Shown: positions 1-64,000 of the stretch, in pieces
Numbering within the stretch: position 1 is the first letter of the stretch
Layout: every line of letters begins with the position of its first letter
From: Cytospora piceicola
Taxonomy: Eukaryota; Ascomycota; Sordariomycetes; Diaporthales; Cytosporaceae
NCBI GenBank assembly: GCA_023375675.1
Contig: JALQBC010000043.1
Coordinates: 186,001-250,000 of the forward strand
Reading direction: 5' to 3'
Length of the DNA: 64,000 nt
Notes under the pieces: generated by a model
The model's input: only the letters and a program-made list of their open reading frames with translations
Told to the model about the DNA's origin: nothing
Database searches by the model: none
Translations under genes and position numbers: made by a program

Positions 1-1
1 A

Positions 2-964
2 AAATGGAAACGACCGCCATTGCCATTCAAAGCACCTGACGATGCCAAGGGGCTCAGGGGGCGGTTGCCCTTGAAGTTTGGCCACGCCGATGTTGTGGAA
101 AAGTACCTCTGGAAGTTGCCCATGATGGCGATCCAGACCCAGACACCGGACTTTCCCCTCCACCATGTCGATGTCATGATCACAGCCAAGCGCCTGGAAG
201 GCTTCTGGAAGTATTGCCAAGGTGCTAGTGCCCAGGAAATTGCGGCGAATGCCACAGTCATAAACAATACACTCTTTATCGACGCGTTCGAGCCGGCTGG
301 TCTCGAGACTGGCTCCGAGCTAGACAGACTGGGTCTTTATGCCCTCGGTGGCAGTCTGTGGCCTCAGAACTATCTCGACAGCTTTATTCACCACCGCATC
401 CTCTACTACAGATTTGGCTCCCTCAAGATTGCTGTGGTCGGGAGTGTGGACGCTCTGGTTGATGATCATGTCGGCCGGGTGCATCTCTTCGAAAGCATCT
501 TCCCCAAAGGACCCATTATGGGTTGGCGAGGTTTCTACCAGACATGGTTCCGTCGATGCCCAGCCGTCATTGCTGCTCGCATAAAGTATGGGTCGGTAGT
601 GGAAGAGTCCATTTCAGACGCTTCGAGATACTGGCAGCGCTGGGAGACTTATGAGAACAACCAGGTGCCCTTGCAAAGGTTGGTCTCTGTTTTTCAAAAG
701 CTCCGAGACATGTTGCAACGGAAGGCGCCTGGGGAGCCGTGCGTCGTCAAGAAGGGGCCAAAACTGCAGAGGAATCCGGGAGACCCTGATCCAGCCCAAG
801 TCAGCCGTCTACCCCAGCAAAACTCAAAGGAGTACGGCAGGCGTCTACACTCGCTCGAGGTGTGGCAGGCTACACATGGCAGGTATCCACTGCCTCCAGA
901 GTGGGCAAAGCATTTCGGAAAACTTCCTTCGTCAAGTATTCCGTTGCAACAAAACAGCTTTTGA
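2..964 (+). CDS. Hypothetical protein, C-terminal part (5' end outside window)
   Basis: The frame is open from the left edge to a TGA at 962-964, so at least 321 residues of a longer protein are present and the start lies upstream. The sequence is a soluble-looking alpha/beta protein with no signal peptide or membrane segment. A conserved-looking block near window residues 35-65 (leading up to a WKYCQG motif) and a C-terminal segment rich in Pro, Gln and basic residues stand out. I do not recognise a named domain. It resembles a fungal-only family in which similar proteins are sometimes loosely labelled as prenyl synthase-like, but I see no DDxxD motif here, so I assign no function. Codon use is ordinary and GC-rich like the neighbours, which supports real coding sequence. 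Confidence 0.7.
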   Translation, partial: KWKRPPLPFKAPDDAKGLRGRLPLKFGHADVVEKYLWKLPMMAIQTQTPDFPLHHVDVMITAKRLEGFWKYCQGASAQEIAANATVINNTLFIDAFEPAGLETGSELDRLGLYALGGSLWPQNYLDSFIHHRILYYRFGSLKIAVVGSVDALVDDHVGRVHLFESIFPKGPIMGWRGFYQTWFRRCPAVIAARIKYGSVVEESISDASRYWQRWETYENNQVPLQRLVSVFQKLRDMLQRKAPGEPCVVKKGPKLQRNPGDPDPAQVSRLPQQNSKEYGRRLHSLEVWQATHGRYPLPPEWAKHFGKLPSSSIPLQQNSF

Positions 965-2243
965 ATAGAAATCGATTGCAGAGTCGTGATAGCCATACAT
1001 TTCTACAATCACGACGTGATGCTGCGAGAAGACTGTTGAAGCACCAGGGTCACCGCATGGGAACAAATTGCATGAAGTAGCAAGATGGATATAGATTTAA
1101 ATATATAAACATATCGCTATGTTAATCGTACAATTCGTTGAACTCTTAAGTTGCATCACGTATGATCTCTGGTTTATGGTTAGGAAAAGTCCTAAGTGAA
1201 GAACTGGTTTTGTCGCCGAAGAGTGTTACACAATTTTCTTTTTCTCTTTATATCCTGCTACAATGATAATATATCCTTCCGAATGCCGACCGCTGCCACG
1301 GATAAAGCGAACATACATGAATTAGATTGTGACAACACCTTACATAAGAAACTTATATCCAGTCTCGTTTGATAATCCCTTCGGGTCACTTCGGTACCCC
1401 CTTCCGGTACTATCGTTGTTGACAGCCAACATTCTGCAGAAGCTGGACCGAGAACGGGGTGAAGCTTACATGTATCGAACGCAGACTGGGAGGACAACTG
1501 CCCTTCACTTGTACCACTTGTACCCTTCACTTTTAGCACAATATCCTTGAAACATGGGACTGAACGACAGGGTTAGGGAGATCTGCCCGCAACACCTCAT
1601 ATTTCTGCCAGGGGAATCTTCTTAGTCAAAAACAATTCACCAGAAACTCAAAGTGTGTGACACACAATGATGCCATGAACACGGGGTAGACATTCCAGAT
1701 CATGAGGTACGAGCCACGTGAGTGACTCTTTTGCTATGCCAGTAATCCGGTTTGGTACGCTCCGAGAAACCTCTTCCGGAGTCGGCCGGTCCGTCTAAGC
1801 CGCCGTGGATACTGCTGTTATTATATGGCGCGGCCACATTATTGGTGGAAATCCTGGTTCCTAAGGATTACATTTTTCACGTCAGGGCTTTCCCCAGCTT
1901 CTGATTTATTGCCTCGGCTGGCCACAAATGGAACGGAATGCTCAACCTCGCTGCTAGCTGGGGTCTTCAAGTGAAAAAGGCATAACGCAGCGACCATATG
2001 TGTGGCGCGAGAAATCTATAGAATGTTGCGGACAGAATGGGTTAACACGGGCTTGTTTGAAAGAAACAAGTCACGGTGTCTGGAGGGCTGGACTATATAA
2101 GTCGTGTCCAGAGGCCTTATAGATGATCTTTCATATAGGCCTATTGCGTCCTTCTCGAGGAAGCTCGATCCAATACAAAATTTCTCTGGCATTCTTTTCG
2201 GAACTCTACGTCTTCTGTTTCTTGGTACATGTTGTTTCCCGTC
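965..2243. other. Intergenic region with the mannanase promoter
   Basis: I see no convincing gene in this stretch; short open frames on both strands have no coding character. A TATA-like element (TATATAA) lies at 2094-2100, about 145 nt upstream of the preferred mannanase start, and the leader between them is T-rich. Confidence 0.5.
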
Positions 2244-3849
2244 ATGAAGGGTCTGGTGTCCTCCTTGTCCCTGCTGGCCGCCACCGTCGCGGCCCAGCAG
2301 TCCCCCTTCGGCCAGTGTGGTGGAACCGGATATACAGGCTCCAAGAGCTGCACAGCTGGCTACACTTGTAACTCGTATAACCCCTATTATGCGCAATGCG
2401 TGCCAGGCACCGCCTCAGCGACGGCTACGACCTTGTCCTCTGTGAAGACAACCACAACGGTTTCGAAGACGAGCTCTAAGAGCTCATCTGTGAAGCCGAC
2501 CACTACGACTTCGAAGTCTAGTACATCGTCAGTAGTTTCTTTGCATCCATAAACGCTGTAGACTTCCAAGTTAAGGTTTATAACATCGGGCAGTGCTACC
2601 CGGACGACGACTTCCAAGACGTCGAGCACCTCATCAAAGACGTCCTCGGCTCCCTCCTCGACTGGAACCTCACCTACTGGGAGCTTCGCCAAGACGGACG
2701 GTCTCTTGTTCAACATCGATGGCAAGACGAAGTACTACGCCGGGACCAACTGCTACTGGTGCGGATTCCTGACCGAGGATGAGGACATCGACAAGGTCTT
2801 CTCGGACATTTCCAGTGCCGGCCTGAAGATTGTGCGCGTCTGGGGTTTCAACGACGTGACCAGCATCCCGTCTTCCGGAACCGTGTGGTACCAACATCTG
2901 TCGGCGGACAACACGACGATCAACACTGGTGCCGATGGCCTGGGGCGGCTGGATGCCGTTGTTGCTGCCGCCGAGACCTACGGCCTCAAGCTCGTCATCA
3001 ATTTCGTCAACAACTGGGGCGACTATGGCGGAATCGCGGCTTACGTGTCTGCTTTTGGTGGCTCCGCTACCACCTGGTTCACTGACAAGACTTCTCAGGC
3101 GCAGTATCAGACCTATATCAAGGCTGTTGTTAGCCGGTACAAGACTTCCACAGCGGTCTTCGCTTGGGAGCTGGCGAACGAGCCGAGGTGCAGTGGTTGC
3201 GATACGTACGTACTGAGGATGTGTTATTGACGATCAGAATTCGGGCGCCGATACTAACATCTGATCAGCTCCGTGATTTACAACTGGGCTAAGACTACCT
3301 CCCAGTACATCAAGTCTCTGGATTCCAACCACATGGTGACCATCGGCGACGAGGGTTTCGGACCGCTTGATGGAGACGATGGCAGTTACCCTTACACTAC
3401 CTCTGCCGGTGGCTACGTATGGGCTGATAACCTTAACATCACAACGCTGGACTTCGCGACGTTTCACCTGTACCCCGACAGCTGTAAGTCCAAAGGAACC
3501 TCGCATAGAAGCGCCCCAAGATGACTAACACACAACTACAGGGGGCCAAGCATACAGCTGGGGCAACCAATGGGTAACTACCCACGGGGCGGGCTGTGCT
3601 GCCGCAGGAAAGCCGTGCTTGTTTGAGGAGTACGGCGGTGGTAACAACTGCACGGTCGAGAACCCGTGGCAGAAGACAGCCCTCAGCACCACCGGCATTG
3701 CAAGCGATTTGTTCTGGCAGTATGGAGACACCCTCCCTAGCTCCAACTCGCAGACAAGCCAAGATGGCAATACAGTCTTTTACAACGGAACCAACTGGGA
3801 CTGCATGGTCACCAGACATGTCGACGCTGTTAAAGCACTGTATTCGTGA
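2244..3849 (+). CDS. Secreted endo-beta-1,4-mannanase, CBM1-GH5
   Basis: Predicted extracellular mannan endo-1,4-beta-mannosidase that cuts beta-mannan backbones of plant hemicellulose. Exons 2244-2527, 2594-3205, 3269-3483 and 3542-3849 join in frame to 472 residues. The protein starts with a signal peptide ending near ATVAA. A CBM1 cellulose-binding module follows (about 20-55, four Cys, FGQCGG motif), then a Thr/Ser linker and a GH5 catalytic domain of the subfamily-7 type. The acid/base Glu is in ELANEPR and the nucleophile Glu in LFEEYG. The second intron has an ACTAAC branch site. Intron 1 sits in the linker and uses a GTCAGT donor, the least certain join. An in-frame ATG at 2229 is an alternative start; 2244 is preferred because it has a purine at -3 and gives a cleaner signal peptide. 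Confidence 0.93.
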
Positions 3850-4010
3850 GGTGAAAGGAGGGGGGGAGGGGCACATTGACCGTCGACGAATCGTTGTCAC
3901 TGGATCATAGAGAACGTCTCATTATCTTCACTGTACATACTTTCCGAGATTTGTATTTATGCAGCGGTATGGCAGACCACTAGACAGCCAACTGGAGCAG
4001 AGCCTACTCA

Positions 4011-4097
4011 TTTACTTACCTACCTGCCTATCTGCCTACCTACCCACTTGCTGAATTACATACTTACTTATTTGCTTACTTACTTACCTACTTACCC
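4011..4097. repeat. Imperfect TACC/TTAC/TGCC tetranucleotide tract
   Basis: About 85 bp of imperfect four-base units (TACC, TTAC, TGCC, TATC) lie about 160 bp after the mannanase stop codon. It is a decayed microsatellite. The rest of 3850-4594 holds no gene I can support. Confidence 0.7.
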
Positions 4098-4594
4098 AAT
4101 AGTCAAAAACAAGCCGGGACACAAATCGGGCTCCAGTACTCTTGCTTCTAAAGCAACGCACAGACTGGATATGCTTCTCCTCGGAACACCATATATGTGG
4201 GTGGCTGCAATGTTTGGGGTAATTTCGGTCTCTGGCGCCGTGCCAAGACGTCCGGAATGACAAACTCTTGACGTGTTTGCAGTTCACTTGCTGGGCTTTA
4301 TCTAAAGGTGTGTTCGGATGCGGGCAAGGTTGGCTGGTTCGAGTTACGCCTCGTAACACTGCATCTTGCAGCCTCAATATTGCTGAAACTGCCAATTATT
4401 GGTGCCGTCTTGTCTGCAGAGCTAAATCACTGCAGCTGACCTAAGTCTTTGCCCAGCCAAAGCATTCCCTGTTCCATGGGCAGTATATATATCATCAGTG
4501 GTCTTCCTATCTTCCTCGTGGGAATGCTGTTTCTCTCAGTATACCTTCCTCGAGGCGTTCATATTTATTTCTCGATCCTCGATAACCTGGCAGA

Positions 4595-7038
4595 ATGGCG
4601 GCCAACCCAGCAATCTCGATTCGAGATATCGCAGCCTTTGGCCGGAATCTTGGAAACCTGCATAGGAATGTTCCCTATAACCTGAATGCAGTCCAGGACA
4701 CGATTGGTCTGCTGCAAGAGCTTCAAGCCTTGATTGACGTGGATATCTCCAGAAATCCCGTCCATGATACTGGAAGACTTCTTACACAGACCGGTCATCA
4801 AGAGCTTGAGACCCTCGCTGCCAAATGCGACCTGCTCTACAAGACAATCATGCTGCTTTTCCAGAAGGCAGCAGAAAGGACCAAGCCGTCGAAGGAGAAC
4901 ACCAATGCTACGAACCTGAAAGATGAACTACTCAGGGATTCTGTCCCGGACCCGTCCTCGTTGAAGTCTCTCGGGATGCTATTGAGGAGCAGTAAACAAC
5001 AGGATTGGCTCAAGCCACGTCTGGATCGCTGCCTAGAGCAACTGGAATCGGTTGAATGGGGGCTTCTTATCCTCCTCACCATGGCCAAGCTTTCTGGGCT
5101 TCGGACCAGGTATGGCCTCCTCCTGGTGTACATATGTACCCCCGGCGTGATCTTCTACTGACCTTAGCTGCAGCTCCGGTGAACGCGAGGCAGGAGCCCT
5201 TGAACAAGAGGTCATGGCACGGGGTTCTATTCACCATATGCGAAAGTCGCAGGCAAAGTACACCAGAAAGCAGGCTAAACGCCAAGAAAGGGCACAGTGG
5301 CGCTGGAGGGTGCAAGCAAGCTCGAACGATACGGATACTTCGTCCGCATCCAGCTCTGCGAGCTCTCAGAATACATCGACTACGACGGGGACAGTTGTGG
5401 ACGACGAGGTTGATTCGGAGAATGAAGTAACTGTCGTCAAGCGTGACACGGAGACTACCTAGGGTACGCAGGACAACCCAAGTGAGCATACCACGGACAA
5501 TCCACCCCCCCCCCCTTGGATGACAATTGCAAACAGTGTTCGCTAAACGAGATAACTTTAGAACCCGCCGAGAATGAGTCCGTAGATGTCTCCGCAGGAA
5601 AGCCCACTGTTGAGGTGGTCTCCGCAGGCAATGGGACTTGTCGGATCCCAGATCAGCAGTGTTCTACCTTTCAAGGGTCTACAGAGCCCAAGCATGCGGA
5701 GATCTCAATCATCGGCCAGACAACCAAGCCGTCGTGCTCCCTCAGCTCCAGTGTACATCTAAAGTTGAAAGTTCCACAGAGCATGAGTGATTGGATAGGC
5801 CGTGTTTTTGGAAAAGACGACCAGTTCAAGCAGGATTGGGAAAGCCAAAGTCTCGAGGCCTACGTATTTCAAAGCAGAGGAACCTTTATAAGTCATCTAG
5901 GACACACACCTGTCAAGGTTCCGTTTGGTCACAGGCGTCTCCGCTATGGGCTGGACAAGGTCGTGAAGGACAAAGACAAGCTGGGCTCGACTTGGAACCG
6001 TTATATTGACTTGGGGCCCAGTATGCAAGCGATCATCGACCAAGTCGTCCATGCAGCGAACAGACTTCAGAGCCGGGAAAGAGTCTGTATTGCCTTCCAG
6101 GAATACAACAAACGCGTCGAAGACCCATTCACGCTCGTGTTCTTCTCTGTCCGCGATGAGAAAAAGCCCATCTTGTTGAAAGACGCTGTGGGGAGGACAT
6201 ACACAATCCCGTTCGAGACCTGCCGAACATGGAACGTAAGTACATAGTTCTTGTCTTCTTTTCATGCATGCCATCACTGACTAGCCTGAAGGGCATGAAA
6301 GCCACGATTATAGAGGCCTCTAAGCATATTTCCGGACGCGAGATGGATATCATGGATGACCACTACGATATCCTCGGGTCAAATGGCGACATCATTCTCC
6401 CCGGCCTCTGGAGCAACACCATTAAGCCCGGTGAAACGGTAACCATGAGAATGTGGCCACAGTCGCCGTCCGTCCCTTCGGAAGTGCAAAGGCGCTGGGC
6501 CATAGATTGGCAACGGGAACGCCTCATGGGTGTGATGAGAACGCCAGATCATCCTGACCGGCGAAGACTATATGATCAGCAGTTCTCTATCTTGCGCGGT
6601 ACTCTGAGTAGACCCCTGGGCCCTTCGGGCTCCTTCCCTTGCAATCAGGCACCACACTTTCCGCCTGGACCGAGAGTCCTACTGCCGTCGCCGCCGCCGC
6701 CTGGTTACCCTACTTTCCCCCCCGTGCCTGTCAAGACGACGGCGGGAAATGGACCAGGAGCCCCACCTGTCACCTCATTCATCAGTGCCATCGACAAGTA
6801 TTCCATAACCGAGGAGGAAGACAAGCAGCTCATGGTCATTGACTTCGTGGAGGAGCTGGCGAAGATCAAGAACGACACCATTGATGATCTTCTTGCTATG
6901 TTCACGAACGTGAAGGATACTGTAAGCGAGGATTGCTTCAAGGACATTTTCACCGATTCTGATTCCGATTCCGACGATTCTGTCACCTCGAAGTCCTCCG
7001 GGACTTCGAGGTTTTCCTATCAAACTCTTGACGATTGA
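4595..7038 (+). CDS. STAND-like N-domain plus fungal ubiquitin-like domain protein
   Basis: Unknown-function fungal protein. The proposed exons 4595-5109, 5168-5426, 5537-6235 and 6292-7038 give 739 residues in one frame. Residues 1-100 are helical and resemble the N-terminal domain found in fungal STAND/NLR-type proteins. A charged Ser/Thr-rich stretch follows. Around residues 450-540 there is a ubiquitin-like domain of the ULD_2 type: PILLKDAVGR, a TWN/GMK junction exactly at the intron, GHYD-like and LPGLW motifs, and MRMWPQ at the end. A Pro-rich segment and an acidic Asp/Ser C-terminus finish the protein. No nucleotide-binding domain is present. The 5168 acceptor could instead be 5174. 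The 5427-5536 intron, which contains an 11-C run, is the weakest join; if it is wrong, two shorter genes lie here (stop at 5462, second gene after 5516). Confidence 0.7.
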
Positions 7039-7529
7039 GCCTCTATATACAAATAGGAAATTTCGGGGGGGGGGGGGTTGGTTAGAGGGTTACTGGCTAC
7101 GTTTCCTCTGTCAGTCGAATATTCTTTTTGCTACTAATTCATTGATTTTGATGACTGAAAAGCTCCAATGCCTCCACAGCCATCTTGTGGAATGTCACAA
7201 GTAAATTATGGCTTGGTCACTGGCTACCCAGCAACCATTCCAGGAGGCATTAGCAATTACTCGATATTTACCGTCATACGACCGTGAGGGACACCTGGGG
7301 ATGATCTTGGTTGTGATTCTGAGCTGCATCATTATTACTCCAGCTTACTTATACGTGCCGCCTCGTGGCAATGTGACTTTTAACGATTATTTATGCCGGT
7401 ACACTCAGTTGATCCCAGATTATTTGAATTCAAATTGCCCAAGTCTTATGAACCTTGCAACATGCCCAGGTCTCCTCCCATCGAACATCAACAAACCCGC
7501 TCCTAGAGACCATGTGCAATTCCCACTCC
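7039..7529. other. Intergenic, no gene seen
   Basis: The region is AT-rich between convergent genes and contains a 13-G run at 7065-7077. A 110-codon open frame at 7208-7540 overlaps the last exon of the pectate lyase and has no recognisable content. Confidence 0.5.
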
Positions 7530-9104
7530 TCAAGCGATGACACCTGTTCCAGCGCTCGCAGACACCAGGTCGCAGATACATGATGCAGGATCAAGTCTAA
7601 TGTGTGATTGAGTCAGCTCTCGGTCTCGAAAGGTACGCGGGCCGACTTACGTGTAACTATACGGTGGCGTGAGGCTTCCTACGAGGGTGATCTCCTCGGT
7701 GCTGTTGACAAAGATATTGTTGCTGTCGATGGCATAGCCGTCATCGTCACTGTCGATATCCGTGACAATGGCTAGTTTGGTATTCTGGAAGTAGTTCTCC
7801 TCAGCAAGCACTTGCGCGCCCATGCGAGAGTGGATCCCCGACGAAGGGTTGTCTTCGTAGCATGAGCTATATACGTGGCCTGTGCCGAAGCGAATAGACG
7901 GAAGCCGCGAGTTCACGTTTACCCAGGAGTTGTGGTGGTACGTGACGCGGAGGTGGCCGGTGTCTTCGTCAGCATTGTTGTCGGAGTGTCCTATGAGAGA
8001 GCCCTTTCCATGGTGTCAGCCTCTCGGATATTTGATTCTGATTGCTTGATTCAAGCTTACCTTCCAGTGGTCGTGGAACTAGGGATCTGTTAGCTCAACA
8101 TATTTATCCATTTGGAGTGAATTCATAAACTCACCTTGGTCCACGAGACAGTGATAAAATCGCTTGCCTGGAAGTAGAAATATTATTAGTGTATACTCAG
8201 GCGTGCCGCTTGCTTCATAAGGTCAACTCTTCAAGTATCAACTTACGTGTGTAATGTCTAACAGACCGTCATAGTAGTCTTTGCTTCCGACCAAGCCGTC
8301 TGTCGAGAGGTCACAGTGGTCGATCCAGATATACGTGGAATACTGAATCTGGATCAAATCGTCCTTTGTAGGGGGGTCATGCATGTACAGATTCCTGATG
8401 ATCACATTGCTCGCTTTCTTGACACGAAAGCCTCCGTTGGTCAGACCTAAACTCCTGGTATCAGTATATGTTCCTCCTCACTGGGTCAGGCCAAGGAAAG
8501 CCATCGGCTACTCACCAGACCCGGATCCTGAGCCGATTACAGTCGTGTCGCTCGGGATGTCAAGGACGCCGCAGCCGTCCAGGACTCCGGAAATGGTAAT
8601 GACGCCGCCACTGGTAAGAGTAGTCTCAAGATCAGCGCACGTCGTCACCGTGGTACCAGATCCGCTGCCACCACCCGTCGTCCCGACACCGTAGCCCACG
8701 AGGGCATTGACATCCGCAGAGCTACAAGCACTGTTCGTCTCTGTACTAGCCGGCCCAGTCGAGGTCGTGACGACAGTGACAGTAGTGCTCGTCTTCAATG
8801 TTGTTGAAGCTTTGGTCGTAGTGGTCGCCTTCGATGTCGTTGAAGCCTTGGTCGTAGAGGTCGCTGCGCCTGTTCCGGAATAGAGGCAGGTGCACTCCTT
8901 AGAGATGGCACTCGCCTTGCTGGAGCAGTATGAGGCCCAGGTCGGAAGGGCGGCGGCGGCGGTCACGGCGGACTGGGTGAAGGTCGCGCAGAAGGCCGAT
9001 GCCGTGGCCGCGTTGGCAGACAAATATGAAGCACAGGGATCCGAGTTGGGGTTTGTGCAAGCCAGAACGACCGGCAACAAACCGAGAAGGGAGAGGTAAT
9101 GCAT
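7530..9104 (-). CDS. Secreted pectate lyase, PL1 family, with N-terminal Cys module
   Basis: Predicted extracellular pectate lyase that cleaves polygalacturonate by calcium-dependent beta-elimination. Six exons (9104-8516, 8446-8247, 8167-8135, 8078-8061, 8003-7651, 7596-7530) join to 419 residues. After a signal peptide (ending about residue 16) comes a Cys-containing module (about 17-75), a Thr/Ser/Lys-rich linker, then a PL1 parallel beta-helix. Visible motifs: WIDHCDLSTDG (calcium-binding Asp), FHDHWKGSLIGHSD, and SRLPSIRFG with the catalytic Arg. Two exons are only 33 and 18 nt, and the last exon restores the usual PL1 C-terminus after PYSYT, so stopping at the TAA at 7647 would truncate the protein. 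A TATA-like ACTATAAAG lies about 95 nt upstream of the ATG. An upstream in-frame ATG at 9182 is rejected because it would bury the signal peptide. Confidence 0.92.
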
Positions 9105-10115
9105 CGTGCTGGGCTTCTGGGATGGTTGGGTTTCCGAGAGAGTCTGTCTGGCCGGTTGTGCCTGTATTGTAGTGATATCCAAGTAGCAGCGTCCGCCTCT
9201 TTATAGTGCCACGTCTCTATGATTCTAGACAATTATTTCCATAGTGAACTTGATAGTGATATGGTCACCTCATCACCTCAATGCCTTTGTCTGCTCAGTC
9301 GGACAGTATTTCCCACGAATGAGACATGAACGTGATTTGTGAAACCTTCATCCACCTCCTGGTAGGCTGGCCTTAGCCTCGTGGGTCTCCCAAAACCAGA
9401 ACATCTTCCATCTATCACCCCAGCACATAGTAGCAGAAATTGCAGTGATGAGTCCAAGGACTACCCAATACGGATTCAAAGGATGCAGTTGGCATGGGAC
9501 GGAAGCTAAGGCCGAGTGAGGTGCTCGATCGGCGCTAACATGTCTGTTAGACAATATAACCACATCAACTTTCGGCGGGCCTGGGCGATCCATACCCTGG
9601 TAACAGGTATAAGTGCAAAAAGCTACGAGATGTAAAAAAGGAAATATCAAGCCTTTCCTTGGCATGCATGTCTAAATGCAGATGGCCACATACCGCATGA
9701 CTTGCCCCTGTTCAGATCTGATGGCTACCTAGGTATCTTGGTTTACTACTACACTCCGAGTCCATAAACGGCATATAAAATGCTTGGTGGAAATCAGCGC
9801 CTAGAACGGAAAACCGCCAATGGGAACCACTACCACATAAATGAGATTCTAGTACCAAGGTCAAGATCGTTCAAAGGATTCGGTTCTAATGGACCTCTGT
9901 GCAGTGGCGACCGATCGTGGGTTGCAATATGTCGCCCGAGCTAGCCATTCTTGTCACGGTCACACAGGGGCCGTTCCTCTCCCCACCCGGAGAACGAGAT
10001 GCCACACGAGATATGCCTCCATTTGCTTGCTATCCAGCTTTTTAATTTCACTGAATTTGCATGACTGTCGTTGAACGGAAATAACAATCCCATAGGGACC
10101 GTAAACTTGTTGTCT
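9105..10115. other. Intergenic, no gene seen
   Basis: About 1 kb between the pectate lyase promoter and the 3' end of the reductase gene. A 105-codon minus-strand frame (9348-9665) has no family features and I do not call it. Confidence 0.5.
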
Positions 10116-13100
10116 TCACCACTGAGTCTTCCAGCAATCCACCATCTTCCCCACTAAACCACTCTGAATCACATCGAAACCACCCCTTAGTGACTGGCTT
10201 TCCGACTCTGCTTTGCTAGTGACAAATACAAGACCCTTTCTAGCAGGCCTATCATTGTCGTACTTCTCCGTAAAGAATTCCAGAAGTTTGATAGTAGGGT
10301 TGACCTCAGGGTCCGGGTCAGACTTGCGGAGCAGATCCACCCACTCGCGCTGCGGGACCGTCTTGAAGTCAAGACCTGCCTCCTTGAGAGCTGGAAGAAG
10401 GTCCTGACTCCAGTGAAACAACTTGCTGTTCTGGACGTTGTAGACCGCCGAGTTGCCCGGGTCTATGTCGCCAGTCTTGCCTACTCCAGATAACTCCACT
10501 ACTGCCCTGGCTATAATATCGACTGGCATCCATGAGGGTGTCTGCGGTCGTGTCAGTACATAGGTTGGCGAGGATTGAAGCAACGATGGGCTTACTTCAT
10601 CAAGTGTCGGTAATGCTCCCAGTGTTCTCACACTCTGGATCATCAACGGGATAGCTTCTGTTGTGTTCCACATGCCATGACGGGAATCTCCAACAATTTG
10701 GCCAATACGTAAGACAGAAGCGGTAATTCCTGTAAACTCACCAGCGGCCTTGACCACATGTTCTGTGACCAGTTTGGACCGAGCGTATCCCATCTTCTGC
10801 GCATGGGAAAGGTCCTCAATATGACACTCCTCAATGGTTGCGGGCAACGGCGTCCCGGCGGCGGCTGCTATGGACGAGCAGAAATAGAATCGTGCCGGAT
10901 GCACAGTACTGGTTTTCAAACACAGATTGATGAGGTTGTGGGCGCCTCTGATGTGTTGAGACTCGAAGCTGCGGACGCCAAGGTTAAAGTTGACCGCCCA
11001 GGCCGAGTGGATGACAACCGTGAGACTCTGCAGAATTCTCTCCATTATGTCTTGATCAAGCCCCAGGGAAGCTTTACCCAAGTCCGAGGGTAAGAATGAG
11101 ACTCTGGACAGTTCTTCATCGTTCAATAGTGCAATACGCTTTGCCTCCAGCGTTGAGAGGACCCTTGTCTTGGCCGCCTCTCGTGATTTGGCTCGCACGA
11201 GGCAGAACACATGTTTCACTGGGCTCTCTCTCAGGAGCTGTGCCAGTATGTGCACCCCGAGAGTTCCAGTTGCGCCGGTCAACAACTACAAAGGGCGTTA
11301 GTGAGATATATAGGAGTGGTCGATTGGGACCTCAACTTACCACAGAATCGCCATCTGGTGTGATGTGGCCAGGCGCTCTGACATCAAACTTGGAGTATTT
11401 CTCAATCAACTGAGCCATTTCGGATATCTCATCATCCTCAACCTCCACTGATCCAGTCCTCAGAGATATAAGATGCTTAGCAAGTCTTTCCACGTTGGGG
11501 TATTCGAATATGACATTCGACCCAACAGGGCTACCACCCACGTCAATCTCTCGAGTAATCTGGGCCCTCGCTGTTATCGCCTGACGACTATCAACGCCGG
11601 CCTCGAAGAAATCTGTTGTCTGTTCCAGCTCTGGTATGCCCATCTTGTTTCGGAACAGGTCCAGGAGGTATAGCAGCAAGTCGTCATACTCGAGGGCACG
11701 AAGCACAGCTTGAGGTCTTGCGAAGCGGTCATAGGTATCATTGATCTCCTGTGCAAACTGCCTGTAAAATGCGGCCCGAATGACAGTACCCTTGTCCGTC
11801 CTTGGATATTCTGTTCCGGGGGACAGGACTTCGATCATCTCGAGGGAGATGCGTCCGAACTCTTCAGCCCTCGAGTTGGCCAGCTCAATGTTTGGCAGCA
11901 ACGCTTTGAGGATCTCATCTCTTGAGAGCGACGCTGCTTTCTCACTTGCGACGACCATCAACCCCGGAACGGTTCTGTCCACACCAAATACCACAGCTTC
12001 TTGCACCAGGTCGTGCTGTCTGATAGTGTGCTCGTATGGGATCGGCAATACCTTCTCTCCATTAATTAGGGTTACCCTGTCATCAAGGCGGCCTAGATAC
12101 CTCCAGGCATCGGGGATGGTCGGATGGGGCGTGAAGGTATCCCTGGTATAGTATGACCCGGGAGGATCGTCGGAGTTCGATGTCGTCTTAGATGGAAGGC
12201 CATCAGTTATCATGCACTCGAATGTGTCGGCGCCCCGTGGGATCATCATGATGTATTTCTGTGTCGCAGGGAACGGCCTCATATAATTCCATGCCATGTC
12301 CCCCGTATCCCGAAATGATGTCATGAGCTGTCCCGTTTCCGTACTGGATATGTATGTGGGGTCAGAGGGTGTATTAGGATAAAGGTCTCTGGACTGAGGA
12401 CTTACGTTCCGTACTGTCCCACCAAGTAGACTCCAGCTTCAGTCAGCCGATCCCCGAGGTCATCTGGACAGCTGCTTCCCCCGTACATGACGAGTTTCAG
12501 CTTCCTGAGTTCCTCTATCCCACCTTCAGTCTCCGCCATGAGCTTCAACGCGTACGGGACGCAGTGGAGGCTCTCGGCCTGGGTCGCTCTCAGAGCGTCC
12601 ACCAGCGTGCTCCCAGCCAAGGGCAGATTCCCGTTATACATCGAGATCTTCTTTCCCGCGATCAAAGCGCGAAAGGTGACGGATATGCCGTGGTTGTGGT
12701 ACAGCGGCAGGGTCAAGAACGCCCTGTAGGGAATACCACTGGAGTAGTTCGCGATACAGGCAGAATGAGTTTGGAAGATTGGCTTTGGCAACCCGGTAGA
12801 TCCTGATGAGTGGATGATCTTCTAAGAGGTAAGTGAATGAAATGTGGATACTCTAAAGTGGAAAACTCACGAAAGACAGTTGCTGAGAGGCGTGAGGAGG
12901 CCGCACATAGGGGAATCGAGGCCCAGATGGCTGCTCGAGTTCATACTCTTCCTTGACGACAATGTTGAACAATGACAGCGAATACTGTTCCTGGACCTCG
13001 TCTGCGATGGCCTTCAAATTTGTTCCGGAGACAAGTTTTCGACAGTTAGTCAAGCGGAGCAAATTCACGTATGCCGCTGTGGAAAGTCTGGTGGAAAGAA

Positions 13101-13541
13101 GAAGAATCGTGAATCCCATTCGAGTCAAAGCGAATATTGACGCGACGTAGTCGAGATTGGACGGTGACAACAGAGCAACCACCTCACACTTGTCCGCTAT
13201 AGGCTGTTCCATGTGTCAAGATGCATTTGATGCTATTCATGTGTTCTTCTATGGGAGCCTCTTACCTCAGGTACGAGGCCCCTTTTTGCATATTGTCGAG
13301 CAGCTTCGTCGGCCAGTCGATCTATATCGGTGACAGTGTATCCCACGTAGTCACTCTTACCCTTCGCTGTCGCAGGATACTGTATAAAGACCGCGTCTGG
13401 AGTTTCATGGGCTTTATTCAACAGCAGATCGGTAATTGTGACAATTTGGTTGCTTGTTGTGGGTTGTGTGTGGCCAACAGGTGGCTCCTGGACACCATCC
13501 AGGTGTATTAGAGCCGCCATTTGTTGCGTTGCGACAGACAT
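10116..13541 (-). CDS. NRPS-like adenylate-forming reductase (A-T-R)
   Basis: Three-domain carboxylate reductase: it should activate a carboxylic acid with ATP, load it on a phosphopantetheine arm and release it as an aldehyde with NAD(P)H. Exons 13541-13266, 13203-12871, 12821-12406, 12343-11341, 11285-10596 and 10541-10116 give 1047 residues, the usual length. The adenylation domain shows HSSGSTGLPKP (A3), YGGSSCPDD, GQYGTTETG (A5) and GRLDDRVTLINGEK. The carrier domain has the attachment serine in FFEAGVDSRQA. The reductase domain has LTGATGTLG (cofactor loop) and a GYARSK Tyr/Lys pair. The last intron is 54 nt and in frame; it is removed because doing so restores the expected link into WMPVDIIA. 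There is no condensation domain. The substrate cannot be read from sequence. The gene is divergent from a Zn2Cys6 regulator and probably controlled by it. Confidence 0.93.
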
Positions 13542-13823
13542 ATTGATGGTTGGATATATCTGTATCTGCCGGCACGAAGAAGGAACTCGTTGACTAAGTT
13601 TTGATAGCTCAAAAGGATGGAGAACAAATTTTGCATTAGAATACTGAGGTTTTGTGAGCATATGGAGTTACTATATCATGGAGCGTTTAGAGTCTACACA
13701 CCGTACATGATACATGAGCCGGGATTGGTACGGATAAAATGTACCTAGTTCAACTGGCATATCCGTGGCGGAGCTATCTTTTAGGAAAGGGCGTGATGCT
13801 CACATGGTTTTAATTTTTTTTTA

Positions 13824-13847
13824 ATCTCGGAGATAGATTTCCGAGAT
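13824..13847. promoter_or_regulatory. Perfect inverted repeat with CGG-N10-CCG, candidate Zn2Cys6 site
   Basis: Arms ATCTCGGA and TCCGAGAT are exactly complementary around an 8-nt centre. CGG triplets at 13828-13830 and CCG at 13841-13843 face each other 10 nt apart, the layout bound by Zn2Cys6 dimers in general (Gal4 uses N11). It sits between the A-T-R gene and its divergent regulator, so the binding role is inferred. Its position 5 nt before an ATG at 13852 argues that the regulator starts at 13999 instead. Confidence 0.55.
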
Positions 13848-13998
13848 CGAGGTGATGCGATGCGGGGTTGCGTCTCCCTCATCGGATAAGTCGCCATTTT
13901 CCGAGCAGTACAACTTTTGTATGTGGACTTCCGATACCTCCACAACATTCAACTTTGGACAAGCATATCGCTACCCCTTGAAACAAGCTCTTCAAAAC

Positions 13999-16465
13999 AT
14001 GCCAAGAGAAAGTTCAGGGCAGCTTCATCGGGCGACAGAAATGGCCCACCATGCCCCGTCTGGAATGCCATCGCAGCAACCACAGCGGAGGAATCGCCGG
14101 AAAAGGACAAAGGAGAGAGTTAGGGTCACCCGAGCCTGTGACCAATGCAAGCGGCAAGTACATTTCCCAGCTCTTTAATCAATCAAAGAGATCAGGCAAT
14201 TGTACTACATTCTCTCCCTGTTTCCTCGAGTGGGGCTTGGAGGAATCTTAGAGGCCCAGACCGTAGTGCAAAAGCCCCTCTAATCACCTGGGCATGTCCA
14301 CGGGTTGTGGTTATCATGTTCTTGAATATTTCCACAAGATACCCCTGTTCTTTGTAGCTAACTTTCAAGAGCAGACAAAAGATTCGTTGCACCGGCAAGC
14401 TGCCATGTGAGGTATGCGTAAGAAAGGGCATCCGTTGCTCGTATGATACCTTGTATGCCAGAGGCCGTGCTCCGTCCATCATAATGGACGATAATACTGG
14501 CTCAACAGTGTCTACAGAAGGCAGTCACACCAGGAGGCCATCCTTGGAAAGCCCTGGGCGACTGAGTCTCATAGTCGATGGGATTTCACCCAGTGCCTCA
14601 CCTGAACCTTCTCAGACGGACCTCCAGGGACATTATGTCGGTCCAGCATCAGGAGCCTCATTCCTGATCCGGGCACAGAAAAGGGTCTTTGAGACATTGA
14701 AACTTCCTCAGACCTCATCGATCTTTACATTTGGCGACGCACCACTCCCGGACGTGGACACCTCGCTTTTCTTGTTGCCACCAAAAGAAGAAACAAAGCA
14801 ACTGTTGAACAAATACTTCGACTTTGCAGTTCCAACACACCGATACCTGCACAGGCCCACTGTGGAAACATGGTTTGAAGAGCTCTATGCTACGTCTGGA
14901 ACGATGGGCGGTACTGATGAAGCACAAGCGAAGGTTGCTCTACTTTTCATGGTGTTTGCCCAAGCCAGTCTTTATATGCCGGCCTCCGTCTCCTGCAGCG
15001 CAGTCATATCCGACATGAGTTCTCGATACTTCCTTGTTGCAGAGAAGCACCTGCAGAAGGAACGGGGGTGTGTCCGTCTTGCCAGTATACAGGCTAGGCT
15101 TGCCCAATGTTTCTACTTGCTTTCGCGGTCTCGCATCAACCACTGCTGGAGCCTGTTTGGAACAACAGCACACCTGGCCATGGCTATTGGCTTGAATAGA
15201 GGGACGAGAATGGAAGCCCCAACCACCAGCGGGAAAATTGAAACGGAGTGTCGTCGAAGAGTCTTCTGGTGCGCCTACACCCTTGACAAATACCTCGCCG
15301 CCTCACTTGGAAGGCCACGCACTTTCCGCGAAGAGGACATTGATCAACAATTACCATCATGCGTCGACGATCCGTACCTTTGTTCGATCGGATTACCAAC
15401 ACAACTGGACCAGGGCCAGCCCGTGATGGTTGCAGCGGTAGCGCATATCAAGCTTGCTCGGATCCTTGACCAGATCCTGGGAGATTTGTATCCGATCAAG
15501 CCTATAACCATGTCATCGCGCCTGGATCTCACCATGAAGTGCTCCCAAAGGCTAAGACAATGGCGCAAGGAGCTAGCAGACCTATTGGACACCAGCAAGA
15601 TTACAACGGCCTTACTCCTCCCAATCTATCAACGCCAGCGGAATGTATTGAACGCAGCATATTGGCATGCCATACTCCTTACATACAGACCATTATTGTT
15701 GAGAAAGCTTGGAAATAATCGATCTGGAAGCGGCCTACCAAGGGAAAATATTCCCGGGGTCGAAGAGGGCATCGAGGAATGCCTACAAGCCGCCCTGAAT
15801 ATATGTGGACTGGTCAACCAGCTTATCGATGCCGAAATGATGTTCGAGGCCTTTTGGGTGAGTTTTAATCTTGTTCTGAAGGTACTGCTTATTGGTCGAC
15901 AGGTTGGTGCTAACACATTCCTCAGTTCACTTCGTATTACGCATTCTGTGCTGTCGTAGTGCTTTACGTATATACCATCCAGCAGCAGGATGTCCCAAAT
16001 ATCCAATTCCACCATGACTATTTATCAGCGGCAGTTCAGTGCCAGACTCAGTTGTCCACAATCGCCGAGATTGGCTCGTTGACAGAGAGATACTGTCTGG
16101 TCTTAGAAGAACTTCGAAAGGAAGCAGTAAAAGGGTCAAAACACCCAAAAACGGATGTCTTTGCCGAGGCTTCGACCAAATATCCTTCGCGGAAAGGCGA
16201 GCTCACACAACCCAATGAACATGCGGTAGACAACAGTGCCACTATGCAGCCCGACGTCAACACGGGAGATATGACCGATATCACCAGTTTCGAAATCACA
16301 CCAGGTAACTTGGTCTACGAGATGTCAGGGTGGGGAGCGTTTGACTCTATGGTAAGTTACCTCGTCACAATCAAAGGAGTTGCCGTGGGGGAGCTGACTT
16401 GGTTCAAGGTCACATCTGGATTTGGAAACATCGAAGATCTGCTTGGTAACGAATCATTCTTCTGA
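13999..16465 (+). CDS. Zn2Cys6 transcription factor, probable pathway regulator
   Basis: Nuclear fungal-specific DNA-binding regulator. Exons 13999-14153, 14375-15857, 15926-16351 and 16409-16465 give 706 residues. A very basic N-terminus (QRRNRRKRTK) leads into the zinc cluster, with C-x2-C-x6-C in the first half and a second C-x2-C-type half after LPC. A fungal_trans middle domain spans about 190-500 (WFEELY, RRRVFWCAYTLDKYLAASLGRPR, DDIDQQLP-like). The cluster spans intron 1. Only a GC-AG splice (donor GCAAGT at 14154, acceptor 14374, GCTAAC branch site) keeps the required lysine and the six-residue Cys spacing. The last intron (57 nt) is in frame and could be retained. An alternative ATG lies at 13852. 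Target genes are inferred from the divergent A-T-R neighbour. Confidence 0.87.
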
Positions 16466-17201
16466 GGCAACATTGAAACATGGGCGTCTCTTAAGACCCT
16501 CAGGGTACAGAATAATTTACAAGACATACACCATAGCATAGATGACGGACCAGTCGCAACTCTATGTATCCTGCATCCTCCATGGTGTGATTAGTCAGGT
16601 TTTGGCCCGAATTGTCGAGGGGTTGGGCGTCGGGGAGCAATGGCCCAGAACAGGTGAGGTCGAGGCGTAATAGAAGTGTAACAGTTGTTCATGGTGTATC
16701 TATTGGGGGCGGGGGGGGGCCCTTGTTGGGCCTCCAGCTGTAACCTCCTGAACCCGGGCGGCACCCCCCCTTCCCTTGGAGGCAACAGTCCAATTACGAG
16801 GCTAGACGAGCTCTTGTGTTACAGCTTCATGGATACTTTTGTAGTTTCTGGTCCGGCTTCTGCTTACATCTTCTGCCGTGGCGTTCTTACGCAGTTTCAC
16901 TGTGCCACAGAAACATCTTAGTCATTGCTTACCAGTTTAAGCTCATCGGAGACCAAAGCAGGCATGGGTCCTTGCAGTCATTCTGATTATTGATGGCTTA
17001 CTCGTCACGTTCTGTACATGTAGTTGTAGCTAAATGAACGCTCTCTACCCCGCTTGCATCACGTTTTTCTTGCCACTCTTACCTCTCATGCGAATCAGAC
17101 ACATTGCACTTCGTATATCTACGATCCTACGATCAGCATTCTTGTGCTCTCTCTATTGAATATACCGACTTTTTCGACCTAGTGAATGTATTGTGGGCAA
17201 G
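16466..17201. other. Intergenic, no gene seen
   Basis: No coding signal on either strand. Contains a GGGGGCGGGGGGGGG tract at 16705-16719. The last 100 bp before the next gene are T/C-rich, like a fungal leader. Confidence 0.45.
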
Positions 17202-20200
17202 ATGAAGTCTGAAGGCACTGAAGTGAAGTGCTTGAGCACCGAGGCGCACGAGCCGCAGGACGTTTTGTTGCACTATCTAGGCTGTTTAGACTTTCGGGAG
17301 CGAGAACAATATTTTACTATACTCGACGAAGACCAGAGACTTGTGGTTGACCAAGAGCTCCGTCGTAATCAACGCCTCCGTGCGTCGATTCGCGAAGACG
17401 ACCAAGACGCGTTCCTGAGTGGGCGCCTTACTGGAAGTATCGAAAGATGGCGACAGTCACCTCTATACAACCTGGGAATGGTAACGGTGAGAAAGCAGAG
17501 GAATACCAGGGGGCTTGTGAGCGGCCATTCGCAACGAGACGTGAGTGCAGGATATGATCAGGACGACATACAAGCCACAAAATCTATGCATCATAACCTA
17601 TATGCGCATTTCGATGCATACGTCACGTTGGATTTACACAATCCCCAGACAGGACTGGATACGAATGAGCAGCACGCTGTGCAAATCTTCAAGATTGACT
17701 CCCTCGCCGAGTTGTTGGAAGGGAACGAAAGTCCTCTGGAAACCAAGCATGTTGAACGGGAGGGCCAGAGGGGAACTCAGCCAAATCCAGGAGCGAGGGA
17801 ACGGAGAGAATTGAAAGAGACACAGCTGCGAGCACTAGAAACGAGAAAGAGGGTGCTAGAAGACGAGCATCCCGATACGCTAAGCAGTATAAGTGATCTA
17901 GCAGCAACATACTGGAAACAAGGACGATCAGTCGACGCGGCAGATCTACAAGAGCAAGTACTGGCAACGAGAAAGACGGTGCTAGACGACGAGCATCCCG
18001 ATACGCTAAGGAGTATGAGTGATCTAGCAGCAACATACTGGAAGCAAGGACGATTAGTCGACGCGGCAAAGCTACAAGAGCAAGTAGTAGCAACGAGAAA
18101 GACAATCCTAGAAAATGGGCATCCCGATATACTAAGCAGTATAAGTGACCTAGCAGTAATATACCGGGAACAAGGAAAATTAGTCGACGTGGAAAGGCTA
18201 CAACTGTATATACTAGAAACGAGAAAGAGGTTGCTAGGAGACGAGCATCCTAATACGCTAAGCAGTGTAAAGCACCTAGCAGCAACGTACCCCAAACAAG
18301 GCCAATGGAAGAAGGCGGAAGAGCTACAACTGCGAGCAGGTAAATCCTGGCAAGGCCACATGCCGAACATGCATGATATCCAATTGCCGGCAAACAGCAT
18401 TGCTGTAAGTCTCCAACTTTTAGCATGGGCTTTGGTCTCATCTGGCGGTTTTGCTAACATGCAACAGTGGGTTAAGGTAATTCCTCATGATCAACGACTG
18501 GGACTGTACACCACTGGTACTGATACTCATATGCTTTAGAAAGCCATTTCACGTTACTTTGGTGACAATGGTACTGAATCGACCACGAGCATACCACAGG
18601 ACATCTTGATTGCACCACAGAGTGGCAGTGGTTCTCAAAAACCGCGGGAGTGCTATGATTTTCCATTGTCTTTTTGCGACTCATTTTCGACCGGTACGTT
18701 TATCAATGGCAGAGTAATTCCCGATAATTACTAAAGAAGGTTCAGATCCCGAGGATAGCCTCGCACACCGCAACATTGTGCTTTTTGTGAGCCACGACAT
18801 TCGCGTCTCAAAAACCTCGAGCGTAGCACTAACCGTGTCAAAAGCATCCAATCGTAAAGCTGGAATCGGAAGGATCACAAGAAGAGGCTGAACAAGCCCT
18901 CAGAAAAGGCCCCAGCTACAATTCAGAGGACAAGAAAGGGTTGTCTCACAAGAATACGTCGTGGTACAATTTGCTGAAATCAATTCAAGAACCCAGGAAG
19001 ATTCGGGGAACCCATTTGTACAAGTGGGAAGACAATGGCAGACTAATCGCAGGACATCCTCTTGGACAGGTCCTTTTCGATGCGGCAATGCTCTTCAAGG
19101 GGGTTACAACTTACGCAGACAGGAAATTGGGCAACAGAAAACTTTTGTCCGACCCGTCGCCTTTGCTCCGCCAGATACTGGATCAAGCAGACAATCCAGA
19201 CAGACACAGAAACCTCTACCAAGGTGCGAATTCATCCACTAGTGGCTTCCGCAAAGAAGATAAGCACGTGTTTGCAGACCATTTATGGATATGGATCCTC
19301 GACGAGAAGACGATCATCACATGCCTTCCAAAGGGCTTCCTAGGTTGGCGTGAACTCCTCGAAACGATTCGAGAAAGAACAAGTCAACCCAACCCTGGCA
19401 GTAACCAAGCACGAACAGTGTTTGATTTGACCTTGGCCGTTCTTCAAGAGGTTTCCGTAAGCCTGCTAATCCCAAGCGAAATTGAGATATAAGTAGCTAA
19501 CAACGTCTCCAGAGGAATCATTCTCGGGTCATCCAGAGTTTCGACCGAAGAATTATCGACATTGTGCGTAATTCACCTTGAGAACGAACCAACTAATAAT
19601 GCTTGATTGCTGATTCGAACAGACAAACAGGAAAGTGTCGCATTTCCAGAAAATACGTGCTTGGGCGGACTCATGTTCACTAAGTGAATCGGAGACTTCG
19701 CAGTATTTCCAACCAATACTCTCCCTTGCACGTGAGATGGAAGATACTGTCGGAAGGCTTGATCTCATCATCAGGATAGCCAATCAACAGAGATACATCT
19801 TGATGCGCCTGGAAGAGACTGTGGAGCAAATTATCACATCCACATATACTCCTCTAGAGGACACCAAACAAAAGGATTTGAGTCGTTTCGAGGACTTGTC
19901 GAATGAACTTCTTCAGGGACTGGATAGTCATATCGCAGAACTTCGAAGGCTGCGCTGGTCTACCCAATCTACGAGACATATACCATCCAGTATTGATTCA
20001 CATGGACGCGATAGCCCTGGATTGACAGATCCACACATGGGCCCAAGGTCCATTGAAGAGGCTGTAGCGCTGCGAGATCCAGCCGCGCTGGGAAGATTGC
20101 TTGAAGAAGACTCCACCGTCTCAGAGCCATACTCTTGGGTTCGAGAGCTGCAGGAGATTGGGTTCTCTCTAGGGGAAATTGCAGATCTCGTCATGGAGGA

Positions 20201-22466
20201 CGCGAATGATTCCCCATGGATTTTCTTCGACCCTATGGAGCCTCTTTCGGCTGCTTCCGTTGTGTCAACCAAATCTCACCTACCGGAATGCGTGCATCAA
20301 TTCAAAGACTCATCATCAACCCAAGTCTCTCACCCAGCCCTTGAACCTTCTGAGGACACGACGCGAGTCGTTGAAGAACTGTGTGGACTTGGCGGCATCA
20401 TACCAGTTTCAAAGGACCGATCACAATGGACAGGGATGGTGTTTTTCGCGGAAAATAATGCAGGAGGCCGAATATGTTACTCCAGTTGCTATGGGGACTT
20501 GCATCTCGTCACTCATCGACTTCTCAATGTTCTGGACTCTCTCTGCAATGCACTTACCCACATGCAGTCGAGAGAGCTGTGCTGCAGCTCCTTCACCATC
20601 ATTCGGTCAAGACAACAACAGATTGGGCGTAATGCAACGAATCATCCTGTGGTTGACCTTTGCCGGATAGAATTCAGCCTTGTCGTACAGCTACGTTTGG
20701 AACTCAAGGAGTTCTCGAGCTCCGGAACCCTGCAAAGCAATGCAGCGAAGGCCGTCTTACAGATTATAAGCCCTCTTTCCAATGCAGGCTGGGTCAGCGA
20801 GGAGGATCCAGACTCGGACTCAGCCAAGATAGGTCTATTACAAGTCTCTGCCTTGGCTGTTCAGGTGCTTTGTGTTGGTCTTCTGTCATACTGTCAAGCT
20901 CACCTTGGCCCACTACAGCCATTTTTCCTGGATACTCAGATTGGACGGCTCATTCTTGACGGAATACCAGACTTTAACTATCCGACTACTCGCATAGAGG
21001 CCAAATTAGTACCTCTTGCGTGCATGGGAGATATGCTTCGGTCGCCGGTCTTAGCTTTCAGCATTCAAGATCCTTCGTCAGCTCCAAGAAGCAGGGTAGA
21101 TTTGCCGCTACACTATCTCGGAGCTACTGCGGCGGACCTATTGGACACCTGGGGCCCGGGACAGTTGATATTTCGAAGTGGGTCCAAGAGGGAGGTTTAT
21201 GCTATTCAAATAGGTGGTGGAGTTATCAGGAGGTCAAACAGCGAGCCTGACCGGTTCCACTGGAGCCAGCGTGCAAACCTAGAGGAAATTTCCCAAAGCC
21301 GCATCGATCTGGAGTCTAGGATTCTTATTGGAAGTTCAACACAAGGCTTGGTGGAAGTCAACGACAAATGTTTGTTTGACAAGGATCAATTCTGGCTGTC
21401 CTCTTACCAGTTCTTAGCGCCTTTGGGCCCAGAAGCGGCCTCCTGGCACTGCGACGAAATCGCGATTGGCCTTCAAGGTGGCCAATATGTTGTCGCTCAA
21501 GCCAACATGACCTGGCACAAGCGAAAGGGAGTGACGCTTAAGGAACACCGCCTAAGCCAGCCAGTTGAGACGCTGGTCCCATTCCTTGAGGAGCTTTGGG
21601 CTGTACAGGTCAGTTGCTGCACCGGGATAGCACGAAGAGTCGCACTTCGAGATATGATTGCCGACTTTCTACCCGTCTACGCTTCTGTGTGTCTCATATC
21701 CCAGGAAGACAAAGATAGATGGCAGAGACTTATCACATCATACAGCCTCGAGCCATCCTTCCGGGCATCAAGCGTCACCTTTAGGGACTGGCTCTCCAAT
21801 TTACCGCAAGACCTGCACCACCATGTTATCAGGCTTATTCAGAATATTTTCCGCATGATTCAACATACCGGACTCGACCAAGAAGAAAACAATATGCTAA
21901 TCGCGTGGCCGGACGAGCGAGCACTGTTCCGGTGCTTCAGAGTCGAGTGCAAGGCTGAATCAGCATGGGCAGGCGTACTCGGCGACTCGCAGGATTGTGC
22001 CTCATTCATCTACTACACACCCAAGTGCTTTGAGACCGGGACTATCAAGTGCAGCGGAAACGGCCCTAAGCACTCCTGGCGGAACGCCATACGACTTCTT
22101 GAGACTGAAGTCATCGCCCACGATTCCTGCCAGGCAAACATTGCGAGTTTGGACCCTAAAAAGTCATATTTCTTCCAGAAGATGGACGACCGCATCTTTT
22201 TCAAGGTTGAGCGCTCTGACGCAGCAGCGTTCGCGTCATTGGTTTCGCTCAACAGTGTTCCGCTCAAGATTCAGCGGAGAATCATGGTGAAATTCATGAG
22301 TGACCGTGGGCGACAACTTGCCAAGTTACGTGAGAAGAGCCACGCGGCTGAAACAATTGCGGAGCGAGTAGCAATACTGGCACCGAGACCGTCACTTAAC
22401 TTGATTGGGCCATCAAGTCCGGGCAGGTCCGTAGGCGGACTGAAGTTGCAGAATGTAACGTCTTGA
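17202..22466 (+). CDS. Large TPR-repeat protein with C-terminal conserved fungal module (CorA-like/NLR-associated type)
   Basis: Unknown-function, probably cytosolic protein. Seven exons (17202-18404, 18468-18476, 18540-18693, 18740-18786, 18845-19456, 19513-19563, 19623-22466) keep a single frame and give 1639 residues. Residues about 205-380 are four 42-residue TPR repeats of the kinesin-light-chain type (HPDTL...LAATYWKQGR). The rest resembles a long fungal family seen next to HET/NLR genes: CYDFPLSFCDSFSTG, HLWIWILDEKTIITCLPK, WVRELQEIGFSLGEIADLVMEDANDSPW-like block, then AIGLQGGQYVVAQANMTWHKR near the C-terminus. I see no nucleotide-binding domain, catalytic motif or clear membrane segment. 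The join around 18405-18539, with a 9-nt exon (Trp-Val-Lys), is the least certain; if wrong, a TPR protein and a separate C-terminal gene lie side by side. Confidence 0.62.
17862..18338 (+). repeat. Four in-frame 126-bp TPR-coding tandem repeats
   Basis: The GAYGAGCATCCYRATA-type landmark recurs at 17862, 17988, 18114 and 18240, exactly 126 bp apart. Units 1 and 2 are about 90% identical by eye; unit 4 diverges at its end. Such high internal similarity allows unit gain and loss by recombination. Confidence 0.9.
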
Positions 22467-22710
22467 CAAAGAGCTTCCGCTTCGGCGTGATGGGGCAGGG
22501 CGGTGGCGTTATTTGCTGTCTCGATATGTCCTCAATTTACTTATAAGTAACATCACTCCACAATCTATGACTTGGAACATTCGTGATACATCCTGCAGAC
22601 TGTCGTTAACACCCTTCATTGCCAACAGATTCCAGTCCTTAGAGGGGCAGGGAACTCCTATTGTGGGGCGCATATGTACTTCATATGTCTGCGAAGTGCA
22701 CATCAAAGAT

Positions 22711-23817
22711 TCAAAGATTGCTCTCTGACTTCTCCACATCAGCCAGATACAACTCCCTTAGCTTCTCCCACTCCCCATCTGGCAGCTTTCCCTTCAAGGG
22801 AAGCCGGCCTCCCTCCAACGTGCCCAAGCCCGTGACGCGGAAGACAGCTTCCTTGATACCCACGATGCCCGTTTTCCCGATGTACTCCTCTGCCTTGCTG
22901 ACCACGTACTGCAGCCTCTGCACCTCGGCAAGTGCCTCCTGCTCGATGGGCCTCTTCTCTGCGAGGCTCATGAGCCTGGCCACGGTCTTGGGGTAGATGG
23001 CTGCCAGCCCGTCGATGACTCCCGCCGCCCCAAAGAAGACGATTGGCCCCAGCTGCTGGCCAAAACCACTGTAGACCCTGAATTTGTTATGGTCTATTGC
23101 CGGGTCTAGGGAGACCTGGACGTGGTGAGACACGTTACCGTGTGACCTGGTTCATATTAGCATAGTGAATACCTTATGCAGGTGAGAGGGTTTCGCTTAC
23201 ATCTTGCATCCGACGATATTTGGGTGTTGGGCTAGAGCCGTGTATGTCTCAGGGGCAACCAAGACATTGTTGGTTACGCCAGGATAGTTATATCTGCAAG
23301 CCACATCAGCACCACTGATATTCAAGCTCCCGGCTCGGGTATTCTTTATGTTTGAAACTTACATCAAGATGGGAATGGGACTGTTGTCCGCAATGATGGT
23401 GTACCACTCCTTGATATTAGCCTGGGAACCTGCCGGCCCAAAGTAGCCAGGGACGAGCACGAGACCCCATTGCGCACCGGCATTGGCGTAGTCCTGCAGC
23501 CACTCCAATGTCTCGTCTATGCCGTTGGTGAGAACACCAGCCATGATGGGGTAGTCCGGGAAGCCGGCATCGTCGAGCCCTTTCCTGCAGCCGGCGACAA
23601 GGTCGTAGCGTTCCTGGCGGTTCAGGTGTACGGCCTCCCCCGTGGAGCCGAGGAGGACAAGCCCACGGATGCCGTTCTTGGCCAAGAAGATGGAGTGCTT
23701 GGTCTGTGTCTCGACGTCGACCTTTGGCTGCAGTCCTGAGGATGCGGAGGCCGGGTGAAGGAAGGTGGGGACAGGGACGAATACACCCGTGGGAGGGCTG
23801 GTTACAGAGGCTGACAT
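22711..23817 (-). CDS. 2-keto-3-deoxy-sugar-acid aldolase, DHDPS/NAL superfamily (LGA1/gaaC-like)
   Basis: Class I aldolase that should split a 2-keto-3-deoxy-hexonate into pyruvate and glyceraldehyde. Exons 23817-23363, 23293-23201 and 23146-22711 give 327 residues, normal for the family. Motifs: LLGSTGEAVHL (carboxylate-binding loop), ILIYNYPGVTNN (catalytic Tyr) and VGCKMSHGN with the Schiff-base Lys. The Lys region fits fungal L-threo-3-deoxy-hexulosonate aldolases (LGA1/gaaC) better than lysine-pathway DHDPS, which fungi lack. It is divergent from an aldo-keto reductase (510-bp shared promoter) and near a D-galactonate dehydratase, so 2-keto-3-deoxy-D-galactonate is a likely substrate here; the substrate stereochemistry is inferred from context only. 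Confidence 0.9.
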
Positions 23818-24173
23818 CTTGTCTTGACTTGATGTTCTTTTCCTTCGCTGGGAAATATGTGATGGAATGTGTCTTCTACCCCTGATGCCCCCCTCCTAAG
23901 ACACAATATTTTGAGGTCGTTCGTGATCAGACAAGAGGTGGGTCGTAGTGACTTGTTGCTCGGGTCATTGTCTGCCGAGAGGCACCGGGACCATCTCCGC
24001 ACATCGGTAGTGTCTCGAACTCTTGGCCCGGAGTCCCCTCCCCTCCCGACCTCAGCCGTGACGAACTCCGTTGAGCTTCTCCGCTCTCAATGCAGATTTT
24101 ACCTCAAGGCATTTCCGGCCGGATAACAGACGTAGAGCTGTGGTTGTATCCACAATTCGCATGCAGTTGTGAT

Positions 24174-24193
24174 GGTGTGACATGGGTCACACC
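24174..24193. promoter_or_regulatory. Perfect inverted repeat GGTGTGAC-N4-GTCACACC in a divergent promoter
   Basis: Eight-base arms around a 4-nt centre lie 134 nt upstream of the reductase ATG and 357 nt upstream of the aldolase ATG. A second shorter dyad (TGTGG-N6-CCACA) is about 35 bp to the left. A regulator dimer site serving both genes is a reasonable guess; no known factor is assigned. Confidence 0.45.
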
Positions 24194-24327
24194 TCGCGTG
24201 CGTCGGGCGTCTACATCGGGGAAACCGTTACTGGTACTCCGTACGCACGTACAAAGACCCTCCTCTTCACTTACGTGAAGAATTCACTCTGAACTAACTC
24301 ACACGGATATCGCTTGAAAGAAACAAA

Positions 24328-25672
<1,345 letters not shown>

Positions 25673-26412
25673 AGAGCGACTGTCGACCGGTGATGGGATT
25701 GTCCCTAGATGTCGGGTGAGCACTCATATTGTACTCCATTTATACCTCCGGGCTCTGGCATGAAGTGTTTGTGAATGCTCGAAGAAGTCGCCCCTGAGCA
25801 GAGGGAGGCCCTATATAAAGTATCTAAGTAATCACGAAGTGTCACACGCCCAGATAGTTACTGAAAGACCTACTAAGTAGGCAGGGCTCCGTCTTCATTT
25901 GGCTTTCGATGTGCCCGGGGGGGGTTGAGAATTAGAAACAGCAGCATGACAGGGTTAGGGATTGGGGGCTTGTTTTCCAGGAGTCAGTCTCCTCTCTCCC
26001 CTCACGTAATGTGTGCTTCGGGTGGAAAAGCAGCAAGTGGGCTGTCGCTTTTCCGTCGTTGCTCGATTTGATGGGCCCCTTTTCCTTGCATCATGTACCG
26101 CCGACTCACCCGAAAATAACGTCACGGAGCATGAGCCATCGTCCACAGGTCTCATGGCAAGACCCCACCACCATCCGCGGCACATAAACACGTGCCATCG
26201 TCGACTAATTTCAGGACTGACTGCTGCTTGAAGTAACTCGCACCGAACAACGAATGGGGCCAGCGCACTCCGGTATTTCAGCAGCAATACCAGTCTGACA
26301 TGTGGTTGAGCTTCTCGGGCGCGATCATTTTATAGTATTTCAGGCCCCCTTCTCCCCTCCTCTACACCTGGGCACCACCACCAAGACGGATTGTAGAGGA
26401 TAATCAGTCAAA
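25673..26412. other. Intergenic and promoter of the D-galactonate dehydratase gene
   Basis: No gene seen. Includes an 8-G run ending at 25924. A TTTATAG-like element lies about 85 bp before the next ATG. Confidence 0.4.
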
Positions 26413-27663
26413 ATGGGGAAAATAGCTACCATGGAGTACTTCCGCGTGCCGCCACGCTGGCTCTTCGTCAAGATCATGGACGATAAGGGAAACGTTGGTT
26501 GGGGCGAGGCTTCGCTGGAGGGCCACACGCAGGCCGTCGAGGGTTGCCTGGACGCATGGTTCGAACGTATCACTGGCTTCGAAGCCGATGACATCGAGCA
26601 CATATGGCAGTTGTCGTGGCGCACCAGCTTTTACAGAGGGGGTCCGGTCTTCATGAGCGCGCTGGCTGGCATTGACATCGCCCTCTGGGACTTGAAGGGT
26701 TCGGGGATCCATACATCTGCCTTCCGAATTGGGTTTCACTGACACTTCGGCAGGTCGAAAGCTTGGAGTTCCTATCTACCAACTGCTTGGGGGGAAGGTC
26801 CGTGACAAGCTGAAGGTGTATGCGTGGATAGGGGGTAACAGGCCCAGCAACGTCGCAGACGAAGCGTGAGTCTAGCTTGATATCACGGCGAAGTCAGACT
26901 AACACACGCGTGAAGAAAGGCACGAAAGGCACAAGGCTTCAGCTGCATCAAGATGAATGCGACTGACGACATGGCATGGCTAGACTCACCCAGTCTCCTA
27001 GACTCATGTGTCGACCGTGTCAAGGCAGTCAAGGCACTCGACATGGACGCTGGCGTCGACTTCCACGGACGGCTGCACAAGCCCATGGCCAAGCAGCTTG
27101 TCAAACTGCTCGAGCCGTACCGACCCCTATTCGTCGAGGAGCCGCTCCTGTCCGAGCATCTCGCGGCCATCAAGTCACTGGCAGAACAGACCAGCATCCC
27201 GATAGCCCTCGGCGAGCGTCTCCACAGCAGGTGGGACGTCAAGCCCTTTCTCGAGGCCGGCTGCGTGGATATCTTGCAGCCTGACATCTCACACGTCGGT
27301 GGCATATCCGAGTTGAGGCGCATCGCCGCCATGGCTGAGGCATACGACGTGGCTCTCGCCCCGCACTGCCCGCTGGGGCCCATAGCCCTGGCGGCGAACT
27401 GTCAGGTGGACTGCTCCAGCCCGAACTTTGCCATCCAGGAGATGAGCTTGGGGATACACTACAATGCGGGTGGGCCGGATCTTACCAGCTACACCAAGAA
27501 CCCAGAGGTCTGGAATGTCACGGATGGCTATATCGATATTCTCAATGGTCCTGGACTGGGCATTGAGATCGACGAGGAACAAGTAAGAGCCTTGTCGAAG
27601 GATGCTAAGCCGTGGGTCTCTCCTGGTTTTATTGGCCCTGGCGGGGAAGTCCGTGAGTGGTAA
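26413..27663 (+). CDS. D-galactonate dehydratase, enolase superfamily (DgoD type)
   Basis: Dehydrates D-galactonate to 2-keto-3-deoxy-D-galactonate with Mg2+. Exons 26413-26698, 26754-26865 and 26916-27663 give 381 residues, almost exactly the length of bacterial DgoD. From start to end the match to DgoD is strong: PPRWLFVKI at the N-terminus, CIKMNA (Lys), VDFHGR (Asp ligand), FVEEPLL (Glu ligand), GERLHSRWD (Glu ligand), [10 protein letters not shown], and [14 protein letters not shown] with the catalytic His. The chain ends in a REW tail like the bacterial enzyme. It is not the fungal L-galactonate dehydratase (gaaB/LGD1), whose N-terminus differs. Its aldolase and glyceraldehyde-reductase neighbours supply the following steps. 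Confidence 0.92.
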
Positions 27664-27912
27664 GAGGAGAACGACAGAAGGATTGTTGCCAACGCAGACG
27701 GAAAGTTTGCCTGGTGTTGGACATACTGTGTTGCAATGCAGAATCGGCACCTGCATGGTAGTATGTAGTCTATTCAATGCGACAACAGTATACTGAGCAC
27801 TGGGTATGACAGGGCACCAATTGTTACTCCTGGGAAATTTTCGAGTACTAAATAACATCGCTCAAAGATAGACCTCAAAACGCTGTAATGCCCCCCCCCC
27901 CTTATCTTTCCA

Positions 27913-28554
27913 TCATTCAGGATCTCGAGAGTCCGATCGTTTCTGGTGCAGCTCAAGGCTCCGCCAATCAAGCTCAAATTGGTCCTCGTCCTTGATCTCG
28001 ATGGGCTCCAGGTCGACAATTTCGATCACTCGCTCCACCATTGGATTACTGTTCGCCACAAGCTCGCTGTCGTCATCATCAACATCCTGAGCTGCAGAGT
28101 TGGTTAACTCAGTTGCCTTTGCCATGCTCTTGCTCTTGCCCTTGCCCTTGCCCTCGCTATTCTCGCTTCGTGTAGCGACGATGATCTCAGCACTTGAGGT
28201 TGAACAGACGCTGTCGTCTTCCTGGTCGTTGCTCGTGGCACCATTGGCATCGGAATCGTCCAGCTGCAACTCCAAAATCTTCTTGCGCAGTGACCACCAA
28301 TTACTGTGGGCAACCTGGAAGTGGTTTTTCTTGCTGAAACCACAGATGGCCGACCACTGTTTTATGTCGAACTAGCTCCGCCAGGGTCAGCTTTTGACTA
28401 CTAGGGGTTGGATGAAGGGCTGATTGGCAAAACCTACGAGCTTTCTGGGTGGCTGAGTGAGAATCTCAGGGTGGAGGCAGCGGAGCATCAAGACGGCCTT
28501 CTCGGCCTCGCGCCTCGACAGCCCACCGATGAGGTCCTTCTGGCGTATAGGCAT
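27913..28554 (-). CDS. Hypothetical protein, Lys/Gly- and acid-rich
   Basis: Two exons (28554-28438 and 28371-27913) with a clean 66-nt intron (GTAGGT donor, GCTGAC branch site, CTAG acceptor) give 191 residues. The first 75 residues look folded, with DLIGGLSRREAEKAVLMLRC and WSAICGFSKKNHFQVAHSNWW; the Trp/Arg/Lys content there is reminiscent of small DNA-binding or regulatory helices. The rest is low-complexity: acidic and Ser-rich, with an alternating GKGKGKSKS stretch near residue 115. I recognise no family. The unspliced frames stop early, so the intron supports a real gene. Short fungal proteins with a small N-terminal helical domain and a disordered tail are common, and no function is assigned. 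Confidence 0.5.
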
Positions 28555-29395
28555 GATTTGTTTCGTGTAGAAACTATGAGGCAGTTTTGGAGTTCTGGAT
28601 GATGCCCGATACACTTAAGAAGAGTACGTTTGGAAGAGGGTGTGCAAGAGAGTGAAGAAAATTCGAGAAGACAAAGAGTTTTGGGTAGAAGCCACCGATA
28701 TCAGCGTGGCACTGATTCACTGCCGCCTGTGCAAGATCATTCTGCCCGTCCAGATGTAAGTAGCACTACAGAAAACGACTTGTGACTAGTAGGAAACTGT
28801 GAGTGGGAGCAGTTAGTCATCATAGTATTCTTCCAGGCTTCACACGACCACGTATTTCAAGTGTTTATGCCTGGGCAAATTCAATGTGATGTGAAAGATA
28901 TTAAGGAGGAGAGGGTGGCATCTTAGCAGAGACTATCTTTGTGATGACAGTGCCATGGAACCGGCACTCACCTGCTCGCACGCTGCTCATCAAGTATGGT
29001 TCGATCAAAGAAGACAATAGACAAAGAATGGGAGGGTGCGCTGAGGGGAAGGGGCGGGGGGGCGGGGGGCCGCCAATCTCTACCTAGTTATTGTCGTGTC
29101 GACAAAGTAACCGCCACACGAAGACTACAACAATGGGCTTGTTCAACAAGGGTATTCTTGTTCATCATCAACATTGGGGAACAATGGATTGTTGCTTACA
29201 GCCCGAAACAATGCCGGTCATTCTCTGGAGACATTATAAATATCCCGGGATTCCCGGTGTTCCAAGGTTATTCTAGAATTCTGAAGGTATCAGACATTGT
29301 TGCAACACGCTACGGCACTACACTTGTTATCGAAAACTCATCGCGCTGTCTTCCGAACTAACATAGGTATCAGGAACATCTACCCATCCATCACG
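28555..29395. other. Intergenic, no gene seen
   Basis: A 121-codon plus-strand frame (28996-29361) includes a G-rich, Arg/Gly low-complexity run and no recognisable domain; I do not call it. Confidence 0.4.
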
Positions 29396-30196
29396 ATGAG
29401 CGCCCGTCAACTCTCGGAGGTCAGCATGCTTGTTGATCTCGAGTCGACGGCCTGGGTCGCAATTGCGCTCCCTCCCAGCTTCGGTCAACATTCCGCCCAA
29501 AGCATTGCTGCAGAGTATGAAGAAGCTGTAGACGATCTTCCGAGACCGTTGCTTGATGCTGTCTTGAACGGTAAGTACCGAAAGGTGTTCCCTCCCTCCG
29601 CCTTGTCCCTCCCCAAACCCACAGAGATGGCGAGTCTCGAAGGTGTGAGCATCACTACCATTCTCGATCGTCACCTTTTCTTCTTACACAATCTTGTCGC
29701 TGAGCTTCGCGGGGTGTTTGCTGTCATGGACGATGTGATTCTAGGCTTCGACTGGACCCACTGGCGTAGAACCCAGGTTACCACAGATGCAGACCCGTTC
29801 TACTTCGTCGACATCACCCAGACATCCCAGTCTCTGACTCCAATGGGTGTTCAGCTTCTGAGAAGCGTGGTCCGCATGCGCACGGCCTGTGTCGACTGGC
29901 GCCGAGTGTCCAGTGACTTCGAGGAATTGCTGGAATTGGCTGGGCAGGTTCTCCAGGGGAAGCGCAGCCCGGAGGCTCGCATGGACGACCATGACCTTCG
30001 CGAGCTTGACGCGCAGAAGTCAGCTTGGGAGTCGGCGTTCCTCGAGATCAGTCTCGACTGGTTCATACTGTTGAGGGGCGCCGACGCCAACGACTTCATC
30101 TCCTGGGATCGTAAGCGTCGCCAAGAGAACAAGAAGGCGAGAGTTACAGGCCAGCAAGATTTGTTTTCTCAGTTCAAGAGCCTGAACATTTGTTGA
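29396..30196 (+). CDS. Hypothetical protein, intronless
   Basis: One exon of 266 residues starting at MSARQLSEV; upstream in-frame codons back to 29297 look like leader. Largely helical and soluble, with WVAIALPPSFGQHSAQ near the start, a hydrophobic TILDRHLFFLHNLVAELRGVF helix in the middle, and a charged C-terminus (KRRQENKKAR). There is no signal peptide or membrane helix. GC-rich third positions support coding. I do not recognise the family. It sits between the D-galactonate and 3-hydroxyanthranilate clusters without an obvious link to either. Confidence 0.6.
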   Translation: MSARQLSEVSMLVDLESTAWVAIALPPSFGQHSAQSIAAEYEEAVDDLPRPLLDAVLNGKYRKVFPPSALSLPKPTEMASLEGVSITTILDRHLFFLHNLVAELRGVFAVMDDVILGFDWTHWRRTQVTTDADPFYFVDITQTSQSLTPMGVQLLRSVVRMRTACVDWRRVSSDFEELLELAGQVLQGKRSPEARMDDHDLRELDAQKSAWESAFLEISLDWFILLRGADANDFISWDRKRRQENKKARVTGQQDLFSQFKSLNIC

Positions 30197-31512
30197 CGAG
30201 TTCTGGAAGGAATCTACTAGAAGTTTGTGTCTTTTTTCTATTTACTGTTTTAATTTGAATTTCATCTACCCGAAAACTCGAGACTGTAAACTAATATTCG
30301 TGAAATACAGTGCCCTTGTCAATCCTGACTTTGTAGAAAGGATATGAACGCTGAAAGCCAGGCGTCGTACACCTACCTACCTAACATTAAAGTATGTTCA
30401 AGTAACTACTCAGTCAGCATGAAAAGTTCGGCTCACCTGCAGTGAGCCGTAGCTAGGGTTCGATCATGCCGGGCCTACTGCTGTGTTATGCAACTCCTCG
30501 GCGTAGAGACAAAGGGGACGAAATGATACCTATTGAACCCTTGGGAAATCAACCCAGGGTCTATCTGATTGCCATGATATTGTACTTGATAGCCCAAGCC
30601 CCTTGTGCAAATGACAGCAAACGGCACGGGTAAGGGACGGCTGAGACGGCTGGGATATAACTGTCTAAAACAGTCAATCTATATAGCAGCCATCTCGGTT
30701 CCAAACAGAGATCTCGGGACCGTCTGATGAACTCAAATAGCATACAAATAGTAGGGCAGAAGGCCTGTTGAAGGTTTATCTTCTGCCCATCGCGACCAAT
30801 TCACTCATTTGCCCATTAAAATCTGATCCATTTTGACAAATATGTGCCCCCCTATTACCGCACGTATCTTGATGTGACCTAGAAGATGGTCCTAATAGGG
30901 CTCCAACCAACAGCGCCGACTCTCGATGCCGTGTATAATCCCAAATATGTATCCAAGACACGATAAGCCTGAGAGCTGTATTAGACCCAGGTAATCCCCA
31001 TGTTCTGCACTGAGAAGCCCACCTCCAATAGGGATACTGGTCAATATCCTGATCGAGTAAAAAGTGCCACCACGCTTCCGTTTGACTAGTCAAACAGTCC
31101 TATGGCATCCTCGAGGTCTTGTTCCGCGCTGTACATCGAGACTTGCTTGGGAAGAATTCCAATAGGAACAGTGAAAGCATTCCGGGCCGCCCCCCCCCCC
31201 CCAGCGATGATCCTATCCTGTACTGTCCTCCCTGAATAACCATTCTTCCAGGGCCAGAACTGGGTCTATATAGTTGGGAAAGACAAAAAGATACTGGGTA
31301 TAACAAGTGTTAAGCTTACACAGATAGACACATTTGATGTCGCGGTAATAAAAATGGAAGAGTTGCTGTGGCTGTATGGCGGCGTTACATCAGGTTATCG
31401 CCAACAAATTCACTATCAGAATTGTACTTTGTAGGAGTATCTAGGGGGCTGCATAATATCTACAGTGACCGATTAAACGCCATGTTCGCCCCTGTCCTTG
31501 TAATCCCCTTTC
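30197..31512. other. Intergenic, no gene seen
   Basis: About 1.3 kb, AT-rich, with a 13-C run at 31190-31202. Open frames are short and lack coding features. Confidence 0.45.
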
Positions 31513-32867
31513 TTATTCCAAATGTGCGCCCTTCCTAAATTCCAGTAGACGGCTCTCATACTTGACCTGGAACTCCTCACCCAGCTTCAACAACCGAATA
31601 GCATTCCCAGCCAACACGCCGGCCCTCTCATCCCAGCTCAAGAACGTATCCAAGTTCCTCCCTCCCTTCCCGTTCCCGATCAGCATCTCGCCAGCAGTGG
31701 GAACCTCTCCGAGTGGGAAAGGATAGTCACTGCCCAGCACCATGTTCGCGGACGGGATCTTCCGCAGGACGTAGTCGAGAAGATCAGGGTCGTGCACCAG
31801 GCTGTCGATCCAGATGTTGTTCCCGCTCGCGAGGTGCTCTGTTGGCGTGATACCCCCGGCGGAATGTGCGACGAGGTCAGGCCGGCAGTCGAAGCCGTGC
31901 TGGATGCGGCCCAATAGTGCCGGAAATGCACCTCCGGCGTGGGCGAAGCAGATACGGAGGTTGGGGTGGCGGAGGAAGACGCCGCCAGAGGTGAGATTCT
32001 GCATAGCCAGGGCTGTCTCGCAGGGCCTTGTTTATATGTCAGCATTTATGCCCGCAGTCAGAAATTGGGTGGGTTTCCGGTGTTTACTTACATGCCGACC
32101 AGCCAGCTGCCCCAGTACTTGCCCCATCTCGCCTCGTTCTCCTGCTTCCAGGAGTAGCCCAGGGGGTGCACAAAGACTGCCATATCCAACTCCTCGCATG
32201 CTCTCCAGAAGCTCTCTAGCCTCTCGTCGTCCAGATCCATCTCCCCATCTGCCAACGGGGCTGACGTCCCGATCTGAACACCCACCAGCCCCAGCTCCTT
32301 CGACCTCCTCAGCTCTTTGACGGCCTCGTCGACGTCCTGGAGCGGGACAGTGGCCAGTCCTACAAACCGTTCCGGAAACTCCGTCACAATGTCTGCGATA
32401 TGCTCGTTCAGCGACCTCGCCAGCACGACTGCAGGCTCGACGGGGGCGTCGTAGCAGAAGAGCAGGGGCACGGTCGACAGGACCTGCACGTCCACCCCGG
32501 CGGCATCCATCTCCTCGATCCTGGTGGCCGCGTCATAGCAGTTTGGTTTTACCCGTCGGAAGAACGAGCCCCCATTGTACATATCGATGTCGCCCGCGCC
32601 GTCCTCGCTGGGCTTGAAGCTGGGCCAGGAGTAGGGCTTCGTCGTGGACGTGGGGACGGACGCGAGGTCGGGAAGCGAGGACGGCATTATATGTGTGTGA
32701 AGGTCTATGCGGTAGAGGGATTCACCGGTCCTTTGTGCATGGTGGATGTGGGATTGTGTTGGTGGTGAACCGCTGCTGAGGCTGGTTAGGGGTGTCGATG
32801 ATCCAGACCCGGAAGAGCCCGAACAGCACTCGCAGCTGCTAGCCTCTGTGAGGATCCCAGGAGCCAT
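31513..32867 (-). CDS. 2-amino-3-carboxymuconate-6-semialdehyde decarboxylase (amidohydrolase superfamily)
   Basis: Zinc-dependent decarboxylase that turns ACMS, the ring-opened product of 3-hydroxyanthranilate, into 2-aminomuconate 6-semialdehyde. Exons 32867-32092 and 32026-31513 give 429 residues. After a roughly 55-residue Ser/Gly/Cys-rich extension, the TIM barrel begins with [14 protein letters not shown] (metal-binding HxH). Later metal and active-site residues lie in [14 protein letters not shown] and [10 protein letters not shown] (Asp). [14 protein letters not shown] and [12 protein letters not shown] fit the ACMSD subfamily. The neighbouring dioxygenase makes its substrate and the neighbouring dehydrogenase uses its product. 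It is divergent from the dioxygenase across a 697-bp promoter. Other amidohydrolase-2 decarboxylases are possible on motif alone; context makes ACMSD likely. Confidence 0.92.
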
Positions 32868-33153
32868 GTTGTTATGATTCAAGATATAAGATATTAATTG
32901 AGAGTGCGTTAGGATCTATGGGATATTCCCATGTGTTCTACACTTGAAGATAGTAATTGTTGTCAGGGGGGAGATGCTCGTAGGTTGACCACTTGAGCAA
33001 CAGCCGATTTAAGAATTGGATAAAACAACAACAGAACAAAAGAAACACTTGCCACCAGATTAACAGGGCCTTAGATACCATCAAAATGTACATCATTGCC
33101 CTCCATGGCATGGCCTTGTGGCCGGTGTGATGTTTGATACCGCCGTCTTTCCG

Positions 33154-33250
33154 CTTCCGTGTTTTCGGATGGAAGCGCGGAAGTTCAGGTTCTGGCTCGA
33201 GTCGCGGAAGCTGTGTGCCAGAGCTCGTTGAGCTGCCAGGAATTCGGAAG
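33154..33250. promoter_or_regulatory. Cluster of four CGGAAG motifs in the ACMSD/dioxygenase divergent promoter
   Basis: CGGAAG or its complement occurs at 33154-33159, 33178-33183, 33205-33210 and 33245-33250. The same hexamer clusters in the other divergent promoter of this gene group (36061-36164). A shared regulator site is inferred, not known. Confidence 0.45.
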
Positions 33251-33564
33251 ACTCACAGCGGCATAAGCGCTGACGGGTTAGGGGCGATACCACTAAACTC
33301 AGGTCCCGCAGACCCTGAATTATCGTGCCACAGCGGGACAAACGGCGATAAAGTCATTACCTGGGACAACGTGTACCGACGACTGCCGCTCGATGAAACT
33401 GAAATCTCACCTATTCATATGTTGCAAGCATTTCTCACCTGTGTAAATCTTATTCATATACTCAGTCATCCAACAAGAAAAGTCGCATCCTTGTCTCAAA
33501 TCATACAAACTTCAACCGTTGCCATCCACAAACACCCCTCACAAAACCTCAAGTACCACCAAAA

Positions 33565-34128
33565 ATGGCAGGCGACGCACCAGCCCCCAAGGCCCTCCCA
33601 CCACCACTGGCCTTCGCCTCCTGGCTAGGCCAGAACCAAAACCTCCTCCAGCCGCCCGTCAACAACTACTGCCTCTTCAGCGGCGCGGACTTTGTCCTCA
33701 TGGTCGTCGGCGGCCCCAACACGCGCAACGACTACCACGTGAACGAGACGGAGGAGTGGTTCTACCAGCTGAAGGGCGCAATGTGCCTCAAGGTCGTGGA
33801 GAAGGACGAGGATGGCGGCGAGTACTTCAAGGACGTCGAGATCAAGGAGGGCGAGATGTTCCTGCTGCCGGGCAACACGCCGCACAACCCTGTGCGGTTC
33901 GCGGACACGATCGGGCTTGTGATGGAGCGCACCAGGCCCGAGGGGAGTCTGGACCGGTTGAGGTGGTACTGCAAGAAGGGCGGGCACGAGAGGCCGACGG
34001 TGATCAGGGAGGAGACGTTTCACTGTACGGATTTGGGGACGCAGTTGAAGCCGTTGATTAACAACTGGAGGGAAAATGAGAGCTTGAGGAAATGTTCTGT
34101 CTGTGGGCAGACGGAGGATCCCCAATAG
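33565..34128 (+). CDS. 3-hydroxyanthranilate 3,4-dioxygenase
   Basis: Cupin-fold Fe(II) dioxygenase that opens 3-hydroxyanthranilate to ACMS. One exon, 187 residues, the usual length. Family motifs are clear: NNYCLFSGADFVLMVVGGPN; the iron ligands His and Glu in DYHVNETEEWFYQ and His in LPGNTPHNPVRFADT; and GLVMERTRPEG. Near the C-terminus a RWYC Cys, FHCTDLGTQLKP and a KCSVCG pair suggest the extra metal site seen in yeast/bacterial forms. In fungi this enzyme (Bna1) normally feeds NAD synthesis; here it is grouped with three downstream degradation enzymes, so a catabolic copy is likely. It is convergent with the dehydrogenase gene (148 bp between stop codons). Confidence 0.95.
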   Translation: MAGDAPAPKALPPPLAFASWLGQNQNLLQPPVNNYCLFSGADFVLMVVGGPNTRNDYHVNETEEWFYQLKGAMCLKVVEKDEDGGEYFKDVEIKEGEMFLLPGNTPHNPVRFADTIGLVMERTRPEGSLDRLRWYCKKGGHERPTVIREETFHCTDLGTQLKPLINNWRENESLRKCSVCGQTEDPQ

Positions 34129-34276
34129 GGGAGGGAGGTGAGACACCATGGGATAGTGAGGAGTGATACCTAGGAATAACATAGAATCAAACACTTATTG
34201 AATTCGAGACAAGTCTCATAAATTTGATAATCAACCCAAATCTCGCTTCAATGGTTCCATTCATCTTATATATCTC

Positions 34277-35818
34277 TCATACATCTGCCAGATGTATCGT
34301 CCTAACGACAGTGAACATGTCCCTGGAGTACTCTCCCCCCTCCCTTCCAATCCCAGAGTTCTTCATCCCACCAAACGGCGTGCCCAACTCCCTGACCAGC
34401 CAGCAATTAACCCACACCAATCCCGCCTGGAGCTGCTCGCCAACCCTCCTCATCCGTCTGCCGTCTGTAGTCAACAGAACCGCCGCAAGCCCGTACTCGC
34501 TCGCATTGGCCTTCTGTATAGCGTCATCCTCGTCCTCGAAGGGCACAATCGTGACCACCGGGCCGAATATCTCATCCCGCAGCAACTCCGAATCGGCGGG
34601 GACGTTCGTCAAGACGGTTGGCTTGATCCAGTAGCCCTTCTCCTCGCCGGCTTGTACCTCAGGCGGGACCTCACCCGTCTCGAATGTCATATTCTGCCTC
34701 TGGGCTGTCTCAAGGTAGCCCCTGATCTTGGTGTAGTGCTGTTGACTGACCACAGCGCCAACTGTCTCGCCAACGCGGTACGTTTTGTTAACGTGCTCGG
34801 TGAACTCAGCGACAAAGTCTTTATACACGCTCTTCTCGACATAGATCCTCGATCCACACAGACATATCTCGCCCTGGTTCTCAAAAGAAGCCATCGCCGC
34901 CGTCCGAATGGTCTTCTCCCTTTCGGCGGCCATGGAATCGGCAAACACCAGCGTCGGGTTCTTGCCGCCCAGCTCCAGGCTGACATGCTTGTAGATCTGG
35001 TGCGCGGTCGCCCTCCGGATGGCGATGCCCGTCGCGGTGCCGCCCGTGAAGCTCACGCCGTGGACGCCCGGGTGCGCCACCAGGGCCGAGCCGGTGGTGG
35101 CGCCGTCGCCGAAGAGGATGTTGACGACGCCGGGCGGCAGCGCCGCCCTCTGGAACGCGGACGCGAGCAGGAACGCGCTCACGCTGGTCACCTCGCTCGG
35201 CTTGGCCACGGCCGTGCAGCCGAAGGCCAGGCAGGGCGCGAGCTTCCAGGTGAGCAGGTACAGCGGCATGTTCCAGGGGGAGACGAGGGCGAAGACGCCC
35301 GCGGGGCTGCGGTGCTCGTACGTGAGCGCCGCGCCGTCCAGCACGCGCGCCGCGGCCGACTCGTGCAGGATCAAGGTCGAGAAGTAGTCAAAGTTGGCGA
35401 CGGCCCGGTCGACCTCCACCCGCGCCCGGGCGAGCGTCTTGCCCTGGTCGATGCTCTCCCACACCGCGAACAGCTCGCGGTTCTCGGCCACGATCTCGCT
35501 GACGCGCCGGAGGTACCGCGAGCGCTCGGCCCGTGGCGTCTTGCTCCATGCTGGGAAGGCGGCCTTGGCTGCCTTGATGGCGGTGTCGACCTCGTCGGCC
35601 GACGCGCAGGGGATCCTTGCGATGACTCTGCCTGATTTTGGCTCGAACGAGTCTATGTGTTTTGATGACTCGGTGGTGGAGAATTTGTTGTCGGTGAAGT
35701 GCTGCAGTGTGATGGGCTGGCCCTGGAGCTGTTTGAGGAGAGTGGTGGCCTTCTCGAGGGTGTTGGCGGCCCAGAGCTCCTCCGAGATGGTCCCTTGGGG
35801 TTGCTGCGGTGTGGCCAT
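34277..35818 (-). CDS. 2-aminomuconate 6-semialdehyde dehydrogenase (ALDH superfamily)
   Basis: NAD-dependent aldehyde dehydrogenase that should oxidise 2-aminomuconate semialdehyde to 2-aminomuconate. One exon, 513 residues. Motifs: PWNMPLYLLTWKLAPCLAFG, FTGGTATG (cofactor), LELGGKNP with the general-base Glu, and NQGEICLCGSR with the nucleophile Cys, a signature shared with the ALDH8A1/AMSDH group. The C-terminus has GMKNSGIGREGG. It is a general ALDH by fold; the specific call rests on the EICLCGSR block and on its neighbours. It is divergent from the deaminase (552 bp apart). The coding strand is very GC-rich, which creates a long spurious antisense frame. Confidence 0.92.
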   Translation of the reverse strand: MATPQQPQGTISEELWAANTLEKATTLLKQLQGQPITLQHFTDNKFSTTESSKHIDSFEPKSGRVIARIPCASADEVDTAIKAAKAAFPAWSKTPRAERSRYLRRVSEIVAENRELFAVWESIDQGKTLARARVEVDRAVANFDYFSTLILHESAAARVLDGAALTYEHRSPAGVFALVSPWNMPLYLLTWKLAPCLAFGCTAVAKPSEVTSVSAFLLASAFQRAALPPGVVNILFGDGATTGSALVAHPGVHGVSFTGGTATGIAIRRATAHQIYKHVSLELGGKNPTLVFADSMAAEREKTIRTAAMASFENQGEICLCGSRIYVEKSVYKDFVAEFTEHVNKTYRVGETVGAVVSQQHYTKIRGYLETAQRQNMTFETGEVPPEVQAGEEKGYWIKPTVLTNVPADSELLRDEIFGPVVTIVPFEDEDDAIQKANASEYGLAAVLLTTDGRRMRRVGEQLQAGLVWVNCWLVRELGTPFGGMKNSGIGREGGEYSRDMFTVVRTIHLADV

Positions 35819-36060
35819 GATGGATAGATATCCTAAGTACTTAGGAGGCAGTCTTGAGAGGAGACTTGACGATGTGCTTCCTGACTAGCCACTGGATGAG
35901 AATTAAGTTGGAGGATGGGGGGAAAGAAGCTTGTGGCCTAGGCGATGCGTATATCAAGACTGCTGCACTGGCAACATGAACGAAATCCACATAGTTCTTG
36001 GCCAGCGACCAACATTGCTGGCGATATCTCGAAACCTACTTACTTAGTATTTAAGTTCCG

Positions 36061-36164
36061 CTTCCGCGTGCACCAGCCCGCTGTGGAGCCGAAGGGTGTC
36101 CAAAAGGGGTAATTAAAAGGCGCTTGCAGCCAATCGGAAGCAAAACTCAACTGCGGAGCGGAAG
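36061..36164. promoter_or_regulatory. CGGAAG motifs in the dehydrogenase/deaminase divergent promoter
   Basis: CGGAAG or its complement at 36061-36066 (within GTTCCGCTTCCGCG), 36135-36140 and 36159-36164, matching the cluster at 33154-33250. Confidence 0.4.
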
Positions 36165-36370
36165 ACGGATGCTCGGCACATGATGCACGATACTCTCGTT
36201 CGGTAAGGATCGCAAGCTCTAGCCCGTGTCCGCAATAATAATTATAGCCTCAATGAGTTTGTGTGCCGATGTCATTAACGACAAGAGGATCTTCAATCAC
36301 ACACCTCCCACCATTACCCGTCTATAGCCACATCAACTTACCAAACACACCCGCCAGTCACTCACTCATC

Positions 36371-36823
36371 ATGACCTCGCCCAACGGAACCGGCTACTTC
36401 CTCCCGGCGGAGCGCGCCCAGGGCCTCGCCAACTACCCCCACGCGCGCACGGCGCCGTCAACAAGCCGCACCATCTTCGTGTCGGGGACGTCCTCCCGGC
36501 GCGGCGACGGCACCTACGAGGGCTGCGAGACCCTCCCGGACGGCACGCACCGGCTCGACTGCGGCGCGCAGACGGCCGCGGTCCTGAGGAACATCGGGGG
36601 CATCATCAGGGGCGCGACGGGGGGCCGGGGCGGGCTGGAGAGCGTGGTGGACGCGACCGTGTTCCTGACGGACATGAGGGACTACGCGGCCATGAACGCC
36701 GAGTGGAACAGGTGCTGGCCTGAGAAGACGGGGGCCCCGGCCCGGACGTGTGTTCAGGTTGTGGCGCTGCCGAATGAGAGGTTGAATGTGGAGATCAAGT
36801 GTCAGGCTTTGGTCAGCGAGTGA
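36371..36823 (+). CDS. 2-aminomuconate deaminase, RidA/YjgF fold
   Basis: Small RidA-fold protein that should release ammonia from 2-aminomuconate, giving 4-oxalocrotonate. One exon, 150 residues from MTSPNGTGYF. Family features: TIFVSGTSSRR, DCGAQTAAVLRNIGGI, LESVVDATVFLTDMRDYAAMN, and CVQVVALPNERLNVEIKC with the conserved Arg that binds the substrate carboxylate. The roughly 30-residue longer N-terminal half compared with plain RidA matches the deaminase branch in bacterial nitrobenzoate/tryptophan pathways. An upstream in-frame ATG at 36263 would add a Pro/Ser-rich leader without family similarity. The specific role is inferred from the three upstream pathway genes beside it. Confidence 0.88.
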   Translation: MTSPNGTGYFLPAERAQGLANYPHARTAPSTSRTIFVSGTSSRRGDGTYEGCETLPDGTHRLDCGAQTAAVLRNIGGIIRGATGGRGGLESVVDATVFLTDMRDYAAMNAEWNRCWPEKTGAPARTCVQVVALPNERLNVEIKCQALVSE

Positions 36824-39329
36824 AGGGGCTTGTTCTTAACAGGAAAGCAATTCGAACTATTTGCTGGCGATGGACTTGTTGAGGCAGTCGACAGGATCCA
36901 TGGATTACTGGGCATAGCGAATACTTCCAGCTTCGTCCGATAACCGGCACCGATGGGTGAAACTGTCAGCGGTATCAATGTTCAGTTGGAGGCTGTTCAA
37001 GCCTCCAAGATGCGAATTTGGACTTGTGTCCTGATTGTTAGGGCGTCATTATGTCCAACTCCAAATTGAAAGCTGCAATCTGGGCCACGGCAGAGCCTTC
37101 TGACAGCAGGCTGATGGGAATGGGAGGCGTTCAAGCGGTGGATGACGGGGAATTGGCTTGTTGAGTGAACGCTTGAAGGCGGTACTTGGGCAAGAATCAA
37201 TTCAGACAAAATGCCAATGTCCAACTGGGAGATGGAACACAGCAAAACAAAAACTAGCATAGCTTCAAAAGTAGCTGTGAATAACCTCAAGTACCGTTCA
37301 TCAAATTCTTCTTCACATCCCCGGTCAAGCCAGAGACTGCAATGAAAAAAAAGTAGAATGTAGTTCGTTCCCTGAAGGCAGTGTGATATCAGGGCCCAGG
37401 CCGCCCGAAGGCAACGCCTATGTTTGACAATTTTCCTGTTGAGACAACGAGGTAAGGTTCCAAAAATTGCTTCAGCCCAAAAGAGGACCAAAGACTTTAT
37501 ACCCACACTCACCACACACACCAGACGGGCTACGCTCCGTAGGGCCAGAGGGTGTCCGGTAGTTTCGCCCGCCACCGTGCCGCGCAAAGGGTCCCACTGG
37601 CCGATGATCAGTTAGTGTCTTATCCATCGACAGGTACGCACGGCCGCCAGCACCCAGCAATGAGATGCATGCGTCCTCCCCTTGCGCGTCGGCTCCTCCG
37701 AGAAGTTCTCTGGCGGTAACACCCCGGCCTCGAGATGCCGGGGGTCCAGGGACCCTTTCAGATGGTTTGGGGTTTGTGTCCCGGTCAGCGGACTGGGCGT
37801 CTGACACGGGGGCCCACGCGCAACCTCGTCTCCACGACGTCCGAACGCGGTGGAACCTTCCGCCTGAGGGGTGTGTGGGATGGGGTCTGGATGGGTTTTA
37901 TCCCATCACCGTCCAGTGCCAACACGAGGACACAATCGGGTTCGGTCGGTTCGGTCGGTTCGGTCGGTTCGTATCTGAAGGCGATGTGTTAGTAGCCATG
38001 GAGGATGGGGGGGAAGAAGGGAAGGTCAAATATGAGAAGAGACGGGTGAGTGTAGGTGAGGTGGGGTGAAACACGTGAAATTGCTAACAAGGTGCGAGAA
38101 GAAGATGATAGGAGGTGATTGGACATGATTGGAGGATTGAAAATGTCTTGGGGGTGATTGAGAAATGATGGCGAGTGTTTCGCAAGATGAGGATGTGATG
38201 CAGTGTGTGTGATTGTTGTTTGGGTAGGGTGGGATTGGGGAAACTGATCAAGTAACAGATGGATGAGAAGCAGAGAAGTAGAATGGACTTACCGATCGGG
38301 GATGGCGATGTAAAGTGTTGTCGAAGCTGTTGTCGAGTTTGTCGTCAAGGCAGGAGGGGAGGCGCGCTTGCGATGCCAAAGACGCGTCAGTATGGAAAGG
38401 TAAGAAGGCGAGTGAACTTGCTTGCGTTGCCCAGGTGCGCAGCGAACAGGACATTGGATGCTTGAAGGGAAGTGTATAGGAGATGAGGCTGCTTGAAGAT
38501 ACTTACCGTCTAATGAAATATGAAATAAGGAAGAATGGTTGTGGGCATTTGAAGAATGAAGATGTAGGAAGAGAGGTTTGTGGAAAGACGTGTTTGAAGA
38601 TGGGAAAGGCTGAGAGGCTCAAGGTATTTATACAGATAGCTGGGTGATCGCAAGGCGGGAGGTGGTGGCAGTAAAGGGCGGGCGGGACAGCTGATTGGCC
38701 AGTCACTAAGTGCCTAACTGGTCAAAGCTTCTATTTATATTGGCAGATGCTTTAGAGTTAAGCTTCCAGAGGGGTTACAGAGGTGAAGCCTACGGTCGAA
38801 GGGCGGGCTAGGGGAGGGGGGCAAGCAGCTGACTTGGGGACGGTGGCCAAAGACGGTGGGTTGCTGGTATTGAGGCGGCAGGAACCTACATACTTTGATT
38901 GTGTTCTTCTGCCTCGTGGATAGAAGAGGAGGTTTTTCAAGCGGACAAACGGACACTGCAGCATTGCATATAAGCGTGTAGTGGGTAAATATTGAAGTAT
39001 ATAGAAAAATGTGTCATTCTCCTGTTAGTATTGTTCTTGGTGAAGCAGAAAGCGCACGCGAGCACCATACCCAGATTACTTCTATATAGTTTTATGATAA
39101 TCTCGAAGTTCTCGTTCTCTACAGAGGAAGGAAATCCCATGTTCGAGTATACAAATTAGTAACTCAGAGGCTATCGAGGACGGTGGTGTTGGGCCAAGCA
39201 CTTTAAGTATATGAGGGTCGGAGGCACACTTGAAGTGAGAAGCACCGTCAGAGAAACGGTATCGTTACCATTTATATCTATATCTCTGTATGATAGAACA
39301 AAATCTAGCTCATTTCACCCCCTGGGCTT
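36824..39329. other. Long gene-poor stretch
   Basis: No gene I can support. The minus strand between 38520 and 38000 has splice-like signals (for example an acceptor-like TTGATCAG near 38247) and pyrimidine-rich sequence, as in a spliced leader or non-coding transcript. Frames at 36997-37587 and 37472-37807 (both minus) have no recognisable content. Confidence 0.35.
37941..37971. repeat. 9-bp tandem repeat (TTCGGTCGG), about 3.4 copies
   Basis: Perfect minisatellite in non-coding sequence. Confidence 0.9.
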
Positions 39330-40433
39330 TCAAGCTTTGACTTTACCCCCAAGACCCAACTCCCAGCCCAGCTGCTCGTACGTCCATCCGAACACGGTGC
39401 CATCAGCTTGGTGGTAGTTGAGCAGGCTGCGATGCATGCCAGGCTTCTTGTGCAGGCTGTCTATGATCTTCAAGTCGGCGTCCTCGAGTTTCGGAAGCTT
39501 ACTCAGGGTCAGCTGACACCTATCAAAGGGAAACGAGGGTTGTGGCGGGGAGGGGGGGGGGGCATACATTGATGTTCGACTTGATGCGCTCTGGATTCTC
39601 ACTCTTGGGCACGACGACGATACCGTTCTGGACGGCCCAGCCGAGAATCACCTGGCCCTCCGTCACGGAGTACTTCGCAGCGACCGCCTTCAGATCCTCA
39701 TCGGTAAGCAGAGGTGACACTTGGTCAGGCATAGGCTGCCCGAGGGGCGAGTACGCCGTGATGACGATGCCCTTCTCGGCACAGAACTTGCGCAGGTTCT
39801 CGAGCGGAAGGAGCGGGTGCAGCTCCACCTGGTTGACCTCTGGGACGACGGTGGTCGACTCCAGCAGCGACTTGAGGAGGGGAACACCAAAGTTCGACAC
39901 ACCCACGGCCCTGACCTTGCCCGTGTCCAGCATCTTGACCATCTCGGCCCAGGTGTCGTGAATCGTGGGCTTCTCCTCGGGCTGCAGGGCCTTGCCACCC
40001 TGTACGCTCTGGGGCCAGTGCATCAGCCAGAGGTCGATGTACTCGAGGTCGAGAGTCGCCAGCGATTCCTCAAAGGCCTCCTTCACGCGGTGGTGGTCCT
40101 GGTTGCCGAGCTTGGTGGTGATGAAGATGTCCTTGCGGGGGATGCCCGAGTCGCGGACAGCGCGGCCGACTTCCTTCTCGTTGTCATAGCCGGTTGCAGT
40201 GTCGATGTGGCGGTAGCCGGCTTTGAGTGCGTTGGTGATCATGTGGTAGACTCTTTCTCCTCCTCCCGGGCCTCCCATCCAGCATCTGTGAATGCGTTAG
40301 ACTTCAGTCGTCACCATTTGTTTGACCGTGAGCATAAGTCAGCAGTGCAAATGAATGAAAAAGCTTACCCCATGCCGACACTCGGCATCGAAACGCCATT
40401 GTTCAGTTTAAAGTGAGGTACGTTCGCAGCCAT
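39330..40433 (-). CDS. Aldo-keto reductase (second copy, distinct subgroup)
   Basis: Cytosolic NAD(P)H-dependent carbonyl reductase. Exons 40433-40369, 40285-39568 and 39512-39330 give 321 residues. The catalytic tetrad is present: Asp and Tyr in HIDTATGYDNE, Lys in TTKLGN and His in LMHWPQ. VNQVELHPLLPL, TAYSPLGQP and VPKSENPERIKSN are in place. The insertion-free LHPLLPLENL and the C-terminal LGWELGLGG tail separate it from the reductase at 24328. The second intron contains an 11-G run (plus strand 39552-39562) that could confuse sequencing. The substrate is unknown; no catabolic partner is adjacent. Confidence 0.92.
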
Positions 40434-41771
40434 GGTTATTTTCGTGAAATGCGAGGTGAAAGTGGTGTTTGAGGATGAGATGTTGCACTCAGGCCTGATA
40501 ACCCCTCCGCAAGACGTCAGTGAAGCGGCAATTGTGATTCCCCGCCCGCACTAGTAGGACACCGACGGTGATTTGTCACGGGCTTCACTTTATCACTGGG
40601 CCAACGGCCTCTAGTCATTTCGGCCTTTAGCTTGACCCACAGTACATGAAATGCCCTTACAAGTATTCCCAGTGTTAGTGATTCGAGTCAAGTGCCCATT
40701 AGCGAGCGGCCCACATGCAATACGGTTGGCAAAAGGGAGTCTGAGCGGGTGTAGTGTTAAGATTGGAATGGATCCTTGATATTGCAAAATTATACCGTCC
40801 GAGGCTGTATTCATGAAGCATGGCCATGATTCCCGTGATCCAGAGAAGCCATGCATGCGCCCGGCCATGCCTCTGTCTTCGCCGCATCTTCTTTTCGGCC
40901 TTTGTTGCAACCTGGTCGCGTCCGTCGGCAACACCCGCATACTATGTAGTGAGTCCCCGTAGTCCATCCATCATCCGAGTCTCCTGCATCCAAGTCACAC
41001 CCCGCTCACAGCTAGAAGAACCCCCGGAGTTGCACGATTGCAACCCAAGCAACCCCTTCAATGCTGAAAATTTAGCAAACAGTAATCAAAATCCCGGAGC
41101 TGTGGCACCTTGGGTCGCTTCCAAAAGACCCAGACCCGGAGCCATTCCACCTTCAACCCAGGGACGAAGTGAAACACTGAACCCAGTGATAGATATAGAC
41201 GGCCATGTCTTCCGTGGCTGAAAGATGCTCCACAACTCCTCCTCCTTCATGACCTCCCACCTGGTCGATTTCTGGAATGCTTCCCCAGACGTGGTGGGGC
41301 AGACTGATGTAAGATGATTGGTTCCATAACCGCCGATGGTTGAGCCCAGGGGTTCCATGTCGATGGCTCTCTCTCTCAGGCCATGATGGTGGACCGGCCC
41401 CGGGTGGTCCGGTTCCCGATGGATGGTGGCATACTCGACGTGTGCTAGGAGTTGAAGTATGCCAATCCATTTAAAGGCCCCAGGAACTTGACCCGAGAGA
41501 CAGTCACCTTTCCTGGATGCCCACCCAACTAGCAGAGTTGGACTCTGATGGAGATGGAGGCGCGCGGGGGCGGGGATGTGCTGCCACGACAGAGTCTCCA
41601 GGCTTTCATGGTTCCCGCTTATCGGTCGACACTCTGGGTTTGCGTCGCTCCAGATTGGTCGACGTCGACCGCAGATGCCGTGGGTACCTATTGCTTCCTC
41701 CTCCGTGGGGAAATAAAGGGAAAAGATAAAGAAACCAGCGTATAATCCTGTCCATCGTGAGTCCGTCCTGA
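40434..41771. other. Intergenic, no gene seen
   Basis: A 133-codon plus frame at 40820-41221 is Pro/Ser-rich with no domain, and its antisense frames are equally open; not called. Confidence 0.4.
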
Positions 41772-41990
41772 TTACCTAAACATCCGACAGAGGAGCACGA
41801 CGGGCCAGGCGGCAGCTAGCGCAAGCGCGGAGAGGACCGAGGCCAAGTCGATCTTCCCGTCGCCGTGCGGGCCCCTCCAACGGTCGATGAGCGCCAGCGA
41901 GGTCCATATCATGCCGATCACGTAGAACACCCCCAGCCAGATGAGGCCCAGTATCCCATCGGCTAGCCCATCCTGAGGGCTGACTGCCAT
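41772..41990 (-). CDS. Small two-helix membrane protein, hypothetical
   Basis: 72 residues in one exon. Two hydrophobic segments (about 13-34 and 48-66) flank a short charged loop (DRWRGPHGDGKID), so both ends probably face the same side. GC-rich third positions and the compact layout suggest a real small gene, but I recognise no family. The AGG-TAA end overlaps a weak donor (GTAATC), so another 3' exon is possible. Confidence 0.45.
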   Translation of the reverse strand: MAVSPQDGLADGILGLIWLGVFYVIGMIWTSLALIDRWRGPHGDGKIDLASVLSALALAAAWPVVLLCRMFR

Positions 41991-43016
41991 TTTTTTCTTG
42001 GTTTGTGTTCTGGCAGGTTTGATTTGATTTGATCCGATTCCACTTTCCGTACGGTCGAGTGACGGTGGAGTTGGGCTCTCGTAACCGGGGGAAGGGGATG
42101 GCCTTTAGAAGCTTGTTGGTGGTTCTTTGCAGGATTCGAAAGCGGAGGTTGAAGGAGCGCCGTGCGGGCGGGCGCCTACACGTGGGCTTCGGGAATGATA
42201 AAGATGATCCCGACTCTCGTGGGTCGTTTTCTAGCTCTACGCCGGCCGACTGGGTAGCGTCGAGAGGGCAGGCTTCGAATTGGCCGGTATTAGGTCAACC
42301 GTGTTTCTCGCAATGTTGAAACTGGTGATGAAGAGGGAAACCATGGCAGAGGAGACGGCAAAGAAGAACAAGGACGCAGTAGGCTGGAGTGTTGCCAAAA
42401 GAAACCAAAAAAAAACCCACCACCCATAGCCCGGGGGTTACACCACAATACACTTTATCTAAGTACTTATTGGGGGCGATTTGCAGATCCGGTTATACAA
42501 AGACCCACCAAGGGTGTCTTGACCTGGAGTTGTTGCGAGTTTGTCTCAGGGGCGCCATGCATTCGAGAGACGAATGAAGAGAAGCCTCCTAGCGCGGGTG
42601 TAACATCAAGCTGCACGATCCCTGGACGTGCAGAACCAACCGAAACAAACAGCCTCCGATCAAACAGAATTTCGCAGGGTTACGTTGGAGGTTCAGGCTC
42701 GATGCACCTCCGCTGTTATCATGATTCATTGCACGTTCGAGCTGTCCGCCATATATAGCCGGAATCTCTAATACGGGGAGCATCCCGGGCAATGATCATA
42801 CGTTCCCAGGGTTTCTATCCCATATATACACTTTTATTTCATAATCCCGCAAAAGTTATATACAAGGTGGACGGCACCCTCCGAATCTTGTCCGACATCG
42901 CCATGTAAGTAAGCAAGGCGGTACAGATTCGCACCGCCCTCACGTCAGAACCTTGTTGACGACACCCCCCGGCCAACAACCCACCGTCTGACATTCCTAC
43001 CGCACTTCTTCCTCGC
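41991..43016. other. Intergenic, no gene seen
   Basis: Upstream side of the small membrane protein and downstream side of the carboxypeptidase. Short frames only. Confidence 0.4.
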
Positions 43017-45155
43017 TTAGGTCGACGAGAGAGCCTCTCCCTTCATGATCTGTGTGAAAGCCTGAAGGGCAGCAGTGGGTTCTGCAAGAACTGTGAGCCT
43101 TTGCGCGATGGGATTTGTGTAGAACAGTTGAAGCTCATGGGAAATTGATGGAACTTACGGTAGTAGGGAACTTCGTGGCCAGCATTGTACACGCGGAGGA
43201 AGTTGAGGTTGCCCGCCGTCTTGAACTGGCCGTAAGACTCGCCATCGACGGTGTACTCGGCGAGCTCCGCGGACTTGAATGTGGCGCTCTCCGTGTAGTT
43301 GATGGAGTTCACCACCAGCTGACTACCGTACCAGTTGCAAATCCAGTCTATGATGTCACAACGTTAGTATCTTTACCCCAAGGCTTGTTGGAGACCATGC
43401 CGTCTGGCGAGCGAGTAATTATATCCACCGTTGTCTCTCGACTGTGCAGATCAGGGATGAAGGCAAAGGAACCTACCCAGGTCTCCGGCCCAGATCAGGA
43501 CGTTGACGCCGGACTGGACAACCTCGGACAGGGGCTCCAGGAACGAGCGACCCGAGTCCCCGGTAGAGGTCATCTTGCTGTACGGGACGGTCGGGCACTC
43601 CCCGTACGTCGTCTGGGCGCCGATGGCCGTCATGACGGCCGAGCTCTGGAGGTAGTCGACGTACGCCTCGGACGGGTCGGTCGACTCGGCGCTGCGCGGC
43701 TCGAGCACGTCGTACACGTTGAAGTTGTTGGCCTCCTCGATGGGGCTCTCGACGGCCGAGGCGCAGGTGCTGTCGCCGCTCAGGCAGGCCGCGTTGTTGC
43801 CCGTGACGCCGGTGCAGGACGCCAGCGCTGGAACGCAGGTCTCGGTGTAGGCACTCTGGAGAGGAGTGGTATTAGCTTATGACCACAAGGGAAAGCCGAG
43901 TGTAGGGTATCATTCTGGCAGGCAATGACGGCCATATTCGGCTCTACAGTGGATAGGGACAGGCGGTCGCTGCTTACCATGTACTTCTGGTATTGCCTCT
44001 GGTTGATGAGCTGGTTGTAAGTGTTGTTGTACGCGAAGATGGGGTATGCCTGGTACTGGAGGGCCGGGTCGATCCAGCCGTTGTTGATACCTAAACACGC
44101 GGCGTCAATAAGTGTTCCACAACAGACACCAAGAGGGGGCGGGGGGGCTTCCTTACCAACGGCCACGAGGTTGATCTTCTCGCCCTTAACAGTTCCGGCA
44201 TCGATGGCTGAGTTCTGCGACTCGAAGTAGGAAGCAAACTCGGGGCCGTAGTGACCACCGTACGACTCAGTCCAGAGGCCAAAGTCACGGCTCTCGTACT
44301 CGGGGAATGCCACATAGAAGTTCTGAAGGAAGGTCCAGACGTACTCCGCAGCGCTGACGGTGGATGTCACGGGGTCTGTGCCGTAGCTGAAACCGGTACC
44401 GATGGGCTGTGTAGGCAGTGTCAGGGTCTTCACGTGGACAGGCAGGGTTCTCATGGTTATATGTATACCTGATCAACGTAGAGCATGTTGGCGTACGTGT
44501 TCCAAGAGTACTCGTTCAGGCTAGGCTCATCAGCGTCGTCGACAAAGTGGCAGGGACCGTGCTCCTGGAAGAGGCCGATCATGGAGGAGCAAGCTGGGCC
44601 GCCGTTCAGCCAGAGTACTAGAGGAGCATCCGTGGGGCTGTTCCGGGCAGCGAAGAACCAGAACCACATGTGCATGTTGGTACCTGATCATGGGTTAGTC
44701 TTGGTTAAACAATGTAAGGGCGTGATACGAACCAACGTCGAGATATCCGGAGTATTGGGTGACCTATCGGCGCACATTAAACCCTGTGTTCGGCCGAGAC
44801 ATGAGACCTTTCTGCGGAAGTTTGACTTACACCCTCAGTCGTCTCGCAGATACCACTGTCGGTCACATAGGAGAGTGAAGAGTTGTCGTTGGCACGCTTG
44901 AAGACCTGTTCCCTCGGATTTCAGTACTTGTCGCATTCATGTTACATTACATTGGAAACCCGTTATGATGCGAAGTTCACAAGAGTGATCCTCGGTCACA
45001 AAATCCAACATGTAACCCTTGACAAATATACTTACATTGTACGAAATGCCATTACGCTCCTCCACATAACGCTTGTTGATGTCGTTGGTGTCGGCCTTGG
45101 GCGCGGCCACAGCCAGACTGGCGAGACCGAGAAGGGCCAGAGCTCGAAGAGACAT
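43017..45155 (-). CDS. Secreted serine carboxypeptidase, family S10
   Basis: Predicted secreted or vacuolar exopeptidase that removes C-terminal residues. Nine exons (45155-45036, 44905-44831, 44763-44733, 44683-44469, 44406-44157, 44090-43978, 43855-43477, 43347-43159, 43081-43017) join to 478 residues. The signal peptide ends near AVAAP, followed by a Lys-Arg (KR) that suggests a propeptide. The oxyanion-binding block is LWLNGGPACSSM. The catalytic triad is Ser in TESYGGHYGP, Asp in AGDLDWICNWYGS and His in NAGHEVPYYQ. The Asp codon and the residue after the His motif are each split by introns, so these joins are well constrained. Ala replaces Gly in the usual GGPGCSS block. Several Cys residues fit the family disulfides. 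Confidence 0.95.
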
Positions 45156-47282
45156 GACGACCGAGTTTCTCGTCGATATCTCAGCAATATATGGCGACCG
45201 GTTCACGAGGAGTGAGGAAATTCCAGCGAGTTGGAACTTGACCTGGCTGAGGCGGATATATGGACGACTTCCCCTGAACTGAGCAAGAGACAGCTGCTAC
45301 ATCCCAAGAGGAAAAAGGCCGGTGATGATCCAATATTTGTACATGCTGGACCGTGTAGATCACTTCAGGGGGGGGAGCAAACATGCGGGCCCCAACCAGC
45401 CAGCGCACGCAATGCACATCCCCGAACCCTTCTCTGGTTCAAGCTTTTCTGCCTCCATAGTGGTGCGACGCTAGATGCGAACTGCCGCTTCGAGAAGGTA
45501 TCATACCGCAACCTTGGGAGGAAGTTGGGCCCAATGGAAGCATAAAATGTGTTTTCCGGCAGGGGGGTATTTTCTTCTGGGCGCCCAGAGACACGATTTC
45601 ACATGATCTATTGTTTCGAACCCCGGGATGGCGGAGTTGCAGTGGTCGCATTATGAAGCGCAGACATTATGCTATACCTGTAACGGCAGTTCGGGAGGGG
45701 CCCATGGAGTGTCCGATAGCAGTCGATTGTATCTCTATGTTTCCTCCAGGGCGGAGTATAGCTGACGCCCCGAGGCATTTCAGGAGACCTTCCCTTTTCG
45801 GCGTGGCTGGAGGCCCTTCCAACCCTCTCATTCGCCTCCAGTGGCAGCAGTTCCTAACATTTACACGTGCCGATCCTTGAATTGAGGTATTCTGGTGCGT
45901 CCAATCAAGATTCAATCTCCACCGTGATGTGTATCGATATGGCCTGTGTCCTGGCAAGGCTATGTGTGTGCTAAGGTGACATCGCTGAATAAAGTAGGTA
46001 CTTTTTGCCGACCTTGGAAGTCTCCAGATGTTAGTGGATCTGCCGAGGGTCGTAGCCTACCAGTTTTTAACGCATTATGGTACAGGCTAGAAAGTCGTAC
46101 ATGTGACCTTTATTCAATCTGGACACGATAGAAGTCCATGAGCCCTCATGAATGCCACTTACAGAGCGGAGGTCGCCGTCAACTGGTCAACTAGCGCTGC
46201 ACAGTGGTCACAGACCAATCGATTCTTGAGCTATAATAGTGCAGAATATGAAACTAGGAGACATACAGTCGTCTGACCCAGCTGCTTCAATGTTCCATGA
46301 GTCGGACTTTGCGGAGAAGGTTGATGTCGTGATCTGCATCTGCATTAAGGTCAGCCGACTTGGTTGGCCGGACAGGAAAAAGGGAAGGTCGTGATCGCTT
46401 CAACAGGATGATGTGGACCATGTCATATCAAGTCGATGAGGGCGAGCTGCCTTAACGGCTCGTAGTCGCACGAAGTTTTATGGGTATTCAGGGAATGAAA
46501 TTTATACATAATGATTGCCAGCCGACACATGCATGTTCAGTCCCAGAATTTCGTAGCTTCTGCGACTGCAGTGGGGTTTGTAGAGCCCCGTCGAGAACAT
46601 GTTATTAGGTGGTGAGACCCCTCAGGAAAATTGGTCTAATTAGGAAACAATAAGTCTGTAGACCACTGAAGATGTTAATTGACATCATTATCTGGGTACC
46701 ACATGTGAGGCATTGGTTCCGCCCAGAGCTTTACGTGGGAAAGAATACCGGGGCCTCCATATTGTCTCACTGCTCCTTGTCGATGTGGATGAGTCCATTA
46801 GAAAAGCGGAAAGAGGACCTGTACACTTATTTGTTACTTCTTCTCTGTTTCTCTTCCTTCGACGTTGTAGCACCTGAGCTATAATTAAGCGCCGCCATCC
46901 CAAGACTTCATGTACAGATGTACCCCATCCTCAGTACTTTAACCACAAAGCAAATTCTCTCATCCATATCATTGCACAGTCTCCAGTTATCAAAATCCCT
47001 GGAGCAGGGGAGCAAGTACAGCCGGCCTCAATGGCAACTGCGGGTTCCATGATCAATAAACAGCCTGTAACCATTCCCAAACCAGAGGCTATCACCATCG
47101 AACGCTTCCTCCTAATACTCCAAGGCTCCTATATACCCTTCCACGTCTCGTCATTCATAGCTTCTCCTGAGACAGGCATGCAGCTCCTCCCGTACCCATC
47201 ATTTCAGCGGCATGGCCATCTCCACGCTCGAAAGTGGCGTCGAAAGGTTACGCTCGTCACGGTCCCAACGTCCGAGTCACTC
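45156..47282. other. Intergenic, no gene seen
   Basis: About 2.1 kb. The carboxypeptidase promoter has TATA-like sequences near 45188 and 45255. The part from 46000 to 47000 is AT-rich without coding signal. Confidence 0.45.
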
Positions 47283-47886
47283 CTATTCATACTCGTGGGG
47301 GTGCTGTATGACAAAGGGGATGGTCGTGAAGACTAACATTGGCCACTGGTTGGCTAATATGTACCCCTGGTGGCCCTGAATGTACTCAATCGTGCGGAAG
47401 AGATCCCGGACCATGATGGCGGCGATGACGGCGTACATTCATTATGTAGAGAACCTTGGTCCAGGGGTTACCAGCCTCGGCCCTCCTCCAACCGCGGAGG
47501 CCGGGAGAGGTCTGGCGGCCGTACCGGGTGTTGAGGATGATGACGGTGACCAGCATGAAGATAGACTTCATGATATAGGGAGCGAGCCTATCGACGTGCC
47601 AGTGAGCTATGGTGTAGCCGACGTAGCAAATTGCCTCAACCGTGTGTTTTCTATCGCGGGTCAATAAGTCTTCTCTTTTGCTCTGGAACTGGAGAGGAGG
47701 CTCGACATACCCAGACATCCAGGAACAGATGGGATGTGGAATCACACACGGTGGCGGACCATGCGCCAGCCGTGAAAAGCGAAGGAGAATGCGAACAGGA
47801 CTATGAAGACAATGACGGCCGGGAGAGGGGGAGCATTAATTAGTTCCAGAGGTAATAGTCGCCTTTGTATGGAAGAACTTGCAACA
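47283..47886 (-). pseudogene. Decayed RTA1-like membrane protein gene
   Basis: Read on the minus strand, pieces in different frames line up with the seven-helix RTA1 (lipid-translocating exporter-like) family: PYKGDYYLWN near 47850, AVIVFIVLFAFSFAFHGWRM, EAICYVGYTIAHW...RLAPYIMKSIFML, and FRTIEYIQGHQGYI ending in IQHPHEYE at 47283. Breaks seen: a stop right after the first piece, a frame change before the second, TGA where a Trp is expected after RMVRHRV, a frame change near 47450, and loss of about 100 residues in the middle of the fold. One break (near 47650-47710) may be a true intron. The accumulated lesions argue for a pseudogene. Confidence 0.5.
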
Positions 47887-49359
47887 TCACGACTTTATCT
47901 CTTTTTTCGAGGGGCTTATCCATGAATACAGTTTGTTGGTTATTGGTGTTGTCGTTTTCCGTTGTCTATCCACCTCCGCCCGGGCGGCCGGGTTATATGC
48001 CGTTGCTCTGAATATCCCCTGATATACTTTTTGTGCCTATTTGTGATGTTTTCAGTAAGTCGATGATCCCGGGAGTAGTTGGAGTCATTGCAATGGGCTG
48101 AGGTTTTCCAAATATCAACAGAAGCATGGGAAACCTTGATTCTTTATAACAAGCAGAATTTATTGACGTCCACGCCGGATCTCAAACCGACGCGAGCTAT
48201 AATGCACTTTCTCCTCATGTTGGAAGTCAGCGGTCTGCTATCTACGCCAAGACCGAAATATGCTGGGACTTGAAGGCTTGGGCACTTACTTGTGAAACAG
48301 AATACGCCCAGGTGTCTTTGAGGCTTGGGTACCTGGGTATATATGTGGAGATCCGAATACATCCAAAAACCAGCGTATGAGGCCTGGATTTTGAGTGGTC
48401 CGTACCCTCATGGCTTCGTGTCAGTCTAATAGTGGTCTGGCCAAAAGCGTGTTATCAAATATGCTATGAATCCCAGAGGAGAATCCACATTTCAAGGTAT
48501 TTAGGTCCAAGCATAATTATATCAGCGTCGATGCAGTGAAGAAAGGTTTACCTCACTTCTGGCTACGCGCTCATTGAATAAAAAACGCCAAGTTTATAGA
48601 CCATTTTGCCGGCATATGTGATACCCTGTCATATAGCCGCATCTCCTCGTCTGCTAGACTCTCCCATGGGAGGGGACATTTGTCCTAATACCTAGCTGGC
48701 AATAAGCCCCCTGTCCACTCCCGTGGTTCTGAATAGGCTTATCGTCTACTTCGCGAAGGTGTTCGGATTTTATGTAATGTGCAGTGTTCTCCTTCATCTA
48801 TTCCCGTCCGGGGGGGCTGTGTAATAGGCTTGCTTGTTCCCTGATTGAGATTGGCCTAATTACATGTATCCTTGACAAGCTGTCATCTTGACATGGCTCC
48901 GCCCGTTCGCATACCCGTGCACGTAGCCTAGCTGCAAATGATAGTGAGGTACTAGGGCTGAGCTAAGTCGTGGCAAGATATCGGGCAGATTAGATTATCA
49001 TGGCCTGCAGCTAATGAATGCACGCTAGGCGTGTATGGGCGATTTGGGATATATATAGTCAAAGTCCTATGCATGTTTTGCATGAACTTGCTCCACCTGG
49101 GAGTCTGCTATTCGTTATTGTCTGATTTGGTCAACTTGATTACCTGGGTAGTTCCGCTTGGATATGTTGTTGGTTATGCAAGTGTTGGCTGTGCGGCTGA
49201 TGGTCATGCAAGTGTTGGTTGGCCTGCTTCCAACTTTCATTTCCATGTCCTTTATTTATTCACACCACATTTGCATCAATTTGCTCAAATTTTCCCGTTC
49301 TTACCTTCATTGTCTCTACTCACTCAATCCCACCATTCTCTTGTACCAAGCACGGCAGA
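47887..49359. other. Intergenic, no gene seen
   Basis: AT-rich, about 1.5 kb, short frames only. The last 150 bp before the SDR gene are pyrimidine-rich, like a promoter/leader. Confidence 0.45.
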
Positions 49360-50417
49360 ATGGATATTACAGGCTATGCTTTCGTTACAGGTGGAGGTAA
49401 GGAGTACGCCCTTTTCTAACAATTGCTTTGCCCGTTGCCGGGTTCCATCCGTGTTCGATTCTTGTTTCGTGCAATAATTCCTAATATGTCTTCGTAGCAA
49501 GCGGAATCGGCAAGGCATGCTGCTTGGCCTTTGCCAAAGAGGGTGCGCGTGGTGTGGTCGTGGCGGATATCAACATCGAAGCTGCGCGAGAGACAGTCGC
49601 TCAGACTCAGACAGTGGCTGCGCATCCTGAATTCAAAGCCGAGGCAGTCCAAATCGACGTCAGTGTTGAGGATTCTGTGAAGGCTGCCATAGTGCGAGCC
49701 ACCCAGCTCTTTGGTCGAATCGATTACGCAGTTCACTCTGCTGGGGTAAGTCGTGTCCTGTGTAAACGAGGACCGTCATATAGTCCGCTCTCACACCTTG
49801 CTTGTGGCTGACATTTCGCGTTCAAAGATACCCGGGGGGACATTCGATCCCATCGCCGAGGCCAGCTTTGTCGACTTCAAGCACCTGGTAGATGTCAACA
49901 TTCACGGAACCTTCCTGTTCACCAGCCTGGTTTCAGCAGCCATGAAGACCCAAGAGCTCCACCAAGCAAGCCCGACAGATCCAGAGCGTGGAACTACTCG
50001 AGGAACGATTGTCAACTTGGCTTCCGTATCTTCATTCATGGCAGTTCCTAGCATGGTGCAGTACACCACGTGCAAGCATGCAATCATCGGTATCACCAAG
50101 ACTGCTGGTGAGTACATTCCGAGCCCCTTAAGGCAGCCTGTACTTATGTATTACCTACAGCTCTGGACAACGCACCTCTTGGAATCAGGGTAAACTGTGT
50201 CTGTCCAACTTGGACAGATACTCCGATGACCCGGCGGGCAACTGAAGTGGCTCCGGGACTTGAGCAGGCACTCATGGCCACGATACCATTGGGACGCCTG
50301 GGAAGACCAGAGGAGGCCGCTGATGCTGTCATCTTCCTCTGTAGCTCAAAGTCCAGTTTCACCACCGGAACTAGCCTGGTCATGGATGGAGGAATGACCC
50401 TATCATGCAGGACCTAG
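49360..50417 (+). CDS. Short-chain dehydrogenase/reductase
   Basis: Classical SDR oxidoreductase using NAD(P)(H). Exons 49360-49396, 49498-49745, 49828-50107 and 50161-50417 give 273 residues. The Rossmann glycine motif VTGGASGIGKA spans intron 1, and VVADI contains the acidic residue after beta-2, which favours NAD(H). The DYAVHSAG block, catalytic Ser in NLASVSSF and the YTTCK Tyr-Lys pair are present. The C-terminal MDGGMTLSC fits the usual end. Substrate unknown. The first ATG (49360) gives the standard start. Confidence 0.92.
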
Positions 50418-50625
50418 ATCGATGGTCGCCTGTGGATCGTGCATGTGTTGCTACAACTGCAGGTTGTGTACGATCCTCGATTATAAGTCGAGCTTTACAC
50501 TATTTTGCTCTTCTTCGTACTTGATAGAAAACAGGAAATCAAGATAGGTCGAAATGACCCTTCATCTTCGTTACAGCTCCCGGATCTCTTGAAGTCAAGT
50601 TTCGCTTCGCAACGGCTTCTTCCGG

Positions 50626-50829
50626 TTGGACTATTTGGAAAGGGCCCCCAAAGAATTAGCTGGATTTATTCATGCGGATGCTACCTCTTCAACTAATAAA
50701 TATGTGCCTAGGTTTAAATTAGAAAATCATATTAAGGAGTTAGAATTGCGTAATAAAATAGAAGAAATTCTTAAAGTTGGTAATGTATTACCTATTAGCT
50801 ACCCCGGCGGGCACCTAGAGTATATATAG
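50626..50829 (+). other. AT-rich open frame of foreign character, no start codon
   Basis: A 68-codon frame with no ATG ends at TAG 50827-50829. From about 50640 to 50800 its codons are strongly A/T-ending (TTA, AAT, GAA, ATT), unlike every other gene here. It encodes a charged helical stretch (HIKELELRNKIEEIL). It may be a relic of a mobile element or transferred DNA; I do not recognise it. Confidence 0.3.
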
Positions 50830-52388
50830 AAATAGTAACCCTACTGTGGTATTAAAAATCAATCCCAACCGACGTTTTAGAACACGTTATGGGAGTCTTT
50901 CGTTCATTGATCAATCAGGTTCCTTCAGCCCGATTCCGCAATGAGATATATTTCCGTATTGGGCTGCCTACCGCTCGTTGATCGACAGGCTTCCAGCAGC
51001 CAGCCGAAAATTTGTTTGCTCAACACTTGGTCATGCCCCTCTCGAACCCACTCGTCCCGTCCTCTTGCATCTTGTCACCCTTTTCCTTGGGAGAAATCTC
51101 AACAGTGTCTCACGTGGCGTTGCACTTGGCAAACTCCAGGTCACGAGGACATCTTGTCCTTCCGATTCTGCACCCTCCCAGTGCTCCCCCCCCCCTCCCC
51201 CGGAGAGGACGTCGTCCTCGTGACCTTCACAAAGTCTGGTAGATGCGAGACCATTGCGCCAGTATATATAGCCTTCCAACCCTCCTCACGGGCAGGGTTG
51301 GCCGGACGTGCAGCGTCTCCACATAGGTTGAGTTACACGTATTCGGATAGCGACCTTCATCTCTGCAGCCACTCGATCGCCAGTCACACACCACGCACGC
51401 ACGCCGCCGCAAGGTGACCAGCAACAGCGGCGCGCACCGGGAGGCTGAAAGAAGTAAAAAATGACACATCTGCATGGCGCAGCCGTTATAGCCAACGGGA
51501 ATCGACCGCGCAAGCGAGCTGCCCCCAACGGTAAGCCACATGAGTGACACAATGCCCTCACGATTACCGCCTTGATGTTGGTCCCCGTCCCCCGTCCCCG
51601 TCACCCCGTCACCACATGATCGCCTCGCGGATGGCCCATCCGGCTTGCACGGGTCGACAGACACCTTCTCATGTACGTATAGGGACACTGCATCGTGCAG
51701 TAGGAGGGAGTCGTCACAGGTTACACGACAGGACAGGGTCAGAAAGAGATGCACCATAAGGACAGCAATATACGGAAGCTGAGATGCGCGGGCCGAGGCC
51801 TGCTATTTGACCAAAAACAATCGGGTCCATGAGTGATCTACAGAACAATTTAGAGAGGGAGATAAAATTCCACATTCTACGTGTATGAAGCTCGGGAGCA
51901 ATGGGATCTCATAGAGGGTCGTCAGATCAGATAGAGGGCGACCGACGGGAACAATCCGGCATGGAAGAGGATCCTAGCGGCAGGCTCCGGCCGCCTCCCT
52001 TAAACTGGGACCGAGCGGTGGGACTGCAACATCACTTTACTGAACCCGGATCGCGATTGGGCGGGCAGACCTCGTGGCGTAGCGACCCGACATGGACCAT
52101 GCGGGGATTTCTGCTTGTGGTTATCAAAAGCGGCCCGGCAGTATGGAACCGATTCTGTTAGGCCCAAGGGAATCGCTAGACATGGAACCAACGAGCAGGG
52201 AAAAAGCATACTGCTGGAGAATAGTGGCTTTCGCCGCCCGGCGGGAGGTCCAGACTTAAGAAAACCTTGGGGGCACAGCTGCTTGAGTGCCCCATATTCA
52301 CTGCCACCCTGACCATCCTCCTACATATAACGTCTCTCTAGTCCTCGCTCGTCATCCAAGCGGCCTGCCCATACCATTTTCGTCCAAT
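50830..52388. other. Intergenic, no gene seen
   Basis: About 1.6 kb with a 10-C run at 51186-51195. A 176-codon minus frame (51227-51757) is Cys/Arg-rich and without family features; not called. An intergenic GAACCCGGATCGCG-type GC-rich segment precedes the oxygenase. Confidence 0.4.
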
Positions 52389-53547
52389 ATGGTCATCGTA
52401 CGAGCGGCCACGCCGGATTTCCACATCCCGACCATAAACATCGCCCCTTATCTCCAGAACCCGTCGGGCGATGCCGCCAGACAGGTCGTCCGGGATGTCG
52501 GAAACGCATGCGCCACGGTCGGCTTCTTCTCCCTGGTCGGGCATGGCATACCACGGCACATACAGGACGACGTCTTCAGGGCCGCAAAGAAGCTCTTCGA
52601 CCTGCCGCCCGAGGAGAAGCGGGCGCTGAGGCACCCGCTCATGAAGAACAGGGGTTACGAGTTCATAGGATCCCAGGCGTTGCAGGTCGGCACACTGCCT
52701 GACCTGAAAGAGGTAAGTGGTCTGCCCGTCGACGATTAGTTCCAGGGGTATTTTCGCCGGACCTTGACTGACAAGAGACGTAGGGTTTCTACATCGGCAA
52801 GCACATCCCAGCAGAGTCAGAGAAGGTCAGGGCACATCCGGAACTGCTCGGGGAGAACATATTTCCCGCCAACCTCCAGGACTCAGATTTCAGGAAACCG
52901 GCCGAGGCGTACTACTCCGCTGTTCTAGACCTGTCCTTCAAAGTACTGGAGATCCTGGCCAAAGGACTGCCGTACGGTGACGACATATTCCAGGACTTCG
53001 TCTCCAATGACCCTGTATGTGTCATGAGGCTGCTACATTACCCCCCACAGGCCTCTCAGGATAAAAGGCAGCTCGGCGCGGGAGAACACACAGATTTTGG
53101 TAAGTTGGGACTCCCTCTCACCCGTCCTCACCCCGGGGGGGGCCACAATGTTGCTCTGGCTGACATCCACCACCAGGGGCCATCACACTGCTCCTACAAG
53201 ACACGTCAGGCGGCCTTGAGGTTCTGGACCAGAACACCAACACCTGGCATGCCGTGGCGCCCAACCCGGACGCGTACGTCGTCAACATAGGGGACATGCT
53301 GGCGCTGTGGACCAAGGGCATCTACAAGAGCACGGTGCACCGGGTCATCAACAAGAGCGGCGGGGACCGGTACTCTGTGCCGTTCTTCTTCGACGGCAAC
53401 GCCGAGGTCAAGCTGAAACCGTTTGATGGCAGCGAGCCCGTCGGCGGGAAGATCATCACGGTCGAGGACCACATGCTTGAGCGGCTGGGGACTTCGTATG
53501 AAAGAGTCGAGCGGGGCTCTGGCCAGACTGTCTCGGCCTCTGCTTGA
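52389..53547 (+). CDS. 2-oxoglutarate/Fe(II)-dependent dioxygenase (isopenicillin-N-synthase-like)
   Basis: Non-haem iron oxygenase with the DIOX_N plus 2OG-FeII domain pair. Exons 52389-52712, 52784-53099 and 53177-53547 give 336 residues. DIOX_N: IPTINIAPYL, GFFSLVGHGIP, FFDLPPEEK-like. The catalytic core has the iron ligands His and Asp in GEHTDFG (the Gly codon is split by intron 2) and His in STVHRVIN; the 2-oxoglutarate Arg/Ser pair is in RYSVPFF. Enzymes of this type hydroxylate or desaturate small molecules, often secondary metabolites; the substrate is not predictable. No biosynthetic core gene is adjacent. Confidence 0.94.
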
Positions 53548-54400
53548 GCCTCGGGAGGAACAGGACATTCCGTTTTGATTTTGACGAGTGGGCTAGGAGC
53601 ATACCCGTGTGTTTTTTTATTTTGCTGTGGATTGCATCAGCCGAGGGGCGTTAGGTACAAAGCATCGTGTCAGAGAAAAATTGCATTTAATATTCGGAGG
53701 ATGTCAGTGTAGCTTCCAAGCCAGCTTAGCAATTAATCATCCCATACCACCAAACCCTTCACCCGTCGTCTTCAGCCCCCCCCCCCCTCCCAAGTCCCCA
53801 CCCCCACGTCAGACGTACCTGTAGATTTAAGCGAAGCTCAGCCAAGCAAGCCAAGCTTCTGTCAGTTTGGAACATCTCGTCAACCCCGGGCGGAAGGAAC
53901 CAGGTACATCCTCGCACAGCCGGATCATGGCGGGTGTGACGTGACACCAGATCTGTGATGTGTGTGTTCCCGAGGGATGGGGAGCAAATCAGAACCGGCG
54001 GAACACGACCCAACGGTTCGAGGTTGGCGGTTGGTACCCGTCAGGATGCACAAAGCCATGCTTCCACAGACTCCATGCTGTCTCATACGGTTCAAGATCC
54101 AGCATTTGAGACATCCAAAGCTGGCCGCCTGACCAGGCAGGCGGTGTGTCCAAGCTCAGGATGAGCAATGGATACACTCGCTTTGGCCGATCGACACGTG
54201 GATGGCTTTCTTGTATTGCTTGTGCGGTTGTCTTGCTTGCTCGGTCCCAATCACGCCTGGCCTGGGGTTCGTAGTACAGGGCGAAACCATCGGGTGCGCT
54301 CTTGCTCGATACACGTAGGCCAAGATCAGAGATCTGCACTGTGAACTCCTGCTCTCACAGAGCGTACCGCCACGCCGCCGAGTTCTCCCACCCCCCGACC
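53548..54400. other. Intergenic, no gene seen
   Basis: Contains a 12-C run at 53776-53787. A 116-codon minus frame (53989-54339) has no recognisable features. Confidence 0.4.
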
Positions 54401-56006
54401 TCAGAAGTTTTCGGCCGCTTCCGGATCCTCCGCCACCTCAGGCCTGTTCTTGGCAGTGGAGGCTCTCCCCTTTTCGCCCCTTCCGCCCACGGTTTCGGCG
54501 GAGGGATCCCATGACCCGGTCACCTCCTTGTCCCATTGGTCGTTCCTATACTTGAAGTACACCCTGAGACTAGAGGCTAAACTGGCACTGAAAAACTTGA
54601 AACCCACGCAGACTATTATCTACTTGGCATAGTAGGGGCCTACGCCCACTGGGAAGACCCGAGGGACCAGGAGAGAACCGCACTGGCTGATGAAGTTCAC
54701 CAGCGCGATGCCGACCCCATCGATCGTTTGGTGTCTCTGCGGTAGTCGCTCAAACGCCAAATCCAGCGTGTTCGCGATGGCCGGGAACACCCCAGAAGCA
54801 GCCAGGAAGACGCCTGCGTACCTCACAGAGACGGTCTTGCTAGCGGGCGAGCATCACGTAAGTCCGCGCGGCCCAGGAGCGACAGGCAGCCCATCATGAC
54901 TCCCTTCTGGTGGCTGCGGCCCGCCGACCCATGTGCCGAGGATGCAGGACCCGAAAGGACAGGAAAGACACGGCGGGTGCCATCAGGCCCTGGGCTTTGA
55001 CGGATGTGAAGCCCGTGCTCTTCAGGGCTGCTGGTAGGAACACGGACAGCGATGCGAACGCAATTTTACATCTAAACATGCTGGTCTGGACCCACGCCCG
55101 AGATGGTCCCGAGCACCTCGAGCACCTTGCGGGGGCTCGACCGTGCCGCTCTCCTAGCCCGTGGCCGCGGGCGCGCGCGCAGTGGACCTCTTCTCCCCGG
55201 TGAGCAAGCGGGCGCCGGCGGCCGAGTCCGGGAGGGCCAGGAAGACGATGAAGAGGAGCCGCCAGCCCGGGGCGGCGGCGTGGCGGCCCGAGGTGATGCC
55301 GTAGGCGAGGGCGCAGGTGAGGGTCGTCGCGAGCGGCGCGGCCGAGACGAAGATGCCGCGGCGGGTGCCGAGCTCCCTCCGAATGTAGTAGAAGGAGAAG
55401 GGATAGGGCATGCCCGGGCCGAAGCCCGCCTCGGCCGCCGCCAGGAACCGGCGGCATGTTATCAGGCCTTGCCAGTTGAGCCTGGCGGCCTGGAGTATGG
55501 AGCATGGAGGCTACCGCCCAGATGAAGATGCATTGCAAGTTTGGGGGTTAGTTAACACAGGGCTTTAGATGGGGGATACAGAAAGTGGTAAGCTCGCAGA
55601 TTGAGAGACATGTTCTTGAATGCATTACAGTCTGCCACGGATGCTAATTATTGCAGAGGCCCAAATATGAGGGGAAAGATCTTCCACATCAATGTCAGCA
55701 AATCGAAGAGGACAAGGCCGATGTAGAAGATCGTGAGCGCCACTGGTATTGGCCGCCGCTCACGCCAAGAGCCTCACTCATGCCGGCGGTCTCAGCATTT
55801 CCAATATTGAACCGGTCTAGCACTGCGGCCAGGTAGCACAGGAACGCAACCAGTGCCAACCTTCGATCCAACTTGCGGATCAGGCTTTCCTCGGTGGCGG
55901 CATCGAACTCGACCTCGTGCTCTGAGGAGCTGCTGGCTGGTGTCTCAGGAGTCGTAGGGTCCCGGCTCGAGGCCGGTCCGGCCAGTGTGGTTTCACGGGG
56001 TATTGT
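54401..56006 (-). pseudogene. Broken MFS transporter gene, Dal5/anion:cation symporter type
   Basis: On the minus strand, transporter segments appear in order but in changing frames: EEFDAATEESLIRKLDRR-like cytosolic N-terminus, CYLAAVLDRFNIGNAETAGM (helix 1 with the DRxNIGNA motif), LTIFYIGLVLFDLL, FLAAAEAGFGPGMPYPFSFY, GIFVSAAPLATT, then SLSVFLPAALKSTGFTSVKAQG, RYAGVFLAASGVFPAIANT, and GFKFFSASLASSLR at the end. Lesions: one base missing near 55740, a frame change near 55480, a deletion after WRLLFIV, a frame change near 54940, and a TAG at 54620-54622 within the last loop. No start codon remains in frame. Allantoate/vitamin-type substrates are typical of the family. Clearly non-functional as it stands unless several assembly errors coincide. 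Confidence 0.75.
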
Positions 56007-58744
56007 AAGTAGTGATCTTCAGGTCGAGACGTGTTGCACGGAAGGATTGTGGCAGACACACGACAACTTATCCAGTTCGAACTGATCACGAAGGGGATTC
56101 GTGACGTATGAATGATTGGGATGGTACCGTCTGGTCGAGATGGACTGAAGAGCACAATTGTTAGTCTGAGTAAGCCGACCAGACCAAGAACTTCTTGGGA
56201 GGGTTATGAAGGTCACGCCACTGAAGATCCGTACGTCCACACTCGTCTTATGTCCCCAAGTCGCCCATGTGATGTATCATTAGCAAGAATTATCGAAGTA
56301 CGGGGGATATTGGGAGGAAACTCTGCTTGACATCAGGTGACAGCCACTTGGCTGACACCGTCTCCAAACCATAAAACCAGTCTGTGTGGCGGTCCCCCGC
56401 CTCTAGTTGCTCGTCATACTCACGCCTTTTACTTATTCCAACACCAGTCTGGCCTGGGAAAGACGTGCCAGTTGTATTTGCAAGTAGGAGAGTCTGGTAT
56501 TCATAGCTAGCATCCCAGCTTTGCCCACGTAAGTACCAGACTGGAGCTTCAGACCAAACGTCAGCACCTCTCATTGTTGGGTACCTGGACGTGCTGGCCC
56601 AGCGATAACTTCACCAACAACAAAAGGCTTTCTTCCAAGATAGCAATAGCATGGGTCTTAGACAGAGGTCTTTGGTCGGAAGCCGGCAGGCCAGGTGTCA
56701 CGGCTAGTGCAAACCAGCATAACATCATTGATATCTGAGAAGAAAGATACCAGTGGCCGTGTCCACCCGTCCCCGCCAATGACCAGTTGGCCGGGCCACC
56801 TGATCCTCGTCAAACTGTGGGTTTTAGTCTGGAACGACATGATGACTGAAACTTGGCCATGGGTAGATCTCAACTTTAATGACTTGATGACCTCTTGGCG
56901 CGAGGCTCTCGTATTAGCGAGTCCTAACAGACCACGAGTGTAGTGGCCGTGGGTGACGAGCATCATATATACTCCAGTATACCGGTACACAAGAGGGATA
57001 GTGTTGTTGGTATGAAACAGCAATACCCTCCATCAAGCCTCTGCTATTAGTACCGGGGAGAAAGCCAGACAGAAGTAAAGAGACACCCTCAATTCCTCGT
57101 ATAGTATTGATTTTGGCAACACCTTTGTAATACGACAACTAGCCAACGGCGAAGCTTGTCGTGGCTGGACGGCTTTGAGGGGGCGGGGGGAGGTGTTGGG
57201 TACGGTAGGTATCATTACTACCTAGGTAGATCATAGTGCTGGTGTATACGAACGGACAGGCCGATCGCTCTCGCTTCGATGCGTTCATGATGCTCTCAAT
57301 ACAAGTGTACCCCTGTGGGTACGCTCCATTGAGACTCCAGAACGGCGTGGCATCTCCATCGGACGGGAGGCTCAACCGAGCCTCTATCATCCGTAACTTG
57401 CAGATTGCAGCACATCCGGGGCGGGAGAGCACTGACTTAGGGACGGGGACAAATTTCTTCAACGCGAATCATACCCTTGTGGCGGATTGGCCTTGTTGCA
57501 TGGCTGCTTCACTGTACACCCCGTGACCTGCTAACTTTCAGGGGAACACGGGGCCTAAACGGCAGAAGTTCATGGTGACCATCACCACCACCTGGGCTAG
57601 CATCCCGTAAAGGAAAAAGGCTTGTTGTCGCTCAGTGATAAGGAGAGGCGGTGTGCATCCGGTTCAAGAGCTCAGGTGGCCTCTGCGAGCGCCGTTCCAC
57701 TTGGTCTTATACAATAAGTACCTGGGTGGGCATGGACCACGGCGAACCGGTCATGAAGATTCACACTCCAGGTTCGATCGATTGACGGCCAAATATCCCC
57801 CAGAACATTGGACCCTCCGCACGCCCAAACTGAAGAGCTTTCTTCCCTGCTTGTCGCTCACGTATAAACAAGACTTGTCATGGCTGCAACAAGCTCGTTT
57901 CAGGGGGGAACCTCCTCCTCCCACCCCCACCCCCCCGGCGGGGCAGCGCCGTGCCGCATCGAATCCTAGAAGATAATGTGAGAAAGTTAAAACACAAAAC
58001 AAATCACAAAACAGAGGGAAGGGGGTGAACAGAGCTGCCATGCCAGCCAGGAGCTGCGCCAGGTATATGTCGAGCGGTAGTAGAGCTATGGCATGCATCG
58101 TCGCTCGGAAGGATCCCTCACGAGCGCGTGTCAGTCGGAGATTACGATTGTCTCGATAGGCCAAAGATCGACGACAATCGTTCGTGCCCATCGATTTGGT
58201 TTGGTGGGCCGAGCTCCTCCTCGCTGCACATCTTGTATTTTTTTTCCTTTCGTGACCGGGTGACAGCTGGCAGACAGGCTGGCACGACTGGGTGAGAGGG
58301 ATTGGTGGACTGGATGAGAGGAGTCAATTGATTGGTGCCTGGTGGTGCGCAGAATACCTCCTCATGGTACTTCAGCCAGTCATGCCAGTGAATTGGCAGT
58401 GGGGCCGGGGTTGAGCCAAGGGAGGCTGAGCAAGGGCAAGGTCAAATGTTTTTCCCAATCTGGTGGGGTCTGGGTCGATGTTGGTGTCGAGGCTCTGACA
58501 GGCTGTGGCACAGCCCCTGTACTGACACGAGAAGTTGTTCGTGATTGAGGAATCCGAATCCGTACAGTAGATGCATACAATCTCCAGTTGGAATGATGGA
58601 ACGTTGCGAGATGGGCTAAAGGTTTGTTATTGTTCCCGAGGCTGACACGGACTGTTAGGGTATCGTCAGGGTACCTACATACTAAGTGAGTATTGTAATA
58701 GGTACTTAGTTACTTACTCAGTGTAAGCCAGACACCCTTCGCTC

Positions 58745-58793
58745 GGTGGATTGGTGGATTGGTGGATTGGTGGCTTGGCTTGGCTTGGCTTGG
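58745..58793. repeat. GGATTGGT and CTTGG tandem repeats
   Basis: About three copies of an 8-bp unit followed directly by four copies of a 5-bp unit. Confidence 0.9.
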
Positions 58794-59935
58794 TGATGTT
58801 TGAGGGTAGAAGGGCTAAGAAGGCCCGGGAAGGGTTCTAAGCTTCGCTACGTTGAAGAACCAGGAGAACTTACATACACTAGGCCTCGACCCCTGTTTCA
58901 TAACCTGCAGCAATGAGGCTCGAGGGGAAAAGAAAAGACGCCGCCGTCAGTCGTCATAGGATGAATGGACGCAGTGACCAGCCACCGTGACACACTCGTA
59001 GATCGATCAGGCCGACTGATGGCCTTACGCTATAATACTTGATCTGCTTATATTCCCTGGCGATGTTTGATGGTGATGGATCATCATGCCGATAGAGGCA
59101 AAGAGGACAAGCATAAAGATCGCGATGAGGCCTTGATGCGGCCTTCTGACGTTCATTTAACACTCGTGGGGCACAGCAGCCCTGGAAATCACAATTTTAA
59201 AGATTAGGATAAGCTTAGATTGCGAGCCACACAGTTTGCACGTTAGCTATGACCACGCGCGCTTACACTGTAAGGTAGCGCAGGAGCTGGTCTGCTCATC
59301 TCCGAACTGCAGGATGCGCGGCGTAGCTGCGTACTAAGTAGGTAGCCAACTTGTGCAAAGTGGCAGAAAGTGGGAGGCTCTGTCTGAGTTGTATTCCCAT
59401 GGATGACTGAGGTGGTGTTGTCCCTTTTAATTATTACTATTATTGTTATTATTATCATCACTATGGCGGCGTCGGCGGCAGTGGCGACACATGAGTGAGT
59501 ACGGGTAATTGAGTGAGTGAGTGCGTGCCTGACTGACTGACTGACTGATGATGAGCGAAATGAGGTTTCTCGGCCTGCCGTGCCGTATCGTGCCTGGCGA
59601 TCCATCAATATCCATCCAACCCCCTCATCATTTATCCTTTCTGTCGTTCTCATTCCTGCCGTTGCCGAGACGACCCGAGTCCGACCTTCCGAATGCGATC
59701 AAGTCTTAATTGTTCAACGTTACAGATTATTCAGCGTCAATTTCGCTCCTCGCATCTCGCAGTCGCCGGTTGCACCGAATCTGTACCCAACTGTCGGAAC
59801 CTCACCGCCGTGCCCACACCAGTGGCGGGCTCTCACATCGTATTCGACTTTGGGGGGGGTCCATCAGGGCTCTTCGAGGGGCCACTGCCACTGGGCCCTC
59901 AGCACACAGAGAAAGAAAGTTTGCTGGCAACAAAT

Positions 59936-59964
59936 ACCTAGGTACCTGCAGTAGGTACCTAGGT
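59936..59964. repeat. Perfect 12-bp inverted repeat with 5-nt loop
   Basis: Arms ACCTAGGTACCT and AGGTACCTAGGT around GCAGT; each arm is itself nearly palindromic. It could form a hairpin or cruciform. No flanking direct repeats mark it as a transposon end. Confidence 0.85.
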
Positions 59965-60925
59965 GCCCAGGTGGGTAAAACCTCGGCATGAATCAATCCC
60001 AAGGTTATTGTATAATTGTACTGTGGTACTTACCGGGTGGTAGACGTTCCAGGGTTATTATTGCCCTGGGGACACAACATAATGGCTGGCATGACTGACA
60101 TGTCAGGGGCACTGGGCGGGATCTGGCCGGATTGGCAGGGAGTAAGGGGAGATCTTCCAGGGACCCCCAACTGTGTACGGATCCGTACCTGCATCGAGAA
60201 CTCGAAAAACCCCCTGTGCTATCTGGTTGTGCGCTGTGCGCGTGCCCATCTGCCCATGCAGCGAACCCATGCAACAACAGGTTCGAGCTTAGCCCGGTTA
60301 GCCCCTACCGCTCTCATGGGCCTCCCAATCCTAGCGTGCCTTAGCCAGCCCACCACACCTGCACTCCCTGCACTACCTAGGTACTCTTCTCTCCACCGTT
60401 ATGGCAACCGTCTGCCCTTCTGTGGACGAAACCAGAGGTGGCAACACGATCCCACGCTCACGGTTGGCCAGTTGCGATGGGTCCAGGTCAGCAGATGCTG
60501 CAACCATGTCCCATGTGTCCCCATGTGTCTCCATGAGCCCCCATTCTGTCCCCTCCCAATCGGGAAATCGACACTGGTCACGAACGGCCCTTTCCATTGA
60601 TAAAACAGGGCGCCCCCTTCCACTCGCCCTTACCGTCACCAATTCACGACCATCTTGTCCTACTTCATCTCACCAGCCTGCCACTCCCTTTTTCTTTTTT
60701 AATCTCACCTTTCTAGCCTTTCTAGATAGTGGTTGACTCTTCACACTCATCTCATCCCGCATTGCATTTACTTTTAATCTGCAACACCTTCGCTTTTCTG
60801 GCATCTCACCCGTCCGAGATCTCCACCAACCGGCTCTTCAGCTAACCAAAAAGACAATTTCAATCAATCACTTGCTTTGCAACACATTTTACCAAACCTA
60901 AACAACTTCATCCATAACAGTCAAA

Positions 60926-62143
60926 ATGGTCTCCAGACTGGCATCCGCCGCGGCTGTGGTGCTCACGGCATCTTCCCTTGCCAGTGCTCAGACCTACAGT
61001 TCCTGCAACCCTATGGAGAAGACTGGTAAGAGATAATTCCCTCCTCATTGGCTTTTCATAAGAAACCTGCCCCTCTAACATCACACCTCAGACTGCGCCG
61101 CCGACCCCGCTGTAGGAACGACAAAGACAATCGACTTCACTAAGGGCGCGAATGACTTCTTCACCATTGCAGAGGGAACCACTCTGACCTACGACGATAA
61201 ACTCGGAGCCATCTTCACTATCGAAAAGGAAACCGAAGCTCCCACCATCACCTCTACCGGCTACATCTTCTTCGGAAGGGTCGATGTGACCGTGCGAGCA
61301 TCCGAGGGCCAGGGTGTTGTCACCTCCATGGTCCTGCAGTCGGACGACCTGGACGAGATCGACTGGGAGTGGCTTGGAGGCGACGACACCGAGGTGCAGA
61401 CCAACTACTTCGGCAAGGGCAACACAACCACCTACGACCGTGGTGGCTTCTCCGGTGTCGGCAGCCCCGTCGAGGACTTCCACGTTTACACCATCGACTG
61501 GACCGCCGAGGAGCTGAACTGGATCATCGACGGCACTACCGTCAGAACCCTCAAGTACGCCGATGCCAACGGTGGAAAGTCCTACCCTCAGACTCCCATG
61601 CAGATCAAGCTCGGCACCTGGGTTGCGGGTAGAAAGGATGCCGCCATTGGAACCGTCGAGTGGGCTGGAGGCTACACCGACTTCACCAAGGCTCCATTCA
61701 TGGGATACTACCAGAGCATTACCATCCAGGATTACATGAACGGTGAAACCGGCGCCAAGCAATACGTCTGGGGCGACCAGACCGGCTCCTTCGACAGCAT
61801 CAAGGTCGAGAAGACCGCCAGCAGCAGCACAAGCAGTGTCAAGAGCATTCAGAGTGCTACTTCGGCTGCCACCTCTGCCGCATCTTCCGCATCTTCCGCA
61901 TCTGCCAAGAGCACCGCTTCGACCATGAGCACCGTCACCAGCTCGGGCATCACCCTCGCCACCGGCGTTGCAAGCAGCGGTAAAGACACGACCAGCAGCG
62001 GCTCCAGCCCATCTGGCGCTTCGGCCACGTCGAGCGGCAGCAGCGGCGCATCCACGGCCGCCGTCGCCAGCTCTGGTGGCAGCAAGTCTTCCGTCAGCTT
62101 TGCCTTCCTGGGCGCTGCTTTGTTTGCATTCCTCTCCCTTTAG
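60926..62143 (+). CDS. GPI-anchored cell-wall transglycosylase, GH16 Crh family
   Basis: Predicted chitin-beta-glucan cross-linking transglycosylase acting in the fungal wall. Exons 60926-61025 and 61092-62143 give 383 residues. The signal peptide ends at LASAQ. The GH16 domain has the catalytic DEIDWEWLG (nucleophile and acid/base Glu), VQTNYFGKGNTT, FHVYTIDWT and IKLGTWVAG. A Ser/Ala/Thr-rich stalk follows (about 290-360), and the chain ends in a hydrophobic GPI-attachment signal (FAFLGAALFAFLSL) after a small-residue omega-like site in SSGGSKSS. Cys residues near residues 29 and 34 fit the family's N-terminal disulfide; no CBM18 is present. The intron splits an Asp codon immediately before the second of these Cys. 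Confidence 0.96.
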
Positions 62144-63829
62144 GACAGGAAAACTGGTTTTTGAAGAACGGGCATGAGCCGATTAATACCCTTTTCCGCG
62201 CCTCTCTTTCCTACTCAGGGAAGCCAGTCATCGCCTCGACGGCTTGGCTGGTCTCCGCTCTTTGCTGCTATACAAGACCTTTTCTCACATCGGCTTCATG
62301 CTCGAGCGGGGACCATGAGAGACGTGTATTCTTGTAATGATGATTGTTTCGAAGTGTTTATGGACAAAACGGACGAAGGCAAACCGCACATACGGGGCCA
62401 ACTGCATGATACCACCACATACAAACCTCTTTGACGGAAGTATTGTTTTTAGATTATGGCTTTTCGCGAGACTTCAGAGCGGCGGCGGAGACGCCGCTCT
62501 CAGGCCTGGGGAGTATACAGCCTCATGCTATACCGGCTTAGACTAGAAGAACAATTACAAAAGACTAGAGACAGCTTCGTGGCTGGGGCATAATTCCGTT
62601 CCATCTCGTTGAGTGAAATCGTGTTGATACATGTGCAATCTCTTGTGCTTTTGGAAAGATGACGCCAAGCTCAGGAGTAGGCGGTCTATCGTTCTGTTCA
62701 TTTCCTAGGGTCCCCGGCCACAAGGCTCCTGAGGCGATGGCTTGACAAGCGTGAAGATCGTGACAGGGCCTGGCTTGTTTGGCTTTGGCTACCCTGGGGT
62801 GCTAGAGTGGAGGACGGGGGGATCAAGGCTACAGGTGGGTGTGCGTTCCCCGGGTGAGAAGTATTCTCCAGAGTCTCGACCTTGGCGGTATACTGGCACG
62901 CAGGATGCATTCGTTTCACTCAAATGAATTGGACAACCCTTGATACATATGTCGGGTAAAAACAGTGTTGGGCCAAAACATCGAAGCCTCTCCACTGGGC
63001 TCAGTTCATGTGTGGACTGGAAAGAACTAGGTCCCAGACTTGCGCAACTATGTACTAACGTAACGCTGAGCCGAAAAGGAAATTGCAACGAAGAATACAG
63101 TGACACGCTTCTCGATCATGGTCCTGATGACATTTAAGGGGGATTATGGCGCAGGTGGAGCTGGGTATGTTGACGGCTGCCTGGACGGTACCAAATATGC
63201 AGCTCTCCAGGGCTGTTAGCTTCTTGCGCATGAGGACAGCTCCACCTGAATGACTGCAGGTTGAGTCTTAACGTAGTTGAGGTTCGACTTCCACTATCGA
63301 TATAATATACTACAACAGTATGCTCCTGCTGTAGGTCCGAGCCTCGTCCAGGTATAGTCTCTCCGGTTGCTTACTCGCTTCGCGCAAATGGATCACTCGA
63401 ACAGGTAGGCATCACTGTCGCGTATTTCATGAAACTAAACTCATGATAAGAATACTTCTATTGCAAATCTTCTGTCTGCTCTTCCAAAATCTCGGTAATG
63501 CATCGCTGTGTACTTAGTGACCCAATCAAGTAGGTAGTTGACTCGTTCCAATACTCAGGTAGCGACATGATCAACACCCCCCCCCCAAACAACCCTCTTT
63601 TTTTCTTCTTTTTGTTTTCTTCTTTCTTCTTTCTTCTTTCTTCTGGGCTTTTAGTCATCGTCCTTCCTACCTCATTTTTTGAAAAACAACGAATTCCATT
63701 TGCGTGAGTCTCCAACTCATAACAATGTCGTCAACAGGTATGCATCAAATGATCTTGTCCAAAGAAATCATCGCACCGGGCAACTAATGTCCCGGGTCAA
63801 CGACCATAGCAACTGGCCAGAGTACCAAA
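62144..63829. other. Intergenic, no gene seen
   Basis: Crh-gene 3' flank, then AT-balanced sequence without coding signal. A 10-C run lies at 63577-63586. Confidence 0.4.
63597..63644. repeat. T-rich (TTTC/TTC) pyrimidine tract
   Basis: About 48 bp of TTTCTTC-type units; may belong to a promoter of a gene starting near the right edge. Confidence 0.7.
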
Positions 63830-64000
63830 ATGAAGCAGTCATCCAAAGCTCTCAGTACGGCGAGTACCTTCAAAGTATTACGCAGTCATCCATGCATCCA
63901 AGCTCGTTCTTGCGCTGATGGTGTGGATGTGAAGACGACCTCTGGTGATGTGAAGAGGCCGAATGGTGCCCGTGTGAAGACGACGCGTGGCGCCCCGACC
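63830..64000 (+). CDS. Possible 5' end of a gene running off the right edge
   Basis: An ATG in good context (CAAAATGA) opens a 57-codon frame that is still open at the window end. It is basic, with two VKTT.G-like segments. It lies about 185 bp after a pyrimidine-rich tract, as in fungal promoters. The length is too short to exclude chance and no domain is visible. Confidence 0.25.
   Translation, partial: MKQSSKALSTASTFKVLRSHPCIQARSCADGVDVKTTSGDVKRPNGARVKTTRGAPT

Follow-up and report, generated by a model that had tools for sequence, protein, structure and literature searches.

The window, by which we mean the whole 64,000-nucleotide stretch of Cytospora DNA analysed here, contains four neighbouring genes within a span of 5.3 kb. 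The genes and the two promoter regions are as follows.

31513..32867, minus strand: ACMSD, 429 aa, with one 65-bp intron (32091..32027) in the gene model; PF04909
32868..33564, no strand: ACMSD-HAO divergent promoter region, with four CGGAAG copies (33154, minus; 33178, 33205, and 33245, plus)
33565..34128, plus strand: HAO, 3-hydroxyanthranilate 3,4-dioxygenase, 187 aa; PF06052; from a fungal group distinct from that of Bna1
34277..35818, minus strand: AMSDH, 2-aminomuconate-6-semialdehyde dehydrogenase, 513 aa, modelled without an intron; PF00171
35819..36370, no strand: AMSDH-AMDA divergent promoter region, with three CGGAAG copies (36061, minus; 36135 and 36159, plus)
36371..36823, plus strand: AMDA, putative 2-aminomuconate deaminase of the RidA/YjgF family, 150 aa; PF01042

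The gene models agreed to the base with the positions originally predicted for the four genes and, together with the spacing, confirmed their arrangement as two divergent pairs, ACMSD/HAO and AMSDH/AMDA. The starts of ACMSD and HAO are 697 bp apart, the stops of HAO and AMSDH 148 bp, and the starts of AMSDH and AMDA 552 bp. The HAO, ACMSD, and AMSDH genes adjoin one another, and AMDA also lies inside the cluster. The presence and order of the genes and their reading frames, open in all four, were observed directly, as were the homology, conserved residues, and motif counts given below.

Pfam searches gave E-values of 3.5e-54 (3-HAO), 1.2e-37 (Amidohydro_2), 1.6e-148 (Aldedh), and 3.2e-18 (Ribonuc_L-PSP), and the closest solved structure was the expected enzyme in all four cases: yeast HAO (1zvf), human ACMSD (2wm1), AMSDH (4u3w), and 2-aminomuconate deaminase (6izh). 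Active-site positions are kept at 9 of 10 sites checked in HAO, 12 of 15 in ACMSD, and 7 of 7 in AMSDH. Families, structures, and residues thus agree with the original assignment of four enzymes covering four consecutive steps, and the biochemical reading of the genes as a putative pathway is well supported. HAO would open the ring of 3-hydroxyanthranilate, which is a by-product of tryptophan, to give 2-amino-3-carboxymuconate semialdehyde (ACMS), and ACMSD would decarboxylate ACMS ahead of its closure to quinolinate. AMSDH would then oxidise 2-aminomuconate semialdehyde to 2-aminomuconate, which AMDA would deaminate to 2-hydroxymuconate/4-oxalocrotonate. We infer every one of these reactions, and likewise which way the flux runs, how the genes are regulated, and the fate of the product past 4-oxalocrotonate.

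The cluster HAO scored 183 bits with PF06052, 177.7 bits with TIGR03037 (above the cut-off of 145.95), and 193.4 bits with NF009763 (below the cut-off of 220). The Cupriavidus HAO positions kept are R54, H58, E64, H107, R111, E121, and three cysteines; the tenth, C128, corresponds to G139. With ACMSD as the query, human 2wm1 gave 251 bits, as against at most 181 bits for the bacterial ACMSD structures, and an NCBIfam search gave no match. Among the 12 positions kept, residues H6, H8, R47, H174, H224, R235, R243, and D291 of human ACMSD correspond to H57, H59, R104, H234, H288, R299, R307, and D359, respectively, whereas K41, M178, and C247 differ. The genome contains a single strong ACMSD copy, the next match being 30% identical. 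All seven best PDB rows for AMSDH are named AMSDH. The available text on the Pseudomonas enzyme describes the roles of Arg120, Glu268, Cys302, and Arg464 (PMC4286809), which correspond to R138, E282, C319, and R476; both substrate-binding arginines and the catalytic Cys and Glu are kept. The two arginines were found together in none of seven paralogous ALDH loci of the same genome (seven loci of 27 matches). One of these (L010) has one of the arginines, and another (L013) has Gln at 476, its position 138 not being read. In the best 25 of 41 NCBIfam models matched, AMSDH was below the cut-off, and the top model was HpaE.

The original reading of a degradative rather than an NAD-making role is supported. 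A second dioxygenase, which it had been proposed to look for elsewhere in the genome, was found as a Bna1-type HAO on contig C59. In a midpoint-rooted tree of 33 hand-picked rows with several long branches, this copy, which has YCxxC, pairs with yeast Bna1 at 99/99. The cluster HAO has YCxxxxH and does not group with yeast Bna1; it groups with 14 other Ascomycota homologues at 91/75, under the mark for strong support, and the tree leaves the fork between its group, Basidiomycota, and Bna1 unsettled. YCxxxxH occurs in 114 and YCxxC in none of the best 120 HAO homologues, a sample biased towards the cluster HAO because similarity to it was the basis of selection. The NAD-making Bna1 of fungi is expected to catalyse the same reaction as the cluster HAO but differs in group and motif. 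A QPRT match was also found elsewhere in the genome, and the separate Bna1-type HAO and QPRT suggest that a dioxygenase of its own serves NAD synthesis, which would proceed through these two enzymes. Kynureninase, noted earlier as missing from the window, has its match on contig C50, where it forms a divergent pair with IDO, and KMO has a match on contig C28; tryptophan would supply the substrate via IDO, KMO, and kynureninase. Intron-blind genome searches with the bacterial 4-oxalocrotonate decarboxylase model gave no match, and with the bacterial aldolase model a best score of 39.7 bits against a cut-off of 286; no control genome passed either cut-off. Among the literature titles listed, none pointed to work on two groups of HAO or on a regulator of kynureninase. 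We consider it highly probable that the four genes are a 3-hydroxyanthranilate degradation module of the kind known in Ascomycota, with its substrate derived from tryptophan, NAD synthesis separate, and the cluster likely regulated together with the kynureninase-IDO pair.

Co-location in other fungi had been proposed as a check, and the best-120 homologue lists show linkage on shared scaffolds. ACMSD and AMDA were on the same scaffold in all 19 named assemblies common to both lists, ACMSD and HAO in 8 of 8, and AMDA and HAO in 3 of 3, where a shared scaffold was judged by equal scaffold size (28 kb to 10.3 Mb), which does not prove adjacency. The tally was made by hand for named organisms, with the 14 Ascomycota names of the HAO list included and its Basidiomycota rows left out. 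This linkage across assemblies is more than chance. Two of the 19 assemblies are of T. terrestris. Basidiomycota are absent from the best-120 lists of ACMSD and AMDA. In Neoarthrinium moseri, the locus tags are 002279 for AMDA, 002282 for ACMSD, and 002283 for HAO. The closest named homologues are those of Cytospora mali (ACMSD, 89%; HAO, 91%), and the host belongs to the filamentous Ascomycota (Diaporthales).

The view that such a cluster is not a well-described fungal system did not hold. In their available text, Martins et al. (2021) named the cluster (3HAO, ACMSD, AMSDH, and putative AMDA) and drew it across Ascomycota (PMC7842363), and an excerpt of FAMeDB (2026), which cites them, treats the pathway as one of eight central fungal aromatic routes (PMC13094099). 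Among the papers listed in our literature search, PMC7842363 alone described the cluster, with PMC13094099 citing it, and no paper on Valsa mali and 3-hydroxyanthranilate compounds was found. For A. terreus, Martins et al. reported that salicylate medium upregulated the cluster together with some of the upstream genes, that no pathway intermediate was definitely identified, that the cluster lacks AMDA, and that deamination can be non-enzymatic (PMC7842363). The Cytospora cluster has the same four genes and the same proposed route; it differs in its Diaporthales host and in having AMDA within the cluster, unlike A. terreus. New here are the Diaporthales (Cytospora-like) member, the separate Bna1-type HAO and QPRT, the kynureninase, IDO, and KMO matches, and the CGGAAG word. 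A little-studied eukaryotic route of tryptophan degradation is thereby extended to an apparent tree-canker fungus.

CGGAAG was picked on the two cluster promoters as the commonest hexamer, with an enrichment of 7-fold, the last of 14 words listed. By ratio, CGCGGAAG, GGCGATA, and CACAGCGG were more strongly enriched but, at only three copies each, were passed over for copy number. At least four copies, as in the ACMSD-HAO promoter, were reached in none of 1000 dinucleotide shuffles, and four in 17 of 1267 same-size sliding windows of the whole window, the cluster's own included; one other part of the window, positions 61751-62575, also reaches four. At least three copies, as in the AMSDH-AMDA promoter, were reached in 3 of 1000 shuffles and in 28 of 1269 same-size sliding windows of the whole window. 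The 845-bp divergent promoter of kynureninase and IDO, tested after the word had been chosen on the cluster promoters, contains six copies (shuffle mean 0.6; six reached in 1 of 1000). The KMO locus has two copies only, before the first recognised exon, and none occurs in the 756 bp ahead of the recognised portion of the Bna1-type HAO. In the densest 700-bp stretch, CGGAAG occurs six times at the cluster and eight times on C50, both stretches extending into coding sequence, and at most three times in 33 loci of the same genome outside these two (several overlapping). A three-copy pattern, whose gap range was fixed after the sites had been seen, had 9 matches in the 43.6-Mb genome, including the ACMSD-HAO and kynureninase-IDO promoters, as against 80 for its backwards control. 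Some of the nine matches are simple repeats. No paper joining CGGAAG to fungal regulators was found in the literature.

Taken as a candidate regulon element, CGGAAG suggests that an element of this type probably controls the cluster jointly with the kynureninase-IDO pair. Since the cluster promoters share it with genes on another contig that are predicted to encode kynureninase and a tryptophan-cleaving enzyme, activation of the route as a unit is likely. More tentatively, and with somewhat less than even confidence, we propose that the genes of tryptophan breakdown, spread over two or more contigs, form a single regulon, with CGGAAG arrays in three divergent promoters and one regulator. The Bna1-type HAO is without such arrays, and the catabolic and NAD-making dioxygenases would therefore be separated by promoter as well as by descent. 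If the word is real, it provides a handle on the regulator and on the steps past 2-aminomuconate, and any further gene carrying such arrays becomes a candidate; the HAO group and the promoter word would together give a sequence rule separating catabolic from NAD-making dioxygenases.

The same genes could instead form an overflow or detoxification branch, which mainly keeps reactive 3-hydroxyanthranilate and quinolinate low or tunes the split between NAD and disposal, rather than serving growth. The intron-blind searches with no bacterial-type lower pathway above cut-off and the separate existence of the Bna1-type HAO and QPRT fit this explanation, as does the statement, in the text available, that ACMS turns non-enzymatically into quinolinate unless taken by an enzyme (PMC7842363). 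A second HAO, AMSDH, and AMDA would nevertheless exceed the needs of diversion, for which decarboxylation alone should be enough, and we regard such a branch as possible but rather unlikely. We find it doubtful that another aromatic (aminophenols, salicylate- or gentisate-derived compounds, or plant phenolics) is the substrate and that 3-hydroxyanthranilate is not the main natural one. Cytospora is a bark-canker genus, and plant phenolics would thus be available from such a host; the salicylate response of A. terreus and its lack of a definitely identified intermediate point the same way. HAO and ACMSD, however, keep most of the checked residues of 3-hydroxyanthranilate and ACMS enzymes, and the promoter word is common to the cluster and the kynureninase-IDO pair.

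It is also doubtful that AMDA is a general imine deaminase placed in the cluster by chance, with 2-aminomuconate deaminating by itself. It scored 66.3 bits with PF01042 and, in favour of such a role, was under the cut-off of all three NCBIfam Rid models matched; the A. terreus cluster without an AMDA gene, and the non-enzymatic deamination mentioned with it, are in keeping with this. Yet the best PDB match, 6izh (named 2-aminomuconate deaminase), came ahead of the RidA chains (E 1.5e-15; next, 9.3e-9), with 49 of 125 aligned residues identical, including SGTSSRR and the Arg of PAR. The role of the catalytic Arg in the Rid family is described in an excerpt of PMC4433059. AMDA keeps this Arg and is a Rid-family protein with a predicted 2-aminomuconate deaminase function. 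SGxSSRR is present in all of the best 120 AMDA homologues (SGTSSRR in 86), and SGTS[SA]RR, found at the cluster locus, is missing from the other seven RidA-family loci, at five other places of the genome. The shared scaffold of AMDA and ACMSD in 19 of 19 assemblies also speaks against chance.

Bacterial nba-type clusters for 2-nitrobenzoate/tryptophan meta-cleavage have the same four enzyme activities, which would favour the arrival of the cluster in fungi by transfer of such an operon, as would the presence of HAO near ACMSD in two of three bacterial ACMSD loci. The available text of PMC1550239 already proposed lateral transfer of ACMSD in 2006 and reported that Blastocladiella has a putative ACMSD. 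Martins et al. suggested recent horizontal transfer for the second cluster of Aspergillus, noting its resemblance to the Metarhizium and Penicillium clusters (PMC7842363). The tree proposed as a check on transfer from nba genes instead placed the cluster HAO among fungal rows, divided from three bacterial rows by a 97/89 branch (long branches, midpoint root). Cytospora ACMSD is no nearer to three bacterial relatives (40-43% identity) than to the human enzyme (43%), whereas human ACMSD shares 50-57% with the same three, which are loci from one genome scan and too few for a tree. AMSDH or AMDA matched in none of the three bacterial ACMSD loci with 6-kb flanks at E 0.01. Transfer of a bacterial operon is very improbable in our estimation. 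The Cytospora system further differs from the nba type in its HAO of a fungal group, its one spliced gene, and, in the intron-blind searches, a genome without a decarboxylase match or an aldolase above cut-off. The animal kynurenine branch also pairs ACMSD with AMSDH (ALDH8A1), and it is the human rather than the bacterial solved enzymes that Cytospora ACMSD scores higher with. The animal ACMSD and AMSDH genes are not known to be clustered. In an intron-blind scan of 30 ORFs, out of 73 listed outside the cluster, neither a transporter nor a regulator was seen beside it, nor were the BVMO, SDR, and amino-acid transporter genes that neighbour the Aspergillus cluster. The scan did show an SDR fragment, some 13 kb from the cluster. 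The galactonate dehydratase-like ORF at 26953-27663 and the DHDPS-family ORF at 23359-23817 were rejected as pathway partners because they resemble sugar-acid metabolism.

The four genes stand side by side at the following position in the window (C40:186001-250000 of a 43.6-Mb assembly in 99 contigs).

31513–36823; ACMSD (−), HAO (+), AMSDH (−), AMDA (+); four genes in open frames

The starts of the divergent ACMSD and HAO genes are 697 bp apart, the ends of the convergent HAO and AMSDH genes are separated by 148 bp, and 552 bp lie between the starts of the divergent AMSDH and RidA-type AMDA genes. Among the four gene models, only ACMSD has an intron (65 bp). The closest named homologs are proteins of Cytospora mali (89% for ACMSD and 91% for HAO), which points to a host in Cytospora or a close relative (Diaporthales). 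The original prediction did not know the cluster as a well-described fungal system. This view has to be given up, since Martins et al. (2021, PMC7842363) named these four genes in their 3-hydroxyanthranilate catabolic cluster of fungi. On the features that could be compared, the locus belongs to that cluster type. PMC1550239 noted a putative fungal ACMSD already in 2006, and FAMeDB (2026, PMC13094099) places 3-hydroxyanthranilate among eight central ring-opening intermediates of fungi. The present analysis adds the host lineage (Cytospora, Diaporthales), two HAO groups within one genome, upstream genes that the window lacks, and a promoter word common to the cluster and a kynureninase-IDO pair.

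The proteins belong to the Pfam families 3-HAO, Amidohydro_2, Aldedh, and Ribonuc_L-PSP, and the top solved-structure match was the expected enzyme for all four. Among the NCBIfam models shown, TIGR03037 (HAO) was the sole one above its cut-off. The cluster HAO scored under the cut-off of a second HAO model, AMSDH under that of each ALDH model shown (25 of 41), and AMDA under those of all three Rid models matched; the ACMSD search gave no match. Residues were mapped on the alignments to the best solved structures. Of the positions checked, nine of ten were kept in HAO (not C128), 12 of 15 in ACMSD (not K41, M178, and C247), and all seven in AMSDH. The substrate arginines of AMSDH, Arg120 and Arg464 (roles as given in PMC4286809), correspond to R138 and R476 of the cluster protein. 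None of seven paralogous ALDH loci checked in the same genome has both; one has one, and in another the first position was unread and the second is Gln. The Rid-family Arg, whose role is described in PMC4433059, is kept in AMDA. The SGxSSRR motif, common to AMDA and the solved 2-aminomuconate deaminase, occurs in 120/120 listed AMDA homologs, and SGTS[SA]RR is present at the cluster locus and at none of the seven other RidA-family loci (five other places in the genome). With families, nearest solved enzymes, and most checked residues in agreement, the predicted biochemistry is well supported.

Co-location in other fungi, a check proposed with the prediction, was assessed by whether the homologs lie on contigs of equal length, which indicates the same scaffold and is not proof of adjacency. 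Among named assemblies that the two top-120 lists had in common, this was the case in 19/19 for ACMSD and AMDA (two being T. terrestris), 8/8 for ACMSD and HAO, and 3/3 for AMDA and HAO. The locus tags are 002279 (AMDA), 002282 (ACMSD), and 002283 (HAO) in Neoarthrinium moseri, and 02122 (AMDA) and 02126 (ACMSD) in Pestalotiopsis fici.

The genome has two HAO genes, the cluster copy and one on contig C59. In a midpoint-rooted tree of 33 hand-picked rows with several long branches, the C59 copy pairs with yeast Bna1 (99/99), answering the question of a second dioxygenase elsewhere. The cluster HAO groups with 14 other Ascomycota homologs at 91/75, not a strong support, and is parted from three bacterial rows by a 97/89 branch; the tree does not settle how this group branched from Basidiomycota and from the pair formed by yeast Bna1 and the C59 copy. 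Two of the three bacterial rows keep the YCxxC motif, as do yeast and the C59 copy. Its second Cys (four-Cys site) is missing in cluster-type and basidiomycete HAOs: among homologs P0243–P0362, listed by similarity to the cluster HAO, YCxxC occurs in 0/120 and YCxxxxH in 114/120.

QPRT was found on C15, the single kynureninase match on C50, IDO-family matches on C14, C50 and, weaker, C13, and a KMO match on C28 (37% identity to a yeast query). Kynureninase and one IDO form a divergent pair (C50:135094-138792) with 845 bp between start codons. With these matches, tryptophan is a plausible source of 3-hydroxyanthranilate in this genome, and the second HAO could give NAD synthesis a dioxygenase separate from the cluster HAO. 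A six-frame genome search ignoring introns found nothing for the bacterial-type model of oxalocrotonate decarboxylase, and its matches to the aldolase model were all far below cut-off.

The two cluster promoters were scanned for words of 6 to 8 bases against the rest of the window, and CGGAAG was the commonest of the 14 words listed (four copies in the ACMSD-HAO promoter and three in the AMSDH-AMDA promoter) and the lowest by enrichment ratio (7-fold). Across the whole window, cluster included, 17/1267 sliding windows reached four copies and 28/1269 reached three; no 6-mer reached seven copies in 200 shuffled promoter pairs. The kynureninase-IDO promoter, tested after the word had been chosen, contains six copies (shuffle mean 0.6; 1/1000 shuffles reaches six). 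Two copies precede the first recognized KMO exon, and none occurs in the 756-bp stretch preceding the recognized part of the Bna1-type HAO. A pattern of three copies on one strand, spaced by gaps of 10–40 (a range chosen after the sites had been seen), gave nine genome matches (80 for the backwards control pattern), including the ACMSD-HAO and kynureninase-IDO promoters; several of the others are repeats. We hypothesize that CGGAAG is a candidate regulon element linking the cluster with kynureninase-IDO, on one out-of-sample test and not as a demonstrated regulon. Another local group, four copies within 700 bp, lies at 61751–62575, near a GH16 ORF (61286–62143).

A few kb from the cluster are a galactonate dehydratase-like ORF (26953–27663, +; NF010624, 312.2 bits versus a cut-off of 311) and a DHDPS-family ORF (23359–23817, −), perhaps for sugar-acid breakdown. 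Farther away are a PF04082 fungal-specific transcription factor domain (14451–15959, +; ~16 kb from the cluster), a 448-aa TPR-repeat ORF followed at some distance by an open frame of 943 aa that matches nothing in Pfam (17193–22466, +), and pieces of an NRPS-like carboxylate reductase (10116–12324, −), with AMP-binding C-terminal, carrier, and NAD_binding_4 domains across neighboring ORFs.
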